A stretch of DNA of 48,749 nucleotides, from contig JANQHG010000204.1 in assembly GCA_028277115.1 (NCBI GenBank), positions 1-48,749 on the forward strand, read 5' to 3'. The notes beneath the pieces are model-generated. The model was not told where the DNA came from and searched no databases. It saw only the letters and a program-made list of their open reading frames with translations. Position 1 is the first letter of the stretch; the number at the start of each line of letters is the position of its first letter. The translations under genes were made by a program, and so were the position numbers. Of the stretch, positions 1 to 48,749 are shown piece after piece. This DNA comes from Azospirillaceae bacterium (GTDB lineage Bacteria > Pseudomonadota > Alphaproteobacteria > Azospirillales > Azospirillaceae).

Positions 1-333
1 TCAATACAAAATCCTGATCGTCAGATCGCCATATGCCGAAAAGCCGCAGAACTCAGCCAAAAAACCCTTGAACCTGGGGCAAGACTTCCGGTGGTCTGAG
101 GTTGCCCGAACGACGCTCCGAAGGGGGCACCGGTCCGCCAACCATGTGCCGGTCGCTCCAACCCTTGCTGGACGCGGGTTGGTTTAACCGACCTGCGACG
201 TCGGTCAAGAGGACGACGGCCGCACGATCGGTGGCGAGGTTCCCGGGCGTTCTTGAATGGGGCCGCTTCGGTTTTGGACCTTGGTGCAAGGACCCGGGCG
301 CTTGACGGGCGTGTCCGGCTTATCGGAGCGGGG
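1..333. other. Intergenic, no supported gene
   Basis: Short frames are open on both strands, but none has a recognisable protein, a good ribosome binding site or family similarity. A minus-strand frame ending at base 1 could be the last codons of something, but it is not convincing. The stretch lies downstream of znuB. Confidence 0.5.
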
Positions 334-1158
334 TCACACAGCGCCAGTGCGGATGTGGCGCAGTCCGAACCGAAGGACCTCGGCAAGGGCAAGGGTGACC
401 ACCGCCGCCGCGACGATGACGGCGCCCGACGTCAGGTCGAAGGCATAAGCCAACGCCAGACCGGATAGGGAAAACACCAGCGCCCACAGGCTGGCAGTCA
501 CCATGAGCGCCGCCAGCGAGCGCGCCGTGATCTCCGCCAAATAGGCCGGAATCGTCAAAAGGGCGATCACCAGAATCAACCCGATCGCGGGCACCGCCGT
601 CATCACCGCCAGCGCGACGGTCGCCACCAGCAAAACATGCACGCCCGCGACAGGCAAGCCGCGTGCGCGGGCAAACTCGCGGTCGACCGAAACCGCCAGG
701 AGCGGCCGGTAGAATGCGGCGACAATCGCCACCAGTATGCCGACGCTGACCGCCATCATCCGCAGGACATCGTTGCCGACCGCCAGGATCGAGCCGAACA
801 GATAGCTCATCAGATCGACGTTGTAGCCGGGCGTGAGGTCGATCAACAAAACGCCGAACGCCATGCCCCCGGCCCACAACAGGCCAACCGCGACGTCCAG
901 TCGCTCGCGGTCCCGCAGGGTGATCAGAGCCGCCAAGATCGCGGCGCCGACGGCGAACAGCGTCGCCGTGATCATCACCGGCCAACCGGCGAAGAACGCC
1001 AACCCGACCCCTCCGTACCCGGCGTGAGCGACACCGCCGGCGAGAAAGGTCATGCGGTTGACCACGACCAGCGCGCCGACGATGCCGCACGCGACGCTGA
1101 CCAGGAGGACGGAGACGAGCGCCTTTTGCATGAAGGGATAGGCCAACGCCTCAAGCAT
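334..1158 (-). CDS. znuB: Zinc ABC transporter permease ZnuB
   Basis: Membrane subunit of a high-affinity zinc importer of the ABC-3 family. The 274-residue product is almost entirely hydrophobic, with about eight membrane segments and the family's usual length. Near the start it has a Gly/Ala/His-rich stretch (GGVAHAGYGGVGLAFF, about residues 41-56), the part of this family that follows the first helices. It overlaps the 3' end of znuC by 8 bases, so translation is probably coupled. With znuC and znuA beside it and zur divergent, zinc is much more likely than manganese, although permease sequence alone does not separate the two. Confidence 0.93.
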   Translation of the reverse strand: MLEALAYPFMQKALVSVLLVSVACGIVGALVVVNRMTFLAGGVAHAGYGGVGLAFFAGWPVMITATLFAVGAAILAALITLRDRERLDVAVGLLWAGGMAFGVLLIDLTPGYNVDLMSYLFGSILAVGNDVLRMMAVSVGILVAIVAAFYRPLLAVSVDREFARARGLPVAGVHVLLVATVALAVMTAVPAIGLILVIALLTIPAYLAEITARSLAALMVTASLWALVFSLSGLALAYAFDLTSGAVIVAAAVVTLALAEVLRFGLRHIRTGAV

Positions 1159-1960
1159 CGGCGGGCTCCCGACGGGGCGCGCGATCCCCGGTCATCGGCA
1201 GGACTCGGGCCAGATCATGGATGAACGTCCCCAGCGGACAACTGGCGCGATGGACGCCGTAGATCAGTTCCAGCATCGGCTCGGTCAAGACCGGCGCCGG
1301 GTGGTGGATCACCCGCCGGTTGATGCAGGTCACCGCCGTCGCCTGCGGCACGGCCGCCGCCAGATCATGCGAAATCAGGATCACGGTGCGATGTGCCGCC
1401 AGCCGGTCCAGGAGCTCGATGATGCATGACTTTCCGGTCGGGTCGATGCTGGCGGTCGGCTCGTCCAACACGAGGATGTCGGGGGCCGCGACAAGCGCGC
1501 GGGCGATCAGCACCCGCTGGCGCTGGCCGCCGGACAAGGCCCCGATCGGCCGGTCGACGAGGGCGTCCATCTCGACCGCCGTCAGCGCCGCCATCACCGC
1601 CCGGCGGACATCCCGCCCGCCCTTTGGCCCGATCCACGACCACAGTCCTTCCTGTCCCATAAGCCCCAAGGCCACCAAGTCCCCCGCGGTGATGGGAAAC
1701 GCGGGGGAAATGGTCGAGGCCTGCGGGACGTACCCGATGCGCCGGGCACTGCGTGCCGGGTCGGCACCGAACACGCGCACGCGCCCTTTGGTCGGCCGCA
1801 GCAGCCCGATCATCAACTTGGCCAAGGTCGTCTTGCCGCCGCCATTGGGGCCGAGGACAGCGACAAACGCGCCCTCGGCAATCTCGAAGGTGGCGTCTTC
1901 GACGGCCCAGGTGCCGTCGTACCGGAAACTGACGTCCTCAAAGGCGATGACCGGCGGCAT
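1151..1960 (-). CDS. znuC: Zinc ABC transporter ATPase ZnuC
   Basis: Cytoplasmic ATPase that powers the ZnuB channel. The 269 residues contain a Walker A motif (GPNGGGKTT, about residues 38-46), the ABC signature LSGGQRQR, Walker B ILVLDEPT and a switch histidine in ILISHD. Length is normal for the family. It sits between znuA and znuB on the same strand, 21 bases after the znuA stop, so the three form one operon read from the zur side. The C-terminal region includes a short Cys/His-containing stretch (YGVHRASCPLGTFIHD) that is common in ZnuC-type ATPases and may sense or handle metal. Confidence 0.95.
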   Translation of the reverse strand: MPPVIAFEDVSFRYDGTWAVEDATFEIAEGAFVAVLGPNGGGKTTLAKLMIGLLRPTKGRVRVFGADPARSARRIGYVPQASTISPAFPITAGDLVALGLMGQEGLWSWIGPKGGRDVRRAVMAALTAVEMDALVDRPIGALSGGQRQRVLIARALVAAPDILVLDEPTASIDPTGKSCIIELLDRLAAHRTVILISHDLAAAVPQATAVTCINRRVIHHPAPVLTEPMLELIYGVHRASCPLGTFIHDLARVLPMTGDRAPRREPADA

Positions 1961-1981
1961 ACGGCGGGGGTATCCTGACGA

Positions 1982-2974
1982 TCAGCGCAGGGTGTCGGCG
2001 AACGCGGCGCCAATGGATCGCGTGTTCTCCGGCCAATCATAGGCCAGCGGATTCAACAGCCGGACCTCGCCCCCCAAATCTTCGGCAATGGCCCGGGCCG
2101 CACGTTGCGAGAACTGGGACTGGACGAAGACCACCTTGATATCGCTCGCCCGGGCGGCCTCGACGATCTTATGCATGTCCTGTGGGCTCGGCTCGTTGCC
2201 GCCGATCTCGATCGCCATTTGGCGCAGGTCGTAGGCATCGGCAAGATAACCCCACGCAGGGTGGAACACCATGAACGTGCGCTGCGGCACCGAGGCAAGG
2301 TCCCGCGCGACGTCCGCGTCGACCGCATTGATGGTCTCAACGGTTGCGGCGTAGTTGCAGCGGAACTCACTCGCAAAGCCCGGGCGACGCTCACTCAATT
2401 CCTCAAGAACGGTCGACGCCATGGTCCGCATCGTCACGGGCGATACCCAGACATGGGGATCCGGGGTGCCGGCCGCGTGATGATGTCCGTCGGGCTCGGT
2501 GCCACCGTCATGATGCTCTTGATCCGCATCGGCATGGTGGTCGTGGTCGTGGTTTTCGTGGGCATGGTTTTCGTGGGCGTCGGGCCGGCCGCCCATCAAC
2601 CGCCGTTTGACCCGCTCGGCCATGTCGACCACCGTCATGTCCGGTGCCGCGTCGCGAAACCGCGGCAACCACGCGCGTTCGAAGGGAACGCCGATCGAGA
2701 AGTAGACCTCGGCCTCGCTCAAAGACCGCATCTGGCTGGGAGCCGGTTCATAGGTTGCCGGAGAAGCGCCCGGCTTGACCATCACGGTGGTCTTGACGTG
2801 GTCACCGCCGATGGCGTCGACCAGCCACTGTTGCGGCACCACCGAAACCATGATCGCAATCGGTCCGGTTGGGGCGGTCCCGGTGGGCCCGGCATCTTGA
2901 GCGAAGGCCGGCGATATGAGACCCAGGGCGAGGATCGCGGACGCGAAACCGCGGAAGACACTGCGACGAGTCAT
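1982..2974 (-). CDS. znuA: Zinc-binding periplasmic protein ZnuA
   Basis: Cluster A-I solute-binding protein that captures zinc in the periplasm. I place the start at the ATG giving MTRRSVFRGFA, followed by a hydrophobic signal peptide ending AFA, because a GGGATAG ribosome site precedes it; an upstream in-frame GTG at 3004 would add ten residues ahead of the signal. The paired arginines could also make it a Tat substrate. A loop around residues 145-180 is packed with His, Asp and Glu (HENHDHDHHADADQEHHD), typical of zinc rather than manganese binders. Metal-ligand histidines are visible in PDPHVWVSP and VFHPAWGY. First gene of the znuACB operon. Confidence 0.94.
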   Translation of the reverse strand: MTRRSVFRGFASAILALGLISPAFAQDAGPTGTAPTGPIAIMVSVVPQQWLVDAIGGDHVKTTVMVKPGASPATYEPAPSQMRSLSEAEVYFSIGVPFERAWLPRFRDAAPDMTVVDMAERVKRRLMGGRPDAHENHAHENHDHDHHADADQEHHDGGTEPDGHHHAAGTPDPHVWVSPVTMRTMASTVLEELSERRPGFASEFRCNYAATVETINAVDADVARDLASVPQRTFMVFHPAWGYLADAYDLRQMAIEIGGNEPSPQDMHKIVEAARASDIKVVFVQSQFSQRAARAIAEDLGGEVRLLNPLAYDWPENTRSIGAAFADTLR

Positions 2975-3050
2975 GGCGAAGCTATCCCATTGGTGGAACG
3001 GCACGGGGGGCCAAATCGACCGCCGCTGGACCGTTCCCGGTGGCCGAGAG

Positions 3051-3063
3051 CGTATGATATACG
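3051..3063. promoter_or_regulatory. Candidate Zur operator between znuA and zur
   Basis: CGTAT-GAT-ATACG is a perfect inverted repeat with a 3-base spacer, unusually AT-rich for this DNA. It lies in the divergent gap, 77 bases from the znuA start and 43 from the zur start. Zur boxes of alphaproteobacteria are AT-rich palindromes in this position, but the match to any published consensus is only partial. Confidence 0.5.
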
Positions 3064-3091
3064 GTACGGTGTTGTCGTTTCAAGAGGCCCC

Positions 3092-3096
3092 GGAGG
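3092..3096 (+). promoter_or_regulatory. Ribosome binding site that sets the zur start
   Basis: GGAGG lies 9 bases before the ATG at 3106 and directly abuts the ATG at 3097, so it can only serve the 3106 start. Confidence 0.7.
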
Positions 3097-3105
3097 ATGA
3101 CTTCC

Positions 3106-3513
3106 ATGACCAACCGGCCGCTGGCCCCGAAGCACGTTCTCGTGTTCGACGCGCTGAAGATGGCCGGCCGACCGGTCACCGCGTACCAATTGATTGACGC
3201 CGTGCGTGACGCCGGCATATCGGCGCCGCCGACCGTCTACCGTGCCTTGAACCGGCTGATCTCCGACGGTCTGGTCCACAAGCTCGAAAGCATGAACGCT
3301 TTCGTTGTTTGCACCCACACCCATGCCGGTGGCACCGTACCGGTGTTCACGATCTGTAACGCCTGCGGCGACGCCAGGGAGTTTGCCGACGAGACGGTCG
3401 GCGAGCAACTGGCCAAACGCGCAATCGAGCGCGGCTTCATCCTCGACAGGGCGGTAATAGAACTGCACGGAACGTGTGCTAAATGCGTGACCCTCTCCGC
3501 GCAGGCCGGGTAA
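3106..3513 (+). CDS. zur: Fur-family zinc uptake regulator Zur
   Basis: Transcriptional repressor that closes zinc-uptake genes when zinc is plentiful. The 135 residues show the Fur winged helix (PTVYRALNRLISDGLVHKLE, about residues 44-63), a metal and dimer region with HTHAGGTVP, and two CxxC pairs, CNAC and CAKC, that form the structural zinc site. The C-terminal pair is intact. The gene faces znuACB across a 131-base gap with a palindromic candidate operator, the usual arrangement for a self-regulated zinc system. Fur or Mur would be the alternatives; the znu neighbours favour Zur. Confidence 0.93.
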   Translation: MTNRPLAPKHVLVFDALKMAGRPVTAYQLIDAVRDAGISAPPTVYRALNRLISDGLVHKLESMNAFVVCTHTHAGGTVPVFTICNACGDAREFADETVGEQLAKRAIERGFILDRAVIELHGTCAKCVTLSAQAG

Positions 3514-3532
3514 GTACCGGCTCGGCAACAAC

Positions 3533-3788
3533 GTCGGTTTTTCTCGTCCTGAGACGGTCCGCGTGGCGGGCAAGCCCAGGCAGCGGATCGTGGCCAATCT
3601 GGGCCGCAAGGAGACGGTGACCGCGGGAGGCCATAGCAAAGACCATCGTCCCGATCTGCGACAGATGATCGTTACCGTAACTATCGATCAGGCAGGAAAC
3701 CCTATCTGTTGCGAAATGTGGCCCGGTAATACCGCCGATGTGACGACATTGATCCCGGTCATGGACCGACTGAGGGAACGGTTCGGGA
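3533..3788 (+). pseudogene. IS1634-family transposase remnant with internal deletion
   Basis: One reading frame holds two pieces typical of IS1634-type DDE transposases. The first is an N-terminal stretch (AGKPRQRIVANLGRKE). It is followed almost at once by an internal block (GHSKDHRPDLRQM, then CCEMWPGNTADVTTLIP and DRLRERF). The hundreds of residues that should separate or follow these are absent, and similarity ends near 3788. The frame then runs by chance into the antisense of the next gene. I read it as an internally deleted, dead copy; no terminal repeats or target duplication could be found. Confidence 0.8.
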
Positions 3789-3906
3789 ATCGCGGGCCAG
3801 GTCGGTGGCGGAACCGAGTTCGAGGAAACGGCGGACGATCAGGCGGACCAGATCGCCATCGCCGTCCCACCGACGCGTGGTCATGCCCCACCATGCCGAC
3901 GCCATG

Positions 3907-4824
3907 TCAACGTGAAATCCGCACCGGGTACCCCCGCCGTTCCAGCCCTGCGCGCAAAATTGCCGCCAGATCCAACCGCCCCGCATCTTCCCCCGCCGCG
4001 TCCCGCGCCCCCGCGAGTAGCCCGGCGGCCAGATCCGGCGCCATCGCGCGCTCGAACTCGATCTCGTCGGCTTGGGTCGCCGACGGATGGACCTCGACAT
4101 AAAGCTCGCCGCCGATCCACCCGAACTTGACCTGCTGGTCGACCACCACGACCCGCGTCCCGACCGGCACGATCTGGAACAGCCGCTCGACATCCTCGGG
4201 ATACATCCGAATGCAGCCGTGGCTGACCCGACGCCCGACCCCGTCTGGCTTATTGGTCCCATGGATCCGGATCCCCGGCAGCCCGAGATAAAGCGCATGG
4301 CGGCCGAGCGGGTTGTCCGGTCCCGGCGGCACCACCTTGGGCAGGGTCGGATCTTCGGCGCGGATCGAGGCGGGCGGGTACCAGGTCGGGTTGGCCGCCT
4401 TGCGCAGGATGCTGGTGCGTCCGGCCGGGGTTTCCCAGCCCTCGCGCCCGATGCCGAGCGGATAGGTCTCGGCCGCGCCCGACCGCGGGAAGTAATAGAG
4501 CCGCATCTCGCTCAGATTGATCACGATCCCGCGCCGCCGTGCCTTGGGCACCAGGTGGGCGGTCGGCAGGACCACGCGGGTGCCTTCGCCCGGCAGCCAC
4601 GGGTCGACACCGGGGTTGGCCGCGAGCATCTCGACGTAGCCGAGCTTGTGGGTCCGCGCGAGGTCGAGCAGCGTGTCCTGGTAGCGGGCGCGGCGCTCCT
4701 GCATCTCGCCGACCACGTCGTCGCCTGTTGCCGCCGCCGGCGCCGCGGCAAGGACAAGCGCGGCCGCCACGGCGATCACGACGCGGGCGACTCTACGCGC
4801 TGATACGCACGCGCTCTCACCCAT
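3907..4824 (-). CDS. L,D-transpeptidase (YkuD family) with LysM-like region
   Basis: Exported enzyme expected to make 3-3 peptidoglycan cross-links or attach proteins to the wall. The start at 4824 (MGESACV) is chosen because GGGAG lies just upstream and a signal peptide follows (hydrophobic stretch ending AAAPAAA). Residues about 50-95 resemble a LysM motif (DTLLDLARTHKLGYVEMLAAN). The YkuD domain follows, with the catalytic signature IHGTN...SHGCIRM near residues 190-207, Cys being the nucleophile. About 305 residues, normal for the family. It is divergent from the EndoQ-UvrD gene, with 100 bases between starts. Confidence 0.93.
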   Translation of the reverse strand: MGESACVSARRVARVVIAVAAALVLAAAPAAATGDDVVGEMQERRARYQDTLLDLARTHKLGYVEMLAANPGVDPWLPGEGTRVVLPTAHLVPKARRRGIVINLSEMRLYYFPRSGAAETYPLGIGREGWETPAGRTSILRKAANPTWYPPASIRAEDPTLPKVVPPGPDNPLGRHALYLGLPGIRIHGTNKPDGVGRRVSHGCIRMYPEDVERLFQIVPVGTRVVVVDQQVKFGWIGGELYVEVHPSATQADEIEFERAMAPDLAAGLLAGARDAAGEDAGRLDLAAILRAGLERRGYPVRISR

Positions 4825-4924
4825 ATTCTGTGTCTCCCGTAGCCAAAGTCGCGATATATTGACACCCGGTCCCGGCCCGGCGCAAGCTGTCGGTGGGCCG
4901 ACGGCAATTTGGCGGGGCGGGGCC

Positions 4925-7900
4925 ATGCGGTTTCATGCCGATCTTCATTTGCACTCGCGGTTTTCGCGCGCGACCAGCCGGACGCTCGATCTGCCGACTT
5001 TGGCGCTGTGGGCGGCGCGCAAGGGGTTGGCGGTGATCGGCACCGGCGATTTTACCCATCCGGCGTGGTTTTCCGAGCTGTCGGCCGAGTTGGTCGAGGC
5101 CGAGCCCGGGCTGTATCGCCTGGCGCCCGAGGCGGCGCGCCATGTCGAGGGCCTGGGCCCGGCGGCGACCGAGACCCGGTTCCTTCTGACCGTCGAGATC
5201 TCGACGATTTACAAGAAGGACGGCGCGACGCGAAAGGTCCACCATGTGATCCACGCGCCGTCGCTGGCGGCGGCGGAGCGGCTGTCGCGCGCGCTGGCGC
5301 GGATCGGCAACATCGCGTCCGACGGCCGGCCGATCCTCGGCCTTGACTCGCGTGACTTGTTGGAGCTGGTGCTGGACAGCGACCCCGGGTCCTATCTGAT
5401 CCCGGCGCATATCTGGACGCCGTGGTTTTCGGTGCTCGGCTCGAAGTCCGGCTTCGACAGCGTCGCGGCGGCGTACGGCGACCTGTCCGACCATATCTTC
5501 GCGGTCGAGACCGGTCTGTCGTCGGACCCGGAGATGAACTGGCGGGTGTCGATGCTGGACCGCTATCGGCTGGTGTCGAACTCCGACGCCCATTCGCCGT
5601 CCAAGCTCGGGCGCGAGGCGACCACGTTCGACTGCGCGCTTGATTACTATGCGATCCGCCGGGCGCTTGAGAGCGGTGCCGGCTATGTCGGCACGGTCGA
5701 GTTCTTCCCCGAAGAGGGCAAGTACCATCTGGACGGCCACCGCGCGTGTGAGGTTCGGCTGGCGCCCGAGGAGACCCGGGCGCTGGACGGCCGCTGCCCG
5801 GCGTGCGGTCGGCCGGTGACGCTCGGCGTTCTGCACCGGGTGGCACAGTTGGCCGACCGGCCGGCGGACAACACCTACCGCCCGCCGACCGCGGGCGCGG
5901 TCTCGAGCCTGGTGCCGCTTGCCGAAATCCTCGGCGAGCTCGGCGGTTGCGGGGCGGCGAGCCGGCGGGTCGGGGTCGCCTATGACCGCTTGACCGCCCG
6001 GTTCGGCGGCGAGCTTGCGATCTTGGCCGAGGTGCCGCTCGACGACCTGGCGGCCGGCCACTCGCCGCTGCTGGCCGAAGCGCTCGGCCGGCTGCGCTCG
6101 GGCGCGGTGCGCCGCGACGCCGGCTACGACGGCGAATACGGCCGGATCCGTCTGTTCGACCCGGACGAGCTGGCGACCCGGACCGGCGGCGACCTGTTGT
6201 TCGCGCCGCCGCCGACCGCGGCGAGCCCGACCCGCGGGCACCGCCCGCGCGCCGCGCCCACGCGCGCCGCGGCGACGCCGGCCTCGGCGGCGGCGTCCCC
6301 TGCCCCACCGACCGCCGGCGCGCGCGAGGTGAGCGATGCGCGTCCGCCCGCGTTGCGGATGCTCGACCCCGACCAAGCGGCTGCGGCGGCGATCGTCGAT
6401 CGGCCGGTGATGGTGGTCGCGGGGCCGGGCGCCGGCAAGACCCGGACGCTGGTCCATCGGATCGCCCATTTGATCGCGGACCATGGCCTGGAGGCGTCGC
6501 AGTGCCTGGCGGTGACCTTCACCCGGCGCGCGACCGAGGAGCTGCAGGCGCGCCTGGTCGGACTGCTCGGCACCGCGGTCGGGGCGCGGGTCGCCGTGCA
6601 CAGCTTCCACAGCCTGGCGCTTGCGATCCTGCGCGCCGACCCGGCGGCGGCCGGGCTGACCCGGGGGGTCCGGGTGATCGACGGGGCCGAGGCGGCGAGC
6701 CTTGTCGCCGCCGCGCTCGGCGTCACCCGGGCGCGGGGGCGCACCCTGCTGGTCGGTCGCGCGGCTTGGCTGCGTCGCGCAGCCGCCGCCGGGGACGGCA
6801 CCGATGCCGCCGCCGACGACGTGAGGGCGGCGACGGCGGCGCTCGAGTCCGCGCTGGCCGCGGCCGCAGCGATCGATCTCGACGGATTGGTGGCGCGCGC
6901 GGTCGCGACGCTCGGTGCCGACCCGGCGCGGGCGGCGGCGTGGCAGGCGCGGTTTCCGGCGATCGCGGTCGATGAATATCAGGACGTCGACCCGGTGCAA
7001 GACCGGCTGATCCGGCTGATCGCACCGCCCGAGACGCGACCGCGTTTGTGCGTGATCGGCGACGCCGACCAGGCGATCTACGGCTTCCGCGGCGCCGACC
7101 CATCGTGTTTCGGCCGGTTCTGCACCGACTATCCGGGGGCGGTGCGGGTGACGCTGGCGCGCAACTACCGCTCCCAGGCGACGATCGTCGCGGCGGCGGC
7201 GGCGGTGATCGCGGGCGCGCGCGGCGAGCGCGCCCCGCCCGAGCCGGTCCGCCCGGCGGGCGCGGCGGTCGGTCTGCACGTCGCCGCGACCGAGGCGGCC
7301 GAGGCGGCCTGGGTCGCCGCGACCGCGGCGCGCCTGATCGGCGGCTGCGATTTCCTCACCACGGACGACGAGGCGGCGGAACGCGCCCTGTCGTTCGCCG
7401 ACATCGCGGTCTTGTACCGCACCGCGGCCCAGGCTCCGCCGGTGTGCGAGGCGTTGGCGCGCGCCGGTCTGCCGTTCCGCCGCCACGACCATGTCCCGCT
7501 GGCCGAGACCGCGACGGTGCGCGGGCTGATGGCGCGGTTGGACGACGCGATCGCCGACCAGGGCCTGCGCCCTGCCCTGCGCGCCGCCGCAGCCCGTGCG
7601 GCCGCCGCGGCGGCCGACGCCCAACCGGATGGCGAAACCGCGCGCGGCGACCTTGCCGGCCGCTCGCTTTTGTTGGCGCGGCTGGAGACGTTGGCGGCCT
7701 CGGTCGACGACGACCCGGACCGGTTTCGCGAGGCGTTGGCGCTGATGACCGACGACGATCTGTGGGACCCGCGCGCCGACCGGATCACGCTGATGACCAT
7801 GCACGCGGCCAAGGGGCTCGAGTTCCGCGTCGTGTTCCTGGTCGGGTTCGAGCAGGGGTTGGTGCCGCTGACGTGGGACGGCACCCCGGGCGGCGACGGT

Positions 7901-8122
7901 GCCGGGACCGACGACGACGAGGAACGGCGACTTGCCTATGTCGCGCTGACCCGCGCCGGCGACCGTTTGTTGGTGTCGCGCACGGCGACGCGGGTCTGGC
8001 GCGGCTCCAGCCGCAGCCTGCCGCCGTCCCCCTATCTCGCAGCCCTCCCCTCTTCGCTGACCGCCGCCGACGGCCCGGCCGTGCCCAAGCCTCGCCGTGC
8101 GCGCCAACTGGCGTTGTTCTGA
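4925..8122 (+). CDS. EndoQ-like PHP nuclease fused to UvrD/Rep helicase
   Basis: A 1065-residue two-part DNA repair protein. Residues 1 to about 400 resemble endonuclease Q, which nicks 5' of deaminated bases. They have the PHP metal motif HADLHLHS at the start, GTGDFTHP, SNSDAHSPS, and a zinc-knuckle-type segment CPACGRPVTLGVLHRV near 290. An Ala/Pro-rich linker follows. Residues from about 480 form a superfamily 1A helicase: Walker A GPGAGKT (~500), DEYQD (~683), GDADQAIYGFRG (~712), NYRSQ (~746), TMHAAKGLEF (~957) and YVALTRAGDRLL (~1003). The 2B region looks short compared with UvrD. The start is the ATG directly before HADLHLHS; an upstream in-frame codon would add 22 unlike residues. 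The C-terminus RARQLALF may bind a partner such as the sliding clamp; this last point is inference. Confidence 0.9.
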   Translation: MRFHADLHLHSRFSRATSRTLDLPTLALWAARKGLAVIGTGDFTHPAWFSELSAELVEAEPGLYRLAPEAARHVEGLGPAATETRFLLTVEISTIYKKDGATRKVHHVIHAPSLAAAERLSRALARIGNIASDGRPILGLDSRDLLELVLDSDPGSYLIPAHIWTPWFSVLGSKSGFDSVAAAYGDLSDHIFAVETGLSSDPEMNWRVSMLDRYRLVSNSDAHSPSKLGREATTFDCALDYYAIRRALESGAGYVGTVEFFPEEGKYHLDGHRACEVRLAPEETRALDGRCPACGRPVTLGVLHRVAQLADRPADNTYRPPTAGAVSSLVPLAEILGELGGCGAASRRVGVAYDRLTARFGGELAILAEVPLDDLAAGHSPLLAEALGRLRSGAVRRDAGYDGEYGRIRLFDPDELATRTGGDLLFAPPPTAASPTRGHRPRAAPTRAAATPASAAASPAPPTAGAREVSDARPPALRMLDPDQAAAAAIVDRPVMVVAGPGAGKTRTLVHRIAHLIADHGLEASQCLAVTFTRRATEELQARLVGLLGTAVGARVAVHSFHSLALAILRADPAAAGLTRGVRVIDGAEAASLVAAALGVTRARGRTLLVGRAAWLRRAAAAGDGTDAAADDVRAATAALESALAAAAAIDLDGLVARAVATLGADPARAAAWQARFPAIAVDEYQDVDPVQDRLIRLIAPPETRPRLCVIGDADQAIYGFRGADPSCFGRFCTDYPGAVRVTLARNYRSQATIVAAAAAVIAGARGERAPPEPVRPAGAAVGLHVAATEAAEAAWVAATAARLIGGCDFLTTDDEAAERALSFADIAVLYRTAAQAPPVCEALARAGLPFRRHDHVPLAETATVRGLMARLDDAIADQGLRPALRAAAARAAAAAADAQPDGETARGDLAGRSLLLARLETLAASVDDDPDRFREALALMTDDDLWDPRADRITLMTMHAAKGLEFRVVFLVGFEQGLVPLTWDGTPGGDGAGTDDDEERRLAYVALTRAGDRLLVSRTATRVWRGSSRSLPPSPYLAALPSSLTAADGPAVPKPRRARQLALF

Positions 8123-8176
8123 CGCATTGTCGCCGCGTCGCCGCGCCCCGTCACCGACCGAACCGGCAATCCGCGA

Positions 8177-8209
8177 CACGCCAGGCACGCTTTGAGCGTG
8201 CCTGGCGTG
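8177..8209. terminator. Strong hairpin between the helicase gene and the CRISPR array
   Basis: A perfect 15-bp inverted repeat with a 3-base loop (arm CACGCCAGGCACGCT) lies 55 bases after the helicase stop. There is no clear T-run on either side, so it is a probable but not certain terminator. It could stop both the helicase transcript and an array transcript coming from the right. Confidence 0.55.
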
Positions 8210-8246
8210 CGGTTCTTCGCCCCACGTCGCACCGGTGCGGTCAGCC

Positions 8247-8881
8247 ACCACAATGAAGCCCGGGCACGTACATGCCCGGGAATAAGCCCACCACGGTCGC
8301 GGCCAGGTCAGCGAGTGGGCGTTTCAATGAAGCCCGGGCACGTACATGCCCGGGAATGAACTCAGGGCTTGAGCTTACGCCCGTCGAAAGGGCTGTTTCA
8401 ATGAAGCCCGGGCACGTACGTGCCCGGGAATGATGGCCGGCCGCTGCTTCTGCGTCAGTTATTTACGGGTTTCAATGAAGCCCGGGCACGTACGTGCCCG
8501 GGAATTTTGCCGGATGGCGACTGGCCGGCGGTTATGGTCGCCGTTTCAATGAAGCCCGGGCACGTACGTGCCCGGGAATGGTGCACCAGGTTCGTTTTGG
8601 GAACCCTGTGCAATATCGTGTTTCAATGAAGCCCGGGCACGTACGTGCCCGGGAATGTCGAGATGCCCAGATTACCACCGCCGAGATTGAACACCGTTTC
8701 AATGAAGCCCGGGCACGTACGTGCCCGGGAATCTGACTGGAACCCCCGGCTCCGTACGCTGGCCGCGCTGGTTTCAATGAAGCCCGGGCACGTACGTGCC
8801 CGGGAATCCGGGTGCCGGCCAACGCTTGGCTCGGGGTGTCGGTGGTTTCAATGAAGCCCGGGCACGTACGTGCCCGGGAAT
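8247..8881 (-). CRISPR. CRISPR array: 9 repeats, 8 spacers
   Basis: The 37-base repeats read GTTTCAATGAAG, then a 22-base perfect palindrome (CCCGGGCACGT and its complement), then AAT. Repeats start at 8247, 8321, 8395, 8469, 8543, 8620, 8696, 8771 and 8845. Spacers are 37, 37, 37, 37, 40, 39, 38 and 37 bases. On the minus strand the repeat ends ATTGAAAC, the usual 5' handle end of type I and III crRNAs. The leftmost repeat has lost its last bases (ACCA for GTTT on the plus strand), and the two leftmost carry a G-to-A change in the palindrome. Together these indicate transcription leftward with the leader right of 8881. No cas gene lies in the window, so the type is unassigned. Confidence 0.97.
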
Positions 8882-9219
8882 AGACCCCTTGATTTCCTGA
8901 GTGATCTTAGCCGGTTATCCTGTGGATTGCGAGCGCTCCGCGCTCGGTCGGCGAACCGATCGTCCTGAAGGGCCGCTTGGGTACCAGCGCAACCAATAGT
9001 TCGTTGAGTCATTGCCGTTTTTCCGTTGCGAGCACTCCCCGGGGTTTCTGCGCCGCAAGAGGTCTCGCGCCGATCGGCGGCGGCCTGGAGCGGGGCGGGG
9101 CAGAGACTCGGGCAGCCCGGGGGGCAGGTCTTGGCAGCGGCCGCGAAACGCGGTAAAAATCTGGCGTTGCGCGGCAGCGCGCGGTGGGCGCACATCGGCG
9201 GGCGCGGGAGAGATGGGGC
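8882..9219. other. Probable CRISPR leader and upstream region of the lipoprotein gene
   Basis: There is no supported gene here. The part next to the array (about 8882-9035) is less GC-rich than its surroundings and has short T-runs such as CGTTTTTCCG, as expected of a leader for a leftward array. It also holds a small hairpin, CGAGCGC-TCC-GCGCTCG. The right-hand part precedes the lipoprotein gene, whose ribosome site (GGGAGAG) lies just before 9220. Confidence 0.5.
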
Positions 9220-9609
9220 ATGAACAAGGTCGCGGTTGGGCTGTGCGTCGCCGGGCTGGCGGTCGCCGGCTGTCAGGATATCGATACCTACACCCCGCTG
9301 ATCGATCCCTCGGTGTTGCCACCCGAACGGGACATGGGCGCCGATCTCGACGAGTGCCGGCATTTTGCCCGACAGATCGATGTCCAGGGCCAGAAGATTC
9401 TCCACATCACCGCCGGCGGCGCCCTCGGCGGCCTGTTGGGCGCGCTGGCCGGCGGCATCATCGGCGTCCCCACTTGGGGCGGCGGCCTTGGCGCCGCCTA
9501 TGGGGCCTCGGTCAGCTACGCCAGTGCCCAGGCCGCCCACATCAACTACCAGCAGCGCGTCATCGCGCTGTGCATGCGCGGCCGTGGCTACAGCGTGATC
9601 TCGCCCTAA
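9220..9609 (+). CDS. Small outer-membrane-type lipoprotein with glycine zipper
   Basis: A 129-residue lipoprotein of unknown role. The start MNKVAVG is chosen for the GGGAGAG site upstream and because it gives a short signal peptide with a lipobox (LAVAGC), so the mature protein would begin at the Cys near residue 18. The middle (about residues 66-95) is a Gly/Ala-rich hydrophobic stretch (GGALGGLLGALAGGIIG), like the glycine-zipper segment of Rick_17kDa/SlyB-type lipoproteins, but it lacks enough similarity for a name. It is followed by a hairpin at 9651-9675 and then by azlC. Confidence 0.8.
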   Translation: MNKVAVGLCVAGLAVAGCQDIDTYTPLIDPSVLPPERDMGADLDECRHFARQIDVQGQKILHITAGGALGGLLGALAGGIIGVPTWGGGLGAAYGASVSYASAQAAHINYQQRVIALCMRGRGYSVISP

Positions 9610-9650
9610 ACAATCCTTAGGATCCAGGGGCCATAAGCCCTTGATGGGGG

Positions 9651-9675
9651 TGTCAGGGGGCAATGCCCCCTGACA
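9651..9675. terminator. Perfect hairpin between lipoprotein gene and azlC
   Basis: TGTCAGGGGGCA and its exact complement are separated by one base. It ends 11 bases before the azlC ATG, where a Shine-Dalgarno site would be expected. It may terminate the upstream gene, or it may hinder azlC translation. It shares the GGGGGCA-TGCCCCC core of other interspersed elements in the window. Confidence 0.6.
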
Positions 9676-9686
9676 GTGTATGTGTC

Positions 9687-10361
9687 ATGTCTCTCCGCGA
9701 CGGCGCTTTCGACGCCATCCCGGTCTCGCTCGCCGTTGCGCCGTTCGGCCTCGTCCTCGGCGCACTCGCGGTCCAGGCCGGCCTTTCCCCCGCCGAGGTC
9801 GGCCTGATGAGCGCGCTCGTGTTTGCCGGCAGCGCCCAGTTCGTCGCCGTCGACCTGTGGCAAACCCCGGCCCCGGTCGGCGTGCTGGCGCTGACCGCGC
9901 TCTTGGTCAATCTGCGCCATGTCCTGATGGGTGCGGCACTCTCGCCCAAACTCGGCGCCTTCCCGCCCCGCCTCACCGCACCCGCGGTGTTCCTGATGGC
10001 CGACGAGATCTGGGCGCTCGGCATGCGCCGGGCGATCGATCGGACCTTGACCCCAAGCTATTGGTTCGGCCTCGGGCTGCTGTTCTACGCCAACTGGTTC
10101 CTGTGGACCCTGGCCGGCGCGCTGGTCGGCGCGGTGATCGACGACCCGCTGCGTTGGGGCTTCGACTTCGCCTTCGTCGCCGTGTTCCTGGTCCTGCTCG
10201 CCGGGATGTGGCGCGGGCGCACCAGCGTCGTGGTCTGGTCGGCCAGCGCGTTCGCCGCCGTCGGTGCGCACCAGTTGCTGCCGCCGCCCTGGTACGTGCT
10301 GATCGGCGCCCTCGCCGGCATGGCCGTCGCCGCCATATCCGTAGACAGAACAGCGCCATGA
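9687..10361 (+). CDS. azlC: AzlC-family branched-chain amino acid exporter, large subunit
   Basis: Inner-membrane protein of 224 residues that, with AzlD, exports branched-chain or related amino acids. About seven hydrophobic segments are visible, and the conserved AzlC block LVFAGSAQFVAVDL followed by LLVNLRHVLMGAAL is clear. The start at MSLRDGAFDAIP matches the family's N-terminus; an in-frame ATG 24 bases upstream falls within or beside a hairpin. The stop overlaps the azlD start (ATGA). No adjacent regulator of the Lrp type is seen. Confidence 0.92.
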   Translation: MSLRDGAFDAIPVSLAVAPFGLVLGALAVQAGLSPAEVGLMSALVFAGSAQFVAVDLWQTPAPVGVLALTALLVNLRHVLMGAALSPKLGAFPPRLTAPAVFLMADEIWALGMRRAIDRTLTPSYWFGLGLLFYANWFLWTLAGALVGAVIDDPLRWGFDFAFVAVFLVLLAGMWRGRTSVVVWSASAFAAVGAHQLLPPPWYVLIGALAGMAVAAISVDRTAP

Positions 10362-10666
10362 GCATCGATCCGTGGACGCTCGCCGCCATCCTCGCCATGG
10401 CGGCGGCAACCTACCTCACCCGAATCCTTGGGGTCTGGGTGGTCGGGACCCGGACACCGACCGGGAGGCTGGCCGCAGCGCTCGACGCCGTGCCCGGCGC
10501 CGTCCTGGTCGCCGTGATCGCGCCGACCGTACTGGCCACCGGGGTCGCGGAAACCGTGGCAGCCGGGATCACCGCGCTCGTGGTCGGGCGCGTGCCCATG
10601 GTGGTCGCCGTCGGGGTCGGAGTGACGGCTGCCGCGCTGCTCCGGAGCCTGCTCGCGAGCGGTTAG
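10358..10666 (+). CDS. azlD: AzlD-family transporter small subunit
   Basis: A 102-residue membrane protein with about three or four hydrophobic helices, the standard small partner of AzlC. It has the family features AAATYLTRILGVWV near the start and AVPGAVLVAVIAPTVL in the middle. The ATG overlaps the azlC stop, so the pair is coupled. Its stop codon overlaps by four bases the stop of the convergent V-ATPase subunit A gene, an unusually tight junction. Confidence 0.9.
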   Translation: MSIDPWTLAAILAMAAATYLTRILGVWVVGTRTPTGRLAAALDAVPGAVLVAVIAPTVLATGVAETVAAGITALVVGRVPMVVAVGVGVTAAALLRSLLASG

Positions 10667-12549
10667 ACGGCGGCAAGAGGGGGCGCCGCCGCCCCTTGCC
10701 GCCCCCGCCAAGGGGCGGTCGCCCCCTCGGCCCCCTGTTTGATCAAACCCAGGAAGTGCGCGTGATCGGGTGAGGACTCGCGGGCATAGTTCAGGTTGCG
10801 GAAATTGCGGGTGAGTTCGGTAAAATAGTCGCGGACGGAACCCTTGTCAGCAAAAGACAAGGGGCGGGTGACCAGGTCATAGACCAAATCAAACGATCGG
10901 CGCTGGCGGTCGATCGACGTGCTGACATCGACCGGGTCAAAAGCATCCTGCTGCAAGTAAACCATGTCGACGAATTGGGCCTTTTGAAGATCGACAAAAT
11001 CGTCCAGGGTGATCCCCTCCTCGCCGGTCACCTGCATCATCTGCGCGACCTCCTGGCCACGCTTCAACAAAGACCGCATCTCCTTGACCCGATCCGTCCA
11101 GCCCGGCGAAACCTCGCGGTCATACCAAGCGGACAATTGGTCGAGATAGCGTGACCAGCTCAACAACGGATCGACCGCCGGGTAGAAGCGCTTGTAAGCG
11201 CGCTCGGCACTCAGACCAAGAAAAGCCTTGACGGTCGCGAGCGTGCTCTGGGTCACCGGTTCCTCGAAATTGCCGCCGGCCGGCGACACCGTGCCGATCA
11301 TCGTCAAACTGCCGGATCCGATCACCCCGGCGCGCTCGTAAACCCCTTTGATCGCGCTGTCGAGATAGGCTGGAAATGCCTCTTCGCCCGGAATCTCCTC
11401 CATTCGGCCCGAGGTCTCGCGCATCGCCTGGGCCCAGCGCGAGGTCGAATCGGCGATCAACAACACGTCATAGCCCATCTGGCGGTAGTATTCGCCAAAA
11501 GTGATCCCGGTATAGATCGAAGCCTCGCGCGCGGCCACCGGCATCGCCGAGGTGTTGCACACGATGATCGTGCGGTCCATCAAGGTGCCGCCGCCGCGCG
11601 GGTCGGTCATCTTCGGGAACTCGGTGATCGTCTCCACCACCTCGCCCGCCCGCTCGCCGCACGCCACCACCACCACGATGTCGGCGGCCGAATAGCGCGA
11701 CACCAAGGTCTGCAACACCGTCTTGCCGGCGCCGAACGGGCCCGGAATGCAGCCGGTACCACCGCGCGCGATCGGAAAGAAAGTGTCGATCAACCGGATC
11801 GTCGTCAGCAGGGGTTCGGTCGGGTAGCGCCGCTCGACCAGCCGGCGCGCCAGCAGGTCCAGGGCCAGCGGCACCCGCACCGGCCAGCGCTGGACCAGGG
11901 TGACGTCGCGCTCCTCGCCCCGTCCGTTGCGCAGCCGCGCCACCGGGGTGTCGAGGGTAACCACGCCTTCCTGGATCCAGCTGACCGTCACCGGGCCGGG
12001 AAGGTCGAACGGCGCCATGATCTTGTGGCTGAGCCGGCCCTCCTGGACCGTGCCGAGTACGCCGCCGGCATCGACCATCTCGCCGGTGCGCACGACCGGC
12101 TGGAACGACCATTTCTTCGAGCGGTCGAGCGGGTCGGGCGCGACGCCGCGCGGCAGGAAATGGCCAAACCCGGCCGCCAGCGCCGCCAGCGGGTTCTGCA
12201 AGCCGTCATAGACCTGGCCCAACAGGCCGGGGCCGAGCGCGACCGACAGCATCTCGCCGGTCTGAACCACCGGGTCGCCGATCCCGACGCCGCGCGTGCT
12301 CTCGAAGACCTGGGCGACCGCGCTGCGGCCGGATACGCGGAGAATCTCGCCCTTCAAGCGCTCGATCCGCCCGGGCGTGCCGCCGCGCAGGCCGCTGTCG
12401 AGGCAGATCTCGATCACCTCGTTCTTGATCAGCGGCCGCGATCCGCCGTCGGTGACGCTCTCGATCGACACCAGGTCATCCTGGACCGCGCTGACCCGCG
12501 CGCTCGGGCCGGGAGCCGCGTCGGTAGATGGGGGCGGCGATTGCGTCAT
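10663..12549 (-). CDS. atpA: V-type ATPase catalytic subunit A
   Basis: Nucleotide-hydrolysing or -synthesising subunit of a bacterial V/A-type ATPase, 628 residues. Visible features are the beta-barrel start, the long non-homologous region typical of A (GFGHFLPRGVAPDPLDRSKKW), Walker A GPFGAGKT near residue 271, GERAGEVVE, LLIADSTSRWAQAMRE and the family tail up to HFLGLIKQ. The last ~23 residues (Ala/Gly/Pro-rich) are encoded by a GC-rich interspersed hairpin element and are not typical of the family. In related operons subunit B follows A directly; here the A gene instead runs into azlD. Probably the last gene of the operon D-I-K-E-DUF2764-A. Confidence 0.95.
   Translation of the reverse strand: MTQSPPPSTDAAPGPSARVSAVQDDLVSIESVTDGGSRPLIKNEVIEICLDSGLRGGTPGRIERLKGEILRVSGRSAVAQVFESTRGVGIGDPVVQTGEMLSVALGPGLLGQVYDGLQNPLAALAAGFGHFLPRGVAPDPLDRSKKWSFQPVVRTGEMVDAGGVLGTVQEGRLSHKIMAPFDLPGPVTVSWIQEGVVTLDTPVARLRNGRGEERDVTLVQRWPVRVPLALDLLARRLVERRYPTEPLLTTIRLIDTFFPIARGGTGCIPGPFGAGKTVLQTLVSRYSAADIVVVVACGERAGEVVETITEFPKMTDPRGGGTLMDRTIIVCNTSAMPVAAREASIYTGITFGEYYRQMGYDVLLIADSTSRWAQAMRETSGRMEEIPGEEAFPAYLDSAIKGVYERAGVIGSGSLTMIGTVSPAGGNFEEPVTQSTLATVKAFLGLSAERAYKRFYPAVDPLLSWSRYLDQLSAWYDREVSPGWTDRVKEMRSLLKRGQEVAQMMQVTGEEGITLDDFVDLQKAQFVDMVYLQQDAFDPVDVSTSIDRQRRSFDLVYDLVTRPLSFADKGSVRDYFTELTRNFRNLNYARESSPDHAHFLGLIKQGAEGATAPWRGRQGAAAPPLAAV
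10678..10727. repeat. GC-rich hairpin element at the azlD/atpA junction
   Basis: Arms AGGGGGCG..CCCCTTG and CAAGGGGCGG.CGCCCCCT pair with a 2-base bulge. The element lies inside the 3' end of the A-subunit reading frame and belongs to the G/C-run family seen elsewhere in the window. It may also act as a bidirectional terminator. Confidence 0.65.
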
Positions 12550-12617
12550 GGCGAGAGGGGTCCTTCACGACGGGACAAGAGGGCATGCTCGACAGTCTGC
12601 TCGGCGGACACCGACCT

Positions 12618-12660
12618 TGTTGGGGGCTGGCGCCCCCAAGGTCAGGGGGCGTTGCCCCCG
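12618..12660. repeat. GC-rich hairpin element inside the V-ATPase operon
   Basis: Two adjacent hairpins, TTGGGGGC/GCCCCCAA and GGGGGC/GCCCCC, lie in the 193-base gap between the DUF2764 gene and atpA. This is the only non-overlapping gap of size in the operon, so the element may have entered there and could lower A expression. Confidence 0.65.
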
Positions 12661-12742
12661 TACGGCCGACAGGCCGCATTCGGCGTTTCCACCAGGGCGG
12701 GCCGGCCAAAGGCCGGTGGCGAACGGACGACGACCATAGGGT

Positions 12743-13471
12743 CTACGGTGCCGACGCGAACAGGCGGTCGGGGCCGAGACCGGCCGCCACCAACTGGTCG
12801 AGCCGCGTTGCGGCACCGGCGCCGTCGCGGGCAAGCCAGCGGTCGATCAGGTGCCAGCGCAGCACATAGGCGACCACCGCGGTCAGATCGAACAGCTGCG
12901 CCTCGGCGGCACGGCCGTACGCCGACCAGGCGACCGAAATCTCCAGACGTTCGAGACCGAGCGCGTCACCGTCGTCGAGACAGCGCCGCGCCTCGGTCAG
13001 CCACGGGTACAGCCGCTCAAGCCTGAAGGCCGGCTCGCGCCAACGCCGCGCCATCACCGCCGCCCATGGGCCGACCGCCCAGGGCGGCGGTCCTTCGCCG
13101 GCGCGACGTCGGCGCAGTGCTGCGACCAGGGCGCGCCGCGTCAGCGCCTCAGCGACCAGAGCGTGGAGAGCGGGGTCGTCGAGGGTCGCCAGGGTCGCCC
13201 GCGCCTGCGCCGCCACCGCCTCGTCGTCGCGCGCCGCCGCCGCCGGCCAGGCCAAGGTCTGCTCGATCCGGCGCTGCACCGCCGCGCCGTCGGCGTCGAG
13301 CAGGGCCAGCCGCTGGTCGAGCTGATAGCGCGAAAGCGGCCGGTGCTTGGCCGAAAACGGGTGCGGCAGCGCCGGCAGGCTCGCGATCACCTGGCAATAG
13401 GGCGCGGTGACCGCGCGGGTGCCGAGCCCGCCCGCCACCGCGAGCGTCGCGGTCTCGACCCCGGCGGTCAC
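12743..13471 (-). CDS. DUF2764-like V-ATPase operon protein
   Basis: A 242-residue protein in the slot, between subunits E and A, that DUF2764 occupies in V-type ATPase operons of spirochaetes and chlamydiae. There it is thought to stand in for the central-stalk C subunit. The N-terminal segment YCQVIASLPALP matches the family's opening, and the rest is helical and rich in Arg/Ala with an aromatic core near RLYPWLTEARR. The GTG start overlaps the stop of subunit E (GTGA). The family call rests on position plus the short opening motif. Confidence 0.7.
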   Translation of the reverse strand: MTAGVETATLAVAGGLGTRAVTAPYCQVIASLPALPHPFSAKHRPLSRYQLDQRLALLDADGAAVQRRIEQTLAWPAAAARDDEAVAAQARATLATLDDPALHALVAEALTRRALVAALRRRRAGEGPPPWAVGPWAAVMARRWREPAFRLERLYPWLTEARRCLDDGDALGLERLEISVAWSAYGRAAEAQLFDLTAVVAYVLRWHLIDRWLARDGAGAATRLDQLVAAGLGPDRLFASAP

Positions 13472-14175
13472 TTGACGATGCCCTCCAAGAGCGCCCGGAA
13501 CCGCGGCTGCAAGTGGTCCATCAGCACCGCCGCGACCGCCTGGTCGGTCAGATCCAGCGTGATCCCCTGACCGATCAGCCGCACCGTGATGCCGCCGCGG
13601 TCGTCCGCGGCCGCGCGCAAGGTGACGCCGGCGCGCAAAACGTCGCCGGTCACCGCCAGCACCAGGCGGGTCAGCTCGCCGTCGTTCAACTCCTGCGGCC
13701 GCCGGCGCAGCTCCTCGAGCCCGACCGCGTCGCGCGGCAGGATCACCTCCATCGCCGCGTCGTCGGCAATCGCCAGCTCCTCGCCCGCGCGCGCGGCGAT
13801 CGTCACGATCAGGCGGCGCACCAACTCGAGATCGGTGGTCTGTTCGGACACCAGGCGCCCGATCTCGCCGGCGAACCGCACAGTGAGCGTGTGCTTGAGG
13901 TCGAGCACGGCGTCGCGCGCCGCCAGCCTGAGCGCGTCCTCGGCCGCGTCACGGGTGCGCGCCGCCTCGGCACGGGCGTCGGCGACCAGGCGCGCGGCCT
14001 CGGCCTCGGCCGCGGCGAGCCGCTGGCGCGCCTCGGTCTCGGCCGCGTTGATCAGGTCATCGGCACGGCTGCGCCCGGCGGCGACGCCTTCGTCGCGCAG
14101 GCGGTCGATCAGCGCCTCGACGCCGCTCGCCACCATGGCCGCGCCGGTCGGCCGATCGTCGTCGTCGATCGTCAT
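13468..14175 (-). CDS. atpE: V-type ATPase stalk subunit E
   Basis: Peripheral-stalk subunit of 235 residues. The N-terminal half, about residues 20-100, is a long alpha-helix of Ala/Glu/Arg heptads (AETEARQRLAAAEAEAARLV). The C-terminal half is a mixed alpha/beta domain, as in subunit E. An ATG start is used; an in-frame TTG six bases upstream is less likely. It lies 15 bases after subunit K and overlaps the next gene by four bases. The shape and operon place support the call, while the sequence itself is poorly conserved in this family. Confidence 0.82.
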   Translation of the reverse strand: MTIDDDDRPTGAAMVASGVEALIDRLRDEGVAAGRSRADDLINAAETEARQRLAAAEAEAARLVADARAEAARTRDAAEDALRLAARDAVLDLKHTLTVRFAGEIGRLVSEQTTDLELVRRLIVTIAARAGEELAIADDAAMEVILPRDAVGLEELRRRPQELNDGELTRLVLAVTGDVLRAGVTLRAAADDRGGITVRLIGQGITLDLTDQAVAAVLMDHLQPRFRALLEGIVK

Positions 14176-14190
14176 CGGCAAACGCCCCGG

Positions 14191-14640
14191 TCACGGCTGC
14201 GGCAGGCTCGCGCTGATCACCAGCGCGAAGATGAACGCGAACACCGCAAACCCCTCGATGATCGCCGCCGGCGCCAGCGACAGGCCGAACACCTCGGGCT
14301 TGGCCTTGGTCGCGTGGATCGCCGCCGCGCACAGCTGGCCCTGGCGCACGCCGCTGACCATCAGCGCCAAGCCGGTCAAGAGCCCGATCGCAAACAGACC
14401 GGGCGCGACCGCGGCATCGACCGTCCGGTTCAGCGTGAACATCACGACAATGCCATAAATGATCTGCGACGACGGCATCGCCGCCACGCCGACATAGCGG
14501 CCATGCCCGCCCTCGGTCTCGATCATCGCGCCGACCGCGGCCTGACCCGCGACCGCGCAGCCGATGATGCTGCCGACCGCGCCCAGCGCCATCGGCGCGA
14601 ACACACCGACCCAACCAAGCGCGATGATCAGCTCCGTCAC
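14191..14640 (-). CDS. atpK: V-type ATPase rotor-ring subunit K
   Basis: Proteolipid of 149 residues with four hydrophobic helices, the doubled form that builds the membrane ring. The essential carboxylate is the Glu in AAIIEGFAVFAF (helix 4). Polar residues that bind sodium in the Enterococcus hirae ring have apparent counterparts: Ser-Gln in MPSSQIIYG (helix 2) and Gln in SGVRQGQL (helix 3). That suggests Na+ rather than H+ coupling, an inference from motif comparison only. GTG start, overlapping the subunit I stop. Confidence 0.9.
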   Translation of the reverse strand: MTELIIALGWVGVFAPMALGAVGSIIGCAVAGQAAVGAMIETEGGHGRYVGVAAMPSSQIIYGIVVMFTLNRTVDAAVAPGLFAIGLLTGLALMVSGVRQGQLCAAAIHATKAKPEVFGLSLAPAAIIEGFAVFAFIFALVISASLPQP

Positions 14641-16427
14641 CGCTCCACCTCCGTGCGCCGAAACCCGTGGAACGGCCGGCCTTCGTCCGGCAGCCCCCAG
14701 TTGAAGAACTCGATGAAGTTGAGCCTGAGGCCGTGGACCACGCCGCTCATCAAACAGAGCGCGAGGTTGAGGCCATGGCCGGCCACCAGGATCAACAGGC
14801 TCAAAAACAGCCCAAGGCCCGGCACCGCCTCGGAGACGTCGCCGGCCAGCCGGTTGAAGGTCAGCGCCAAAGACCCGCTGGCCAGCCCGAGCGCGAACAG
14901 ACGCATGTAGCTCAGGACATCGCCGAACGCCGCGGTGACGCCGGTCAGCGCGACCAGCCCGGCCAGGCCGCGCCGGAGCGCGTCCTTGAGATCATGCACC
15001 GGCCGCGGGTCGGCGAACAGCGCGACCGCCGCCAAGCCCGCGACGATCAAAAGCCAGCCGAACGTCCCGGCCGCCCCCGCCCCGGCGCGCCACACGAAAA
15101 GCCCGCCGACCAGCGCCGCGATCCAGCCGAGCGGGCGGGCGCGCCGGCGCCAATCCGGCGCCGCGCGCGCGACCGCACCATGGGCCAGGCACAGATGCCC
15201 GACCCCGACCACGATCGACAGCGCCATCATCGCGCCATAGTCGGTGAGATCGAGCCACGCCAACCCCGCCAGCAGCGAGCCCGCGGGCGGCGCCATCCCG
15301 AAATAGCCGCCGGTCAGCACGCCGTACCCGACCGTCGCCGCCACCATCACGACGCCCAGCCGGCGCAACCGCCGGCCGAGCGCGCCGGCGCCGAGCCGGC
15401 CCCAGACCAGCGCCAGCAGCGCGCCGAACACCAGGCCGTAGCCGGCATCGGCGGTGATCATGGCAAAGAACAGGGCGAACGAGCCGAACACCACCGCCGA
15501 CGGGTCCCAGCCGTGGTACGCCGGGGTCTTGTAGAACCGGACGATGTCGCCGCCGCCCGCGACCGCCGCCGGCGGGTCGAGCAGGGTCGGCGGGGTGTCG
15601 GCCGGCCCCGGCGGCTCGACCAGCAGCACCAGGCCGGCGCGCTCGGCAAACCGCTTAAGCCGTCCAACCGCGGCGTCCGGCGCCCAGCCCTGGACCGCGA
15701 ACACGCCGTCGCGGTCCAGCGTCGCCGCCGCGGCGGCGGCGCGGGCGGCGCGGTCGTCGGCGGCGGCCAGGTTGCGCGCGATCAGGCCGGTCCAGCGGCT
15801 GAGCGCCTCGCGCTCGGCGGCCAAGTCCTCGAGCGTGACTTCGAGTTCGTCGAGCCGGCGGCGCAGCTCGGCCAGCGCGGTCGAGCCGACGTGCGAGCGC
15901 GCCACCGGCATCGCGTCCGCGGGCGGTTCGTCGTGCGCGATTGCGACGACATAGGCGACCCGGTGGTCGCGGTGCACGATCACCCACGGCACCCGGTCGG
16001 ACACCCGACCGAGCTCGGTCAGCGGCACGACATAAAACCACAGCCGCCGGTCGCCGAGCTGATCGAGCGGCGGCAGGGTGAACGCGCCCCACGGCGCCAG
16101 CTCCCGCTCGTACTGGGTCAGCGTGTCGCGTTCTTCGAGCGTGCGCCGGATCGCGTCCTGGTTGGCGCGCGCGCGCGCCACCACCGCGGCAAGATCGAAC
16201 CCGGCGGCCCGGCGCACCGGCCGGCGCCGGCGCGGCGTCGCGGCGAGATAGGCGAGCGCCCGCAAAGCCTCTTCGGCGCGCGCCGGCGGCGCCTGGTCGG
16301 GTGCGGCCGGCGGCGGCACCAGCGGGATCAGGTGCAGACAGCCGAGGTCCTGCAGCCCTTCCATCACCGCCGATTTGTCCGCGGCGGCGCCGCACAGGCT
16401 GACCTTGGCGAGCGGGACGATGCTCAC
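14637..16427 (-). CDS. atpI: V-type ATPase subunit I (stator, a-subunit type)
   Basis: A 596-residue membrane stator that passes ions to the K ring. The N-terminal ~320 residues are soluble, with coiled-coil stretches (LAELRRRLDELEVTLEDLAAE). The C-terminal half has about eight membrane helices, including the conserved region SYMRLFALGLASGSLA and the ending GVVHGLRLNFIEFFNWG. The GTG start giving VSIVPLAKVSLCG fits the family start and overlaps the subunit D stop. A longer open frame upstream is Arg/Gly-rich antisense noise. Confidence 0.92.
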   Translation of the reverse strand: MSIVPLAKVSLCGAAADKSAVMEGLQDLGCLHLIPLVPPPAAPDQAPPARAEEALRALAYLAATPRRRRPVRRAAGFDLAAVVARARANQDAIRRTLEERDTLTQYERELAPWGAFTLPPLDQLGDRRLWFYVVPLTELGRVSDRVPWVIVHRDHRVAYVVAIAHDEPPADAMPVARSHVGSTALAELRRRLDELEVTLEDLAAEREALSRWTGLIARNLAAADDRAARAAAAAATLDRDGVFAVQGWAPDAAVGRLKRFAERAGLVLLVEPPGPADTPPTLLDPPAAVAGGGDIVRFYKTPAYHGWDPSAVVFGSFALFFAMITADAGYGLVFGALLALVWGRLGAGALGRRLRRLGVVMVAATVGYGVLTGGYFGMAPPAGSLLAGLAWLDLTDYGAMMALSIVVGVGHLCLAHGAVARAAPDWRRRARPLGWIAALVGGLFVWRAGAGAAGTFGWLLIVAGLAAVALFADPRPVHDLKDALRRGLAGLVALTGVTAAFGDVLSYMRLFALGLASGSLALTFNRLAGDVSEAVPGLGLFLSLLILVAGHGLNLALCLMSGVVHGLRLNFIEFFNWGLPDEGRPFHGFRRTEVER

Positions 16428-17056
16428 GGCGCCTCTCCGGCGGCAGCGCTCTCGGCCGCGGCGAGGCGCGCGCGTTTGCGCTTGGCGATCTTGGCGCGGA
16501 CCACCGCGGCGCGCTCGGCATCGGCCAAGTGGATCTTGATCCGGGCGATCCGCCGCCGGGTCTCGGGGATCAGCACCTTGTCGAACAGATTGACCCGCTG
16601 GGTGATCTTGCGCACCGCGACCTCGAGGCGCGCCAGCCGCTCGGCCGCGATCTCGGCCGCGACCGCCAGACGCAACGCCTCGGCGACCAGTTCGGCGAGC
16701 GTATCGATCCACGCCGGGGTCGCGAGCGGCGCTGCCGGCGCCCGCGCCAGCGCCAGCGTCGCCAGCACCGGCAGCCGCGCGCCGACCACGGTCTCGGTCT
16801 CGAGCGTGACCTCGGCGACCCGGACCAGGCCGTCGAGTTCGATCCGCGGGTCGGCCGCCATCGGCAGCGCGTCCGCCACCCGCGCTCGCAACGCCGAATG
16901 CGCCGCCGCGGTCTCGGCGATCGCGGCGCGCGCCTTGGCACGCTCGGCGATCAGCTGGCGGCGCTTGAGGTCGAGCGACGGCAGGAATCGTTCAAAGGTC
17001 GCCAGCCGGCGGCCTTCATGTTGCAGCGATGCTTTGGTGAGCGACAGACGCGCCAT
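16424..17056 (-). CDS. atpD: V-type ATPase central-stalk subunit D
   Basis: Rotor shaft subunit of 210 residues. It begins MARLSLTKASLQHEG, close to the family start, and is nearly all alpha-helical. It includes the conserved C-terminal motif KITQRVNLFDKVLIPETRRRI written as two helices of the shaft. A frame extending further upstream has no similarity. It is the first gene of the operon, with a 223-base gap to a divergent small gene. In related operons D follows subunit B; here nothing like B precedes it. Confidence 0.92.
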   Translation of the reverse strand: MARLSLTKASLQHEGRRLATFERFLPSLDLKRRQLIAERAKARAAIAETAAAHSALRARVADALPMAADPRIELDGLVRVAEVTLETETVVGARLPVLATLALARAPAAPLATPAWIDTLAELVAEALRLAVAAEIAAERLARLEVAVRKITQRVNLFDKVLIPETRRRIARIKIHLADAERAAVVRAKIAKRKRARLAAAESAAAGEAP

Positions 17057-17279
17057 CGGCGAGGGCTCGAGGGTGGCAAACGGGACCGACGCCCGACGCT
17101 CTAAGGTGGGGCCGCGCCCGCGGCCCTGTCGATCCTCGCGCGACGAGATGCCACGGTGCGCCGGCGTTGAGGCTTTCGCGGTCGTGAGACCTATGCTATG
17201 GGACCAGCTAGGACTCCGTGCAAATCTGCAAAGAATACATCGGCGGATGCGACAACAGACATCGAACGGGGGATGACAG

Positions 17280-17624
17280 ATGAGTACAATCGGTCTTGTG
17301 GCAGAAGCCTGGCTGGTTGCGATCGTGATCGCGTTGGCACCGGCGGCGCAGGCCCAAACCCAGGTCAAGTATTCGGACCTTCAGCTCGACCAGGGTGCGG
17401 TGACCCAGGCAGCCAGCGTGATCGAGGCCTTTCATGCCGACAAAATCCTCAACATGCCGGTCAAGAAGGTCCTGGTGATCCTGGTCGGCGTCGGCGTCGG
17501 TATGTATATTGCGGAGAACTTCGTGCCGTTCACCTTTGGCATCCCGACCAATATCATCGGCATCCTGCTCGGCGCAATGATCGGCAACTACTGGTACGAA
17601 CAGCGTTTGTTTCCGTTGAGCTGA
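17280..17624 (+). CDS. Small exported or membrane protein, unknown
   Basis: A 114-residue protein that I do not recognise. It starts with a signal-peptide-like stretch ending AQAQ, then a short polar segment with YSDLQLDQGAVTQAASVIEAF. Two hydrophobic helices follow (about residues 62-80 and 87-103, the latter Gly-rich: IPTNIIGILLGAMIGNYWYE). The ribosome site CGGGGGA precedes the ATG. It is divergent from the V-ATPase operon, so it may share a regulatory region with it, but nothing links them functionally. Confidence 0.7.
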   Translation: MSTIGLVAEAWLVAIVIALAPAAQAQTQVKYSDLQLDQGAVTQAASVIEAFHADKILNMPVKKVLVILVGVGVGMYIAENFVPFTFGIPTNIIGILLGAMIGNYWYEQRLFPLS

Positions 17625-17733
17625 CCGCACCGCCTCGGGCGACCGGCGACACCGGCCCCCTCTGGTCCGGGGGTCGCCGGCCCCCCACATCGAGATCTCA
17701 CGTTGAGAGGGCGCACTTTCGGAGATTGGCAAG

Positions 17734-18675
17734 ATGGCGGCACGCTCAATCGTCCCGGCCGAAACGATCTACCGGCTCGACCCGGCCCTGCCGGTGCCCG
17801 ATCGGTTGCCGACGATGTACGATCTACCGAGCGAAGACCCGCGGGAGCCGGGCGTGGCGGACGAATTCCATATTTTCCAGCCGGCCTTGTTGCGCGAGAC
17901 CTTCCGGCCACCGGAAGTCCCGCGAGACGAGATTTTCATCGGAACCGACATCAACCTTTACTACGATCCCACTCATACCTTGTGGCACAAGCGACCTGAC
18001 TGGTTTGCGGCGATCGGTGCCCACCGGTTCCACCGCGATGGTGTGCTGCGGTACAGCTATGTGATCTGGGACGAAAAAGTCGCACCGTTCATCGTGATCG
18101 AGTTGCTGTCACCGGGCAGTGATGCCGAGGATTTGGGACGCACCGTGCGCGACGTCACCGATCCGCCGACCAAATGGCAGGTCTATGAGCGGCTGCTGCG
18201 TGTGCCGTATTACTGCGTCTACCGTCGCGGCCCCCCGGCTTTGACCGTGTTTCGACTGACCGATGCGGGATACCGGGCGGTCGAGGCCGGCGGCACGCCG
18301 GTCTGGATCCCTGAACTCGGGCTCGGTCTCGGCACCTGGAACGGTGTTCATGCAGATGTTCGGATGACCTGGGTGCGCTGGTTCGATGCCGAAGGCCGTG
18401 TCATCCCGAGCGACGCCGAAGCGCGAGCGGCAGAGCGGCTCGGTGAGCAGCGGCGTCTTGCCGAGGCGCACCGCAGGACCGAGGCTGAACGGGCCAGGGC
18501 GGAGGCCGAACGGACCAGGGCCGAGACCGAACGGGCCAAAGCCGAGACCGAACGGGCCAAGGCCGAGGCCGAACGGGCCAAGGCCGAGGCCGAGCGACGC
18601 CGCGCCGAACAGGCCGAGCGACGGTTGGCCGAGCTCGAGGCGCAGCTGGCGTCCCGCACCACCCCGCGGACTTGA
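17734..18675 (+). CDS. Uma2/DUF820-type restriction-endonuclease-like protein with heptad tail
   Basis: A 313-residue protein. Residues about 60-200 match the Uma2 (DUF820) fold of PD-(D/E)XK nucleases, as shown by IFIGTDINLYYDP, APFIVIELLSPGSDAEDLG and KWQVYERLLRVPYYCVYRR. The role of this family is not established; it is abundant in cyanobacteria and some proteobacteria. The last third is a charged coiled coil of seven-residue units of the type ERAKAEA, encoded by 21-base tandem repeats, which may differ in number between strains. The GGAG site lies 10 bases before the ATG. It stands alone, not in an obvious operon. Confidence 0.85.
   Translation: MAARSIVPAETIYRLDPALPVPDRLPTMYDLPSEDPREPGVADEFHIFQPALLRETFRPPEVPRDEIFIGTDINLYYDPTHTLWHKRPDWFAAIGAHRFHRDGVLRYSYVIWDEKVAPFIVIELLSPGSDAEDLGRTVRDVTDPPTKWQVYERLLRVPYYCVYRRGPPALTVFRLTDAGYRAVEAGGTPVWIPELGLGLGTWNGVHADVRMTWVRWFDAEGRVIPSDAEARAAERLGEQRRLAEAHRRTEAERARAEAERTRAETERAKAETERAKAEAERAKAEAERRRAEQAERRLAELEAQLASRTTPRT
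18480..18600 (+). repeat. 21-base tandem repeats encoding heptads
   Basis: About five to six imperfect copies of a 21-base unit (GAACGGGCCAAGGCCGAGGC plus one base) lie inside the Uma2-type gene. Copies differ by a few bases, giving ERARAEA, ERTRAET, ERAKAET and ERAKAEA. Confidence 0.85.
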
Positions 18676-18917
18676 CCGCGGCGGCCACCCCCGAATGTCC
18701 GACCGCCGCGGTCAACCGAACCCCGGAGCGAGTCGCGGACCGGCGATCCGGTCGGCGGCGCGGACGGCCTCGGAGCCCGGACGGCATGGTCGGGGCACCC
18801 GCGCCGGAAAGTGCTGGCCAGCGCCAAGCCTCGACATTATGGTCAGGTTTCGATGGTGTGATCATCTTCCCTTGATACCATGCCTCTTCTGGTTTTTGGG
18901 CAGTGCGGGCGCGTGAC

Positions 18918-19751
18918 ATGGGGGTCTCTGTCCGATTCTGGGGCGTCCGCGGGACCATCCCCTGTCCGTTGGCCACGCACATGGCGTTCGGCGGCAACAC
19001 CAGCTGCGTCGAAGTCACCGCCGGCAGCCAGCGGATCGTGTTCGACGCCGGCACCGGCATCCGGCTGCTCGGCCGCCAAATGATGGCGGAGCAGGTGTCG
19101 CACGCCACCCTGTTGCTCAGTCACACCCATCTCGATCACATTTCGGGCTTCCCGTTCTTCACACCGGCGTTCCAGCCCGGGTTCGAGTTTCGAGTGGTCG
19201 CCGGTCACCTTAAGGGCAATCGCGCCGGCTACCCCGACCTGCAGTCGGTGCTCGCGCGCCAGATGGCGCGGCCCCTGTTCCCGGTGCCGCTCAAGACCAT
19301 GGGCTGCAATCTCGAGTTCCAAGAAATCACCGCCGGCGATCGTTTCGCGCTCGACGACGCGGTCACCGTACGCACCGCGCCGCTCAACCATCCGGACGGC
19401 GCAACCGGCTACCGGGTTGAGCACGGTGGCCGCTCGGTCGCCTACGTCACCGACACCGAACATATCCCCGGGCAGACCGACCAGTGCATCCTCGATCTGA
19501 TCGCCGACGCGGATCTGGTCATCTACGATGCAACCTATACAGACGAGGAGTTTGCCTGCAAGATCGGATGGGGCCACTCAACATGGCGGGAGGGGGTGCG
19601 TCTCGCCCGTCTCGCCGGCGCGGCCCGGCTGGCCCTGTTCCACCACGAACCCGATCACGACGACGATATCATGGACACGATCGAACGCGATGCCCGATCC
19701 CTTTGGCCGGCGTGCTTCGCAGCCCGCGAAGGCATGACCGTGACGCTTTGA
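18918..19751 (+). CDS. Metallo-beta-lactamase-fold hydrolase
   Basis: A 277-residue metal-dependent hydrolase of the RNase Z/PhnP-like branch. It has the motif SHTHLDHISGFPFF (about residues 73-86), FGGNTSC and DAGTGIRLLG upstream of it, YVTDTEH, and ligand histidines in LALFHHEPDHDDD near the end. The first residues GVSVRFWGVRGTIP are typical of the group often found beside signalling genes. The start is the ATG at 18918, since an upstream GTG adds five residues without a ribosome site. The next gene is a GAF/HD-GYP protein 50 bases on, suggesting a shared signalling role; the substrate is unknown. Confidence 0.85.
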   Translation: MGVSVRFWGVRGTIPCPLATHMAFGGNTSCVEVTAGSQRIVFDAGTGIRLLGRQMMAEQVSHATLLLSHTHLDHISGFPFFTPAFQPGFEFRVVAGHLKGNRAGYPDLQSVLARQMARPLFPVPLKTMGCNLEFQEITAGDRFALDDAVTVRTAPLNHPDGATGYRVEHGGRSVAYVTDTEHIPGQTDQCILDLIADADLVIYDATYTDEEFACKIGWGHSTWREGVRLARLAGAARLALFHHEPDHDDDIMDTIERDARSLWPACFAAREGMTVTL

Positions 19752-19801
19752 CGGCGGATGACGGTTCGGCGGACGTTGGGCCTGTGGCGGGAGAGGGGGC
19801 A

Positions 19802-21187
19802 ATGGACGCTGGCACAGGCAAGGCCGAGGGCCGCGAGACGGTCCGGCAGAGCGAGCCGGTGAACGGCGCCCGGGCGGACCGCCAAGGCGGCGTGGTGCGG
19901 GAGTTCCTCGAATTCATCGAGCAGGCGCCCGACCAGTCGGTGCGCGACGTCACCGGCCGGATCCTGCTGCGGTGCCGGACCCTGACCAGTGCCGAGGCCG
20001 GCACTGTGTTTATACTGCGCCTGCGCGACGGCACCCGTTGGCTCGAGGCGATGAGCGTCCAAAACGACGTGATCGAAACCGGTGCTGCCAACTTCGCGAT
20101 CCCGGTCGATGAACGCTCGATCGCCGGCTATGTCGCCGCCACCGGCCGTACCCTGTTCATCGACGATGCCTATGCGATCCCCGACAGCTGGCCGTTCCGG
20201 TTCAACTCCGCGTTCGACCTGAAAAGCGGGTTTCGCACCCGCTCGATCCTGTGCTTTGCCATGCGCAGCTACGAGCAGCGCACCATCGGGGTGGTCCAGC
20301 TGATCAACCGCCGCGGCGGCGACGGCCGGATCTACCCGTTCCTGGCCGAGCACGAGGAAATGATCGCCCCGGTCAACCACCTGGTCGGCCGGGCGATCGA
20401 GCGGATCGACAGCCTGGAGCAGATCGCCGAGCAAAACCGGCTCTTGCGCGTGCGCAACGAAGAGCTGCGGATCGCCCGCGAGCGCGCCGACGCACTCCGC
20501 GCCGAGACCGAGCGCGCGTTCATGGCCACGGTCGAGCTGCTCGGCCGCGCCGCCGAGCGCCACGACTACGACACCGGCAACCACACCCAACGGGTCAACG
20601 AATACTCCTTCCGCCTGGCCCGCCTGGCCGAGCTGCCGGACGAGTTCTGCTCCGAGATCCGCTACCTCGCGGCGCTGCACGACGTCGGCAAGATGGCGGT
20701 CGACAAGGCGATCCTGCACAAGCCAGCCCGGTTGACCGACGAAGAATACAAGGAGATGCAGCGCCACACCGTCTATGGCTTCGAGATCCTGTCGGTCCAC
20801 GAGCGGATGGCGATGGCGGCCGAGATCGCCCACAGCCACCACGAGAAATGGGACGGCTCGGGCTATCCGCGCGGCTTGGTCGGCGAGGCGATCCCGATCG
20901 CCGCCCGGATCGTCGCGATCGCCGACGTCTATGACGCGTTGCGCAGCGATCGTCCCTACAAGGCCGGGTTCGACCACGCCCGTACGGTCGAGATCATGAC
21001 CCGCGGCGACAGCCGGATCGACCCGGCCCGCCATTTCGACCCGCGGTTGCTCCGCCTGTTCGCCGAGAACCAGCACGTGTTCGACGAGGTGTGGACCGAG
21101 TCCTTGGGCCGACGCACCGCGATGGACCCGAAGGAGCGGTCGGACGAGGCCGACGTCGAGCCGGCGCCGGTGCGCTCGCGCGGCTGA
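19802..21187 (+). CDS. GAF and HD-GYP domain protein, probable cyclic-di-GMP phosphodiesterase
   Basis: A 461-residue cytoplasmic signalling protein. Residues about 35-205 form a GAF sensor domain. A coiled linker follows (NRLLRVRNEELRIARERADAL), then an HD-GYP domain with HDYDTGNHTQRV, HDVGKM, HTVYGFEIL, HSHHEKWDGSGYPRGL and AIADVYDAL, so the catalytic residues are complete. The start at 19802 is preceded by GAGAGGGGG; the open frame extends further upstream, over the end of the previous gene. It would break down cyclic-di-GMP in response to a ligand that cannot be predicted. Confidence 0.9.
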   Translation: MDAGTGKAEGRETVRQSEPVNGARADRQGGVVREFLEFIEQAPDQSVRDVTGRILLRCRTLTSAEAGTVFILRLRDGTRWLEAMSVQNDVIETGAANFAIPVDERSIAGYVAATGRTLFIDDAYAIPDSWPFRFNSAFDLKSGFRTRSILCFAMRSYEQRTIGVVQLINRRGGDGRIYPFLAEHEEMIAPVNHLVGRAIERIDSLEQIAEQNRLLRVRNEELRIARERADALRAETERAFMATVELLGRAAERHDYDTGNHTQRVNEYSFRLARLAELPDEFCSEIRYLAALHDVGKMAVDKAILHKPARLTDEEYKEMQRHTVYGFEILSVHERMAMAAEIAHSHHEKWDGSGYPRGLVGEAIPIAARIVAIADVYDALRSDRPYKAGFDHARTVEIMTRGDSRIDPARHFDPRLLRLFAENQHVFDEVWTESLGRRTAMDPKERSDEADVEPAPVRSRG

Positions 21188-21189
21188 CG

Positions 21190-21322
21190 CCCCCCGACAC
21201 CCCCCACCAGGGGGAGCCCCCCTGGACCCCATTACGTGGGGTCAAGGGGGCAAGCCCCCTTGCGGGGGTCGAGGGGGCAGCGCCCCCCGCACGGCCGTCA
21301 GGCCGAATAGGGCGGCGCCGCC
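21190..21322. repeat. GC-rich interspersed element
   Basis: A run of short hairpins lies between two convergent genes. It shares CCCCCTGGACCCC (21218-21230) with the elements at 27812 and 40083, and GAGGGGGCAGCGCCCCCC (21271-21288) with the one at 40138. Probably a mobile or amplified intergenic repeat that also serves as a terminator. Confidence 0.75.
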
Positions 21323-21333
21323 CCGCAAACGCG

Positions 21334-23853
21334 TCAGCTGAACTGGTCGCTGTCGCTGACGCTGCGCCCCTCGGCGAGACCGAACGCAAGGACGTGTTCG
21401 AGCGGGTTGACCCCGGCCGTCGCGACGTCCGGGTTGGCGTCGAGATAGGCGCTGGTGTCGAACGCTGCCGACGGATCGAGCCCCTCTTGCCACCCGAGCG
21501 TGTTGAAGTGCTCGAACGCGTTGAGACCCGAGCTCGCGATCGCGGTCGCGTTACGGGTGGCGTAGAGGTCGGTGTCGAACCAACGGTTCGGGTTGCGACC
21601 CTCGGCAGCCCCGTACTGTTCGAAATGCTCCTCCGCGGTGAAGCCGGCCGGCGCGGTCGTGCCGTTCGTCGCGATGAACGCCGCGACGTCCGGGTTCTCT
21701 TCAAGATAATAGCTCTCGTCGAACAAGGTGGTCGCCCCGAGCACCGCATCCGAGCGCACCGACAGGTTCTGGATGCGCAAGTCCTCGGACGCCGAGGTCT
21801 CGGTGTCCTGGAACGCGGTGGTCGAGAAGTTGGCGAGCAGATATTCGGCGAGCGCGTCCTGCTCGGTGCCCGGGCCGGCAAAGGTCGAGCTGCCGGCCTC
21901 GGTGACCACGTCGGTCAGTTGGACCACGTTGGCGAAGCTCGAATCCGCCTCGGCGAAGGTCGAGAACGGATAGCTGTCGCCGCCGCCCTGGAGGAAGTTC
22001 AGGGTGACCACCCGGATCGGCCGGCTGGCGTCGCCGACCAGCTCGCTGTTTTGGACCAGGATATCGACGATGCCGCCCGAGGTGTCGGTGATCGCCAGCG
22101 TCTGAACCCTGTCATTGGCCGGCTGGGTCGGGTCGAAGCTGAAGTTGATGCCGGAGAACTGACCGAACTGGCCCGGGGTCGCGCCGTCGGCGGTCTCGGC
22201 AACCGCGTGCTCGACGATCTGGAGCAGCTGGTCGGCGGTCACGGTCTGCAGCGTCAGGCTGTTGTTGAACCGCAGCGCGTTGACGATGTCGAGCTGCGAG
22301 ATCTGCCCGGTCTGCTTGCCCGAGTCCTCGTTCGCCTGTGGCGCCAGGAAGGTGGTCGTTTCGCCGTCGTTGACCACCTCGCCGATCGCGGCGCGGATGC
22401 CGCCGCCGTTCTTGATCGACACCATCACCGTGCTGTCGACCGCCTGGGCGGCCGCCAGGTTGGCGTCGGCGCTGAGGTTGCCGAGATTGGTTTCCTCGGT
22501 GCGCACCTCGGTGCGCCGGCCTTCCAGGAACACGTCGGTCGAGCCCTGGATGTTACCGTCCTGGGTGTTGACCACGGCCTGAACCGCGGTGGTCAGCGCC
22601 TGGACCCGGGCGGCGATCGAGTCGGTGGCGAAGCTGGTGCTGCCGACCACCTCGGTGACCACCGCGTCGGTGGTCGCGAACGCGCCGGACACGGCGCTGT
22701 CGATCGACGTGGTGTCGAGGCGACCGTTGTCGTCGAACGACACGACCAGGCGGCCGACGGTCGAATACTCGCCGTCGGTCGACACGATCGCGACGCTGTC
22801 GCCGGCGGCATCGGTGGTCAGGATCGGGTACGACCGCTCGGCGGTCTGACCCGGGCTGAGACCGCGAGACACGTCCTCATCGTCCGCCAGCACGGTGTCC
22901 GACCCGCCGGCGATGATGATGTCGACGCCGTCGAGCAGGCCGGCCAGCTCTTCTTCCAGCGCGATCTGCTGCAAGTGCGAGGTCAGCACGATGTGGGTGA
23001 CGCCTTGAGCCTCCAGCTGGTTGATCACCGGCTGGATCACGCTCGCGAGCTGCGTCATGTCGTTCGAGCCGCCGCCGCCGGAGACGGTGGTCTCGCCCGG
23101 CGACGAGATGCTGGAGAGCAGCTGGGTGGTCGCGCCGATCACGCCGACCTGGACGCCGTCCACGGTGATGATGGTCGCCGGCGCGATCTTCGACGGCGTC
23201 GCGGCGGTGCCGACCCCCGACACCGCCGCCAGATCGCTCTTGAAGGCGTCGGCCGACAGGATCGAGGTGGTCGCGATCCCCGACAGCTCGCTGTCGTTGC
23301 TGAAGTCGAGGTTGGCGCTCAGGTACGGGAACTGGGCGCCGATCCAATCGACCCCACTCAGAACATTGGCCTCGTCACCCGGCGAGCCGCCGGTGTCGAA
23401 CGAGATCAGGTCGGCAAGCACACCGCTGCCGAGGTCGAACTCGTGGTTGCCGATCGCCGAGGCATCGAACCCGATCAGGTTCATGATCGAGATATCGACC
23501 CGACCCGATCCGGCCTCGAGCCCGGACCCGAACTCGCTCGCCTCGGCAACGAAGCTGTCGTTGTCGCCGTCGCTGTCAACATCGACGCCGGTGGCCAGAG
23601 TGACCGGCGCGCCGTTGAGCAGGAGCGATGTGTTGTTCGCCGCGGTCGCCAAGTCACCGGCGACGTCGTTGAGCGAGGCGGCATTGAAGAATGGACCGGA
23701 AATGAAATTGTCGCCAGCCGAAAGGACCAACGTGCTGGTTGGGAACTGGGCCTCGAAGGTTTCCACCAAGGCTGCGAAATTCGGCGCGCGGTCAATCGCG
23801 TCGACGCCGCCCTCCAAATCGGAGGCGTGCAGCAGCTGTAGAGTAAGAGCCAT
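21334..23853 (-). CDS. Secreted 5'-nucleotidase-like metallophosphatase
   Basis: An 839-residue protein with no signal peptide. Residues 1-380 resemble the calcineurin-like half of 5'-nucleotidases (LHASDLEGG, LSAGDNF, GNHEFD, TSHLQQ). Residues about 390-690 are the C-terminal substrate domain with SIKNGGGIRAAIGE. A calcium-type Asp loop, DVDSDGDNDS, lies near residue 92. The last ~130 residues carry three repeats of the form FDxxxYLxxNPDVA...FGxxEGR, found at the ends of many proteins exported by type I secretion, and the chain ends in an acidic, Ser-rich tail. In DLEG, Glu replaces the usual His. It would release phosphate outside the cell; no secretion genes are adjacent. Confidence 0.85.
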   Translation of the reverse strand: MALTLQLLHASDLEGGVDAIDRAPNFAALVETFEAQFPTSTLVLSAGDNFISGPFFNAASLNDVAGDLATAANNTSLLLNGAPVTLATGVDVDSDGDNDSFVAEASEFGSGLEAGSGRVDISIMNLIGFDASAIGNHEFDLGSGVLADLISFDTGGSPGDEANVLSGVDWIGAQFPYLSANLDFSNDSELSGIATTSILSADAFKSDLAAVSGVGTAATPSKIAPATIITVDGVQVGVIGATTQLLSSISSPGETTVSGGGGSNDMTQLASVIQPVINQLEAQGVTHIVLTSHLQQIALEEELAGLLDGVDIIIAGGSDTVLADDEDVSRGLSPGQTAERSYPILTTDAAGDSVAIVSTDGEYSTVGRLVVSFDDNGRLDTTSIDSAVSGAFATTDAVVTEVVGSTSFATDSIAARVQALTTAVQAVVNTQDGNIQGSTDVFLEGRRTEVRTEETNLGNLSADANLAAAQAVDSTVMVSIKNGGGIRAAIGEVVNDGETTTFLAPQANEDSGKQTGQISQLDIVNALRFNNSLTLQTVTADQLLQIVEHAVAETADGATPGQFGQFSGINFSFDPTQPANDRVQTLAITDTSGGIVDILVQNSELVGDASRPIRVVTLNFLQGGGDSYPFSTFAEADSSFANVVQLTDVVTEAGSSTFAGPGTEQDALAEYLLANFSTTAFQDTETSASEDLRIQNLSVRSDAVLGATTLFDESYYLEENPDVAAFIATNGTTAPAGFTAEEHFEQYGAAEGRNPNRWFDTDLYATRNATAIASSGLNAFEHFNTLGWQEGLDPSAAFDTSAYLDANPDVATAGVNPLEHVLAFGLAEGRSVSDSDQFS

Positions 23854-24204
23854 GATACGAGGTATCCTCTATCGCGTTTGCCGACTGGAAAAATGGCGGT
23901 GCGGACCACGACCGAACCCGGGTCCGACCGCGTGGACGCCACCGCTTGGCTTGGGAAGGTGCCGGCGGCGACAGGCGCGTCCCGCCGAAACTCCACGGCA
24001 TTCACGAAATATCATGGTTTTATAACGACTTGATGACATCGACTGGATGTTGTCTTTCAGATGTTGACACGCCGGGGCCGGACCCGCCGGGTCGGCCACG
24101 ACCGGCAAACCCGACAAACAAGGGGCGGCCGGTTGGTTCGGTTTCCGACAACGCCACCCGCGGCCGCCCGCCGGACTCCAAGGCGGCACGGCGTTCGCGG
24201 TCGG
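23854..24204. other. Long intergenic region upstream of the nif genes
   Basis: No supported gene. It contains an AT-rich patch at about 23995-24070, unusual for this window, which could hold the promoter of the leftward nucleotidase gene and upstream sites for the nif operon. The imperfect inverted repeat TGTC-N11-GACA at 24051-24069 resembles a NifA-type site in shape, but its TGT...ACA spacing is 13 instead of 10. Confidence 0.45.
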
Positions 24205-24220
24205 TGGCATGCCCCTTGCT
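24205..24220 (+). promoter_or_regulatory. Sigma-54 promoter for hesB-nifVWZ
   Basis: TGGCATGCCCCTTGCT has the -24 GG and -12 GC exactly ten bases apart and matches the TGGCAY...TTGCW consensus. It ends 62 bases before the first ATG of the nif genes. Sigma-54 promoters of this type are activated by NifA in diazotrophs. Confidence 0.82.
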
Positions 24221-24282
24221 GCAGGTCAGCGCCGTCAGGGTGGCGCGGTCGCCACCCGTGACCGATAAGGAAGACCCTGGCC

Positions 24283-24633
24283 ATGCTGATCCTGACCGAC
24301 GCCGCCCACGACGCCTTGGTCGCGGCCGCCGGGCGATCACGCCGCCCGATCGCCGGCGTGCGGGTCGCCGTGATCGAGCCCGACTGCCGCGCCCCGCGCT
24401 ACGCCCTGGTCCTCGCCAGCACGGTCGATCTCGACGACGTGGTGGTCGAAAGCGGCCGAATCCGGCTCCTGATCGATCGCGACAGCGCACCTCAGCTCAA
24501 CGGCACCACGATCGATTTCCTGGCCCCCGACCCGTCCGCGGACGATCCGTCCCGCCGCACCGGCGGCTTCACTTTCGAGACCGGCCGCGGCGACGCCTGC
24601 CAGTTCTGTGCCCTGTCCAAGCGGGCGGCGTGA
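24283..24633 (+). CDS. HesB/IscA-like iron-sulfur protein of the nif cluster
   Basis: A 116-residue A-type iron-sulfur carrier. The three cysteines of the family are present in modified settings: one in [11 protein letters not shown] (about residue 37) and a C-terminal pair CQFC (about residues 107-110) where IscA has [16 protein letters not shown] and GGFTFE match the core fold. The ribosome site AAGGAAGA precedes the ATG. It is the first gene after the sigma-54 promoter and abuts nifV, so it probably delivers clusters during nitrogenase maturation. It is more diverged than ordinary IscA, and the role is inferred from context. Confidence 0.78.
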
Positions 24634-24638
24634 CCGCC

Positions 24639-25859
24639 ATGCCGCCGCCCCTGCCCGTGCCGTCCGCCGCCCCGCCGCCGGACCAGGTGTCGGCGCTCGC
24701 GCCGCGTCCGGTCGTGCTCGACGACACCACGCTGCGCGACGGCGAGCAATCGGCCGGCGTCGCGTTCAGCCGCGATGAAAAGCGCGCGATCGCGCAAGGC
24801 CTCGACGCGCTCGGCGTGCCCGAGCTCGAGATCGGCATCCCGGCGATGGGCCCGGACGAGTGCGACGATATCCGCGCGATCGCGGCGCTCGGCCTGTCGG
24901 CGCGACTGATCGTCTGGTGCCGGATGACCGAGCGCGACCTCGCCGCCGCCGCCGGCCTGCCGGTCGCGATGGTCGACCTGTCGATCCCGGTGTCCGACCA
25001 GCAGATCGCCCACAAGCTCGACCGTGACCGGGCCCATGTCCTCGACCGGATCGCCCGGCTGGTGCCGGCGGCGCGCGACCTCGGGTTTGCCGTGTGCGTC
25101 GGCGGCGAGGACGCCTCGCGCGCCGATCCCGACTTCCTCCTGAAGGTGCTCGACGCCGCGGCCGCGGCGGGCGCCGAGCGGTTCCGCTTTGCCGACACGG
25201 TCGGGATCGCCGAGCCGTTCGCGCTCGCCGACCTGTTCCGCCGGCTGCGCACCGCCAGCGACCTCGACCTCGAGATCCACGCCCACGACGACCTCGGGCT
25301 CGCCACCGCCAATACGCTGGCCGCGATCCGCGCCGGCGCGACCCACGCCAACACCACGGTCCACGGGCTCGGCGAGCGCGCCGGCAACGCCGCGCTGGAA
25401 GAGGTCGCACTCGCGCTCGCCCACCTGCACGGGCGACCGACCGGGGTCGATCTCACCCGCTTCGACGCCCTGTCGCGCCAGGTTGCGGCGGCGTCGGGTC
25501 GGCCGGTGCCCTGGCAAAAGAGCATCGCCGGCGCCGGCGCCTTCACCCACGAGGCCGGCATCCACGTGGACGGCCTGCTCAAGAACCCGGCCAACTACCA
25601 AGGCTTCGACCCGGCCGAGGTCGGACGGCGCCACGAGATCGTGCTCGGCAAGCACTCGGGCACCCGGGCGGTCGCCCACGCCTATGCCGGGCTCGGGGTC
25701 GCGCTTGACCGCGACCATGCCGAAACCATCCTCGCCCTGGTTCGCCGCCACGTCACGACCGCCAAACGGCCGCCCGGCCCCGACGACCTGCGCGACTTCC
25801 TGGCCGCCGCGATGCCGTGCCGCCCCGCCCCCGTCGATCCCGCGTCGAGGCTGCCATGA
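24639..25859 (+). CDS. nifV: Homocitrate synthase NifV
   Basis: Joins acetyl-CoA to 2-oxoglutarate to give homocitrate, the organic ligand of the nitrogenase iron-molybdenum cofactor. About 406 residues of the HMGL/LeuA-like barrel family, with [16 protein letters not shown] near residue 29, [36 protein letters not shown] and [12 protein letters not shown] at 24630 overlapping the previous stop is an alternative start. The next gene overlaps by ATGA. The company of nifW and nifZ makes NifV far more likely than isopropylmalate synthase. Confidence 0.95.
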
Positions 25860-26188
25860 TCGAACACGACCTTGCCGCCGCCGGTGCCGAACTGTCGGGC
25901 GCCGAAGACTTCCTCGACCACTTCGGCGTCGCCTATGACCAGAGCGTCGTCCAGGTCAACCGACTGCATATCCTGCAAAGGTTCCACGGCTATCTGGCGA
26001 AGATCGAGGACTGGCCGGCCGACCCGGCGGCGCGCCATGCGCTCTATGGGACTTGGCTTACCCGCGCCTACCAGGATTTCGTCACCTCGGATGCGCGCAC
26101 CGAGCGGGTCTTCCGGGTCTTCAACCAACCGACGCCCGCCCCCGCCACGACCGGCTTCGTCCCGCTCGACCAACTCGGCGAGGGCTGA
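25856..26188 (+). CDS. nifW: Nitrogenase-stabilising protein NifW
   Basis: A 110-residue accessory protein that protects or helps mature the MoFe protein. The sequence has the family pattern [26 protein letters not shown] split into short helices, then [15 protein letters not shown] and RVFRVFNQ. Its ATG overlaps the nifV stop, so the two are translationally coupled. Length and order match nifV-nifW-nifZ clusters of alphaproteobacteria. Confidence 0.93.
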
Positions 26189-26303
26189 CCGAAAGAGTAG
26201 CCGTAGGTCGGTGCGATGTGCCGGCTCGTCGGATCCGATCGGCACCGACCGCGCCTGGCACATCGCGCCGACACCCCGCCGCCTCGGCTATCGGGAGACC
26301 AGG

Positions 26304-26738
26304 ATGACGCCCACCTTCGAACTCGGCGATCCGGTGCGCGTCCTGCGCACGATCCGCAACGACGGCAGCTACCCGGGCGCGTCCCGCGGCGCGGTCCTGA
26401 TCCGCCGGGGCGCGGTCGGCCACATCGTCTCGATCGGCACCTTCCTCCAGGACCAGACCATCTACGCGGTCCACTTCCTGGCCGAGGGCCGGGTGGTCGG
26501 CTGCCGCGACACCGAGGTCCAGCCGCCCGACGCGCCCTACACCGACAGCCCGATCGACCGCGGCGACACGGTGATCGCCCGCCGCCCGCTCGCCCACGCC
26601 GGGGTGACGCTGGTCGCCGCCGGCACCGCCGGCCGGGTGATTTCGGTCGACCGCGCCGACCCGGACGCCGTCACCTGCGACGTCCTTTTTCCGGGCTTCG
26701 AACCCGTGACCGTGCCGGATCACGCGCTGTCCTTGTAG
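26304..26738 (+). CDS. nifZ: Nitrogenase maturation protein NifZ
   Basis: A 144-residue protein involved in forming the P-cluster of the MoFe protein. The first half holds the NifZ signature FELGDPVRVLRTIRNDG, SRGAVLIRRG and VGHIVSIGTFLQDQTIYAVHF. The second half is another SH3-like barrel segment starting DRGDTVIARRPL. The start ATG is preceded by GGGAGACC. It is separated from nifW by 115 bases with no strong signal and is probably in the same transcript. The nif structural genes are not in this window. Confidence 0.92.
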   Translation: MTPTFELGDPVRVLRTIRNDGSYPGASRGAVLIRRGAVGHIVSIGTFLQDQTIYAVHFLAEGRVVGCRDTEVQPPDAPYTDSPIDRGDTVIARRPLAHAGVTLVAAGTAGRVISVDRADPDAVTCDVLFPGFEPVTVPDHALSL

Positions 26739-26801
26739 CGCCGGCACGGCCTGATCACCTCATACCTCATGGAGCGGTCTCGCGATACGGAACCACCGCC
26801 G

Positions 26802-27734
26802 TCACCGCCTCAGTGCCCGCACCACCCGCCCGTCGATCGCCGCGAGCCCGGCGGCGATCAACGCCATCCCGGCGAGATCCGCCAACCCCAACTGCTCGCC
26901 CAACCCCAAGGTGCCGAGGCTGATCGCCGTCACCGGAACCAAAAAGGTCACCAGCATCAAATTGGTCGCACCGACCGTGCCGAGCAAACGATAGTAAAGA
27001 ATATAGGCCACGGCCGTCGACAACACACCGAGTGACACCACCGCCGCCACGGCCGACCCCGACGGCACGGGCAAGGTCCACGGCCGGTCGATCACCAGCG
27101 CGGTCGGCAGGATCAACAACGCCGCCGCGGTCACCTGGCCGGTCGCCGAAACCAGCGGCGGGATGCCGAGCCGACGGAAGCGCCGGCCGAACACCGTCGC
27201 CAGCGCATAACACAACGCCGCCCCCAACACCGCAAACTGCGCCAGCAACGCCGACCCAAGCCCGGCGAGCGCGTCGGGGCCGACCAACACCACCACCCCG
27301 GCGAAACCGACCAAGACCCCGCCGACCCGGCTCACCGTCATCCGCTCGTCCGAGGTCATCACATGCGCCACCACCACCGTGAACAACGGCGTGGTCGCGT
27401 TCAAGATCGAGGCAAGGCCGCTTGCGATCTCGGTCTGACCCCAGACGATCAGGGAAAAGGGCAAGGCATTGTTGACGGCGCCGATCCCAAGAAACGTCAA
27501 CAAGAGGCGTGGGTTGGTCGGCAGGCGCTGGCCGGCCGCTCGCACCAAAACATGCAAAGCCAGCGCGCCGAAACAGACGCGGCCCGCCACCAAGGTGAAC
27601 GGCGGGACGAAGTCGTTCGCAACCTCGACCATGAAAAAGGAGCTGCCCCACAGCATCGAAAGACCCACCAGCGTCGCCCAGTCGAGCCACGACATGGCCA
27701 GGCGGATCGGTGGGAGCGCCGGACTGGAAGACAT
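26802..27734 (-). CDS. EamA/DMT-family transporter
   Basis: A 310-residue inner-membrane protein with about ten hydrophobic helices in two repeated halves, typical of the drug/metabolite transporter superfamily. Motifs include LWGSSFFMVEVA near the first helix and GLASILNATTPLFTVVVAHV in the fourth. The substrate cannot be told from the sequence. It is the last gene on the minus strand after the radical SAM genes, separated from them by a GC-rich element, so it could export the product of that locus or be unrelated. Confidence 0.88.
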   Translation of the reverse strand: MSSSPALPPIRLAMSWLDWATLVGLSMLWGSSFFMVEVANDFVPPFTLVAGRVCFGALALHVLVRAAGQRLPTNPRLLLTFLGIGAVNNALPFSLIVWGQTEIASGLASILNATTPLFTVVVAHVMTSDERMTVSRVGGVLVGFAGVVVLVGPDALAGLGSALLAQFAVLGAALCYALATVFGRRFRRLGIPPLVSATGQVTAAALLILPTALVIDRPWTLPVPSGSAVAAVVSLGVLSTAVAYILYYRLLGTVGATNLMLVTFLVPVTAISLGTLGLGEQLGLADLAGMALIAAGLAAIDGRVVRALRR

Positions 27735-27774
27735 CGCAAACCCGTGAGGTCGTATGCGGCCAGGCGGCCGAAAT

Positions 27775-27826
27775 CAGGGGGGCCACCCCCGACCCCCCGC
27801 CAGGGCGGACGCCCCCTGGACCCCCG
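27775..27826. repeat. GC-rich interspersed element
   Basis: G- and C-runs form hairpins; CCCCCTGGACCCC (27812-27824) is shared with the elements at 21218 and 40083. It separates the radical SAM locus from the EamA gene. Confidence 0.7.
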
Positions 27827-27831
27827 AAACA

Positions 27832-28785
27832 TCAGGTCGAGAGAGGCCAGGTCTCGTTGGCGTGGCGCAAAAGACTGGGGTCACGGAAACAGGCGGCCAC
27901 GAAGTCGCGCACTTCCACCGAGCGCCACGCGCGACGATAGGCGTCCCACGCCTCGGAAATCGTGTCACGCCGAAGATCGGCCGGGGAAAAAGGCAACGCG
28001 TTCAATATTTTGACCTTGCCGTTCGGCACGATCAACAGCATCGCATGCGGCTCGACCAACTGGTGGCCGAGCTCCGAAACAATGTCCCAAGGATAGATCG
28101 ACAGCTTGGTCGAGGACGGGTGCGCAACGGCACGTGCCTTCAGCGCATCAACCGTACGCGCCCAGGCGTCGTCGTCACAAGCAAGCCCGTCCCAGTCCGC
28201 CGCGGCGCGGCCAAGCCGCATCATCGGGCCGGTGACAAAGGCGCCGCAGCCCAACGACACCGCAAGGTCGAACGCTTGAACCGCCTCGGCAACATTGTGA
28301 CGGGCCGGGGTGAACACCATCTGCGGCTCGAGACCGCGCGCAACCGCACGCTTCAGAGCAGCGACCGCGGCATCGAACGGCGAGCCCGGACGCATCCGGT
28401 CATGGGTCGCCGCGGTCGCGCCATCGACCGAAATCTGCAGACAGTGGACCGAGAGACCGGCCAAACGCTCGGCGGCGGCGTCATCGACCCGGGCGCCGTC
28501 GGTCTCGATCTTAATCGCGACGCCGACAGCGGCGAGCCGATCGAAAACCTCCCACGCATGGGCGACCCCCAACGGCTCGCCGCCACCGAAGGCGACGTAG
28601 GGTATGCCGGCGCCGATGATCTGGCGCGTCACCTCAAGTGCCTCGTCCCGGCTCAATTCATCGACCCAACCACGGTCCGGACCGGAGTCCTCGCAACAGG
28701 CGAGGCAGCGGCCGGCACAGCGGTTGGTCAACTGCCAGGCGATGAACAGGGGTGCACTATAATCCTCGATCGAACGACCCGACAT
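27832..28785 (-). CDS. Radical SAM enzyme C of the peptide locus
   Basis: A 317-residue radical SAM protein, paralogous to the two others in this locus. The cluster-binding cysteines are C23, C27 and C30 (NRCAGRCLACCE), followed by a glycine-rich SAM motif FGGGEPL and IKIETDGARV. The C-terminal part keeps a SPASM-like skeleton (IVPNGKVKILNALPF, then SEAWDAYRRAW) but has none of the SPASM cysteines, and lacks even the single Cys its paralogs have there. Its ATG lies 26 bases after the small peptide gene. It presumably modifies that peptide, or carries out a later step. Confidence 0.88.
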   Translation of the reverse strand: MSGRSIEDYSAPLFIAWQLTNRCAGRCLACCEDSGPDRGWVDELSRDEALEVTRQIIGAGIPYVAFGGGEPLGVAHAWEVFDRLAAVGVAIKIETDGARVDDAAAERLAGLSVHCLQISVDGATAATHDRMRPGSPFDAAVAALKRAVARGLEPQMVFTPARHNVAEAVQAFDLAVSLGCGAFVTGPMMRLGRAAADWDGLACDDDAWARTVDALKARAVAHPSSTKLSIYPWDIVSELGHQLVEPHAMLLIVPNGKVKILNALPFSPADLRRDTISEAWDAYRRAWRSVEVRDFVAACFRDPSLLRHANETWPLST

Positions 28786-28811
28786 GATTCACTGGTTTGG
28801 TGGCGGAACGA

Positions 28812-28967
28812 TCAGGTGAAACGGATGTACGGCTGGGCCATGACCTGACCCGAGACGTCTTCCATCTTCGGGGTCTCCCAGGCGGCCTTGGCGGTGTGCT
28901 TGATCTCGCCGTTGCGGGTGTCGCTCGCCGCCTGACGATCGTCGTCCTTGACTGCCAACTCGATCAC
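28812..28967 (-). CDS. PqqA-like precursor peptide, 51 residues
   Basis: A small gene with a strong ribosome site (GGAGG, spaced seven bases) before a GTG that overlaps the stop of radical SAM gene B (GTGA). The leader is charged (VKDDDRQAASDTRNGE). The last 22 residues, from Trp30 to the end, are the same length as the Trp-to-end part of Klebsiella PqqA as I recall it. They align without gaps: W30, P33, D37, Y47 and I48 coincide. PqqA's cross-linked Glu (position 14 of that segment) is Met43 here, so PQQ cannot be formed by the known route. The peptide ends MAQPYIRFT. Its position between two radical SAM genes, with a PqqD-like protein upstream, makes it the probable RiPP substrate. Confidence 0.8.
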   Translation of the reverse strand: MIELAVKDDDRQAASDTRNGEIKHTAKAAWETPKMEDVSGQVMAQPYIRFT

Positions 28968-29935
28968 TGTCTGCCTCCGTTGGGTGATATGCCGGCGTCA
29001 GGGAGCGCAACCCAGCGGTTGGCGTCGGCGTGGCAGGTCGGGTCCTGGATCGCCCGGTCGATCGCGGCGGAGACCGCCTCGGTCCGCCAGGCGCGGCGGT
29101 ACCGTTCCCACACCTCGGCCAGCGACTGGCGCCGGACGTCCGCACAGATGTACGGCAGCGCGGCTGCCACCTTGACCCAGCCATTCGGGAGAACGAGAAG
29201 CGTCGCGGGCGGCTCGGCCCGGCAGGCGCTGAGCCCGTCTTCCATCGAAAAGGGTAGATAACACAGTTCCATGGCATCGCCAAGCGATGCCGCCCGGCGG
29301 TCCAGGAAGGCCCGGAATGCCGACAACGCGTCGGCATCAAGCGAAAGCCGGCCCCACAGCTTGGCCGCCGTGCCGATCCGCATCGGGCTGCCGGTGTTGA
29401 ACCGAAACGCGCCGAGCGCGCGCGCGCGCGCGATCACCGCCTCGGCCTCGGCCAGATTGAGCCGGGTCGGGGCAAAGGTGATCTCGAGCGGCAGCCCGGC
29501 CTCACGCACCATCCGGCACGCCGCATGGGCCCGCGCCAGGTCCGCCCCTGGCCGCTGCCGTGCATAGACCGCCTGGCTGTCGCCGTCGAGCGAGACCTGG
29601 ATCGACCGGATCGGCAGCCGCGCCAGCCGTGCCACCGTCGCCGCATCGAGCGCCTGGCCGTTGGTCTCGATCTTGAGCTGCACCCCGGCCGCCCCCAGCC
29701 GTTCGGCGACCGCGACGATATGCGGCACGACCAACGGCTCGCCGCCGCACAGCATCACGTAGGGAACGTCCGCCCGGATCAGCGCGTCGGCGAAGGCGAA
29801 CGCCTCTTCCCCGTCCAATTCGTCGGCCAGGCGTCGGTTCGGGGCCGACTCCGTGCAGCAGTGCAGGCAGGCGAGATCGCAGGCGCGGGTCACCTGCCAC
29901 GACACGAACAACGGCCCGCCGAGCCGGTCGATCAT
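28964..29935 (-). CDS. Radical SAM enzyme B of the peptide locus
   Basis: A 323-residue radical SAM protein. C19, C23 and C26 (RACDLACLHCC) hold the iron-sulfur cluster, with LCGGEPLVVPH and LKIETNGQAL behind them. The C-terminal segment LLVLPNGWVKVAAALPYICADVRRQSL resembles a SPASM region that has lost its cysteines. The start at MIDRLGG fits its paralogs, and a GGGGAA site lies upstream; a longer open frame begins in repeats. The stop is embedded in the peptide gene start, so enzyme and substrate are translationally coupled. The likely role is modification of the peptide; the chemistry is unknown. Confidence 0.9.
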   Translation of the reverse strand: MIDRLGGPLFVSWQVTRACDLACLHCCTESAPNRRLADELDGEEAFAFADALIRADVPYVMLCGGEPLVVPHIVAVAERLGAAGVQLKIETNGQALDAATVARLARLPIRSIQVSLDGDSQAVYARQRPGADLARAHAACRMVREAGLPLEITFAPTRLNLAEAEAVIARARALGAFRFNTGSPMRIGTAAKLWGRLSLDADALSAFRAFLDRRAASLGDAMELCYLPFSMEDGLSACRAEPPATLLVLPNGWVKVAAALPYICADVRRQSLAEVWERYRRAWRTEAVSAAIDRAIQDPTCHADANRWVALPDAGISPNGGRQ

Positions 29936-29969
29936 TGGTTCCCCACCGTCCCTGAATGATACTGTGCGA

Positions 29970-30165
29970 CCGCCCCGCCGAAAGGCGGGGGCACGTCCTC
30001 CCCCCACGGTACGTGGGGGGAGTCAGAGGGGGGCATACGGCGGCGCCGGTGGCCACGGGCGCCGCCGTATGCCCCCATCCGTCCGCTCAAACGGACACCT
30101 TGTATCTCCGTGCTACCGCTTCGCTGCGTGAGCACAGTCGCTTCCCCCGCTTGGGCGGGGGAAGG
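29970..30165. repeat. String of strong hairpins between the prenyltransferase gene and radical SAM gene B
   Basis: Four inverted repeats lie in a 270-base gap: CCCCGCC-GAAA-GGCGGGG near 29974; 11-bp arms CTCCCCCCACG at 29998-30022; 19-bp perfect arms GGGGGCATACGGCGGCGCC at 30029-30076 with a 10-base loop; and CTTCCCCCGC at 30141-30164. The gap is otherwise without a gene. The arrangement looks like an inserted repeat element, and it may attenuate the downstream genes. Confidence 0.75.
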
Positions 30166-30204
30166 AGATTTCGCCGCGCCACCCGTCGCAGTCCGTCCGG
30201 CACC

Positions 30205-31152
30205 TCAGACCCAGACGTCGGCGAGCACCGCGGCACCGAACAGCCCGACCGCGGTCACATAGCAGCGCACCATCGCGCGGATCGCCGGGATGAACACCCG
30301 CGGCGTCTCATAGGTCGCGCGGGCGTGGCGCAGGCTCTGGACCAGAAACACCAAGGCCACCAGCGCGCCCAACGCGGCCGGTGGGAACACGCCGGTCGCG
30401 GCCCCGACCGGGATCACCGCAAGCCCGACCGCCGCCAGCACGCCATAGAGCACCACCCCGCCCCATCGGCCCAGCCGAACCACCAGGTTGCGCTTGCCGA
30501 CCAGCCGGTCCTGGTGGAAGTCGGGCACCGCGTTGATCACCGCAAGCGCGGTGATCAAAAGCCCCGGGACCAGCGACGCCGCCGCGGCCCCCCACGACAC
30601 CGCGCGCGCGTGCAGATAGAGGCTGCCGAGCACCATCCACGGTCCATAGCTGAGCCCGATCACGGTCTCGCCGAGACCGCGATAAGCCCAGCGCACCGGC
30701 GGCGTGACATAGAACATCGCGGCCAGGCCGCCGAGCAGCGCAAACACGAAGATCGGCCAGCCGACCGAAAACGAAAGGTAGAGCCCGACCGCGATCGCCG
30801 CGGCAAAGGCCGCGATCCCGAGCCACAGCACCCCGTCCGAGATCGGCGGCAGGTCTTCCTGGATGAACACCCGGTCGGGGCCGAACTTGGCGTCGAAATA
30901 TTCGTTGAACGCCTCGACCCCGATCACCGCGAACACGACGCCGCCGAGCCCGCTCCAAAACAGCGCCGGATCGAACGCGCCCGCCACCGCACAGGCCCAG
31001 GCGGCGCCGAGCAGATAGGGCAACAGCCCCGCGTACAGGAAGAAGCGGTATCGGACCAGGCTGATCACCAGGAGCAACCGGTTGGCCAGCGTCGGCTGCC
31101 CGCCGGCCGCGCGGGCGTGCGGCGGCGGGCCGACCGGGCGCGCCAGGCTCAC
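30205..31152 (-). CDS. UbiA-family prenyltransferase
   Basis: An integral membrane enzyme of about 315 residues that transfers a prenyl chain to an aromatic or related acceptor. Both Asp-rich motifs are visible: NEYFDAKFGPD (about residues 82-92) and DFHQDRLVGKRNLVVRLG (about 208-225). About nine membrane helices surround them. The motif pattern is closest to MenA-like members, but the acceptor is unknown. The GTG at 31152 overlapping the stop of radical SAM gene A is taken as the start; an in-frame GTG 12 bases upstream is possible. Its place inside the peptide locus suggests prenylation of the peptide-derived product; a housekeeping quinone role cannot be excluded. Confidence 0.88.
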   Translation of the reverse strand: MSLARPVGPPPHARAAGGQPTLANRLLLVISLVRYRFFLYAGLLPYLLGAAWACAVAGAFDPALFWSGLGGVVFAVIGVEAFNEYFDAKFGPDRVFIQEDLPPISDGVLWLGIAAFAAAIAVGLYLSFSVGWPIFVFALLGGLAAMFYVTPPVRWAYRGLGETVIGLSYGPWMVLGSLYLHARAVSWGAAAASLVPGLLITALAVINAVPDFHQDRLVGKRNLVVRLGRWGGVVLYGVLAAVGLAVIPVGAATGVFPPAALGALVALVFLVQSLRHARATYETPRVFIPAIRAMVRCYVTAVGLFGAAVLADVWV

Positions 31153-32177
31153 AGGAAGACCCACTTGTGCAGCTCTGAGGTCCGGGTCGGGTCGGTTGCC
31201 ATGTCCTCGATGAACGTGGCGACCCTGGGGTCCTGCCAGGCGCGCTGGAAGTTGGCCCAGACCTCGCGCAGCGACTGGGTGCGCAGGTCGCCGCAGACGA
31301 ACGGCAGCGCGTTGATCAGTTTGACCAGCCCGTTCGGCAGCACGATCAACAGGGCGGCCGGGTGGTCGAGGCGGTAGCGCAGTTCTTCGACCAAACCCAT
31401 GCCATGGAAGGCGACCCGCATCCGCCCGGCGTATTGCGCGCTCTTGTTGCGCAGGTCTTCGAAGTAGCGGTCGTATTGCTCGTCGGTCGGTGCCATCTTG
31501 TGCCAGGTCTTGACCGCGTTACCGGTGTACATGGTCTTGCCGGTGTAGAAGCTGTCGGCGCCGAGTTGGTAGGCGAGATCGACCGCCTGGCCGACCTCGT
31601 GGATGTTGAAACTGGTCGGCGAGTAGTTGATTTCGATCGTGACCCCGGCTTCGCGCAGGTTGCGGATGCCTTGGATCATGCGGTCGAAGTCGCCGCGCAC
31701 CCGCATGCGGTTGAAGGTCTCGCGCGAGCCGCCGTCCATCGAGACCTGGACCGCCTTGACCCCAGAGTCCTTGAACCGTCGGCACGCGTCCGGGGTCAGG
31801 TGGTGGCCGTTGGTTTCGACTTTGAGTTGGGCGCCGCGCCGGCAGACGTAGTCGACCATCTCGAACAAGCGCGGGTGGACCAGCGGTTCGCCGCCGGAGA
31901 ACGACAGGTAGGGCACTTCGCAGTCCATGAAGTCGGCGAGTGCGCGGAACACCTGGTCGTCGGTCAACTCGTCGGGGAACGCTTTGCCGGGTCCGCTTTC
32001 TTCGATGCAGTGCAGGCAGTTCAGGTTACATTCGTTGGTGATCTGCCAGGCGATGTAGAGTGGCGCGCCGAGGTCTACGGTGCCGGCGGACGCCGGGGTT
32101 CGGCTGGGCTCGGCAGCGCGGCTTTCGGCGGCGTTGTCGGAGCCGAAGGGGTCGGCGCCGACCTGGTCATCCATCAT
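31149..32177 (-). CDS. Radical SAM enzyme A of the peptide locus (PqqE-like)
   Basis: A 342-residue radical SAM protein directly after the PqqD-like gene, the partner arrangement seen for PqqE and other peptide-modifying enzymes. Cysteines C50, C54 and C57 (NECNLNCLHC) bind the cluster; FSGGEPLVHP and LKVETNGHHL follow. The C-terminal region IVLPNGLVKLINALPFVCGDLRTQSL has a SPASM-like skeleton with only one Cys. An extended N-terminus of ~35 residues precedes the barrel. Start at ATGATG, overlapping the pqqD-like 3' end by 11 bases. Probably the first modifying enzyme of the peptide; sequence alone gives no reaction. Confidence 0.9.
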   Translation of the reverse strand: MMDDQVGADPFGSDNAAESRAAEPSRTPASAGTVDLGAPLYIAWQITNECNLNCLHCIEESGPGKAFPDELTDDQVFRALADFMDCEVPYLSFSGGEPLVHPRLFEMVDYVCRRGAQLKVETNGHHLTPDACRRFKDSGVKAVQVSMDGGSRETFNRMRVRGDFDRMIQGIRNLREAGVTIEINYSPTSFNIHEVGQAVDLAYQLGADSFYTGKTMYTGNAVKTWHKMAPTDEQYDRYFEDLRNKSAQYAGRMRVAFHGMGLVEELRYRLDHPAALLIVLPNGLVKLINALPFVCGDLRTQSLREVWANFQRAWQDPRVATFIEDMATDPTRTSELHKWVFL

Positions 32178-32424
32178 CTTCGACCAGTCCTTTGCGGCGC
32201 AGGTGGGCGAGGAACGTTTCGACCTCGTTGGCGAGTTTGCCGTCGGCATCGCAGAACGCCGCCGCGAGGCCGGGCACGATCTGGTCTTCCGGCGTCCCCG
32301 CCTGGATCGCCCGGACCACCGCAGCCGCGGTCGGATTCAGGGTATAGACGGTCTCGGCGCGGGTTTCGAACAGGACGCCGCCGAACTTTTCTTCCCGATA
32401 CTTCACGAATTTCGCGAGTTTCAT
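32167..32424 (-). CDS. PqqD-like peptide-recognition protein
   Basis: An 85-residue protein with the PqqD/RRE pattern: a strand segment (GGVLFETRAETVYTLNPTAA), then VVRAIQAG, and a helical end EVETFLAHLRRKGLV. In PQQ and related pathways PqqD binds the leader of the precursor peptide and presents it to the radical SAM enzyme. The start is the ATG at 32424, giving MKLAKFVKYREE; the open frame continues upstream into a GC-rich element. It overlaps radical SAM gene A, as expected for a functional pair. Confidence 0.88.
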   Translation of the reverse strand: MKLAKFVKYREEKFGGVLFETRAETVYTLNPTAAAVVRAIQAGTPEDQIVPGLAAAFCDADGKLANEVETFLAHLRRKGLVEDDG

Positions 32425-32447
32425 CCTGCATCCGTCGGTTGGTGCGC

Positions 32448-32520
32448 CGCCCCCCCCTTTTTTGTGGTGTCCAGGGGGGCACCCCTTGGAGGGGGGTCGG
32501 GGGGCCATGCCCCCCGACAT
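32448..32520. repeat. GC-rich interspersed element between crtC and the peptide locus
   Basis: It contains a perfect hairpin with arms GTCGGGGGGC/GCCCCCCGAC (32496-32518, 3-base loop). It lies just after the crtC stop on the same strand and may terminate crtC, which would separate the carotenoid gene from the peptide locus. Confidence 0.7.
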
Positions 32521-32570
32521 TCGCGAAGCGAACGGTTCACCTTACCATACCCCGGCGCCCGCCTTCCCCG

Positions 32571-33506
32571 CTACCAGATGCCGCCCCTCGGCATCCGGAA
32601 CGGCAGCAGCCCTTTCACCCAGGTCGAGGCGAACCGCGTCCCCGAGAAGCTCTCGTGGACCGCTGCCGTTTCCTCCCCCAGGATACAGGTCCTAAGCTCC
32701 GTTCGGGCATAAAACGGCGCATCCTCGAGGGTCCGCCGCACTTTGACCGGCTGGTTCGGGTCGGCTCGGGTGGTTCGTTTGACTTGCCACAGGGTGGTCG
32801 GCAGTTGCTGCACCGGCGGCACCGGGAACCCGGTCGCGTTGCCCTGGCGATCGACCTTGAGCGCCAGGCAGCCGGCCGGTCCCGCGGACGGGGTCAAATC
32901 ATAGAGGATTGCGGTCCCGTCGCGCAGCGGTGCGCGCGACCAGTCCCAACGCAGGAACGCGTTCTCGATCGGCTCATCGCCGGCGTTGGTGTCGAGGTAG
33001 CCGGAGCCGCGCCAGGCGATCGCCGGTCGGTCGAACGACAGTTCGAGGTCGGCGATCGGGGCGATCGGCCTCCAGCGGTGGCGGCCGGCCGGATCGAGGT
33101 GGTAGGTCTGCCCGGTGAGCGCGCGGGTATGGACGCGTACGACGCCGCGCACGCTGAGCGGCACCGGGGCGGCGCGTTCGTCGATCCGAATGGTCAGGGT
33201 TTCGCCGTCCCACACCAGGTTGCTTGGTCCGATCGAGAGGCTTTCGGCGTCGCGACCGAGCGCATCGCGGCTGCGTTCGGTCATGGCCCAGCGCCGGCCG
33301 CGCCGGCCGTAGAGGGCGACGTTGAGCGAAACGTGGTTTTCGGGATCCCGCCGGCCGGCCCAGGCGTAGTAGGGCGAGAACACGCTGCCGATGAAGGCGA
33401 TGATGGTCAGGCCGTATTGGCCGTCGTCGCTCAACCCATCGACGTACCACCAGGCGTAGCCGCCCGGTCGGACCGATTGGGTAAATCCGAGAGAGTCAGC
33501 GGTCAT
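32571..33506 (-). CDS. crtC: Carotenoid 1,2-hydratase CrtC
   Basis: Adds water across the end double bond of neurosporene or lycopene to give 1-hydroxy carotenoids on the way to spheroidene or spirilloxanthin. The 311 residues open with the family's highly conserved stretch WWYVDGLSDDGQYGLTII followed by FIGSVFSPYYAWAGRR, and later HVSLNVALYG and RWAMTERSRDAL. Length is normal for short-form CrtC. It lies on the minus strand upstream of the pqqD-like gene and about 4 kb from crtD. Confidence 0.95.
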   Translation of the reverse strand: MTADSLGFTQSVRPGGYAWWYVDGLSDDGQYGLTIIAFIGSVFSPYYAWAGRRDPENHVSLNVALYGRRGRRWAMTERSRDALGRDAESLSIGPSNLVWDGETLTIRIDERAAPVPLSVRGVVRVHTRALTGQTYHLDPAGRHRWRPIAPIADLELSFDRPAIAWRGSGYLDTNAGDEPIENAFLRWDWSRAPLRDGTAILYDLTPSAGPAGCLALKVDRQGNATGFPVPPVQQLPTTLWQVKRTTRADPNQPVKVRRTLEDAPFYARTELRTCILGEETAAVHESFSGTRFASTWVKGLLPFRMPRGGIW

Positions 33507-33604
33507 GTTCGGCGGGACTCGGACCGGGCCACCGGCCGGGGCGTGTCCGCGGCCGGCCCCGTCTCGCTGCGGGGTGGGTGGGTTCGCCTAGTACAGCCCA
33601 AAAC

Positions 33605-33627
33605 AAATCCTGACACAGTCAGGATTT
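33605..33627 (-). terminator. Rho-independent terminator of the chemoreceptor gene
   Basis: Perfect 10-bp arms AAATCCTGAC/GTCAGGATTT with a 3-base loop. On the minus strand it is followed by GTTTTGGG. It lies in the otherwise empty gap (33507-33788) between the chemoreceptor stop and the crtC start. It could also be an operator for crtC, whose ATG is 99 bases further on. Confidence 0.7.
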
Positions 33628-33788
33628 ACCCCGGACTGCAAACATGAATTTCAAGTTCACCGCGGCAGACCAAGAACGCATCACGTTGTTTTCGCCGCGC
33701 CCATCCAATTAGGGGGCGACCATGACCGGTCAAGGCGAACAGGCGCCGTTGTGACCGGCACGCCGCAGGCGGCCCATCACCCGCGCGG

Positions 33789-35237
33789 TTACGCCCGCAC
33801 GTTGGCGACGAAACTCTCGACCTGGCCGTGCAGGGTCTCGACCTGTCCTGCCAGGGTGCCGGCGTCGCGCAACAGGTCGGCGGACAGGTCGCCGGTTCGG
33901 GTCGCGGTGCCCGCGACCTCGGCGATGTCGCGCGAGACCTCTTGGAACAGGGTGGCGGTCTGCTGAATGCTCTGGGAGATCTCCTCGGTCGCGCGACCCT
34001 GGTCGCCAACCGCGGTCATGATCGTTCTGATGATCTCGTTGATCTTGCCGATCGTGCTCGAGATACTGCCGATTGCCGCGACCACGGTGTCGGTCGCCGT
34101 CTGGATTTGGCCGACCTCGGACTGAATTTCCTCGGTCGCCTTGCCGGTTTGGCCGGCCAGCATCTTGACCTCGCTTGCGACCACCGCAAAGCCTTTGCCG
34201 GCCTCGCCGGCGCGCGCGGCTTCGATGGTCGCGTTGAGCGCGAGCAGGTTGGTCTGCAACGCGATCCCGTTGATCAACTCGACCACCCGGCCGATCCGTT
34301 CGGCGGCGGTGGCGAGGCCGGCGACGGTGGTGCTGGTCCGTTCGGCCTCTTCGGTCGCGGTGGTCGCGACCCGGGACGACTCCCCGATCTGGCGTTCGAT
34401 CTCGCGCACCGTGGTCGCCATTTCCTCGGCCGCCGCAGCGACGCGTTCGACATTACCGAGCGCTTCACCCGCCGCGCTCGACGCCGAGGTCGATTGCCGG
34501 TTGGTCTGGTCCGCCGCCGCGGCCAGATTTGCCGCGGTATCGCCCAACGTGTCGGCCGCGGCCCTGAGCGATCCGACCACCCCGCCGACCGAGCCTTCGA
34601 AATCGTGGGCGAGCCCGTCCAGGGTTTCCTGGTGGCGGGTCGCCGCAGCGCGCTCGGCCAAGCGCGCCGAAACCAGGTCCGAAATGTCGTGGTGAGAGGT
34701 CAACAGCACGTCGCGCCCGCAAATGCGCTCGGCGATCAAGGTGACGACCACCATGAAGGCCTCGCCCGATCGGCGCAGGTGGCACCATTCGAACCGGTTG
34801 AAGCCGGCCCTGACCGCGGTGCCGATCATCTCCTCGGCCTTCTCGCCCGATTTGCGCCCATCGGGCTGGGTTTCGGGCGAGATCGACCCCGGGTGCACCA
34901 ACAGCAATTCGGCCTCGCTCTCGCAGCCGATCTCGGCCACCGCCTTGGGGTTGGCAGCGACGAAGGCCAGGCCCTCCAGCACCAGAAACGGGTCGGCGGA
35001 GCGCAGATAAAACGCGCGCTCGATCGATTGCTGGAAGTCGCCGTCGACCAGCGACCCCGGGCCATAGCGCGCGAGATGGCGTATCAGCGGCACCAAGCCG
35101 ACCGCGGTGGTCACCACCGCGAGCGCGATCACCAGCCCATCGCCGAGCTCGACCTTGCCGGCCGCGGCCAGACCAAAGAGCAGGAGGGGCGCGGCCAAGC
35201 CCCCGGGCACACGAAGCAACGACCAAACACGGGCCAT
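33789..35237 (-). CDS. Methyl-accepting chemotaxis protein with PAS-like domain
   Basis: A 482-residue chemoreceptor. Two hydrophobic segments lie near the N-terminus ([14 protein letters not shown] and [18 protein letters not shown]) with almost no periplasmic loop. A PAS-like region (about residues 75-200) follows, then a signalling domain with the hairpin tip [40 protein letters not shown] and a long coiled coil. It therefore probably senses an internal cue such as redox state or light-driven energy. Start MARVWSL is chosen for the GTGGAG site nine bases upstream; an ATG at 35273 would add 12 residues. Confidence 0.9.
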
Positions 35238-35647
35238 CTCGTACCACTCCACGACACCGACCAGCGGCGACATCGGCGGCACGTCGGCAACGGCAACGCG
35301 CCGCGCAAAGGATAAGGAATCGCCGCCTCGACCGGGAAACTGATTGTAACCGCGCTTTATCACGAAACAACGTTTCGGACCGGCCGGCCCGATGGGAGAG
35401 ACTGGCGGGCTTGAGCCACGCCGACGGTCGCCGTGCACAATGACGCGGTGCCCCCCCGGTGCCAAGCCATCCGCGACACCAAGTGCCGACCCGACCGATC
35501 GCGCAAATGGTCGCAATACCGATGCGTCGGCGGACGGCGGGACGGACCCGATCCTCGAGGCAGTCGGCCCCGCTATTCCGGGGTTGGGCGCCGGCTCGCT
35601 CTCGCCGAAGTCGCACCGTGGCGGACGACCGGTGCCGAGCGCTCGGA
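35238..35647. other. Intergenic, no supported gene
   Basis: About 410 bases between the chemoreceptor start and the DUF29 stop. Open frames here are antisense or extensions of neighbours, without ribosome sites or similarity. It should contain the chemoreceptor promoter, but none is obvious. Confidence 0.5.
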
Positions 35648-36094
35648 TCAGATGTCGCCCGGCGGGTCGCCCAGGAGTTGGTCGATCGTATACGGATTGT
35701 CGGTCGGAAACGATGCGACGTCGAGGCCGGTCTCGCGGATCGCGATAACAAGACCGTCATCCCACGCCGATGTCATCATCTCCTGAAACTGGGTCGGGTT
35801 TTTCAATCCCGGATTCTCCTTCAAATGGCGCTTGACGGCTCTTCGTTGGATCGCCACGGAGTTGCGCCAACTCTTTTCCTGAGATGGCGAGCGATAGACC
35901 TGGATGTCCAATTTGACGCAGTGGACGATCAAGACCGCCAACCGCGACACCAGTTCGCGCCGCTCCGACCGTCCCAAGGACGCGACCTCCTCCGCAAGGT
36001 TCTCGAGGTCCAAGCAGTCGAGACGTCCCTGGCGCAGGAACGCCGCCTGTTCCTGGGTCCAGGAATAATAATCTTCTTGGTATCCGATCGGCAT
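35648..36094 (-). CDS. DUF29 family protein
   Basis: A 148-residue protein of unknown function, common in phototrophic and other alphaproteobacteria and in cyanobacteria. Family features are [20 protein letters not shown] near the start, [20 protein letters not shown] and the C-terminal TGLDVASFP...YTIDQLL. A GGAGGA site lies just before the ATG. A paralog lies at 43746-44189. It is a single gene between the chemoreceptor and crtD. Confidence 0.88.
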
Positions 36095-36220
36095 TCCATC
36101 CTCCGATACCGGACGGTGGCGCCCCCCCCCTTCGGTCTTCTCGAGAGCCTACGAGTATCATGCCCGCCTTCGGGAATATCGGCGCTCCGCCGACCGGGCA
36201 CAAGTCATGGGGCCTGCCGC

Positions 36221-37717
36221 TCACCCACCCGCCTTGTCGGCGAGCACCCGGGCGGCGGCGAGGCGGCCGGACACCGCGGCCATCGGCACGCCGGCGCCCG
36301 GATGGACGCTGCCGCCGGCGAGATAAAGCCCCGCAAGCTTGGTCGTGGTGCCGGGCCGTGCAAACGACGCCGCCCAGCCGTGCGATGCCTGGCCGTAGAG
36401 CGCGCCGCCGGTGGCAGGGAACAGGCGGTCGAACACGGTCGGCGTGGTCATCGTGGTCGCCTCGGGCGTGCGCGCGATCCTGAGGCCGGAACGCGCCAGC
36501 ACCGCGAACGCCCGCGCCTCGCCCTCGGCCAACGCCCGGTCGGACAGCGGCGCATGGTCGCCGGTCGGCGGCGCGTTGATCAGGCAGAGCAAACGCTCCG
36601 GGCCGTCCGGGGCGGTGTCGTCGTCGCCGCGGTCCTGGGCGCAGACATAGACCGTCGGGTCGCGCGGCAGCCGGTGGTGGCGGAACACCGCGTCGAACTC
36701 TTCCGGATAGTCCCGGCCGAAGAACACGCTGTGCCGGACCAGGGGAAAGCCGCGTGCCTCGGCGACCAGGCTCCAGGTCACGGCCGACAGCGACCGTCGC
36801 CCGGCGGCGGCCGGCGGCACCGCGGCCGCCGCCGCGGCGCCCAAGCGCCCGGTCGCGAGCGCCGCGACGTCGGCGTTGGCGATCACCGTGCGCGCAGGCA
36901 TGGTCTCGCCGTCGGCCAGGCGCACCCCAGCAACCCGGCCGCCGTCGACCAGGATCTCGTCCGCCGGGCTGTGATAGCGCAGACGCGCGCCGCGCGCTTC
37001 GGCGAGCCGCGCCAGCGCCACCGCCAGTTGGTGCATGCCGCCCTCGACCAGCCAGACGCCCTCTTGCTCGACATGGGCGATCAGCATCAAGGTCGCGGGC
37101 GCCTGGAACGGCGACGAGCCGCAATAGGTCGCGTACCGCGCGAACAGCTGGCGCAGACGCTGGTCGTGGAAATGGCGGCCGAGCGCCTGCCACATCGTGG
37201 AAAACGGGGTGATCCCGGCCAGCCGGTGCACCCGCGCCGGACCGACCCGGCCGACCAGCCCGCCGACGCTCGGTCGCGGTGCGTGGATGAAGGTCTCGTC
37301 CAGGGTCTCGTAAATGCTGCGCGCGCGGGCGCAGAAGGCGCGGTAGCGCTTGGCCTCGCCGGCGCCGGCAAAGTCGCCGATCGCGTCGGCGGCGCGGTCG
37401 CGGTCGGCGAACAGATCAAAGGTCGCGCCATCGGCCCACGCGTGGCGCGCCAACAGTCCGACCGGCGTCAGCGTGACATGGTCGTCGAGCCGCGCCCCGA
37501 TCGCCTCGAACAATCGGTCGAACACCGTGCGCAGCGTGAACACGGTCGGCCCGGCGTCGAGCCGGCGGCCGGCGACCGCGACCTCGCGCATTTTGCCGCC
37601 GGGCGCGCCGGCGCGCTCGACCACCACCACCTCGCGGCCGGCCGCCGCCAACTCGAGCGCCGCGACCAGCCCGCCGATGCCGGCGCCGATCACCACGATC
37701 CGCTCGGGTCCGCCCAT
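36221..37717 (-). CDS. crtD: Carotenoid 3,4-desaturase CrtD (CrtI family)
   Basis: A FAD-dependent desaturase of about 498 residues that adds the C3-C4 double bond to hydroxy- or methoxy-carotenoids. The N-terminal dinucleotide fold is clear (VIGAGIGGLVAALELAAAG, then VVERAGAPGGKMRE), as is the C-terminal FAD motif LYLAGGSVHPGAGVPMA. The N-terminal part FDAGPT-type motif reads LDAGPTVFTL. CrtI would be similar; the partner genes crtC and crtF and the presence of YCGSSPFQAPATL favour CrtD. The start is at MGGPERIVV, since a longer frame has no family match. Divergent from crtE. Confidence 0.87.
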   Translation of the reverse strand: MGGPERIVVIGAGIGGLVAALELAAAGREVVVVERAGAPGGKMREVAVAGRRLDAGPTVFTLRTVFDRLFEAIGARLDDHVTLTPVGLLARHAWADGATFDLFADRDRAADAIGDFAGAGEAKRYRAFCARARSIYETLDETFIHAPRPSVGGLVGRVGPARVHRLAGITPFSTMWQALGRHFHDQRLRQLFARYATYCGSSPFQAPATLMLIAHVEQEGVWLVEGGMHQLAVALARLAEARGARLRYHSPADEILVDGGRVAGVRLADGETMPARTVIANADVAALATGRLGAAAAAAVPPAAAGRRSLSAVTWSLVAEARGFPLVRHSVFFGRDYPEEFDAVFRHHRLPRDPTVYVCAQDRGDDDTAPDGPERLLCLINAPPTGDHAPLSDRALAEGEARAFAVLARSGLRIARTPEATTMTTPTVFDRLFPATGGALYGQASHGWAASFARPGTTTKLAGLYLAGGSVHPGAGVPMAAVSGRLAAARVLADKAGG

Positions 37718-37814
37718 ATTCCACCACCCAGACCGTCGGTCACAGGTGCGACCGATCGCGCTTGCGACAAGGTTTCGCCGCGACAATCGGGTCATTGATG
37801 CCCGGGCACGGCCG

Positions 37815-37843
37815 TGACAACAGTAGCCAAACTTGATTTGTCA
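37815..37843. promoter_or_regulatory. Inverted repeat in the crtD-crtE divergent promoter region
   Basis: TGACAA and TTGTCA face each other across 17 bases in the 167-base gap between crtD and crtE, in an AT-rich patch. It could be a regulator site or overlapping -35 elements. It does not match the TGT-N12-ACA site of PpsR/CrtJ. Confidence 0.4.
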
Positions 37844-37884
37844 CATCTAGCACTTACGGGCGAACCGCCCGGAAAGGCAGGACC

Positions 37885-38754
37885 GTGGACCCATTGACGC
37901 GCACTGAACAAACCTTGGCGGCCGCGGTGGCGGCGGTCGAGGTTCCCGGCAGCCCTCCCCGTCTCGGCGCGGCGATCCGCCATGCGGTGTTCCCGCGCGG
38001 CGCGCGCATTCGCCCACGGCTGTGCCTGTCGGTCGCGCGCGCCTGTGGCGACGACGCGCCCGAGCTCGCCAACGCCGCCGGGGCGGCGATCGAACTCCTG
38101 CATTGCGCGTCCCTGGTCCATGACGATTTGCCGTGCTTCGACGACGCCGACATCCGGCGCGGCAAGCCGTCGGTCCACAAGGCGTTCGGGGAGCCGCTCG
38201 CGGTCCTGACCGGCGACGCCATGATCGTGATGGCGTTCGAGATCATCGCGCGCGCCGGCGCGACCCACCCGGCGCGGCTCGCCCCGGTCTTGTTGACGAT
38301 CGCGCGCTCGGTCGGCGCGCCGGTCGGCATCACCGCCGGCCAGGCCTGGGAGTGCGAGCCGGCCGCGGTGCTGCGCGACTACCAGCGCGCCAAGACCGGG
38401 TCCCTGTTCGTCGCCGCGACGATCGCCGGCGCGGCCGCGGCCGGGGCCGACCCGACGCCGTGGCAGGCGGTCGGCGAGCAGATCGGCGAGGCCTATCAGG
38501 TCGCCGACGACATCCGCGACGCGGTGGCCGACGAAGCCGAACTCGGCAAGCCGATCAACCAGGACATCGTCCATGCCCGCCCGAACGCGGTCCACGAGCT
38601 CGGGCTCAACGGCGCGGTCGAGCGGCTGCAGGCGTTGGTCGCGGGGTCGATGGCGGCGATCCCGGATTGCCCCGGGGCCGGCGAGCTGCAGGCTCTGATC
38701 ATGAGCGAGGCGAAACGCCTCAAGCCGAAAAAGCTCGACCTCGCCGCCGCCTGA
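37885..38754 (+). CDS. crtE: Geranylgeranyl diphosphate synthase CrtE
   Basis: A polyprenyl synthase of 289 residues that makes the C20 precursor for carotenoids and for the bacteriochlorophyll tail. The first Asp-rich motif is DDLPCFDDADIRRG (about residues 80-93). The second reads DDIRD in place of the usual DDILD, and GQAWEC and KTGSLFVAA are also present. The GTG start follows GGAAAGGCAGGA. The 13-base gap to crtF indicates an operon. It could also supply C20 diphosphate to the UbiA-type enzyme 7 kb away; this last point is inference. Confidence 0.93.
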   Translation: MDPLTRTEQTLAAAVAAVEVPGSPPRLGAAIRHAVFPRGARIRPRLCLSVARACGDDAPELANAAGAAIELLHCASLVHDDLPCFDDADIRRGKPSVHKAFGEPLAVLTGDAMIVMAFEIIARAGATHPARLAPVLLTIARSVGAPVGITAGQAWECEPAAVLRDYQRAKTGSLFVAATIAGAAAAGADPTPWQAVGEQIGEAYQVADDIRDAVADEAELGKPINQDIVHARPNAVHELGLNGAVERLQALVAGSMAAIPDCPGAGELQALIMSEAKRLKPKKLDLAAA

Positions 38755-38767
38755 CGGATCGTCCTGC

Positions 38768-39940
38768 ATGGCTTTGGCCAACGGCGGCGCGGCAAAGCCC
38801 GCGCCGCCCGCTCCCGCGCCGGCCGGTCTCGGCGACCGCCTGCGCGCACTTCGTGACCGACTGTTCGCCGACCCGCGGTTCCAGAGATGGGCGAGCCGGT
38901 TCCCGTTAACCCGGGGAATCGCGCGGCGGCGCGCCCGCTCCCTGTTCGACCTGTGCGCCGGCTTCGTTTATTCGCAGATCATGGTCGCCGCGATCCGGCT
39001 CGACCTGGTCGAGCAGCTGGCCGACGGGCCGCTCGCGGTGCCCGACCTTGCAGCACGGCTCGGGCTGCCCGAGGACGGAACCTGGCGGCTGGTGCGGGCG
39101 ACGGCGGCGCTCGGCCTGATCGAGCCGCGCGGCGCCGACCGGTTCGGGCTCGGCGAACTCGGGGCGGTGATGCGCGCCAACCCCGAGATCGCGGTGATGG
39201 TGAAGCACCACGCGCTGCTCTACCAGGATCTCGCCGACCCGGTGGCGTTGCTCGAAGGCCGGCGCGGCGCCGACACCGCGCTCGGCCGGTTTTGGGCCTA
39301 TACCCGGCGCGCCGATCCGACGACCGCAGCGCCCGAGGAGGTTGCCGGATACTCGGCGCTGATGGCGGCGTCGCAGCCGATGATCGCGGCCGAGGTGCTC
39401 GACGCGGTGCCGGTCGGGCGGTTCCGCCGGCTGCTCGACGTCGGCGGCGGCGAAGGCGCGTTCCTGATCGCGGCCGCGACGCGGGTGCCGGCGCTGGAGG
39501 TCACGCTGTTCGACCTGCCGGCGGTGGCGGAGCGGGCGCGGGCGCGTTTCGACGCGGCCGGTCTCGGCGCCCGCGCGACCGCGCTCGGCGGCGACATGCA
39601 CCGCGACCCGCTGCCCACCGGGTACGACGCGATCTCGCTGGTCCGGGTGATCCACGACCATGACGACAACGCGGCGCAGGCCCTGCTCGGCGCGGTGCGA
39701 CGGGCGTTGCCGCCCGGCGGCACCCTGGTGCTGGCCGAGCCGATGTCGGACACCCGGGGCGCCGAGCCGATCGGTGACGCCTATTTCGGCTTCTACCTTA
39801 TGGCGATGGGCAGCGGCCGGCCGCGCACGGTCGACGACCTGACCCGAATGCTCCATGACGCGGGCTTCGACCGGATCCGGCGGCGCGCGACCCTCAGACC
39901 GATGCTGACCCGGGTCCTGACCGCCCGCCCGGCGCGCTAG
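38768..39940 (+). CDS. crtF: Hydroxycarotenoid O-methyltransferase CrtF
   Basis: A SAM-dependent methyltransferase of 390 residues that makes the 1-methoxy end group of spheroidene and spirilloxanthin. The N-terminal part is a winged-helix dimerisation domain (LFDLCAGFVYSQIMVAAIRL, LAARLGLPEDGTWRLVRA). The SAM site is LDVGGGEGAFLIAAA near residue 224, followed by LFDLPAV and the active-site region VRVIHDHDD. Family length is normal. It is in an operon with crtE. Confidence 0.93.
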   Translation: MALANGGAAKPAPPAPAPAGLGDRLRALRDRLFADPRFQRWASRFPLTRGIARRRARSLFDLCAGFVYSQIMVAAIRLDLVEQLADGPLAVPDLAARLGLPEDGTWRLVRATAALGLIEPRGADRFGLGELGAVMRANPEIAVMVKHHALLYQDLADPVALLEGRRGADTALGRFWAYTRRADPTTAAPEEVAGYSALMAASQPMIAAEVLDAVPVGRFRRLLDVGGGEGAFLIAAATRVPALEVTLFDLPAVAERARARFDAAGLGARATALGGDMHRDPLPTGYDAISLVRVIHDHDDNAAQALLGAVRRALPPGGTLVLAEPMSDTRGAEPIGDAYFGFYLMAMGSGRPRTVDDLTRMLHDAGFDRIRRRATLRPMLTRVLTARPAR

Positions 39941-40017
39941 TACAGCCCGGCGGACCAAAAAACCATGTCACTGTTTGCGCCGCGGTGTACTGGGAGACAG
40001 CGACACCAGCTGCGACG

Positions 40018-40175
40018 GTTTTGGGGGCAAAGCCCCCAAGGTCAGGGGGTTTCACCCCCCGACACCCCCTGACCAGGGGTTGCCCCCTGGACCCCATTTG
40101 GTGGGGGCAAAGGGGGGGTGTCCCCCTTTTCGGGGGCGAGGGGGCAGCGCCCCCCCCCCAGGGCCGAAGGCCGGA
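40018..40175. repeat. Long GC-rich interspersed element
   Basis: The largest copy, filling most of the 364-base gap between crtF and the MlaE-like gene (39941-40304). It has several hairpins such as TTGGGGGCAAAGCCCCCAA (40021-40039). It shares CCCCCTGGACCCC (40083-40095) and GAGGGGGCAGCGCCCCCC (40138-40155) with the element at 21190. No gene is seen in the gap. Confidence 0.78.
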
Positions 40176-40304
40176 CACAGCGCGGCAGGCAGGTCGGCCG
40201 GACGGCTTGTCGCTTGCGTCGGCACGCGCGCTGGCTTTAAGTCGGGGGGTGATCAACACCGCCGCCGCGCGACCGGTCTCAACGTCAGGTAAGGGCCCTC
40301 GGTC

Positions 40305-41456
40305 ATGTCGCTGCCGCCTGAGTGGCTGAGGGTGTTGCGCCGGGGCGATGTCTGGGCGGTCGAGCTGCACGGGGTCTGGGACCTCGCGGCGGGTGCCACG
40401 CTCGATCGGCTGCTGGTCGAGGCCCCGCCGGCGCCGCCCGACGATGCGCGGTCGCTCGAACTCGGGCTCGGCGGGCTGTCGTCGCTCGACACGGTCGGGG
40501 CGTTGTTGGTGCGCCGCCTCTACCGCCAGCTCGCCGCGGCCGCCGGCGACCGGCCGGTCGCGGTCATCGGCGCGCGGCCGGCGCACCGGGCGCTGTTGGA
40601 CGCGGTGTGGCGCGCGGCGGAAGCGACCACCGCCCCTGCCGCGGTGCCGCGACGCTGGACCGACCGGGTCGGCGGGCTCGGCGCGGCGACGGGGGCATTG
40701 GCCCGCTCGGCGATCGATCTGGTCGGTTTCTTCGGCCAGGTCTCGGTGACGGCCGCGCGCACCCTGATCGACCCACGCCGGCTGCGGCTGCGCCCACTGG
40801 TCTACCACATCGAACATGTGGGCTTGCGCGCGCTGCCGATCCTCGGCCTGCTCGCGTTTCTGATCGGGATCGTGCTCGGCTATCAGGGGGCCGAGCAGCT
40901 GCGCAAGGTCAGCGCCGAGTTCCTGGTGGTGGATCTGCTCGCAGTGTCGATCCTGCGCGAGATGGGGATCCTGATCACCGCGATCCTGGTCGCCGGCCGG
41001 TCCGGCTCGGCGTTCACGGCGCAGATCGGCACGATGAAGGTCAACCAGGAGGTCGATGCCTTGCGCACGATCGGGCTCGACCCGGTCGAGCTCCTGGTGC
41101 TGCCGCGCATCCTGGCCTTGGTGATCGTGCTGCCGTTGTTGACCTTTTACGCCAATTCGGTCGCGCTGTTCGGCGGCGCCTGCATGGTCTGGCTGCAGTT
41201 CGACATGACCATGATCGATTTCTTCGTCAACCTGCCGGGTCCGCCGCCGGATTTGCTGGATGCCTCGGTGGGTCTGCTAAAGGCACCGGTGTTCGCGGTG
41301 GTGATCGGTCTGGTCGGCTGCCACGAGGGACTGCAGGTGTCGGGCAGCGCGGAGAGCGTGGGTTTGCGCACAACACGGTCGGTGGTCGAGGCGATCTTCT
41401 TGGTTATGGTGATGAACGCGCTGTTTTCGGTCGTGTTCACCGCGCTTGGACTCTGA
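40305..41456 (+). CDS. MlaE-like lipid ABC permease with N-terminal STAS domain
   Basis: A 383-residue protein. Residues about 1-100 resemble a STAS domain (VWAVELHGVWDLAAGATLDRLL, then LSSLDTVGALLVRRL). The rest is an MlaE/YrbE permease with GVLGYQ-type motif written GIVLGYQGAEQLRK, ILREMGILITAILVAGRSGSAFTAQIGTMKVNQEVDAL cut into its known blocks, and five or six helices. Such permeases work with an ATPase and an MCE-domain protein to move phospholipid between membranes. Neither is adjacent: the next gene is mtnP. Either the partners lie elsewhere or this copy is orphaned. Confidence 0.9.
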   Translation: MSLPPEWLRVLRRGDVWAVELHGVWDLAAGATLDRLLVEAPPAPPDDARSLELGLGGLSSLDTVGALLVRRLYRQLAAAAGDRPVAVIGARPAHRALLDAVWRAAEATTAPAAVPRRWTDRVGGLGAATGALARSAIDLVGFFGQVSVTAARTLIDPRRLRLRPLVYHIEHVGLRALPILGLLAFLIGIVLGYQGAEQLRKVSAEFLVVDLLAVSILREMGILITAILVAGRSGSAFTAQIGTMKVNQEVDALRTIGLDPVELLVLPRILALVIVLPLLTFYANSVALFGGACMVWLQFDMTMIDFFVNLPGPPPDLLDASVGLLKAPVFAVVIGLVGCHEGLQVSGSAESVGLRTTRSVVEAIFLVMVMNALFSVVFTALGL

Positions 41457-41524
41457 CTTGAACAGGGGCGCGCATGGCGTCCCGGGTTTAGCACGAAAGT
41501 TGGCACGAAAGGGAGACAAGGCTG

Positions 41525-42409
<885 letters not shown>

Positions 42410-42420
42410 GGACCTGCCGC

Positions 42421-42454
42421 CGCCGCCCGCGGGACCGGCGTCCTGCGGGCGGCG
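42421..42454 (+). terminator. Terminator after mtnP
   Basis: A 15-bp stem (left arm CGCCGCCCGCGGGAC, one G-U pair) with loop CGGC lies 12 bases after the mtnP stop and is followed by TTAATC. Confidence 0.7.
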
Positions 42455-42591
42455 TTAATCCGTGGTGCGACCGAACACGCCCTCGCGGTCGTCGGCGTCG
42501 AGCGCTGGTCAAGATCAGCACGATTTGGACGACCGACGCCCCAGTCTCGGCGTCCGGGATCGGGCCATAGTACGCGCCATATGTTGGGCGC

Positions 42592-42660
42592 ATGATCGAT
42601 GTTGACGCCATTCGAGAGCGATACTCGGCGCAGGCGCCGCGTCTTGACGAGCGGGGATGG
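42592..42660 (+). pseudogene. Possible N-terminal remnant of an ISAzo13-type transposase
   Basis: ATG opens a frame reading MIDVDAIRERYSAQAPRLDE, close to the start of ISAzo13-family transposases as I remember it. Similarity ends after about 23 residues and the frame stops at 42762. It lies in a 458-base gap (42410-42867) that otherwise holds only the mtnP terminator and is less GC-rich than its surroundings, which fits decayed inserted DNA. Confidence 0.4.
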
Positions 42661-42867
42661 CAGCCATCAATATCAAACGCGACGAATTCCATGGAGATTT
42701 GGAATCTACACCATCTTGCCACGGCCATCGGATCGAGCAACTATTTCCTGGCAAGCCCTTAATGCCATGATGCGAGCCTGGAGCACGATGTTTGCGAGGT
42801 TCACCGCGTCCGAACGCCTATGCGGCCAACCCCGGGCCCAATCGGTCTTGAGCTCTTGTGGGCGCTC

Positions 42868-43578
42868 TCACATCATCGGGGTCGGTCGGATCGCGTGGAT
42901 ACGCTCGCGCAGCCGGTCGGCCGTCGCGTCGAGCTCCTGGATCAAGGAGCGCATGATGCTGACCGCGTTGTGTCCCTGATCGACCAGCATCAGATGGGAC
43001 ATGTATGCCTCGCTGGCCCGGATCGCACGCAACAGGCCGAGCAGGTCGTCCGACACCCGGATCAGCTCCGCCCGGTTGGCGGTCAGCTCGCGATAAATGT
43101 CGTCCCATTGCGCGAGCAGGCGCTCGCGCTGCGGCGCCAACAGATTGGGGTCGTTGGTGACCAGCGTCCGCTTGTCGGTCGCCCACTCGATCACCCGGTT
43201 GACGTTGGCGGCAAGATCGCCCTCGCGCGCCAAGGGTGCAAGCGCCCGGTCGATCGACGCGCGCAACGCCTGCGCCTCGCCGAGCGCGGTGTCGAGCGAG
43301 AAGGTCGAGATGCCCTCGAGCTCGCGGCGCCGCTGCTCGATCACCCGACCGAGCCGGTCGATCTCTTCGGTGAAGCTCGCGAACGCCTCGGCAAGGACGC
43401 TCGGCTCGGCGGCGAACAACTCGTCGAACAGGACCGGCCGGACCGCGCCGGCAGAGCCGCTGGCCGGGGCAGGAGATGCCGGCGCGGCGGCAAGCGCGGC
43501 GACCGCAGGCACGGCCAGACCGACCGCGAGACCGAGGGCGACGACTGGGTTCGATCGCATGGCTGGGTTCGATCGCAT
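42868..43578 (-). CDS. Exported helical protein, unknown
   Basis: A 236-residue protein that I do not recognise. It has a signal peptide (VVALGLAVGLAVPAVAALAAAPA) followed by a mostly helical, coiled-coil-rich body (EEIDRLGRVIEQRRRELEGI, IRVSDDLLGLLRAIRASEAY), so it is probably periplasmic. The first six residues are duplicated (MRSNPA-MRSNPV) by an 18-base tandem repeat at 43543-43578. GGGAG lies before the outer ATG, so I start there; the inner ATG at 43560 is possible. A much longer open frame upstream is not supported. Confidence 0.7.
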   Translation of the reverse strand: MRSNPAMRSNPVVALGLAVGLAVPAVAALAAAPASPAPASGSAGAVRPVLFDELFAAEPSVLAEAFASFTEEIDRLGRVIEQRRRELEGISTFSLDTALGEAQALRASIDRALAPLAREGDLAANVNRVIEWATDKRTLVTNDPNLLAPQRERLLAQWDDIYRELTANRAELIRVSDDLLGLLRAIRASEAYMSHLMLVDQGHNAVSIMRSLIQELDATADRLRERIHAIRPTPMM

Positions 43579-43745
43579 GGTTTGACGCTCCCGCGCTCCG
43601 TCCGTTCGACTGAGAGCTGTTACCATACCACGTCGCGGGGTTGTGAGCAAAGCGCTGCAATGCAGTAAGGGATCGACGCGCCCGCACTTGCCGAGGCGGC
43701 AAGCCGAGACGTATGCAGTCAAAGGCAGCAGCCGGAGACTTGGAC

Positions 43746-44189
43746 ATGCCGAGCGGATATGACCAGGATTACTATACCTGGGCGATCGAACAGGCCGAGC
43801 ATCTGCGGGCCCGGCGGCTTGACATGCTCGATGTCGACAATCTCGCCGAAGAGGTCGAATCGTTGGGACGGTCGGAGCACCGTGAGTTGAGCTCACGACT
43901 GGCCGTCATCATCGGCCACCTTTTGACACTTCAGGTGCAGACCACCCGCACCGAGGCGAACGAACGGAGCTGGCGGGTCACCGTCCGAGCCCAGCGCGCC
44001 CGCCTGACCAGACTGCTCGATCGCGCGCCGGGGCTGAAAAACCCGAACGCGATGGCGGACGCGCTCGAGAATGCCTGGATCGACGGTTACGCCCTGGCGG
44101 TCCGGGAGACCGGATTGCCCGAAGCGATGTTTCCTCAGGCGTTGCCGTACCGCCTCGACCAACTGCTGGACGGCGCGTACTGGCCGTAA
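43746..44189 (+). CDS. DUF29 family protein, second copy
   Basis: A 147-residue paralog of the protein at 35648-36094, with the same blocks ([50 protein letters not shown]...YRLDQLLDG). GGAG lies before the ATG at 43746. Function unknown. It is not in an operon with lpxD, which starts 119 bases on with its own leader. Confidence 0.88.
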
Positions 44190-44308
44190 TCGCGCGGGCG
44201 ACGGGCCGCTCGCGTCGACGTCGGGGGCGTGGTAAGGATTTTCGGCGCCGCCCGCGCGCGGCGTGCAGCACAGTTTCACCCCCGTCTGCCTGCCCGGACC
44301 CTTCGCAT

Positions 44309-45400
44309 ATGAGACTTGAGGAGATTGCCACGCGGCTGGACGCCCGTCTGGTCGGTGACGGGGCGCTCGAGATCGAGCGCGTCGTGCACCCGGCCGATGC
44401 CGAGGGTCCGGCCGACCTCGTCCTGGCCACCGACCGCGCGACCCTGGCGCTGATCGCCGGCACGCCGGCGCGCGCCCTGGTGGTCGCCGAGGGCGCAGAG
44501 CCGCCGGCCGACGCCCGCGTCGCCGCCGTGGTCACCGTGGCCCGGCCGCGGGTCGCGCTCGCGACCCTGACCGCGCTGTTCGACCGGCCGGCCCGGCCCG
44601 ATGCCGGCGTCCACCCGACCGCCGCGGTCGCCGACGACGCGGTGCTCGGCGACGGGGTCGCGGTCGGGCCGTTCGTGCACATCGGGGCCGGCGCCGTGGT
44701 CGGTGCCGGCTGCCGGATCATGGCCCAGGTCACGATCGGCGCCGGCGCGGTGCTCGGGCGCGACGGTCTCATCCATGCCGGCGCCCGGATCGGCGACCGG
44801 GTCCGGATCGGCGACCGGGTGATCGTCCAGCCCAACGCGGTGATCGGCGCCGACGGCTTCAGCTTCGTCACCCCCGAACCCGGCTCGGTCGAAACCGCCA
44901 AGCAGACCGGGCGCATCGAGGCAACCAACGTCGCGATCCGCCGGATCAACTCGATCGGCACCGTGGTGATCGGCGACGATGTCGAAATCGGCGCCAACTC
45001 GGCGATCGACCGCGGCACCGTGACCGCGACCCGGATCGGCGACGGCACTAAGATCGACAACCTGGTCCAGATCGGCCACAACGTCAGAGTCGGTCGCAAC
45101 TGTATGATCTGCGGCAATGTCGGGATTGCCGGCAGCGCCGAGATCGGCGACCGGGTGGTGCTGGCCGGCGGGGTCGGGGTTGCCGATCATGTCTCGGTCG
45201 GCGACGATGCCGTGGTTGCCGCCGGCTCCGGGGTCGGCAGCAATGTGCCGGCGCGCGCGGTCTATGCCGGCTACCCGGCGGTGCCGCGCGACCGGGCGCT
45301 TGCCCAGCTGCTCCTGATGCGGCGGCTCCAGGGGCTGGTCGACGACATCGGCCGGCTCAAGGCCTGGATCGCCTCCAGCGGCACCCCGCCACCGGCCTGA
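44309..45400 (+). CDS. lpxD: UDP-3-O-acylglucosamine N-acyltransferase LpxD
   Basis: Third enzyme of lipid A synthesis; adds the N-linked hydroxy fatty acid from acyl-ACP. The 363 residues have an N-terminal uridine-binding domain, then a left-handed beta-helix of hexapeptide repeats ([39 protein letters not shown]), the catalytic region [10 protein letters not shown] and a C-terminal helix. It stands outside the usual bamA-lpxD-fabZ-lpxA context and next to an acp and a fabF-like gene, so it may be a second copy or belong to a dedicated lipid A pathway. Confidence 0.93.
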
Positions 45401-45458
45401 CCGGGGCGACACCGGCCGCCCGCTTAAAAAAAGCCCAATAAGACGAGGAACCCGCACC

Positions 45459-45722
45459 ATGGCTGACGCACCGGCCGAGATCGAAGCAAAGGTTCTGGAT
45501 ATCATTTCGGAGAAGGCCAAGATCGATCGCGAGCGTCTTGTGCTCGACGCCAAGCTGACCGATCTCGACATCGCCTCGCTCGACGTGGTCGAGATCATTT
45601 TCGCGCTCGAAGAAGTTTTCGACATCCAAATCCCCTACAATGCCAACAGCGCCGACAGCGAGTTCGGCACGATCGGCGATGTCGTCAGCGCGGTGACCGG
45701 TTTGGTCGAAGGAAAGGCCTGA
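45459..45722 (+). CDS. Acyl carrier protein
   Basis: An 87-residue carrier with the phosphopantetheine serine in DIASLDVVEIIFALEE (about Ser41). The usual DSL motif is changed to ASL. It carries acyl chains as thioesters for neighbouring enzymes. A GAGGAAC site precedes the ATG. It lies six bases before the fabF-like gene and 58 after lpxD, so all three are probably one unit, distinct from the housekeeping acpP-fabF pair. Confidence 0.92.
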   Translation: MADAPAEIEAKVLDIISEKAKIDRERLVLDAKLTDLDIASLDVVEIIFALEEVFDIQIPYNANSADSEFGTIGDVVSAVTGLVEGKA

Positions 45723-45727
45723 AAACG

Positions 45728-46942
45728 GTGAGACGAGTCGTCGTTACCGGCATCGGGGTGGTGTCGCCGCTCGGGCTCACGCTCGACCGATTTTGGGCCG
45801 CGTTGACCGCCGGGCGATCGGGGATCGGGCCGATCGGCTCGATCCCGACCGACCGGCTGACGGTCAAGATCGCAGCCGAGGTCCGTGACTACGACCCGGC
45901 CGATCATTTCGATCCGCGCAAGGTCGGGTTTCTCGACCGGTTTTCCCAGTTCGCGGTGGTCGCAGCACGCGCCGCGGTCGCCGACGCCAAGATCGCCTTT
46001 TCGCCCGAAACGGCCGCGCGCACCGCGACCGTGGTCGGCACCGGGGTCGGCGGGCTGCACACGCTCGACGAGAGTTTCCAAAAGCTCTATCGCGACAACG
46101 CCACCCGGGTGCACCCGTTCACGATCCCGCGGCTGATGATCAACGCCGCGACCAGCCAGGTGTCCATGGAGCTCGGTCTGACCGGCCCGGCGTTCAGCGT
46201 CGCCAGCGCCTGCGCGTCGGCCAACCACGCGATCGGCGCCGCGTTCCACATGGTCCGTGGCGGTGTGGCCGACCTCGCGCTGACCGGCGGTTCGGAGGCC
46301 TGCATCACCGTTGGCACCATGAAGGGCTGGGAGGCGATGCGGGTGATGGCGTCCGACACCTGCCGGCCGTTCTCCAAGGGGCGCGGCGGCATGGTGCTCG
46401 GCGAGGGCGCGGCCTGCTTCGTGTTCGAGACGCTGGACGGCGCGCTGGCGCGCGGCGCCACCCCGATCGCCGAGATCGTCGGGTTCGGGATGAGCGCCGA
46501 CGCCGGCGACATCACCGCGCCCGACGCCGACGGCGCGGCGCGTGCGATCGCAGCCGCGCTCGCCGACGGCGGGCTGGCGCCGGCGGACATCGATTATGTC
46601 AACGCGCACGGCACCGGCACCGCCGCCAATGACGCGACCGAGACCGTGGCGCTCCACCGGGCGTTCGGCGACCACGCGCGGCAGCTTTGCGTGTCGTCGT
46701 CGAAGTCGATGTTCGGCCACGCGCTGGGCGCGGCCGGCGCGCTCGAGCTCGCCGCGACCTGTCTCGCGCTACGCGACGGCGTGATCCCGCCGACCGCCAA
46801 TTACCGCGAGCCGGACCCGGCGTGCGATCTCGACTATGTGCCGAACGAGGCGCGGACCCGGCCGATCCGGACGGCGATCTCCAATTCCTTTGCGTTCGGT
46901 GGGCTGAACGCCGTGCTCGCGCTCCAACGGGTGGAAGCGTAA
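45728..46942 (+). CDS. Beta-ketoacyl-ACP synthase, FabF-like
   Basis: A condensing enzyme of 404 residues. The active-site Cys is in VASACASANHA (about residue 162), with the two histidines in NAHGTGTAANDATE and SKSMFGHALGAAGA. It elongates acyl-ACP in the cytoplasm. GTG start. Coupled with an ACP and lpxD, it may make the special hydroxy or long acyl chains for lipid A; a plain FabF role is the alternative. A hairpin follows at 46955. Confidence 0.92.
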   Translation: MRRVVVTGIGVVSPLGLTLDRFWAALTAGRSGIGPIGSIPTDRLTVKIAAEVRDYDPADHFDPRKVGFLDRFSQFAVVAARAAVADAKIAFSPETAARTATVVGTGVGGLHTLDESFQKLYRDNATRVHPFTIPRLMINAATSQVSMELGLTGPAFSVASACASANHAIGAAFHMVRGGVADLALTGGSEACITVGTMKGWEAMRVMASDTCRPFSKGRGGMVLGEGAACFVFETLDGALARGATPIAEIVGFGMSADAGDITAPDADGAARAIAAALADGGLAPADIDYVNAHGTGTAANDATETVALHRAFGDHARQLCVSSSKSMFGHALGAAGALELAATCLALRDGVIPPTANYREPDPACDLDYVPNEARTRPIRTAISNSFAFGGLNAVLALQRVEA

Positions 46943-46954
46943 CGCGTTGGCAAA

Positions 46955-46976
46955 GGTTGGGGTGCAAACCCCAACC
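46955..46976. terminator. Hairpin after the fabF-like gene
   Basis: Perfect 9-bp arms GGTTGGGGT/ACCCCAACC with loop GCAA lie 12 bases after the stop. There is no T-run, so termination is likely but weakly supported. Confidence 0.55.
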
Positions 46977-47000
46977 ACTTGAATAAGGGGGGGCGGACCG

Positions 47001-47798
47001 GTGGAGATTTCGCGGCGCACGTTCACGGCGATGGCGGCCGGGACCGCGGCGGCGACCGTTGCCGGTTGCCAACACAACCCGGCGATCGACCGCAGCCAGT
47101 TCATCCTGATCCCGGACAGCTGGCTTGAACACATGTCCCACAGCACCTGGACGGATATCCAGCGCCGGGTGCCTGTCGTCCGCGACGGCCAGTTGCCGCG
47201 GGTGCTCGAACGGGTCGGGACCCGGCTGGCCGACGCCTCGGGCCGGACCGACCAGAACTGGGAGTTCGCGCTGCTCGCCAACCAGGTGCCGAACGCCTTC
47301 GTGCTGCCCGGCGGCAAGGTCGCGGTCCACACCGGCATCCTGCCGTTGATGGACAACGAAGAGCAGCTGTCGGCGGTGATCGGCCACGAGGTCGGCCATG
47401 TGGTCGGCCGCCACGCCTCGGAACGGGTCAGCCAGCAACTGGCGGCGAGCGGCGCCCTGTTGCTTGCGCAATGGTATTTCTGGGGCGAGTTCGACTCGAC
47501 GACGCGGCGGCTGATTTTCGCGGCGCTCGGCGCCGGGGTCAGCTACGGCATCTTGATGCCGTACTCGCGCCAGCACGAGTATGAGGCGGACACGCTCGGC
47601 GTCCAGTACATGGCCAAGGCCGGCTATGACCCCAACGCGGCGGCCGGGTTCTGGCAGAACATGATGCAGGCGAGCGCCGGCCGGGCCCGGCCGATGGAGT
47701 TCATGTCGACCCACCCGGCCGACGACAAACGCCTGGCCGAAATTCGCGAGCAGATCCCGGGCGTGATCGAGCTCTACCAGCAAAACCGGCGCGCGTGA
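47001..47798 (+). CDS. M48-family metallopeptidase, lipoprotein type
   Basis: A 265-residue zinc peptidase of the periplasmic BepA/LoiP-like group. The N-terminus has twin arginines and a lipobox-like end (SRRTFTAMAAGTAAATVAGC), suggesting Tat export and lipid attachment. The zinc site is HEVGH (about residues 129-133), with the third ligand in HEYEADTLG near 195. Such enzymes trim or check outer-membrane proteins. GTG start after GGGGGGGCGG. The stop overlaps the start of the methyltransferase gene, an odd pairing. Confidence 0.9.
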   Translation: MEISRRTFTAMAAGTAAATVAGCQHNPAIDRSQFILIPDSWLEHMSHSTWTDIQRRVPVVRDGQLPRVLERVGTRLADASGRTDQNWEFALLANQVPNAFVLPGGKVAVHTGILPLMDNEEQLSAVIGHEVGHVVGRHASERVSQQLAASGALLLAQWYFWGEFDSTTRRLIFAALGAGVSYGILMPYSRQHEYEADTLGVQYMAKAGYDPNAAAGFWQNMMQASAGRARPMEFMSTHPADDKRLAEIREQIPGVIELYQQNRRA

Positions 47799-48749
47799 CC
47801 GCGGCTCCGGCCGGCGACCCGGCGCGGCTGGCCGCGGCGCTCGCCCCGCCGGTCGGGGCGGCGCTGGCGGCGCTCGGTACCGCGGTGATCGCCGACCCGG
47901 CGAACGCGGCGCTGGCGGCGCGCCTGGCCGGGCAGACCGGCGCGGTCGCCGGGGTCGGGCACCAGCTTCGGCGCTTTTTCCTTCAGCTGATCGTCCGGGT
48001 CGGCGCGACCGGCGACCCCGGCGGCGCTCTGGCGCAGTGGCGGGCGGCGCGGTGGCCGGCATGGGTCCGGTGGCTCGGCACCGGCGGGCCGTTCGATGCC
48101 GCGTCCTGGCCGGACCTCGCGGCGTGCCGGCTGGCGGCCGGGGCCGCGGCGGCGGTCGGGCCCCTCGCGGATGCGCTCGGCGCACTCCTGCCCGAGGATC
48201 GAGCCGCGCTGACCGGCGACGGCGGCTTCGCGGTCGCCGGCCGGCTCCACGAACGCCTGCTAGCCCGCACCGCGGTGTTGGCGCCGGGCGGGCGGGCGGT
48301 GCGCTTGGCCGAGGGCGGCGACCGGCGGCGCGACGGCGCCTATTACACCGACGCGGTCCCGATCAACGCCCTGATCGACAGCGCGCTGGCACCGGTGGTC
48401 GCGGCGCGCGGGGCGGCCGCGCTCGACGCCGTCACCGTGTGCGACCCGGCGTGCGGCAGCGGCGAGTTCCTGGTCGCCGCCGCCCGCCATCTGGTCGCGG
48501 CGCGCCGGCCCGCAGACCCGGCGGCCGCGCGCGCGGCCTGGCGGGCGGTGGTGACCACCGCGCTTCACGGCGTCGACCGCGATCCCGACGCGGTCGCGCT
48601 CTGCCGGGCCCGGCTCGCCTGGCTGGCCGGCGGCGACGATCCCGCGATCACGGCACCGCTGGCGACCCGGGTGCGGGTCGCGGACAGCCTGGCGCTAGAC
48701 TGGGCGGCGGCGTGGCCCGAGGTCGCGCGCGCCGGCGGGTTCGCCGCCG
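47795..48749 (+). CDS. N6-adenine DNA methyltransferase-like protein, 5' part
   Basis: The frame opens with GTG inside the previous stop (GTGA) and runs off the window, giving 318 residues. The first ~180 are Ala-rich and helical. Then come the hallmarks of class I adenine methylases of the Eco57I/type IIG kind: GAYYTDAVP, SAM motif VCDPACGSGEFLVAAARHLV (about residues 213-232) and LHGVDRDPDAVALCRARLAW. The catalytic NPPY would lie just beyond the end. It could be a stand-alone methylase, part of a restriction system or of a phage-defence locus; the missing 3' part would decide. Confidence 0.85.
   Translation, partial: MTAAPAGDPARLAAALAPPVGAALAALGTAVIADPANAALAARLAGQTGAVAGVGHQLRRFFLQLIVRVGATGDPGGALAQWRAARWPAWVRWLGTGGPFDAASWPDLAACRLAAGAAAAVGPLADALGALLPEDRAALTGDGGFAVAGRLHERLLARTAVLAPGGRAVRLAEGGDRRRDGAYYTDAVPINALIDSALAPVVAARGAAALDAVTVCDPACGSGEFLVAAARHLVAARRPADPAAARAAWRAVVTTALHGVDRDPDAVALCRARLAWLAGGDDPAITAPLATRVRVADSLALDWAAAWPEVARAGGFAA

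Follow-up and report, generated by a model that had tools for sequence, protein, structure and literature searches.

A conserved peptide, PqqD and radical SAM gene cassette with a MenA-type prenyltransferase is a candidate ribosomal route to a prenylated redox carrier

Results

A small peptide gene, a gene for a PqqD-like protein, radical SAM genes and a gene for a UbiA-superfamily prenyltransferase of MenA-type ancestry are conserved together over 11 bacterial loci in two phyla, which bears out the original prediction that they form a unit. We tentatively propose, with a probability of roughly 0.4, that this cassette encodes a RiPP-type pathway whose product would be prenylated by the MenA-like enzyme to give a membrane-soluble redox carrier, most of the steps being deduced from sequence. 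The cassette was identified in a window (the whole stretch of DNA that was analysed) of 48,749 nucleotides from an Azospirillaceae bacterium (contig JANQHG010000204.1 of assembly GCA_028277115.1). On the minus strand it comprises six open reading frames in a row, from the start of the PqqD-like gene at 32424 to the end of radical SAM C at 27832. In the order of transcription, the features in and around the cassette are as follows:

32571..33506, minus strand: crtC-like carotenoid hydratase gene (NF045922), upstream and on the same strand; context, outside the cassette
32167..32424, minus strand: PqqD-like peptide chaperone (stand-alone RRE), 85 aa (PF05402, 48.5 bits)
31149..32177, minus strand: radical SAM A, 342 aa, ATG at 32177 (PF04055, 87.6 bits; CxxxCxxC)
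30205..31164, minus strand: UbiA-superfamily prenyltransferase, MenA type, 319 aa (PF01040, 78.3 bits; alignment; trees)
30009..30096, no strand: 44-nt inverted repeat in the gap between UbiA and radical SAM B (repeat search), possibly unrelated to the cassette
28964..29935, minus strand: radical SAM B, 323 aa (PF04055, 72.0 bits)
28812..28967, minus strand: predicted precursor peptide, 51 aa, GTG start (translation, alignment, 10 homologues)
27832..28785, minus strand: radical SAM C, 317 aa (PF04055, 73.7 bits)

The place and strand of all six frames, and the families of the five other than the peptide, agree with the original prediction, as judged by their coordinates and by the Pfam cut-offs, which are 23.4 bits for PqqD, 29.5 bits for Radical_SAM and 34.2 bits for UbiA. 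Overlap at most of the joints had also been claimed. With the chosen starts it is found at three of five (PqqD/A, A/UbiA and B/peptide), whereas gaps of 269 nt and 26 nt separate UbiA from B and the peptide from C. The GTG of the peptide gene, preceded by GGAGG, lies 4 nt inside the end of B. The crtC-like gene matches NF045922 with an E-value of 7.6e-87, its 291 bits lying below the curated cut-off of 400.

Eight further proteobacterial genomes have the genes in this order (the L031 copy is truncated by a contig end), while two Chloroflexota genomes carry a simpler set of peptide, PqqD, one radical SAM enzyme and UbiA. Six of the 11 loci (the window and L002-L006) were found independently of the peptide: L002-L006 were reached via radical SAM A and all contain the peptide, and the five other loci, found via the peptide, all contain the enzymes. 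Peptide and radical SAM genes are present at 11/11 loci and PqqD at 10/11, L031 being cut before it; accordingly, a PqqD homologue occupies the same position in seven of the eight other proteobacterial loci and is present in both Chloroflexota. The peptide gene lies between B and C in those eight loci too. Nowhere among the 11 has the peptide been lost where the enzymes are kept, the pattern that had been named in advance as speaking against a peptide pathway. The cassette is rare, occurring in 1 of 82 genomes of the window's order, which argues that its product is not essential. Peptide scans took in part of the genomes (1,524 genome-searches, some genomes being searched twice). With a C-terminal peptide profile, the orders of G463 and G464 yielded the known carriers only, and tblastn searches of plasmids with radical SAM A and UbiA as queries returned only distant enzymes. 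Weak Chloroflexota peptide matches (E 0.008-0.04, among the best 9 of 11) were treated as chance and dropped.

Alignment divides the peptide into a variable N-terminus, a recognition-like stretch (WETPKMEDVS) and a C-terminal core (VMAQPYIRFT). Within the last nine residues, MAQPYIRFT, two positions vary, each in one of the 11 sequences, and pN/pS over the final nine codons is 0.053 (n=11 sequences). The codon comparison shows selection on the core; together with the recurrence at 11 loci, this pN/pS value rules out a chance reading frame. The core is near-constant across the two phyla, whereas PqqD, radical SAM A and UbiA share 29-46% identity there. The tyrosine expected at the end of the peptide is the fifth residue from the C-terminus (Y-I-R-F-T) and is replaced by phenylalanine in L006 (1/11), so that a tyrosine-derived quinone cannot be universal. 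Retention of the tyrosine only alongside three radical SAM enzymes was ruled out as well, as G481 has one such enzyme and the tyrosine. The description "PqqA-like" holds as an analogy only, since a search of Pfam and NCBIfam gave no family for the peptide at E <= 1.

The PqqD-like protein is the sole PqqD match in the window's genome as assembled. All three radical SAM enzymes of the original prediction are present and pass the Radical_SAM cut-off, but they appear to be duplicates, and each Chloroflexota set contains a single such enzyme. In a phylogenetic tree, A, B, C and the Chloroflexota enzymes form one clade of their own, and this topology shows a common origin of the three genes. This second tree leaves out PqqE and the L069 plasmid radical SAM sequence; in the first tree the latter had split group B and sat on a long branch without meaning. 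Orthologues in L002-L005 share 57-67% identity for B and 59-67% for C. The three CxxxCxxC cysteines are kept in A (8/8, leaving out L031, where the gene is cut), B (9/9), C (9/9) and the Chloroflexota enzymes (2/2). A, B and C do not carry the full C-terminal auxiliary-cluster cysteine set of SPASM/twitch proteins: a single C-terminal cysteine is shared by all A (8/8) and Chloroflexota (2/2) sequences, but appears in 5/9 B and 0/9 C sequences; a second is found in 6/9 B sequences, and 8/9 C sequences have another one. The structures nearest to a predicted model of radical SAM A are SkfB, PqqE (ranked second), BlsE and SuiB, three of which are RiPP maturases.

Both Asp-rich motifs of the UbiA superfamily, NEYFD...G.DR and DFHQDRLVGKR, are present in the alignment of the prenyltransferase. 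In our trees the cassette enzymes form one separate clade (100/99) beside the group containing MenA. At E <= 0.01 the PDB gives one sequence match, UBIAD1, which is also the nearest solved structure, and the fold likewise agrees with the superfamily. The best MenA equivalog score, 86 bits, falls short of the cut-off of 264, and the trees place the enzyme beside the MenA group and outside it; they nevertheless show a MenA-type ancestry. This strengthens the original guess of a membrane-bound cofactor. UbiA is found in 11/11 cassettes of the two phyla, always directly behind the first radical SAM gene. It is the only MenA-type enzyme found in six of the 11 genomes (G000, G463, G465, G1468, G1469 and G481) and is accompanied by a second in the other five, counts that are subject to possible genome incompleteness and to one weak G465 match unplaced in the tree. 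Left out of the last UbiA tree were L061, which is close to L058; L038 and L049, whose genes are those of L073 and L074; L054, taken to be of another kind; L081, missed by the profile; and one G465 match lacking a locus of its own (bchG of L005).

The proposed link with phototrophy holds in so far as reaction-centre genes (Photo_RC) occur in 7/9 proteobacterial carriers, but phototrophy is not required, as they occur in 0/2 Chloroflexota carriers. Four of the 11 carriers (G462, G466, G481 and G1331) have no Photo_RC match; some genomes, G462 included, may be incomplete, and with this proviso a strictly phototrophic function is ruled out. Of the 61 genomes in one order, 16 contain Photo_RC, and 4/4 carriers are among those 16 (chance 0.0035, relatedness ignored). 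The L004 cassette sits inside a photosynthesis gene cluster, with bchZ and pufLM on one side and a DUF3623 gene on the other. In the non-phototroph L029, the cassette stands directly between an NrfA-family cytochrome and NapC, a cytochrome c comes next after NapC, and all of these share one strand; a 10-haem cytochrome and an MtrB/PioB porin are encoded further out. In L002, also a non-phototroph, frdCAB (fumarate reductase) lies 2.4 kb from the cassette. In L005, L031 and L032, three loci of one order, and there only, radical SAM C is faced by a Polyketide_cyc gene, which we take to be COQ10-like. No quinone-linked gene was recognised in the flanks of L003, L030, L006 and L019. Flank comparison (up to 200 matches per pair) found genes common beyond the cassette only among the relatives L005, L031 and L032, the remaining matches being short or to housekeeping or transporter genes. 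In the window, radical SAM C is followed by an EamA transporter gene that is unmatched in the other flanks.

Discussion

In the pathway that we propose, PqqD would bind the peptide at its W-x-x-P...DV stretch and deliver it to the radical SAM enzymes, of which the simple form has one and the full form three that are related; these would remodel the VMAQP[Y/F]IRFT core without oxygen. The MenA-type enzyme would then prenylate either the core or an aromatic piece of it that a housekeeping protease might release; no protease, and no counterpart of PqqB/PqqC or MftD/MftE, was recognised in the cassette on inspection without a family search. The product would be a ribosomally made lipoquinone-like compound, a membrane-soluble redox carrier that may serve alongside ubiquinone or in its place in electron transport, whether photosynthetic or anaerobic. 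Each chemical step, the peptide or its fragment as prenyl acceptor, the redox activity and the function are proposals that we infer from gene content and context. The more specific version, in which oxygen-independent radical chemistry carves the head group of a lipoquinone-like membrane carrier out of a ribosomal peptide and an enzyme derived from MenA prenylates it, we regard as possible yet doubtful.

The peptide might instead remain a peptide, with radical SAM cross-links and a prenyl tail turning it into a lipopeptide that helps to assemble a membrane electron-transfer complex or serves as one of its small subunits. One such cross-link, of the three-residue cyclophane kind, could join the Y/F ring to the arginine two positions further along, a chemistry compatible with the aromatic-x-Arg motif of the core; a lipopeptide would also permit the phenylalanine of L006 and suit the setting of the L004 cassette within a photosynthesis gene cluster. 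We consider it unlikely, as the Chloroflexota simple form comes without reaction-centre matches and the complexes encoded nearby vary by host (reaction centre, fumarate reductase, NapC). Quite unlikely, too, is a prenylated RiPP natural product acting outside the cell as an antibiotic or signal: radical SAM enzyme, PqqD and precursor peptide are a common RiPP layout, the patchy spread would fit horizontal transfer and the window has its EamA transporter gene, but most antimicrobial cores vary more than this near-constant one, that transporter gene is unmatched elsewhere, and the loci share no flanking gene outside the three relatives and the housekeeping or transporter matches.

The prenyl acceptor is the point at which two loosely linked functions could be envisaged, UbiA prenylating an ordinary small molecule while the peptide system matures something else. 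UbiA enzymes often use small aromatic acids as acceptors, and the peptide is a putative acceptor; the constant position of UbiA behind the first radical SAM gene in 11/11 cassettes and its cassette-specific clade nonetheless make this separation improbable. A disguised form of a pathway already known (synthesis of PQQ, mycofactocin or menaquinone) would account for the PqqD and radical SAM matches and for MftC as top model of B and C. It is largely refuted and very improbable, given that the enzymes score below the curated cut-offs of all NCBIfam models listed (the best 25 of 81 for A, 25 of 60 for B and 25 of 41 for C), that the peptide has no family match, and that the radical SAM enzymes and UbiA each fall into a separate clade.

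Should the prenylated redox carrier be real, redox lipids of respiration and photosynthesis would have a further origin, in addition to the routes from chorismate that yield ubiquinone and menaquinone. Some bacteria would possess an electron carrier so far unsought, encoded in or near photosynthesis, NapC or fumarate reductase genes, and the extra MenA-type enzyme in carrier genomes would have a reason.

Comparison with known systems

The original statement that no described pathway with this set is known agrees with the NCBIfam scores and with the literature searched: a description of the six-gene set was not found in topic searches, which gave RiPP, PQQ and other papers, judged by listing. 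A review of radical SAM RiPPs (PMC8326336) uses neither "prenyl" nor "UbiA" in its main text. MenA and UBIAD1 resemble the cassette UbiA in belonging to a neighbouring clade and in both Asp-rich motifs, but the cassette enzyme has a separate clade and adjoins a peptide maturase in 11/11 loci. SynChlorMet (ScmD, ScmE and ScmF, by NCBIfam names) likewise combines a PqqD-family protein with two radical SAM maturases, to our knowledge without a UbiA protein; cassette scores are 17.8 against 100 bits for ScmD, 82 against 400 for ScmE and 90 against 400 for ScmF. With PQQ (PqqA, PqqD, PqqE) the cassette shares PqqD, a radical SAM enzyme and a tyrosine-containing peptide. It differs in scoring 30.5 against 46 bits for PqqD and 80.7 against 381 for PqqE, in a peptide with no family match, and in that no pqqB or pqqC was recognised beside the cassettes, which were inspected without a family search. 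We know of no peptide-derived redox cofactor, PQQ and mycofactocin included, that is made with a MenA-type prenyltransferase.

Mycofactocin (MftA, MftB, MftC) shares with the cassette a small precursor with a conserved C-terminal end, a PqqD-family chaperone and a radical SAM maturase, and MftC is, among the models listed, the best-scoring one for B and C and the second for A. The cassette core, which ends in IRFT, lacks CGVY, A, B and C reach 119, 88 and 95 bits against the MftC cut-off of 265, and mycofactocin has a glycosyltransferase where the cassette has its MenA-type prenyltransferase. Part of the mycofactocin literature gives the invariance of the core end between phyla as one argument for a role as electron carrier (PMC3023750).

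Gene set and family matches

The original prediction of six genes on one strand at 27832-32424 is borne out by the open reading frames and by the Pfam matches of the enzymes.

Features of the window
32424-27832, minus strand: the cassette, in the order PqqD-like gene, radical SAM A, UbiA-type prenyltransferase, radical SAM B, 51-residue peptide, radical SAM C
30009-30096: 44-nt inverted repeat, 77% complementary, without spacer, between the UbiA and radical SAM B genes
26802-27734, minus strand: EamA transporter, following radical SAM C on the same strand after roughly 100 nt
24500-26740, plus strand: ORFs resembling, by eye, nifV, nifW and a nifZ-like protein
36-40 kb: amine-oxidase-family gene (by eye crtD-like), polyprenyl synthetase and O-methyltransferase gene

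In a Pfam search of the window proteins the PqqD, UbiA and all three radical SAM domains exceed the gathering scores, and the peptide has no match in Pfam or NCBIfam at E <= 1. The enzymes match the NCBIfam models AhbD, MftC, NirJ, PqqE and MenA, among others, each below its curated cut-off (among the best 25 of 81, 60 and 41 matches for A, B and C, respectively). The one PqqD match in the window genome (G000, 93.8% complete) is the cassette copy, so nothing seen indicates that PQQ or mycofactocin is made separately. A comparison of flanks found no counterpart of the EamA transporter beside other cassettes.

Distribution and conservation of the cassette

A pattern scan of genome contigs with radical SAM A, limited in its reach to close relatives, returned five loci (L002-L006). 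Four of them (L002-L005) show the full order PqqD, A, UbiA, B, peptide, C, and the fifth, in a Chloroflexota MAG (L006), consists of peptide, PqqD, one radical SAM gene and UbiA (the simple form). When the co-occurrence of peptide and enzymes was checked as earlier proposed, the peptide was present in 5/5 loci; since the peptide was no part of the query, this count tests co-occurrence fairly as far as the scan reaches. Two peptide profiles were searched: A1 against the class (385 genomes) and the order (82), and A4 against the phylum of G466, the L006 carrier (350), and the orders of the L002-L005 carriers G462 (150), G463 (250), G464 (246) and G465 (61); some genomes were covered twice. Besides the known carriers, these searches gave five new strong matches (E 7.7e-15 or better), and the cassette enzymes adjoin the peptide in every one: the order is full in G1331, G1517 and G1468, the same but interrupted by the contig end in G1469 (locus L031), and of the simple form in G481. 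The scan and profile results thus describe a cassette that is rare and patchy, yet keeps its order wherever it is present.

Alignment of the peptides reveals a variable N-terminus, a retained stretch like W-E-T-P-x-M-E-D-V-S (W to L in L003, with further changes in Chloroflexota) and a conserved core, V-M-A-Q-P-Y-I-R-F-T. Only two of the last nine positions vary, M to T in L004 and Y to F in L006. Across 55 pairs from 11 sequences, the last nine codons have a pS of 0.63 and a pN of 0.033 (ratio 0.053), and the ratio for the preceding 15 codons is 0.40; these codon comparisons demonstrate strong selection on the last residues of the predicted peptide.

Phylogeny of the radical SAM enzymes and the prenyltransferase

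In a second radical SAM tree, which left out long-branched PqqE and one plasmid sequence (8 rows of A, 9 of B, 9 of C), A, B and C each occupy a single branch (99/98, 100/100 and 100/100) and join the Chloroflexota enzymes in a clade (100/99) that excludes MftC, NirJ and three further radical SAM proteins. A and C were single groups in the first tree too, where B was split by the misplaced plasmid sequence. From this branch pattern the three genes look like duplicates of one gene. Within the A/B/C clade, which was sampled from cassette radical SAM genes, the Chloroflexota enzymes branch between A and B+C (moderate support, 93/91); the simple form may thus be either the ancestral state or a reduced one. 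None of the three cluster cysteines varies in the counted rows of A, B, C and the Chloroflexota enzymes, and the alignment contains no shared SPASM cysteine set. The model of radical SAM A (mean pLDDT 78.6, six-sequence alignment) is nearest to SkfB, PqqE, BlsE and SuiB, followed by viperins and MoaA. A further radical SAM gene lies directly before the Chloroflexota peptide in L006 (8668-9510, plus strand), unmatched by the cassette radical SAM queries at E <= 1, and an Indioceanicola profundi plasmid (L069, 2035-6837) carries a group of three radical SAM genes and PqqD with an NTF2-family protein and a 49-residue ORF lacking the IRFT end.

The cassette UbiA keeps both Asp-rich motifs. Trees were built with UbiA-fold paralogues of the carrier genomes and with MenA from E. 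coli and T. roseum. They unite all 11 cassette enzymes in a single clade (100/99), which neighbours MenA and its related genes and belongs to a larger MenA-type group (100/100). By sequence as well as by fold (model pLDDT 78.4), the closest PDB entry is UBIAD1. None of the three further UbiA-fold genes in the window genome, which we read as UbiA, CtaB-like and BchG, falls in the MenA-type group. No MenA-type enzyme besides the cassette copy was found in G000, G463, G465, G1468, G1469 and G481, and at least one more occurs in G462, G464, G466, G1331 and G1517; two weak UbiA matches stand outside the tree, L081 in G465 (not recovered by the profile) and L054 in G481 (read as another kind).

Genomic surroundings

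A family search found reaction-centre proteins (Photo_RC) in G000, G463, G464, G465, G1468, G1469 and G1517, and none in G462, G466, G1331 and G481. Of 61 genomes in the order of G465, Photo_RC occurs in 16, and these include all four carriers (chance 0.0035, ignoring the kinship of the four). The L004 cassette is preceded by bchZ and pufLM and followed by a DUF3623 gene, presumably for a photosynthetic assembly protein; the L005 cassette has bchG and an antenna protein within 6 kb; and in the window a crtC-like gene upstream agrees with the predicted position beside crtC. No photosynthesis genes were recognised in the examined parts of L003, L030 and L032, and the L031 contig spans 6.5 kb. 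The window genome has an L/M-like pair on contig C130 and three partial Photo_RC matches on C251, C78 and C75, which may be fragments or belong to a second reaction-centre set.

The two proteobacterial carriers without Photo_RC, those of L029 (G1331) and L002, are informative. The L029 cassette shares its strand with an NrfA-family cytochrome on one side and with NapC and a cytochrome c on the other; farther out come a 10-haem cytochrome and an MtrB/PioB porin, and these surroundings are likely an extracellular electron-transfer locus.

Features of L029
13237-14697 and 7993-8920, minus strand, and 4841-7931, plus strand: multihaem cytochrome genes on either side of the cassette, with the 10-haem cytochrome and the MtrB/PioB porin

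In L002, frdCAB lies 2.4 kb from radical SAM C, above the cut-offs of three fumarate reductase equivalogs, with hemN on the opposite side. A Polyketide_cyc gene, which we take to resemble the ubiquinone-binding COQ10 protein, faces radical SAM C in L005, L031 and L032 (by family search in L005 and L031). In L032, moreover, a gene of the glucose/sorbosone dehydrogenase family (13507-14868, plus strand) diverges from the PqqD gene. The flanks of the Chloroflexota loci hold no recognised electron-transport clue.

Proposed function and comparison with known pathways

Gene order and phylogeny establish the predicted peptide, chaperone, maturase and prenyltransferase as a conserved unit, its prenyltransferase being of MenA-type ancestry, set among electron-transport genes in some loci. 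We propose, with a probability of roughly 0.4, that PqqD would present the peptide, radical SAM chemistry would remodel its core and the MenA-like enzyme would add a prenyl tail to the peptide or to an aromatic fragment of it, the product being a membrane-soluble redox carrier. The phenylalanine of L006 counts against this reading, as do the absence of any recognised protease or oxidase gene and of a direct link between peptide and UbiA; the genes might instead make a lipidated assembly peptide or a secreted natural product, or serve two separate functions. Least likely is a known pathway in disguise. The open-access literature, a scope that leaves out most subscription papers and all bioRxiv preprints, yielded no description of the gene set, in keeping with the earlier remark that no described pathway has it.

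As a radical SAM/PqqD RiPP-type pathway the cassette is of a known kind; what is new is the MenA-type prenyltransferase in 11/11 cassettes together with three related maturases. Antimicrobial RiPPs resemble the cassette peptide less in cross-phylum conservation of the core end. The mycofactocin precursor is reported to keep its core end across phyla, as the cassette peptide does (PMC3023750).
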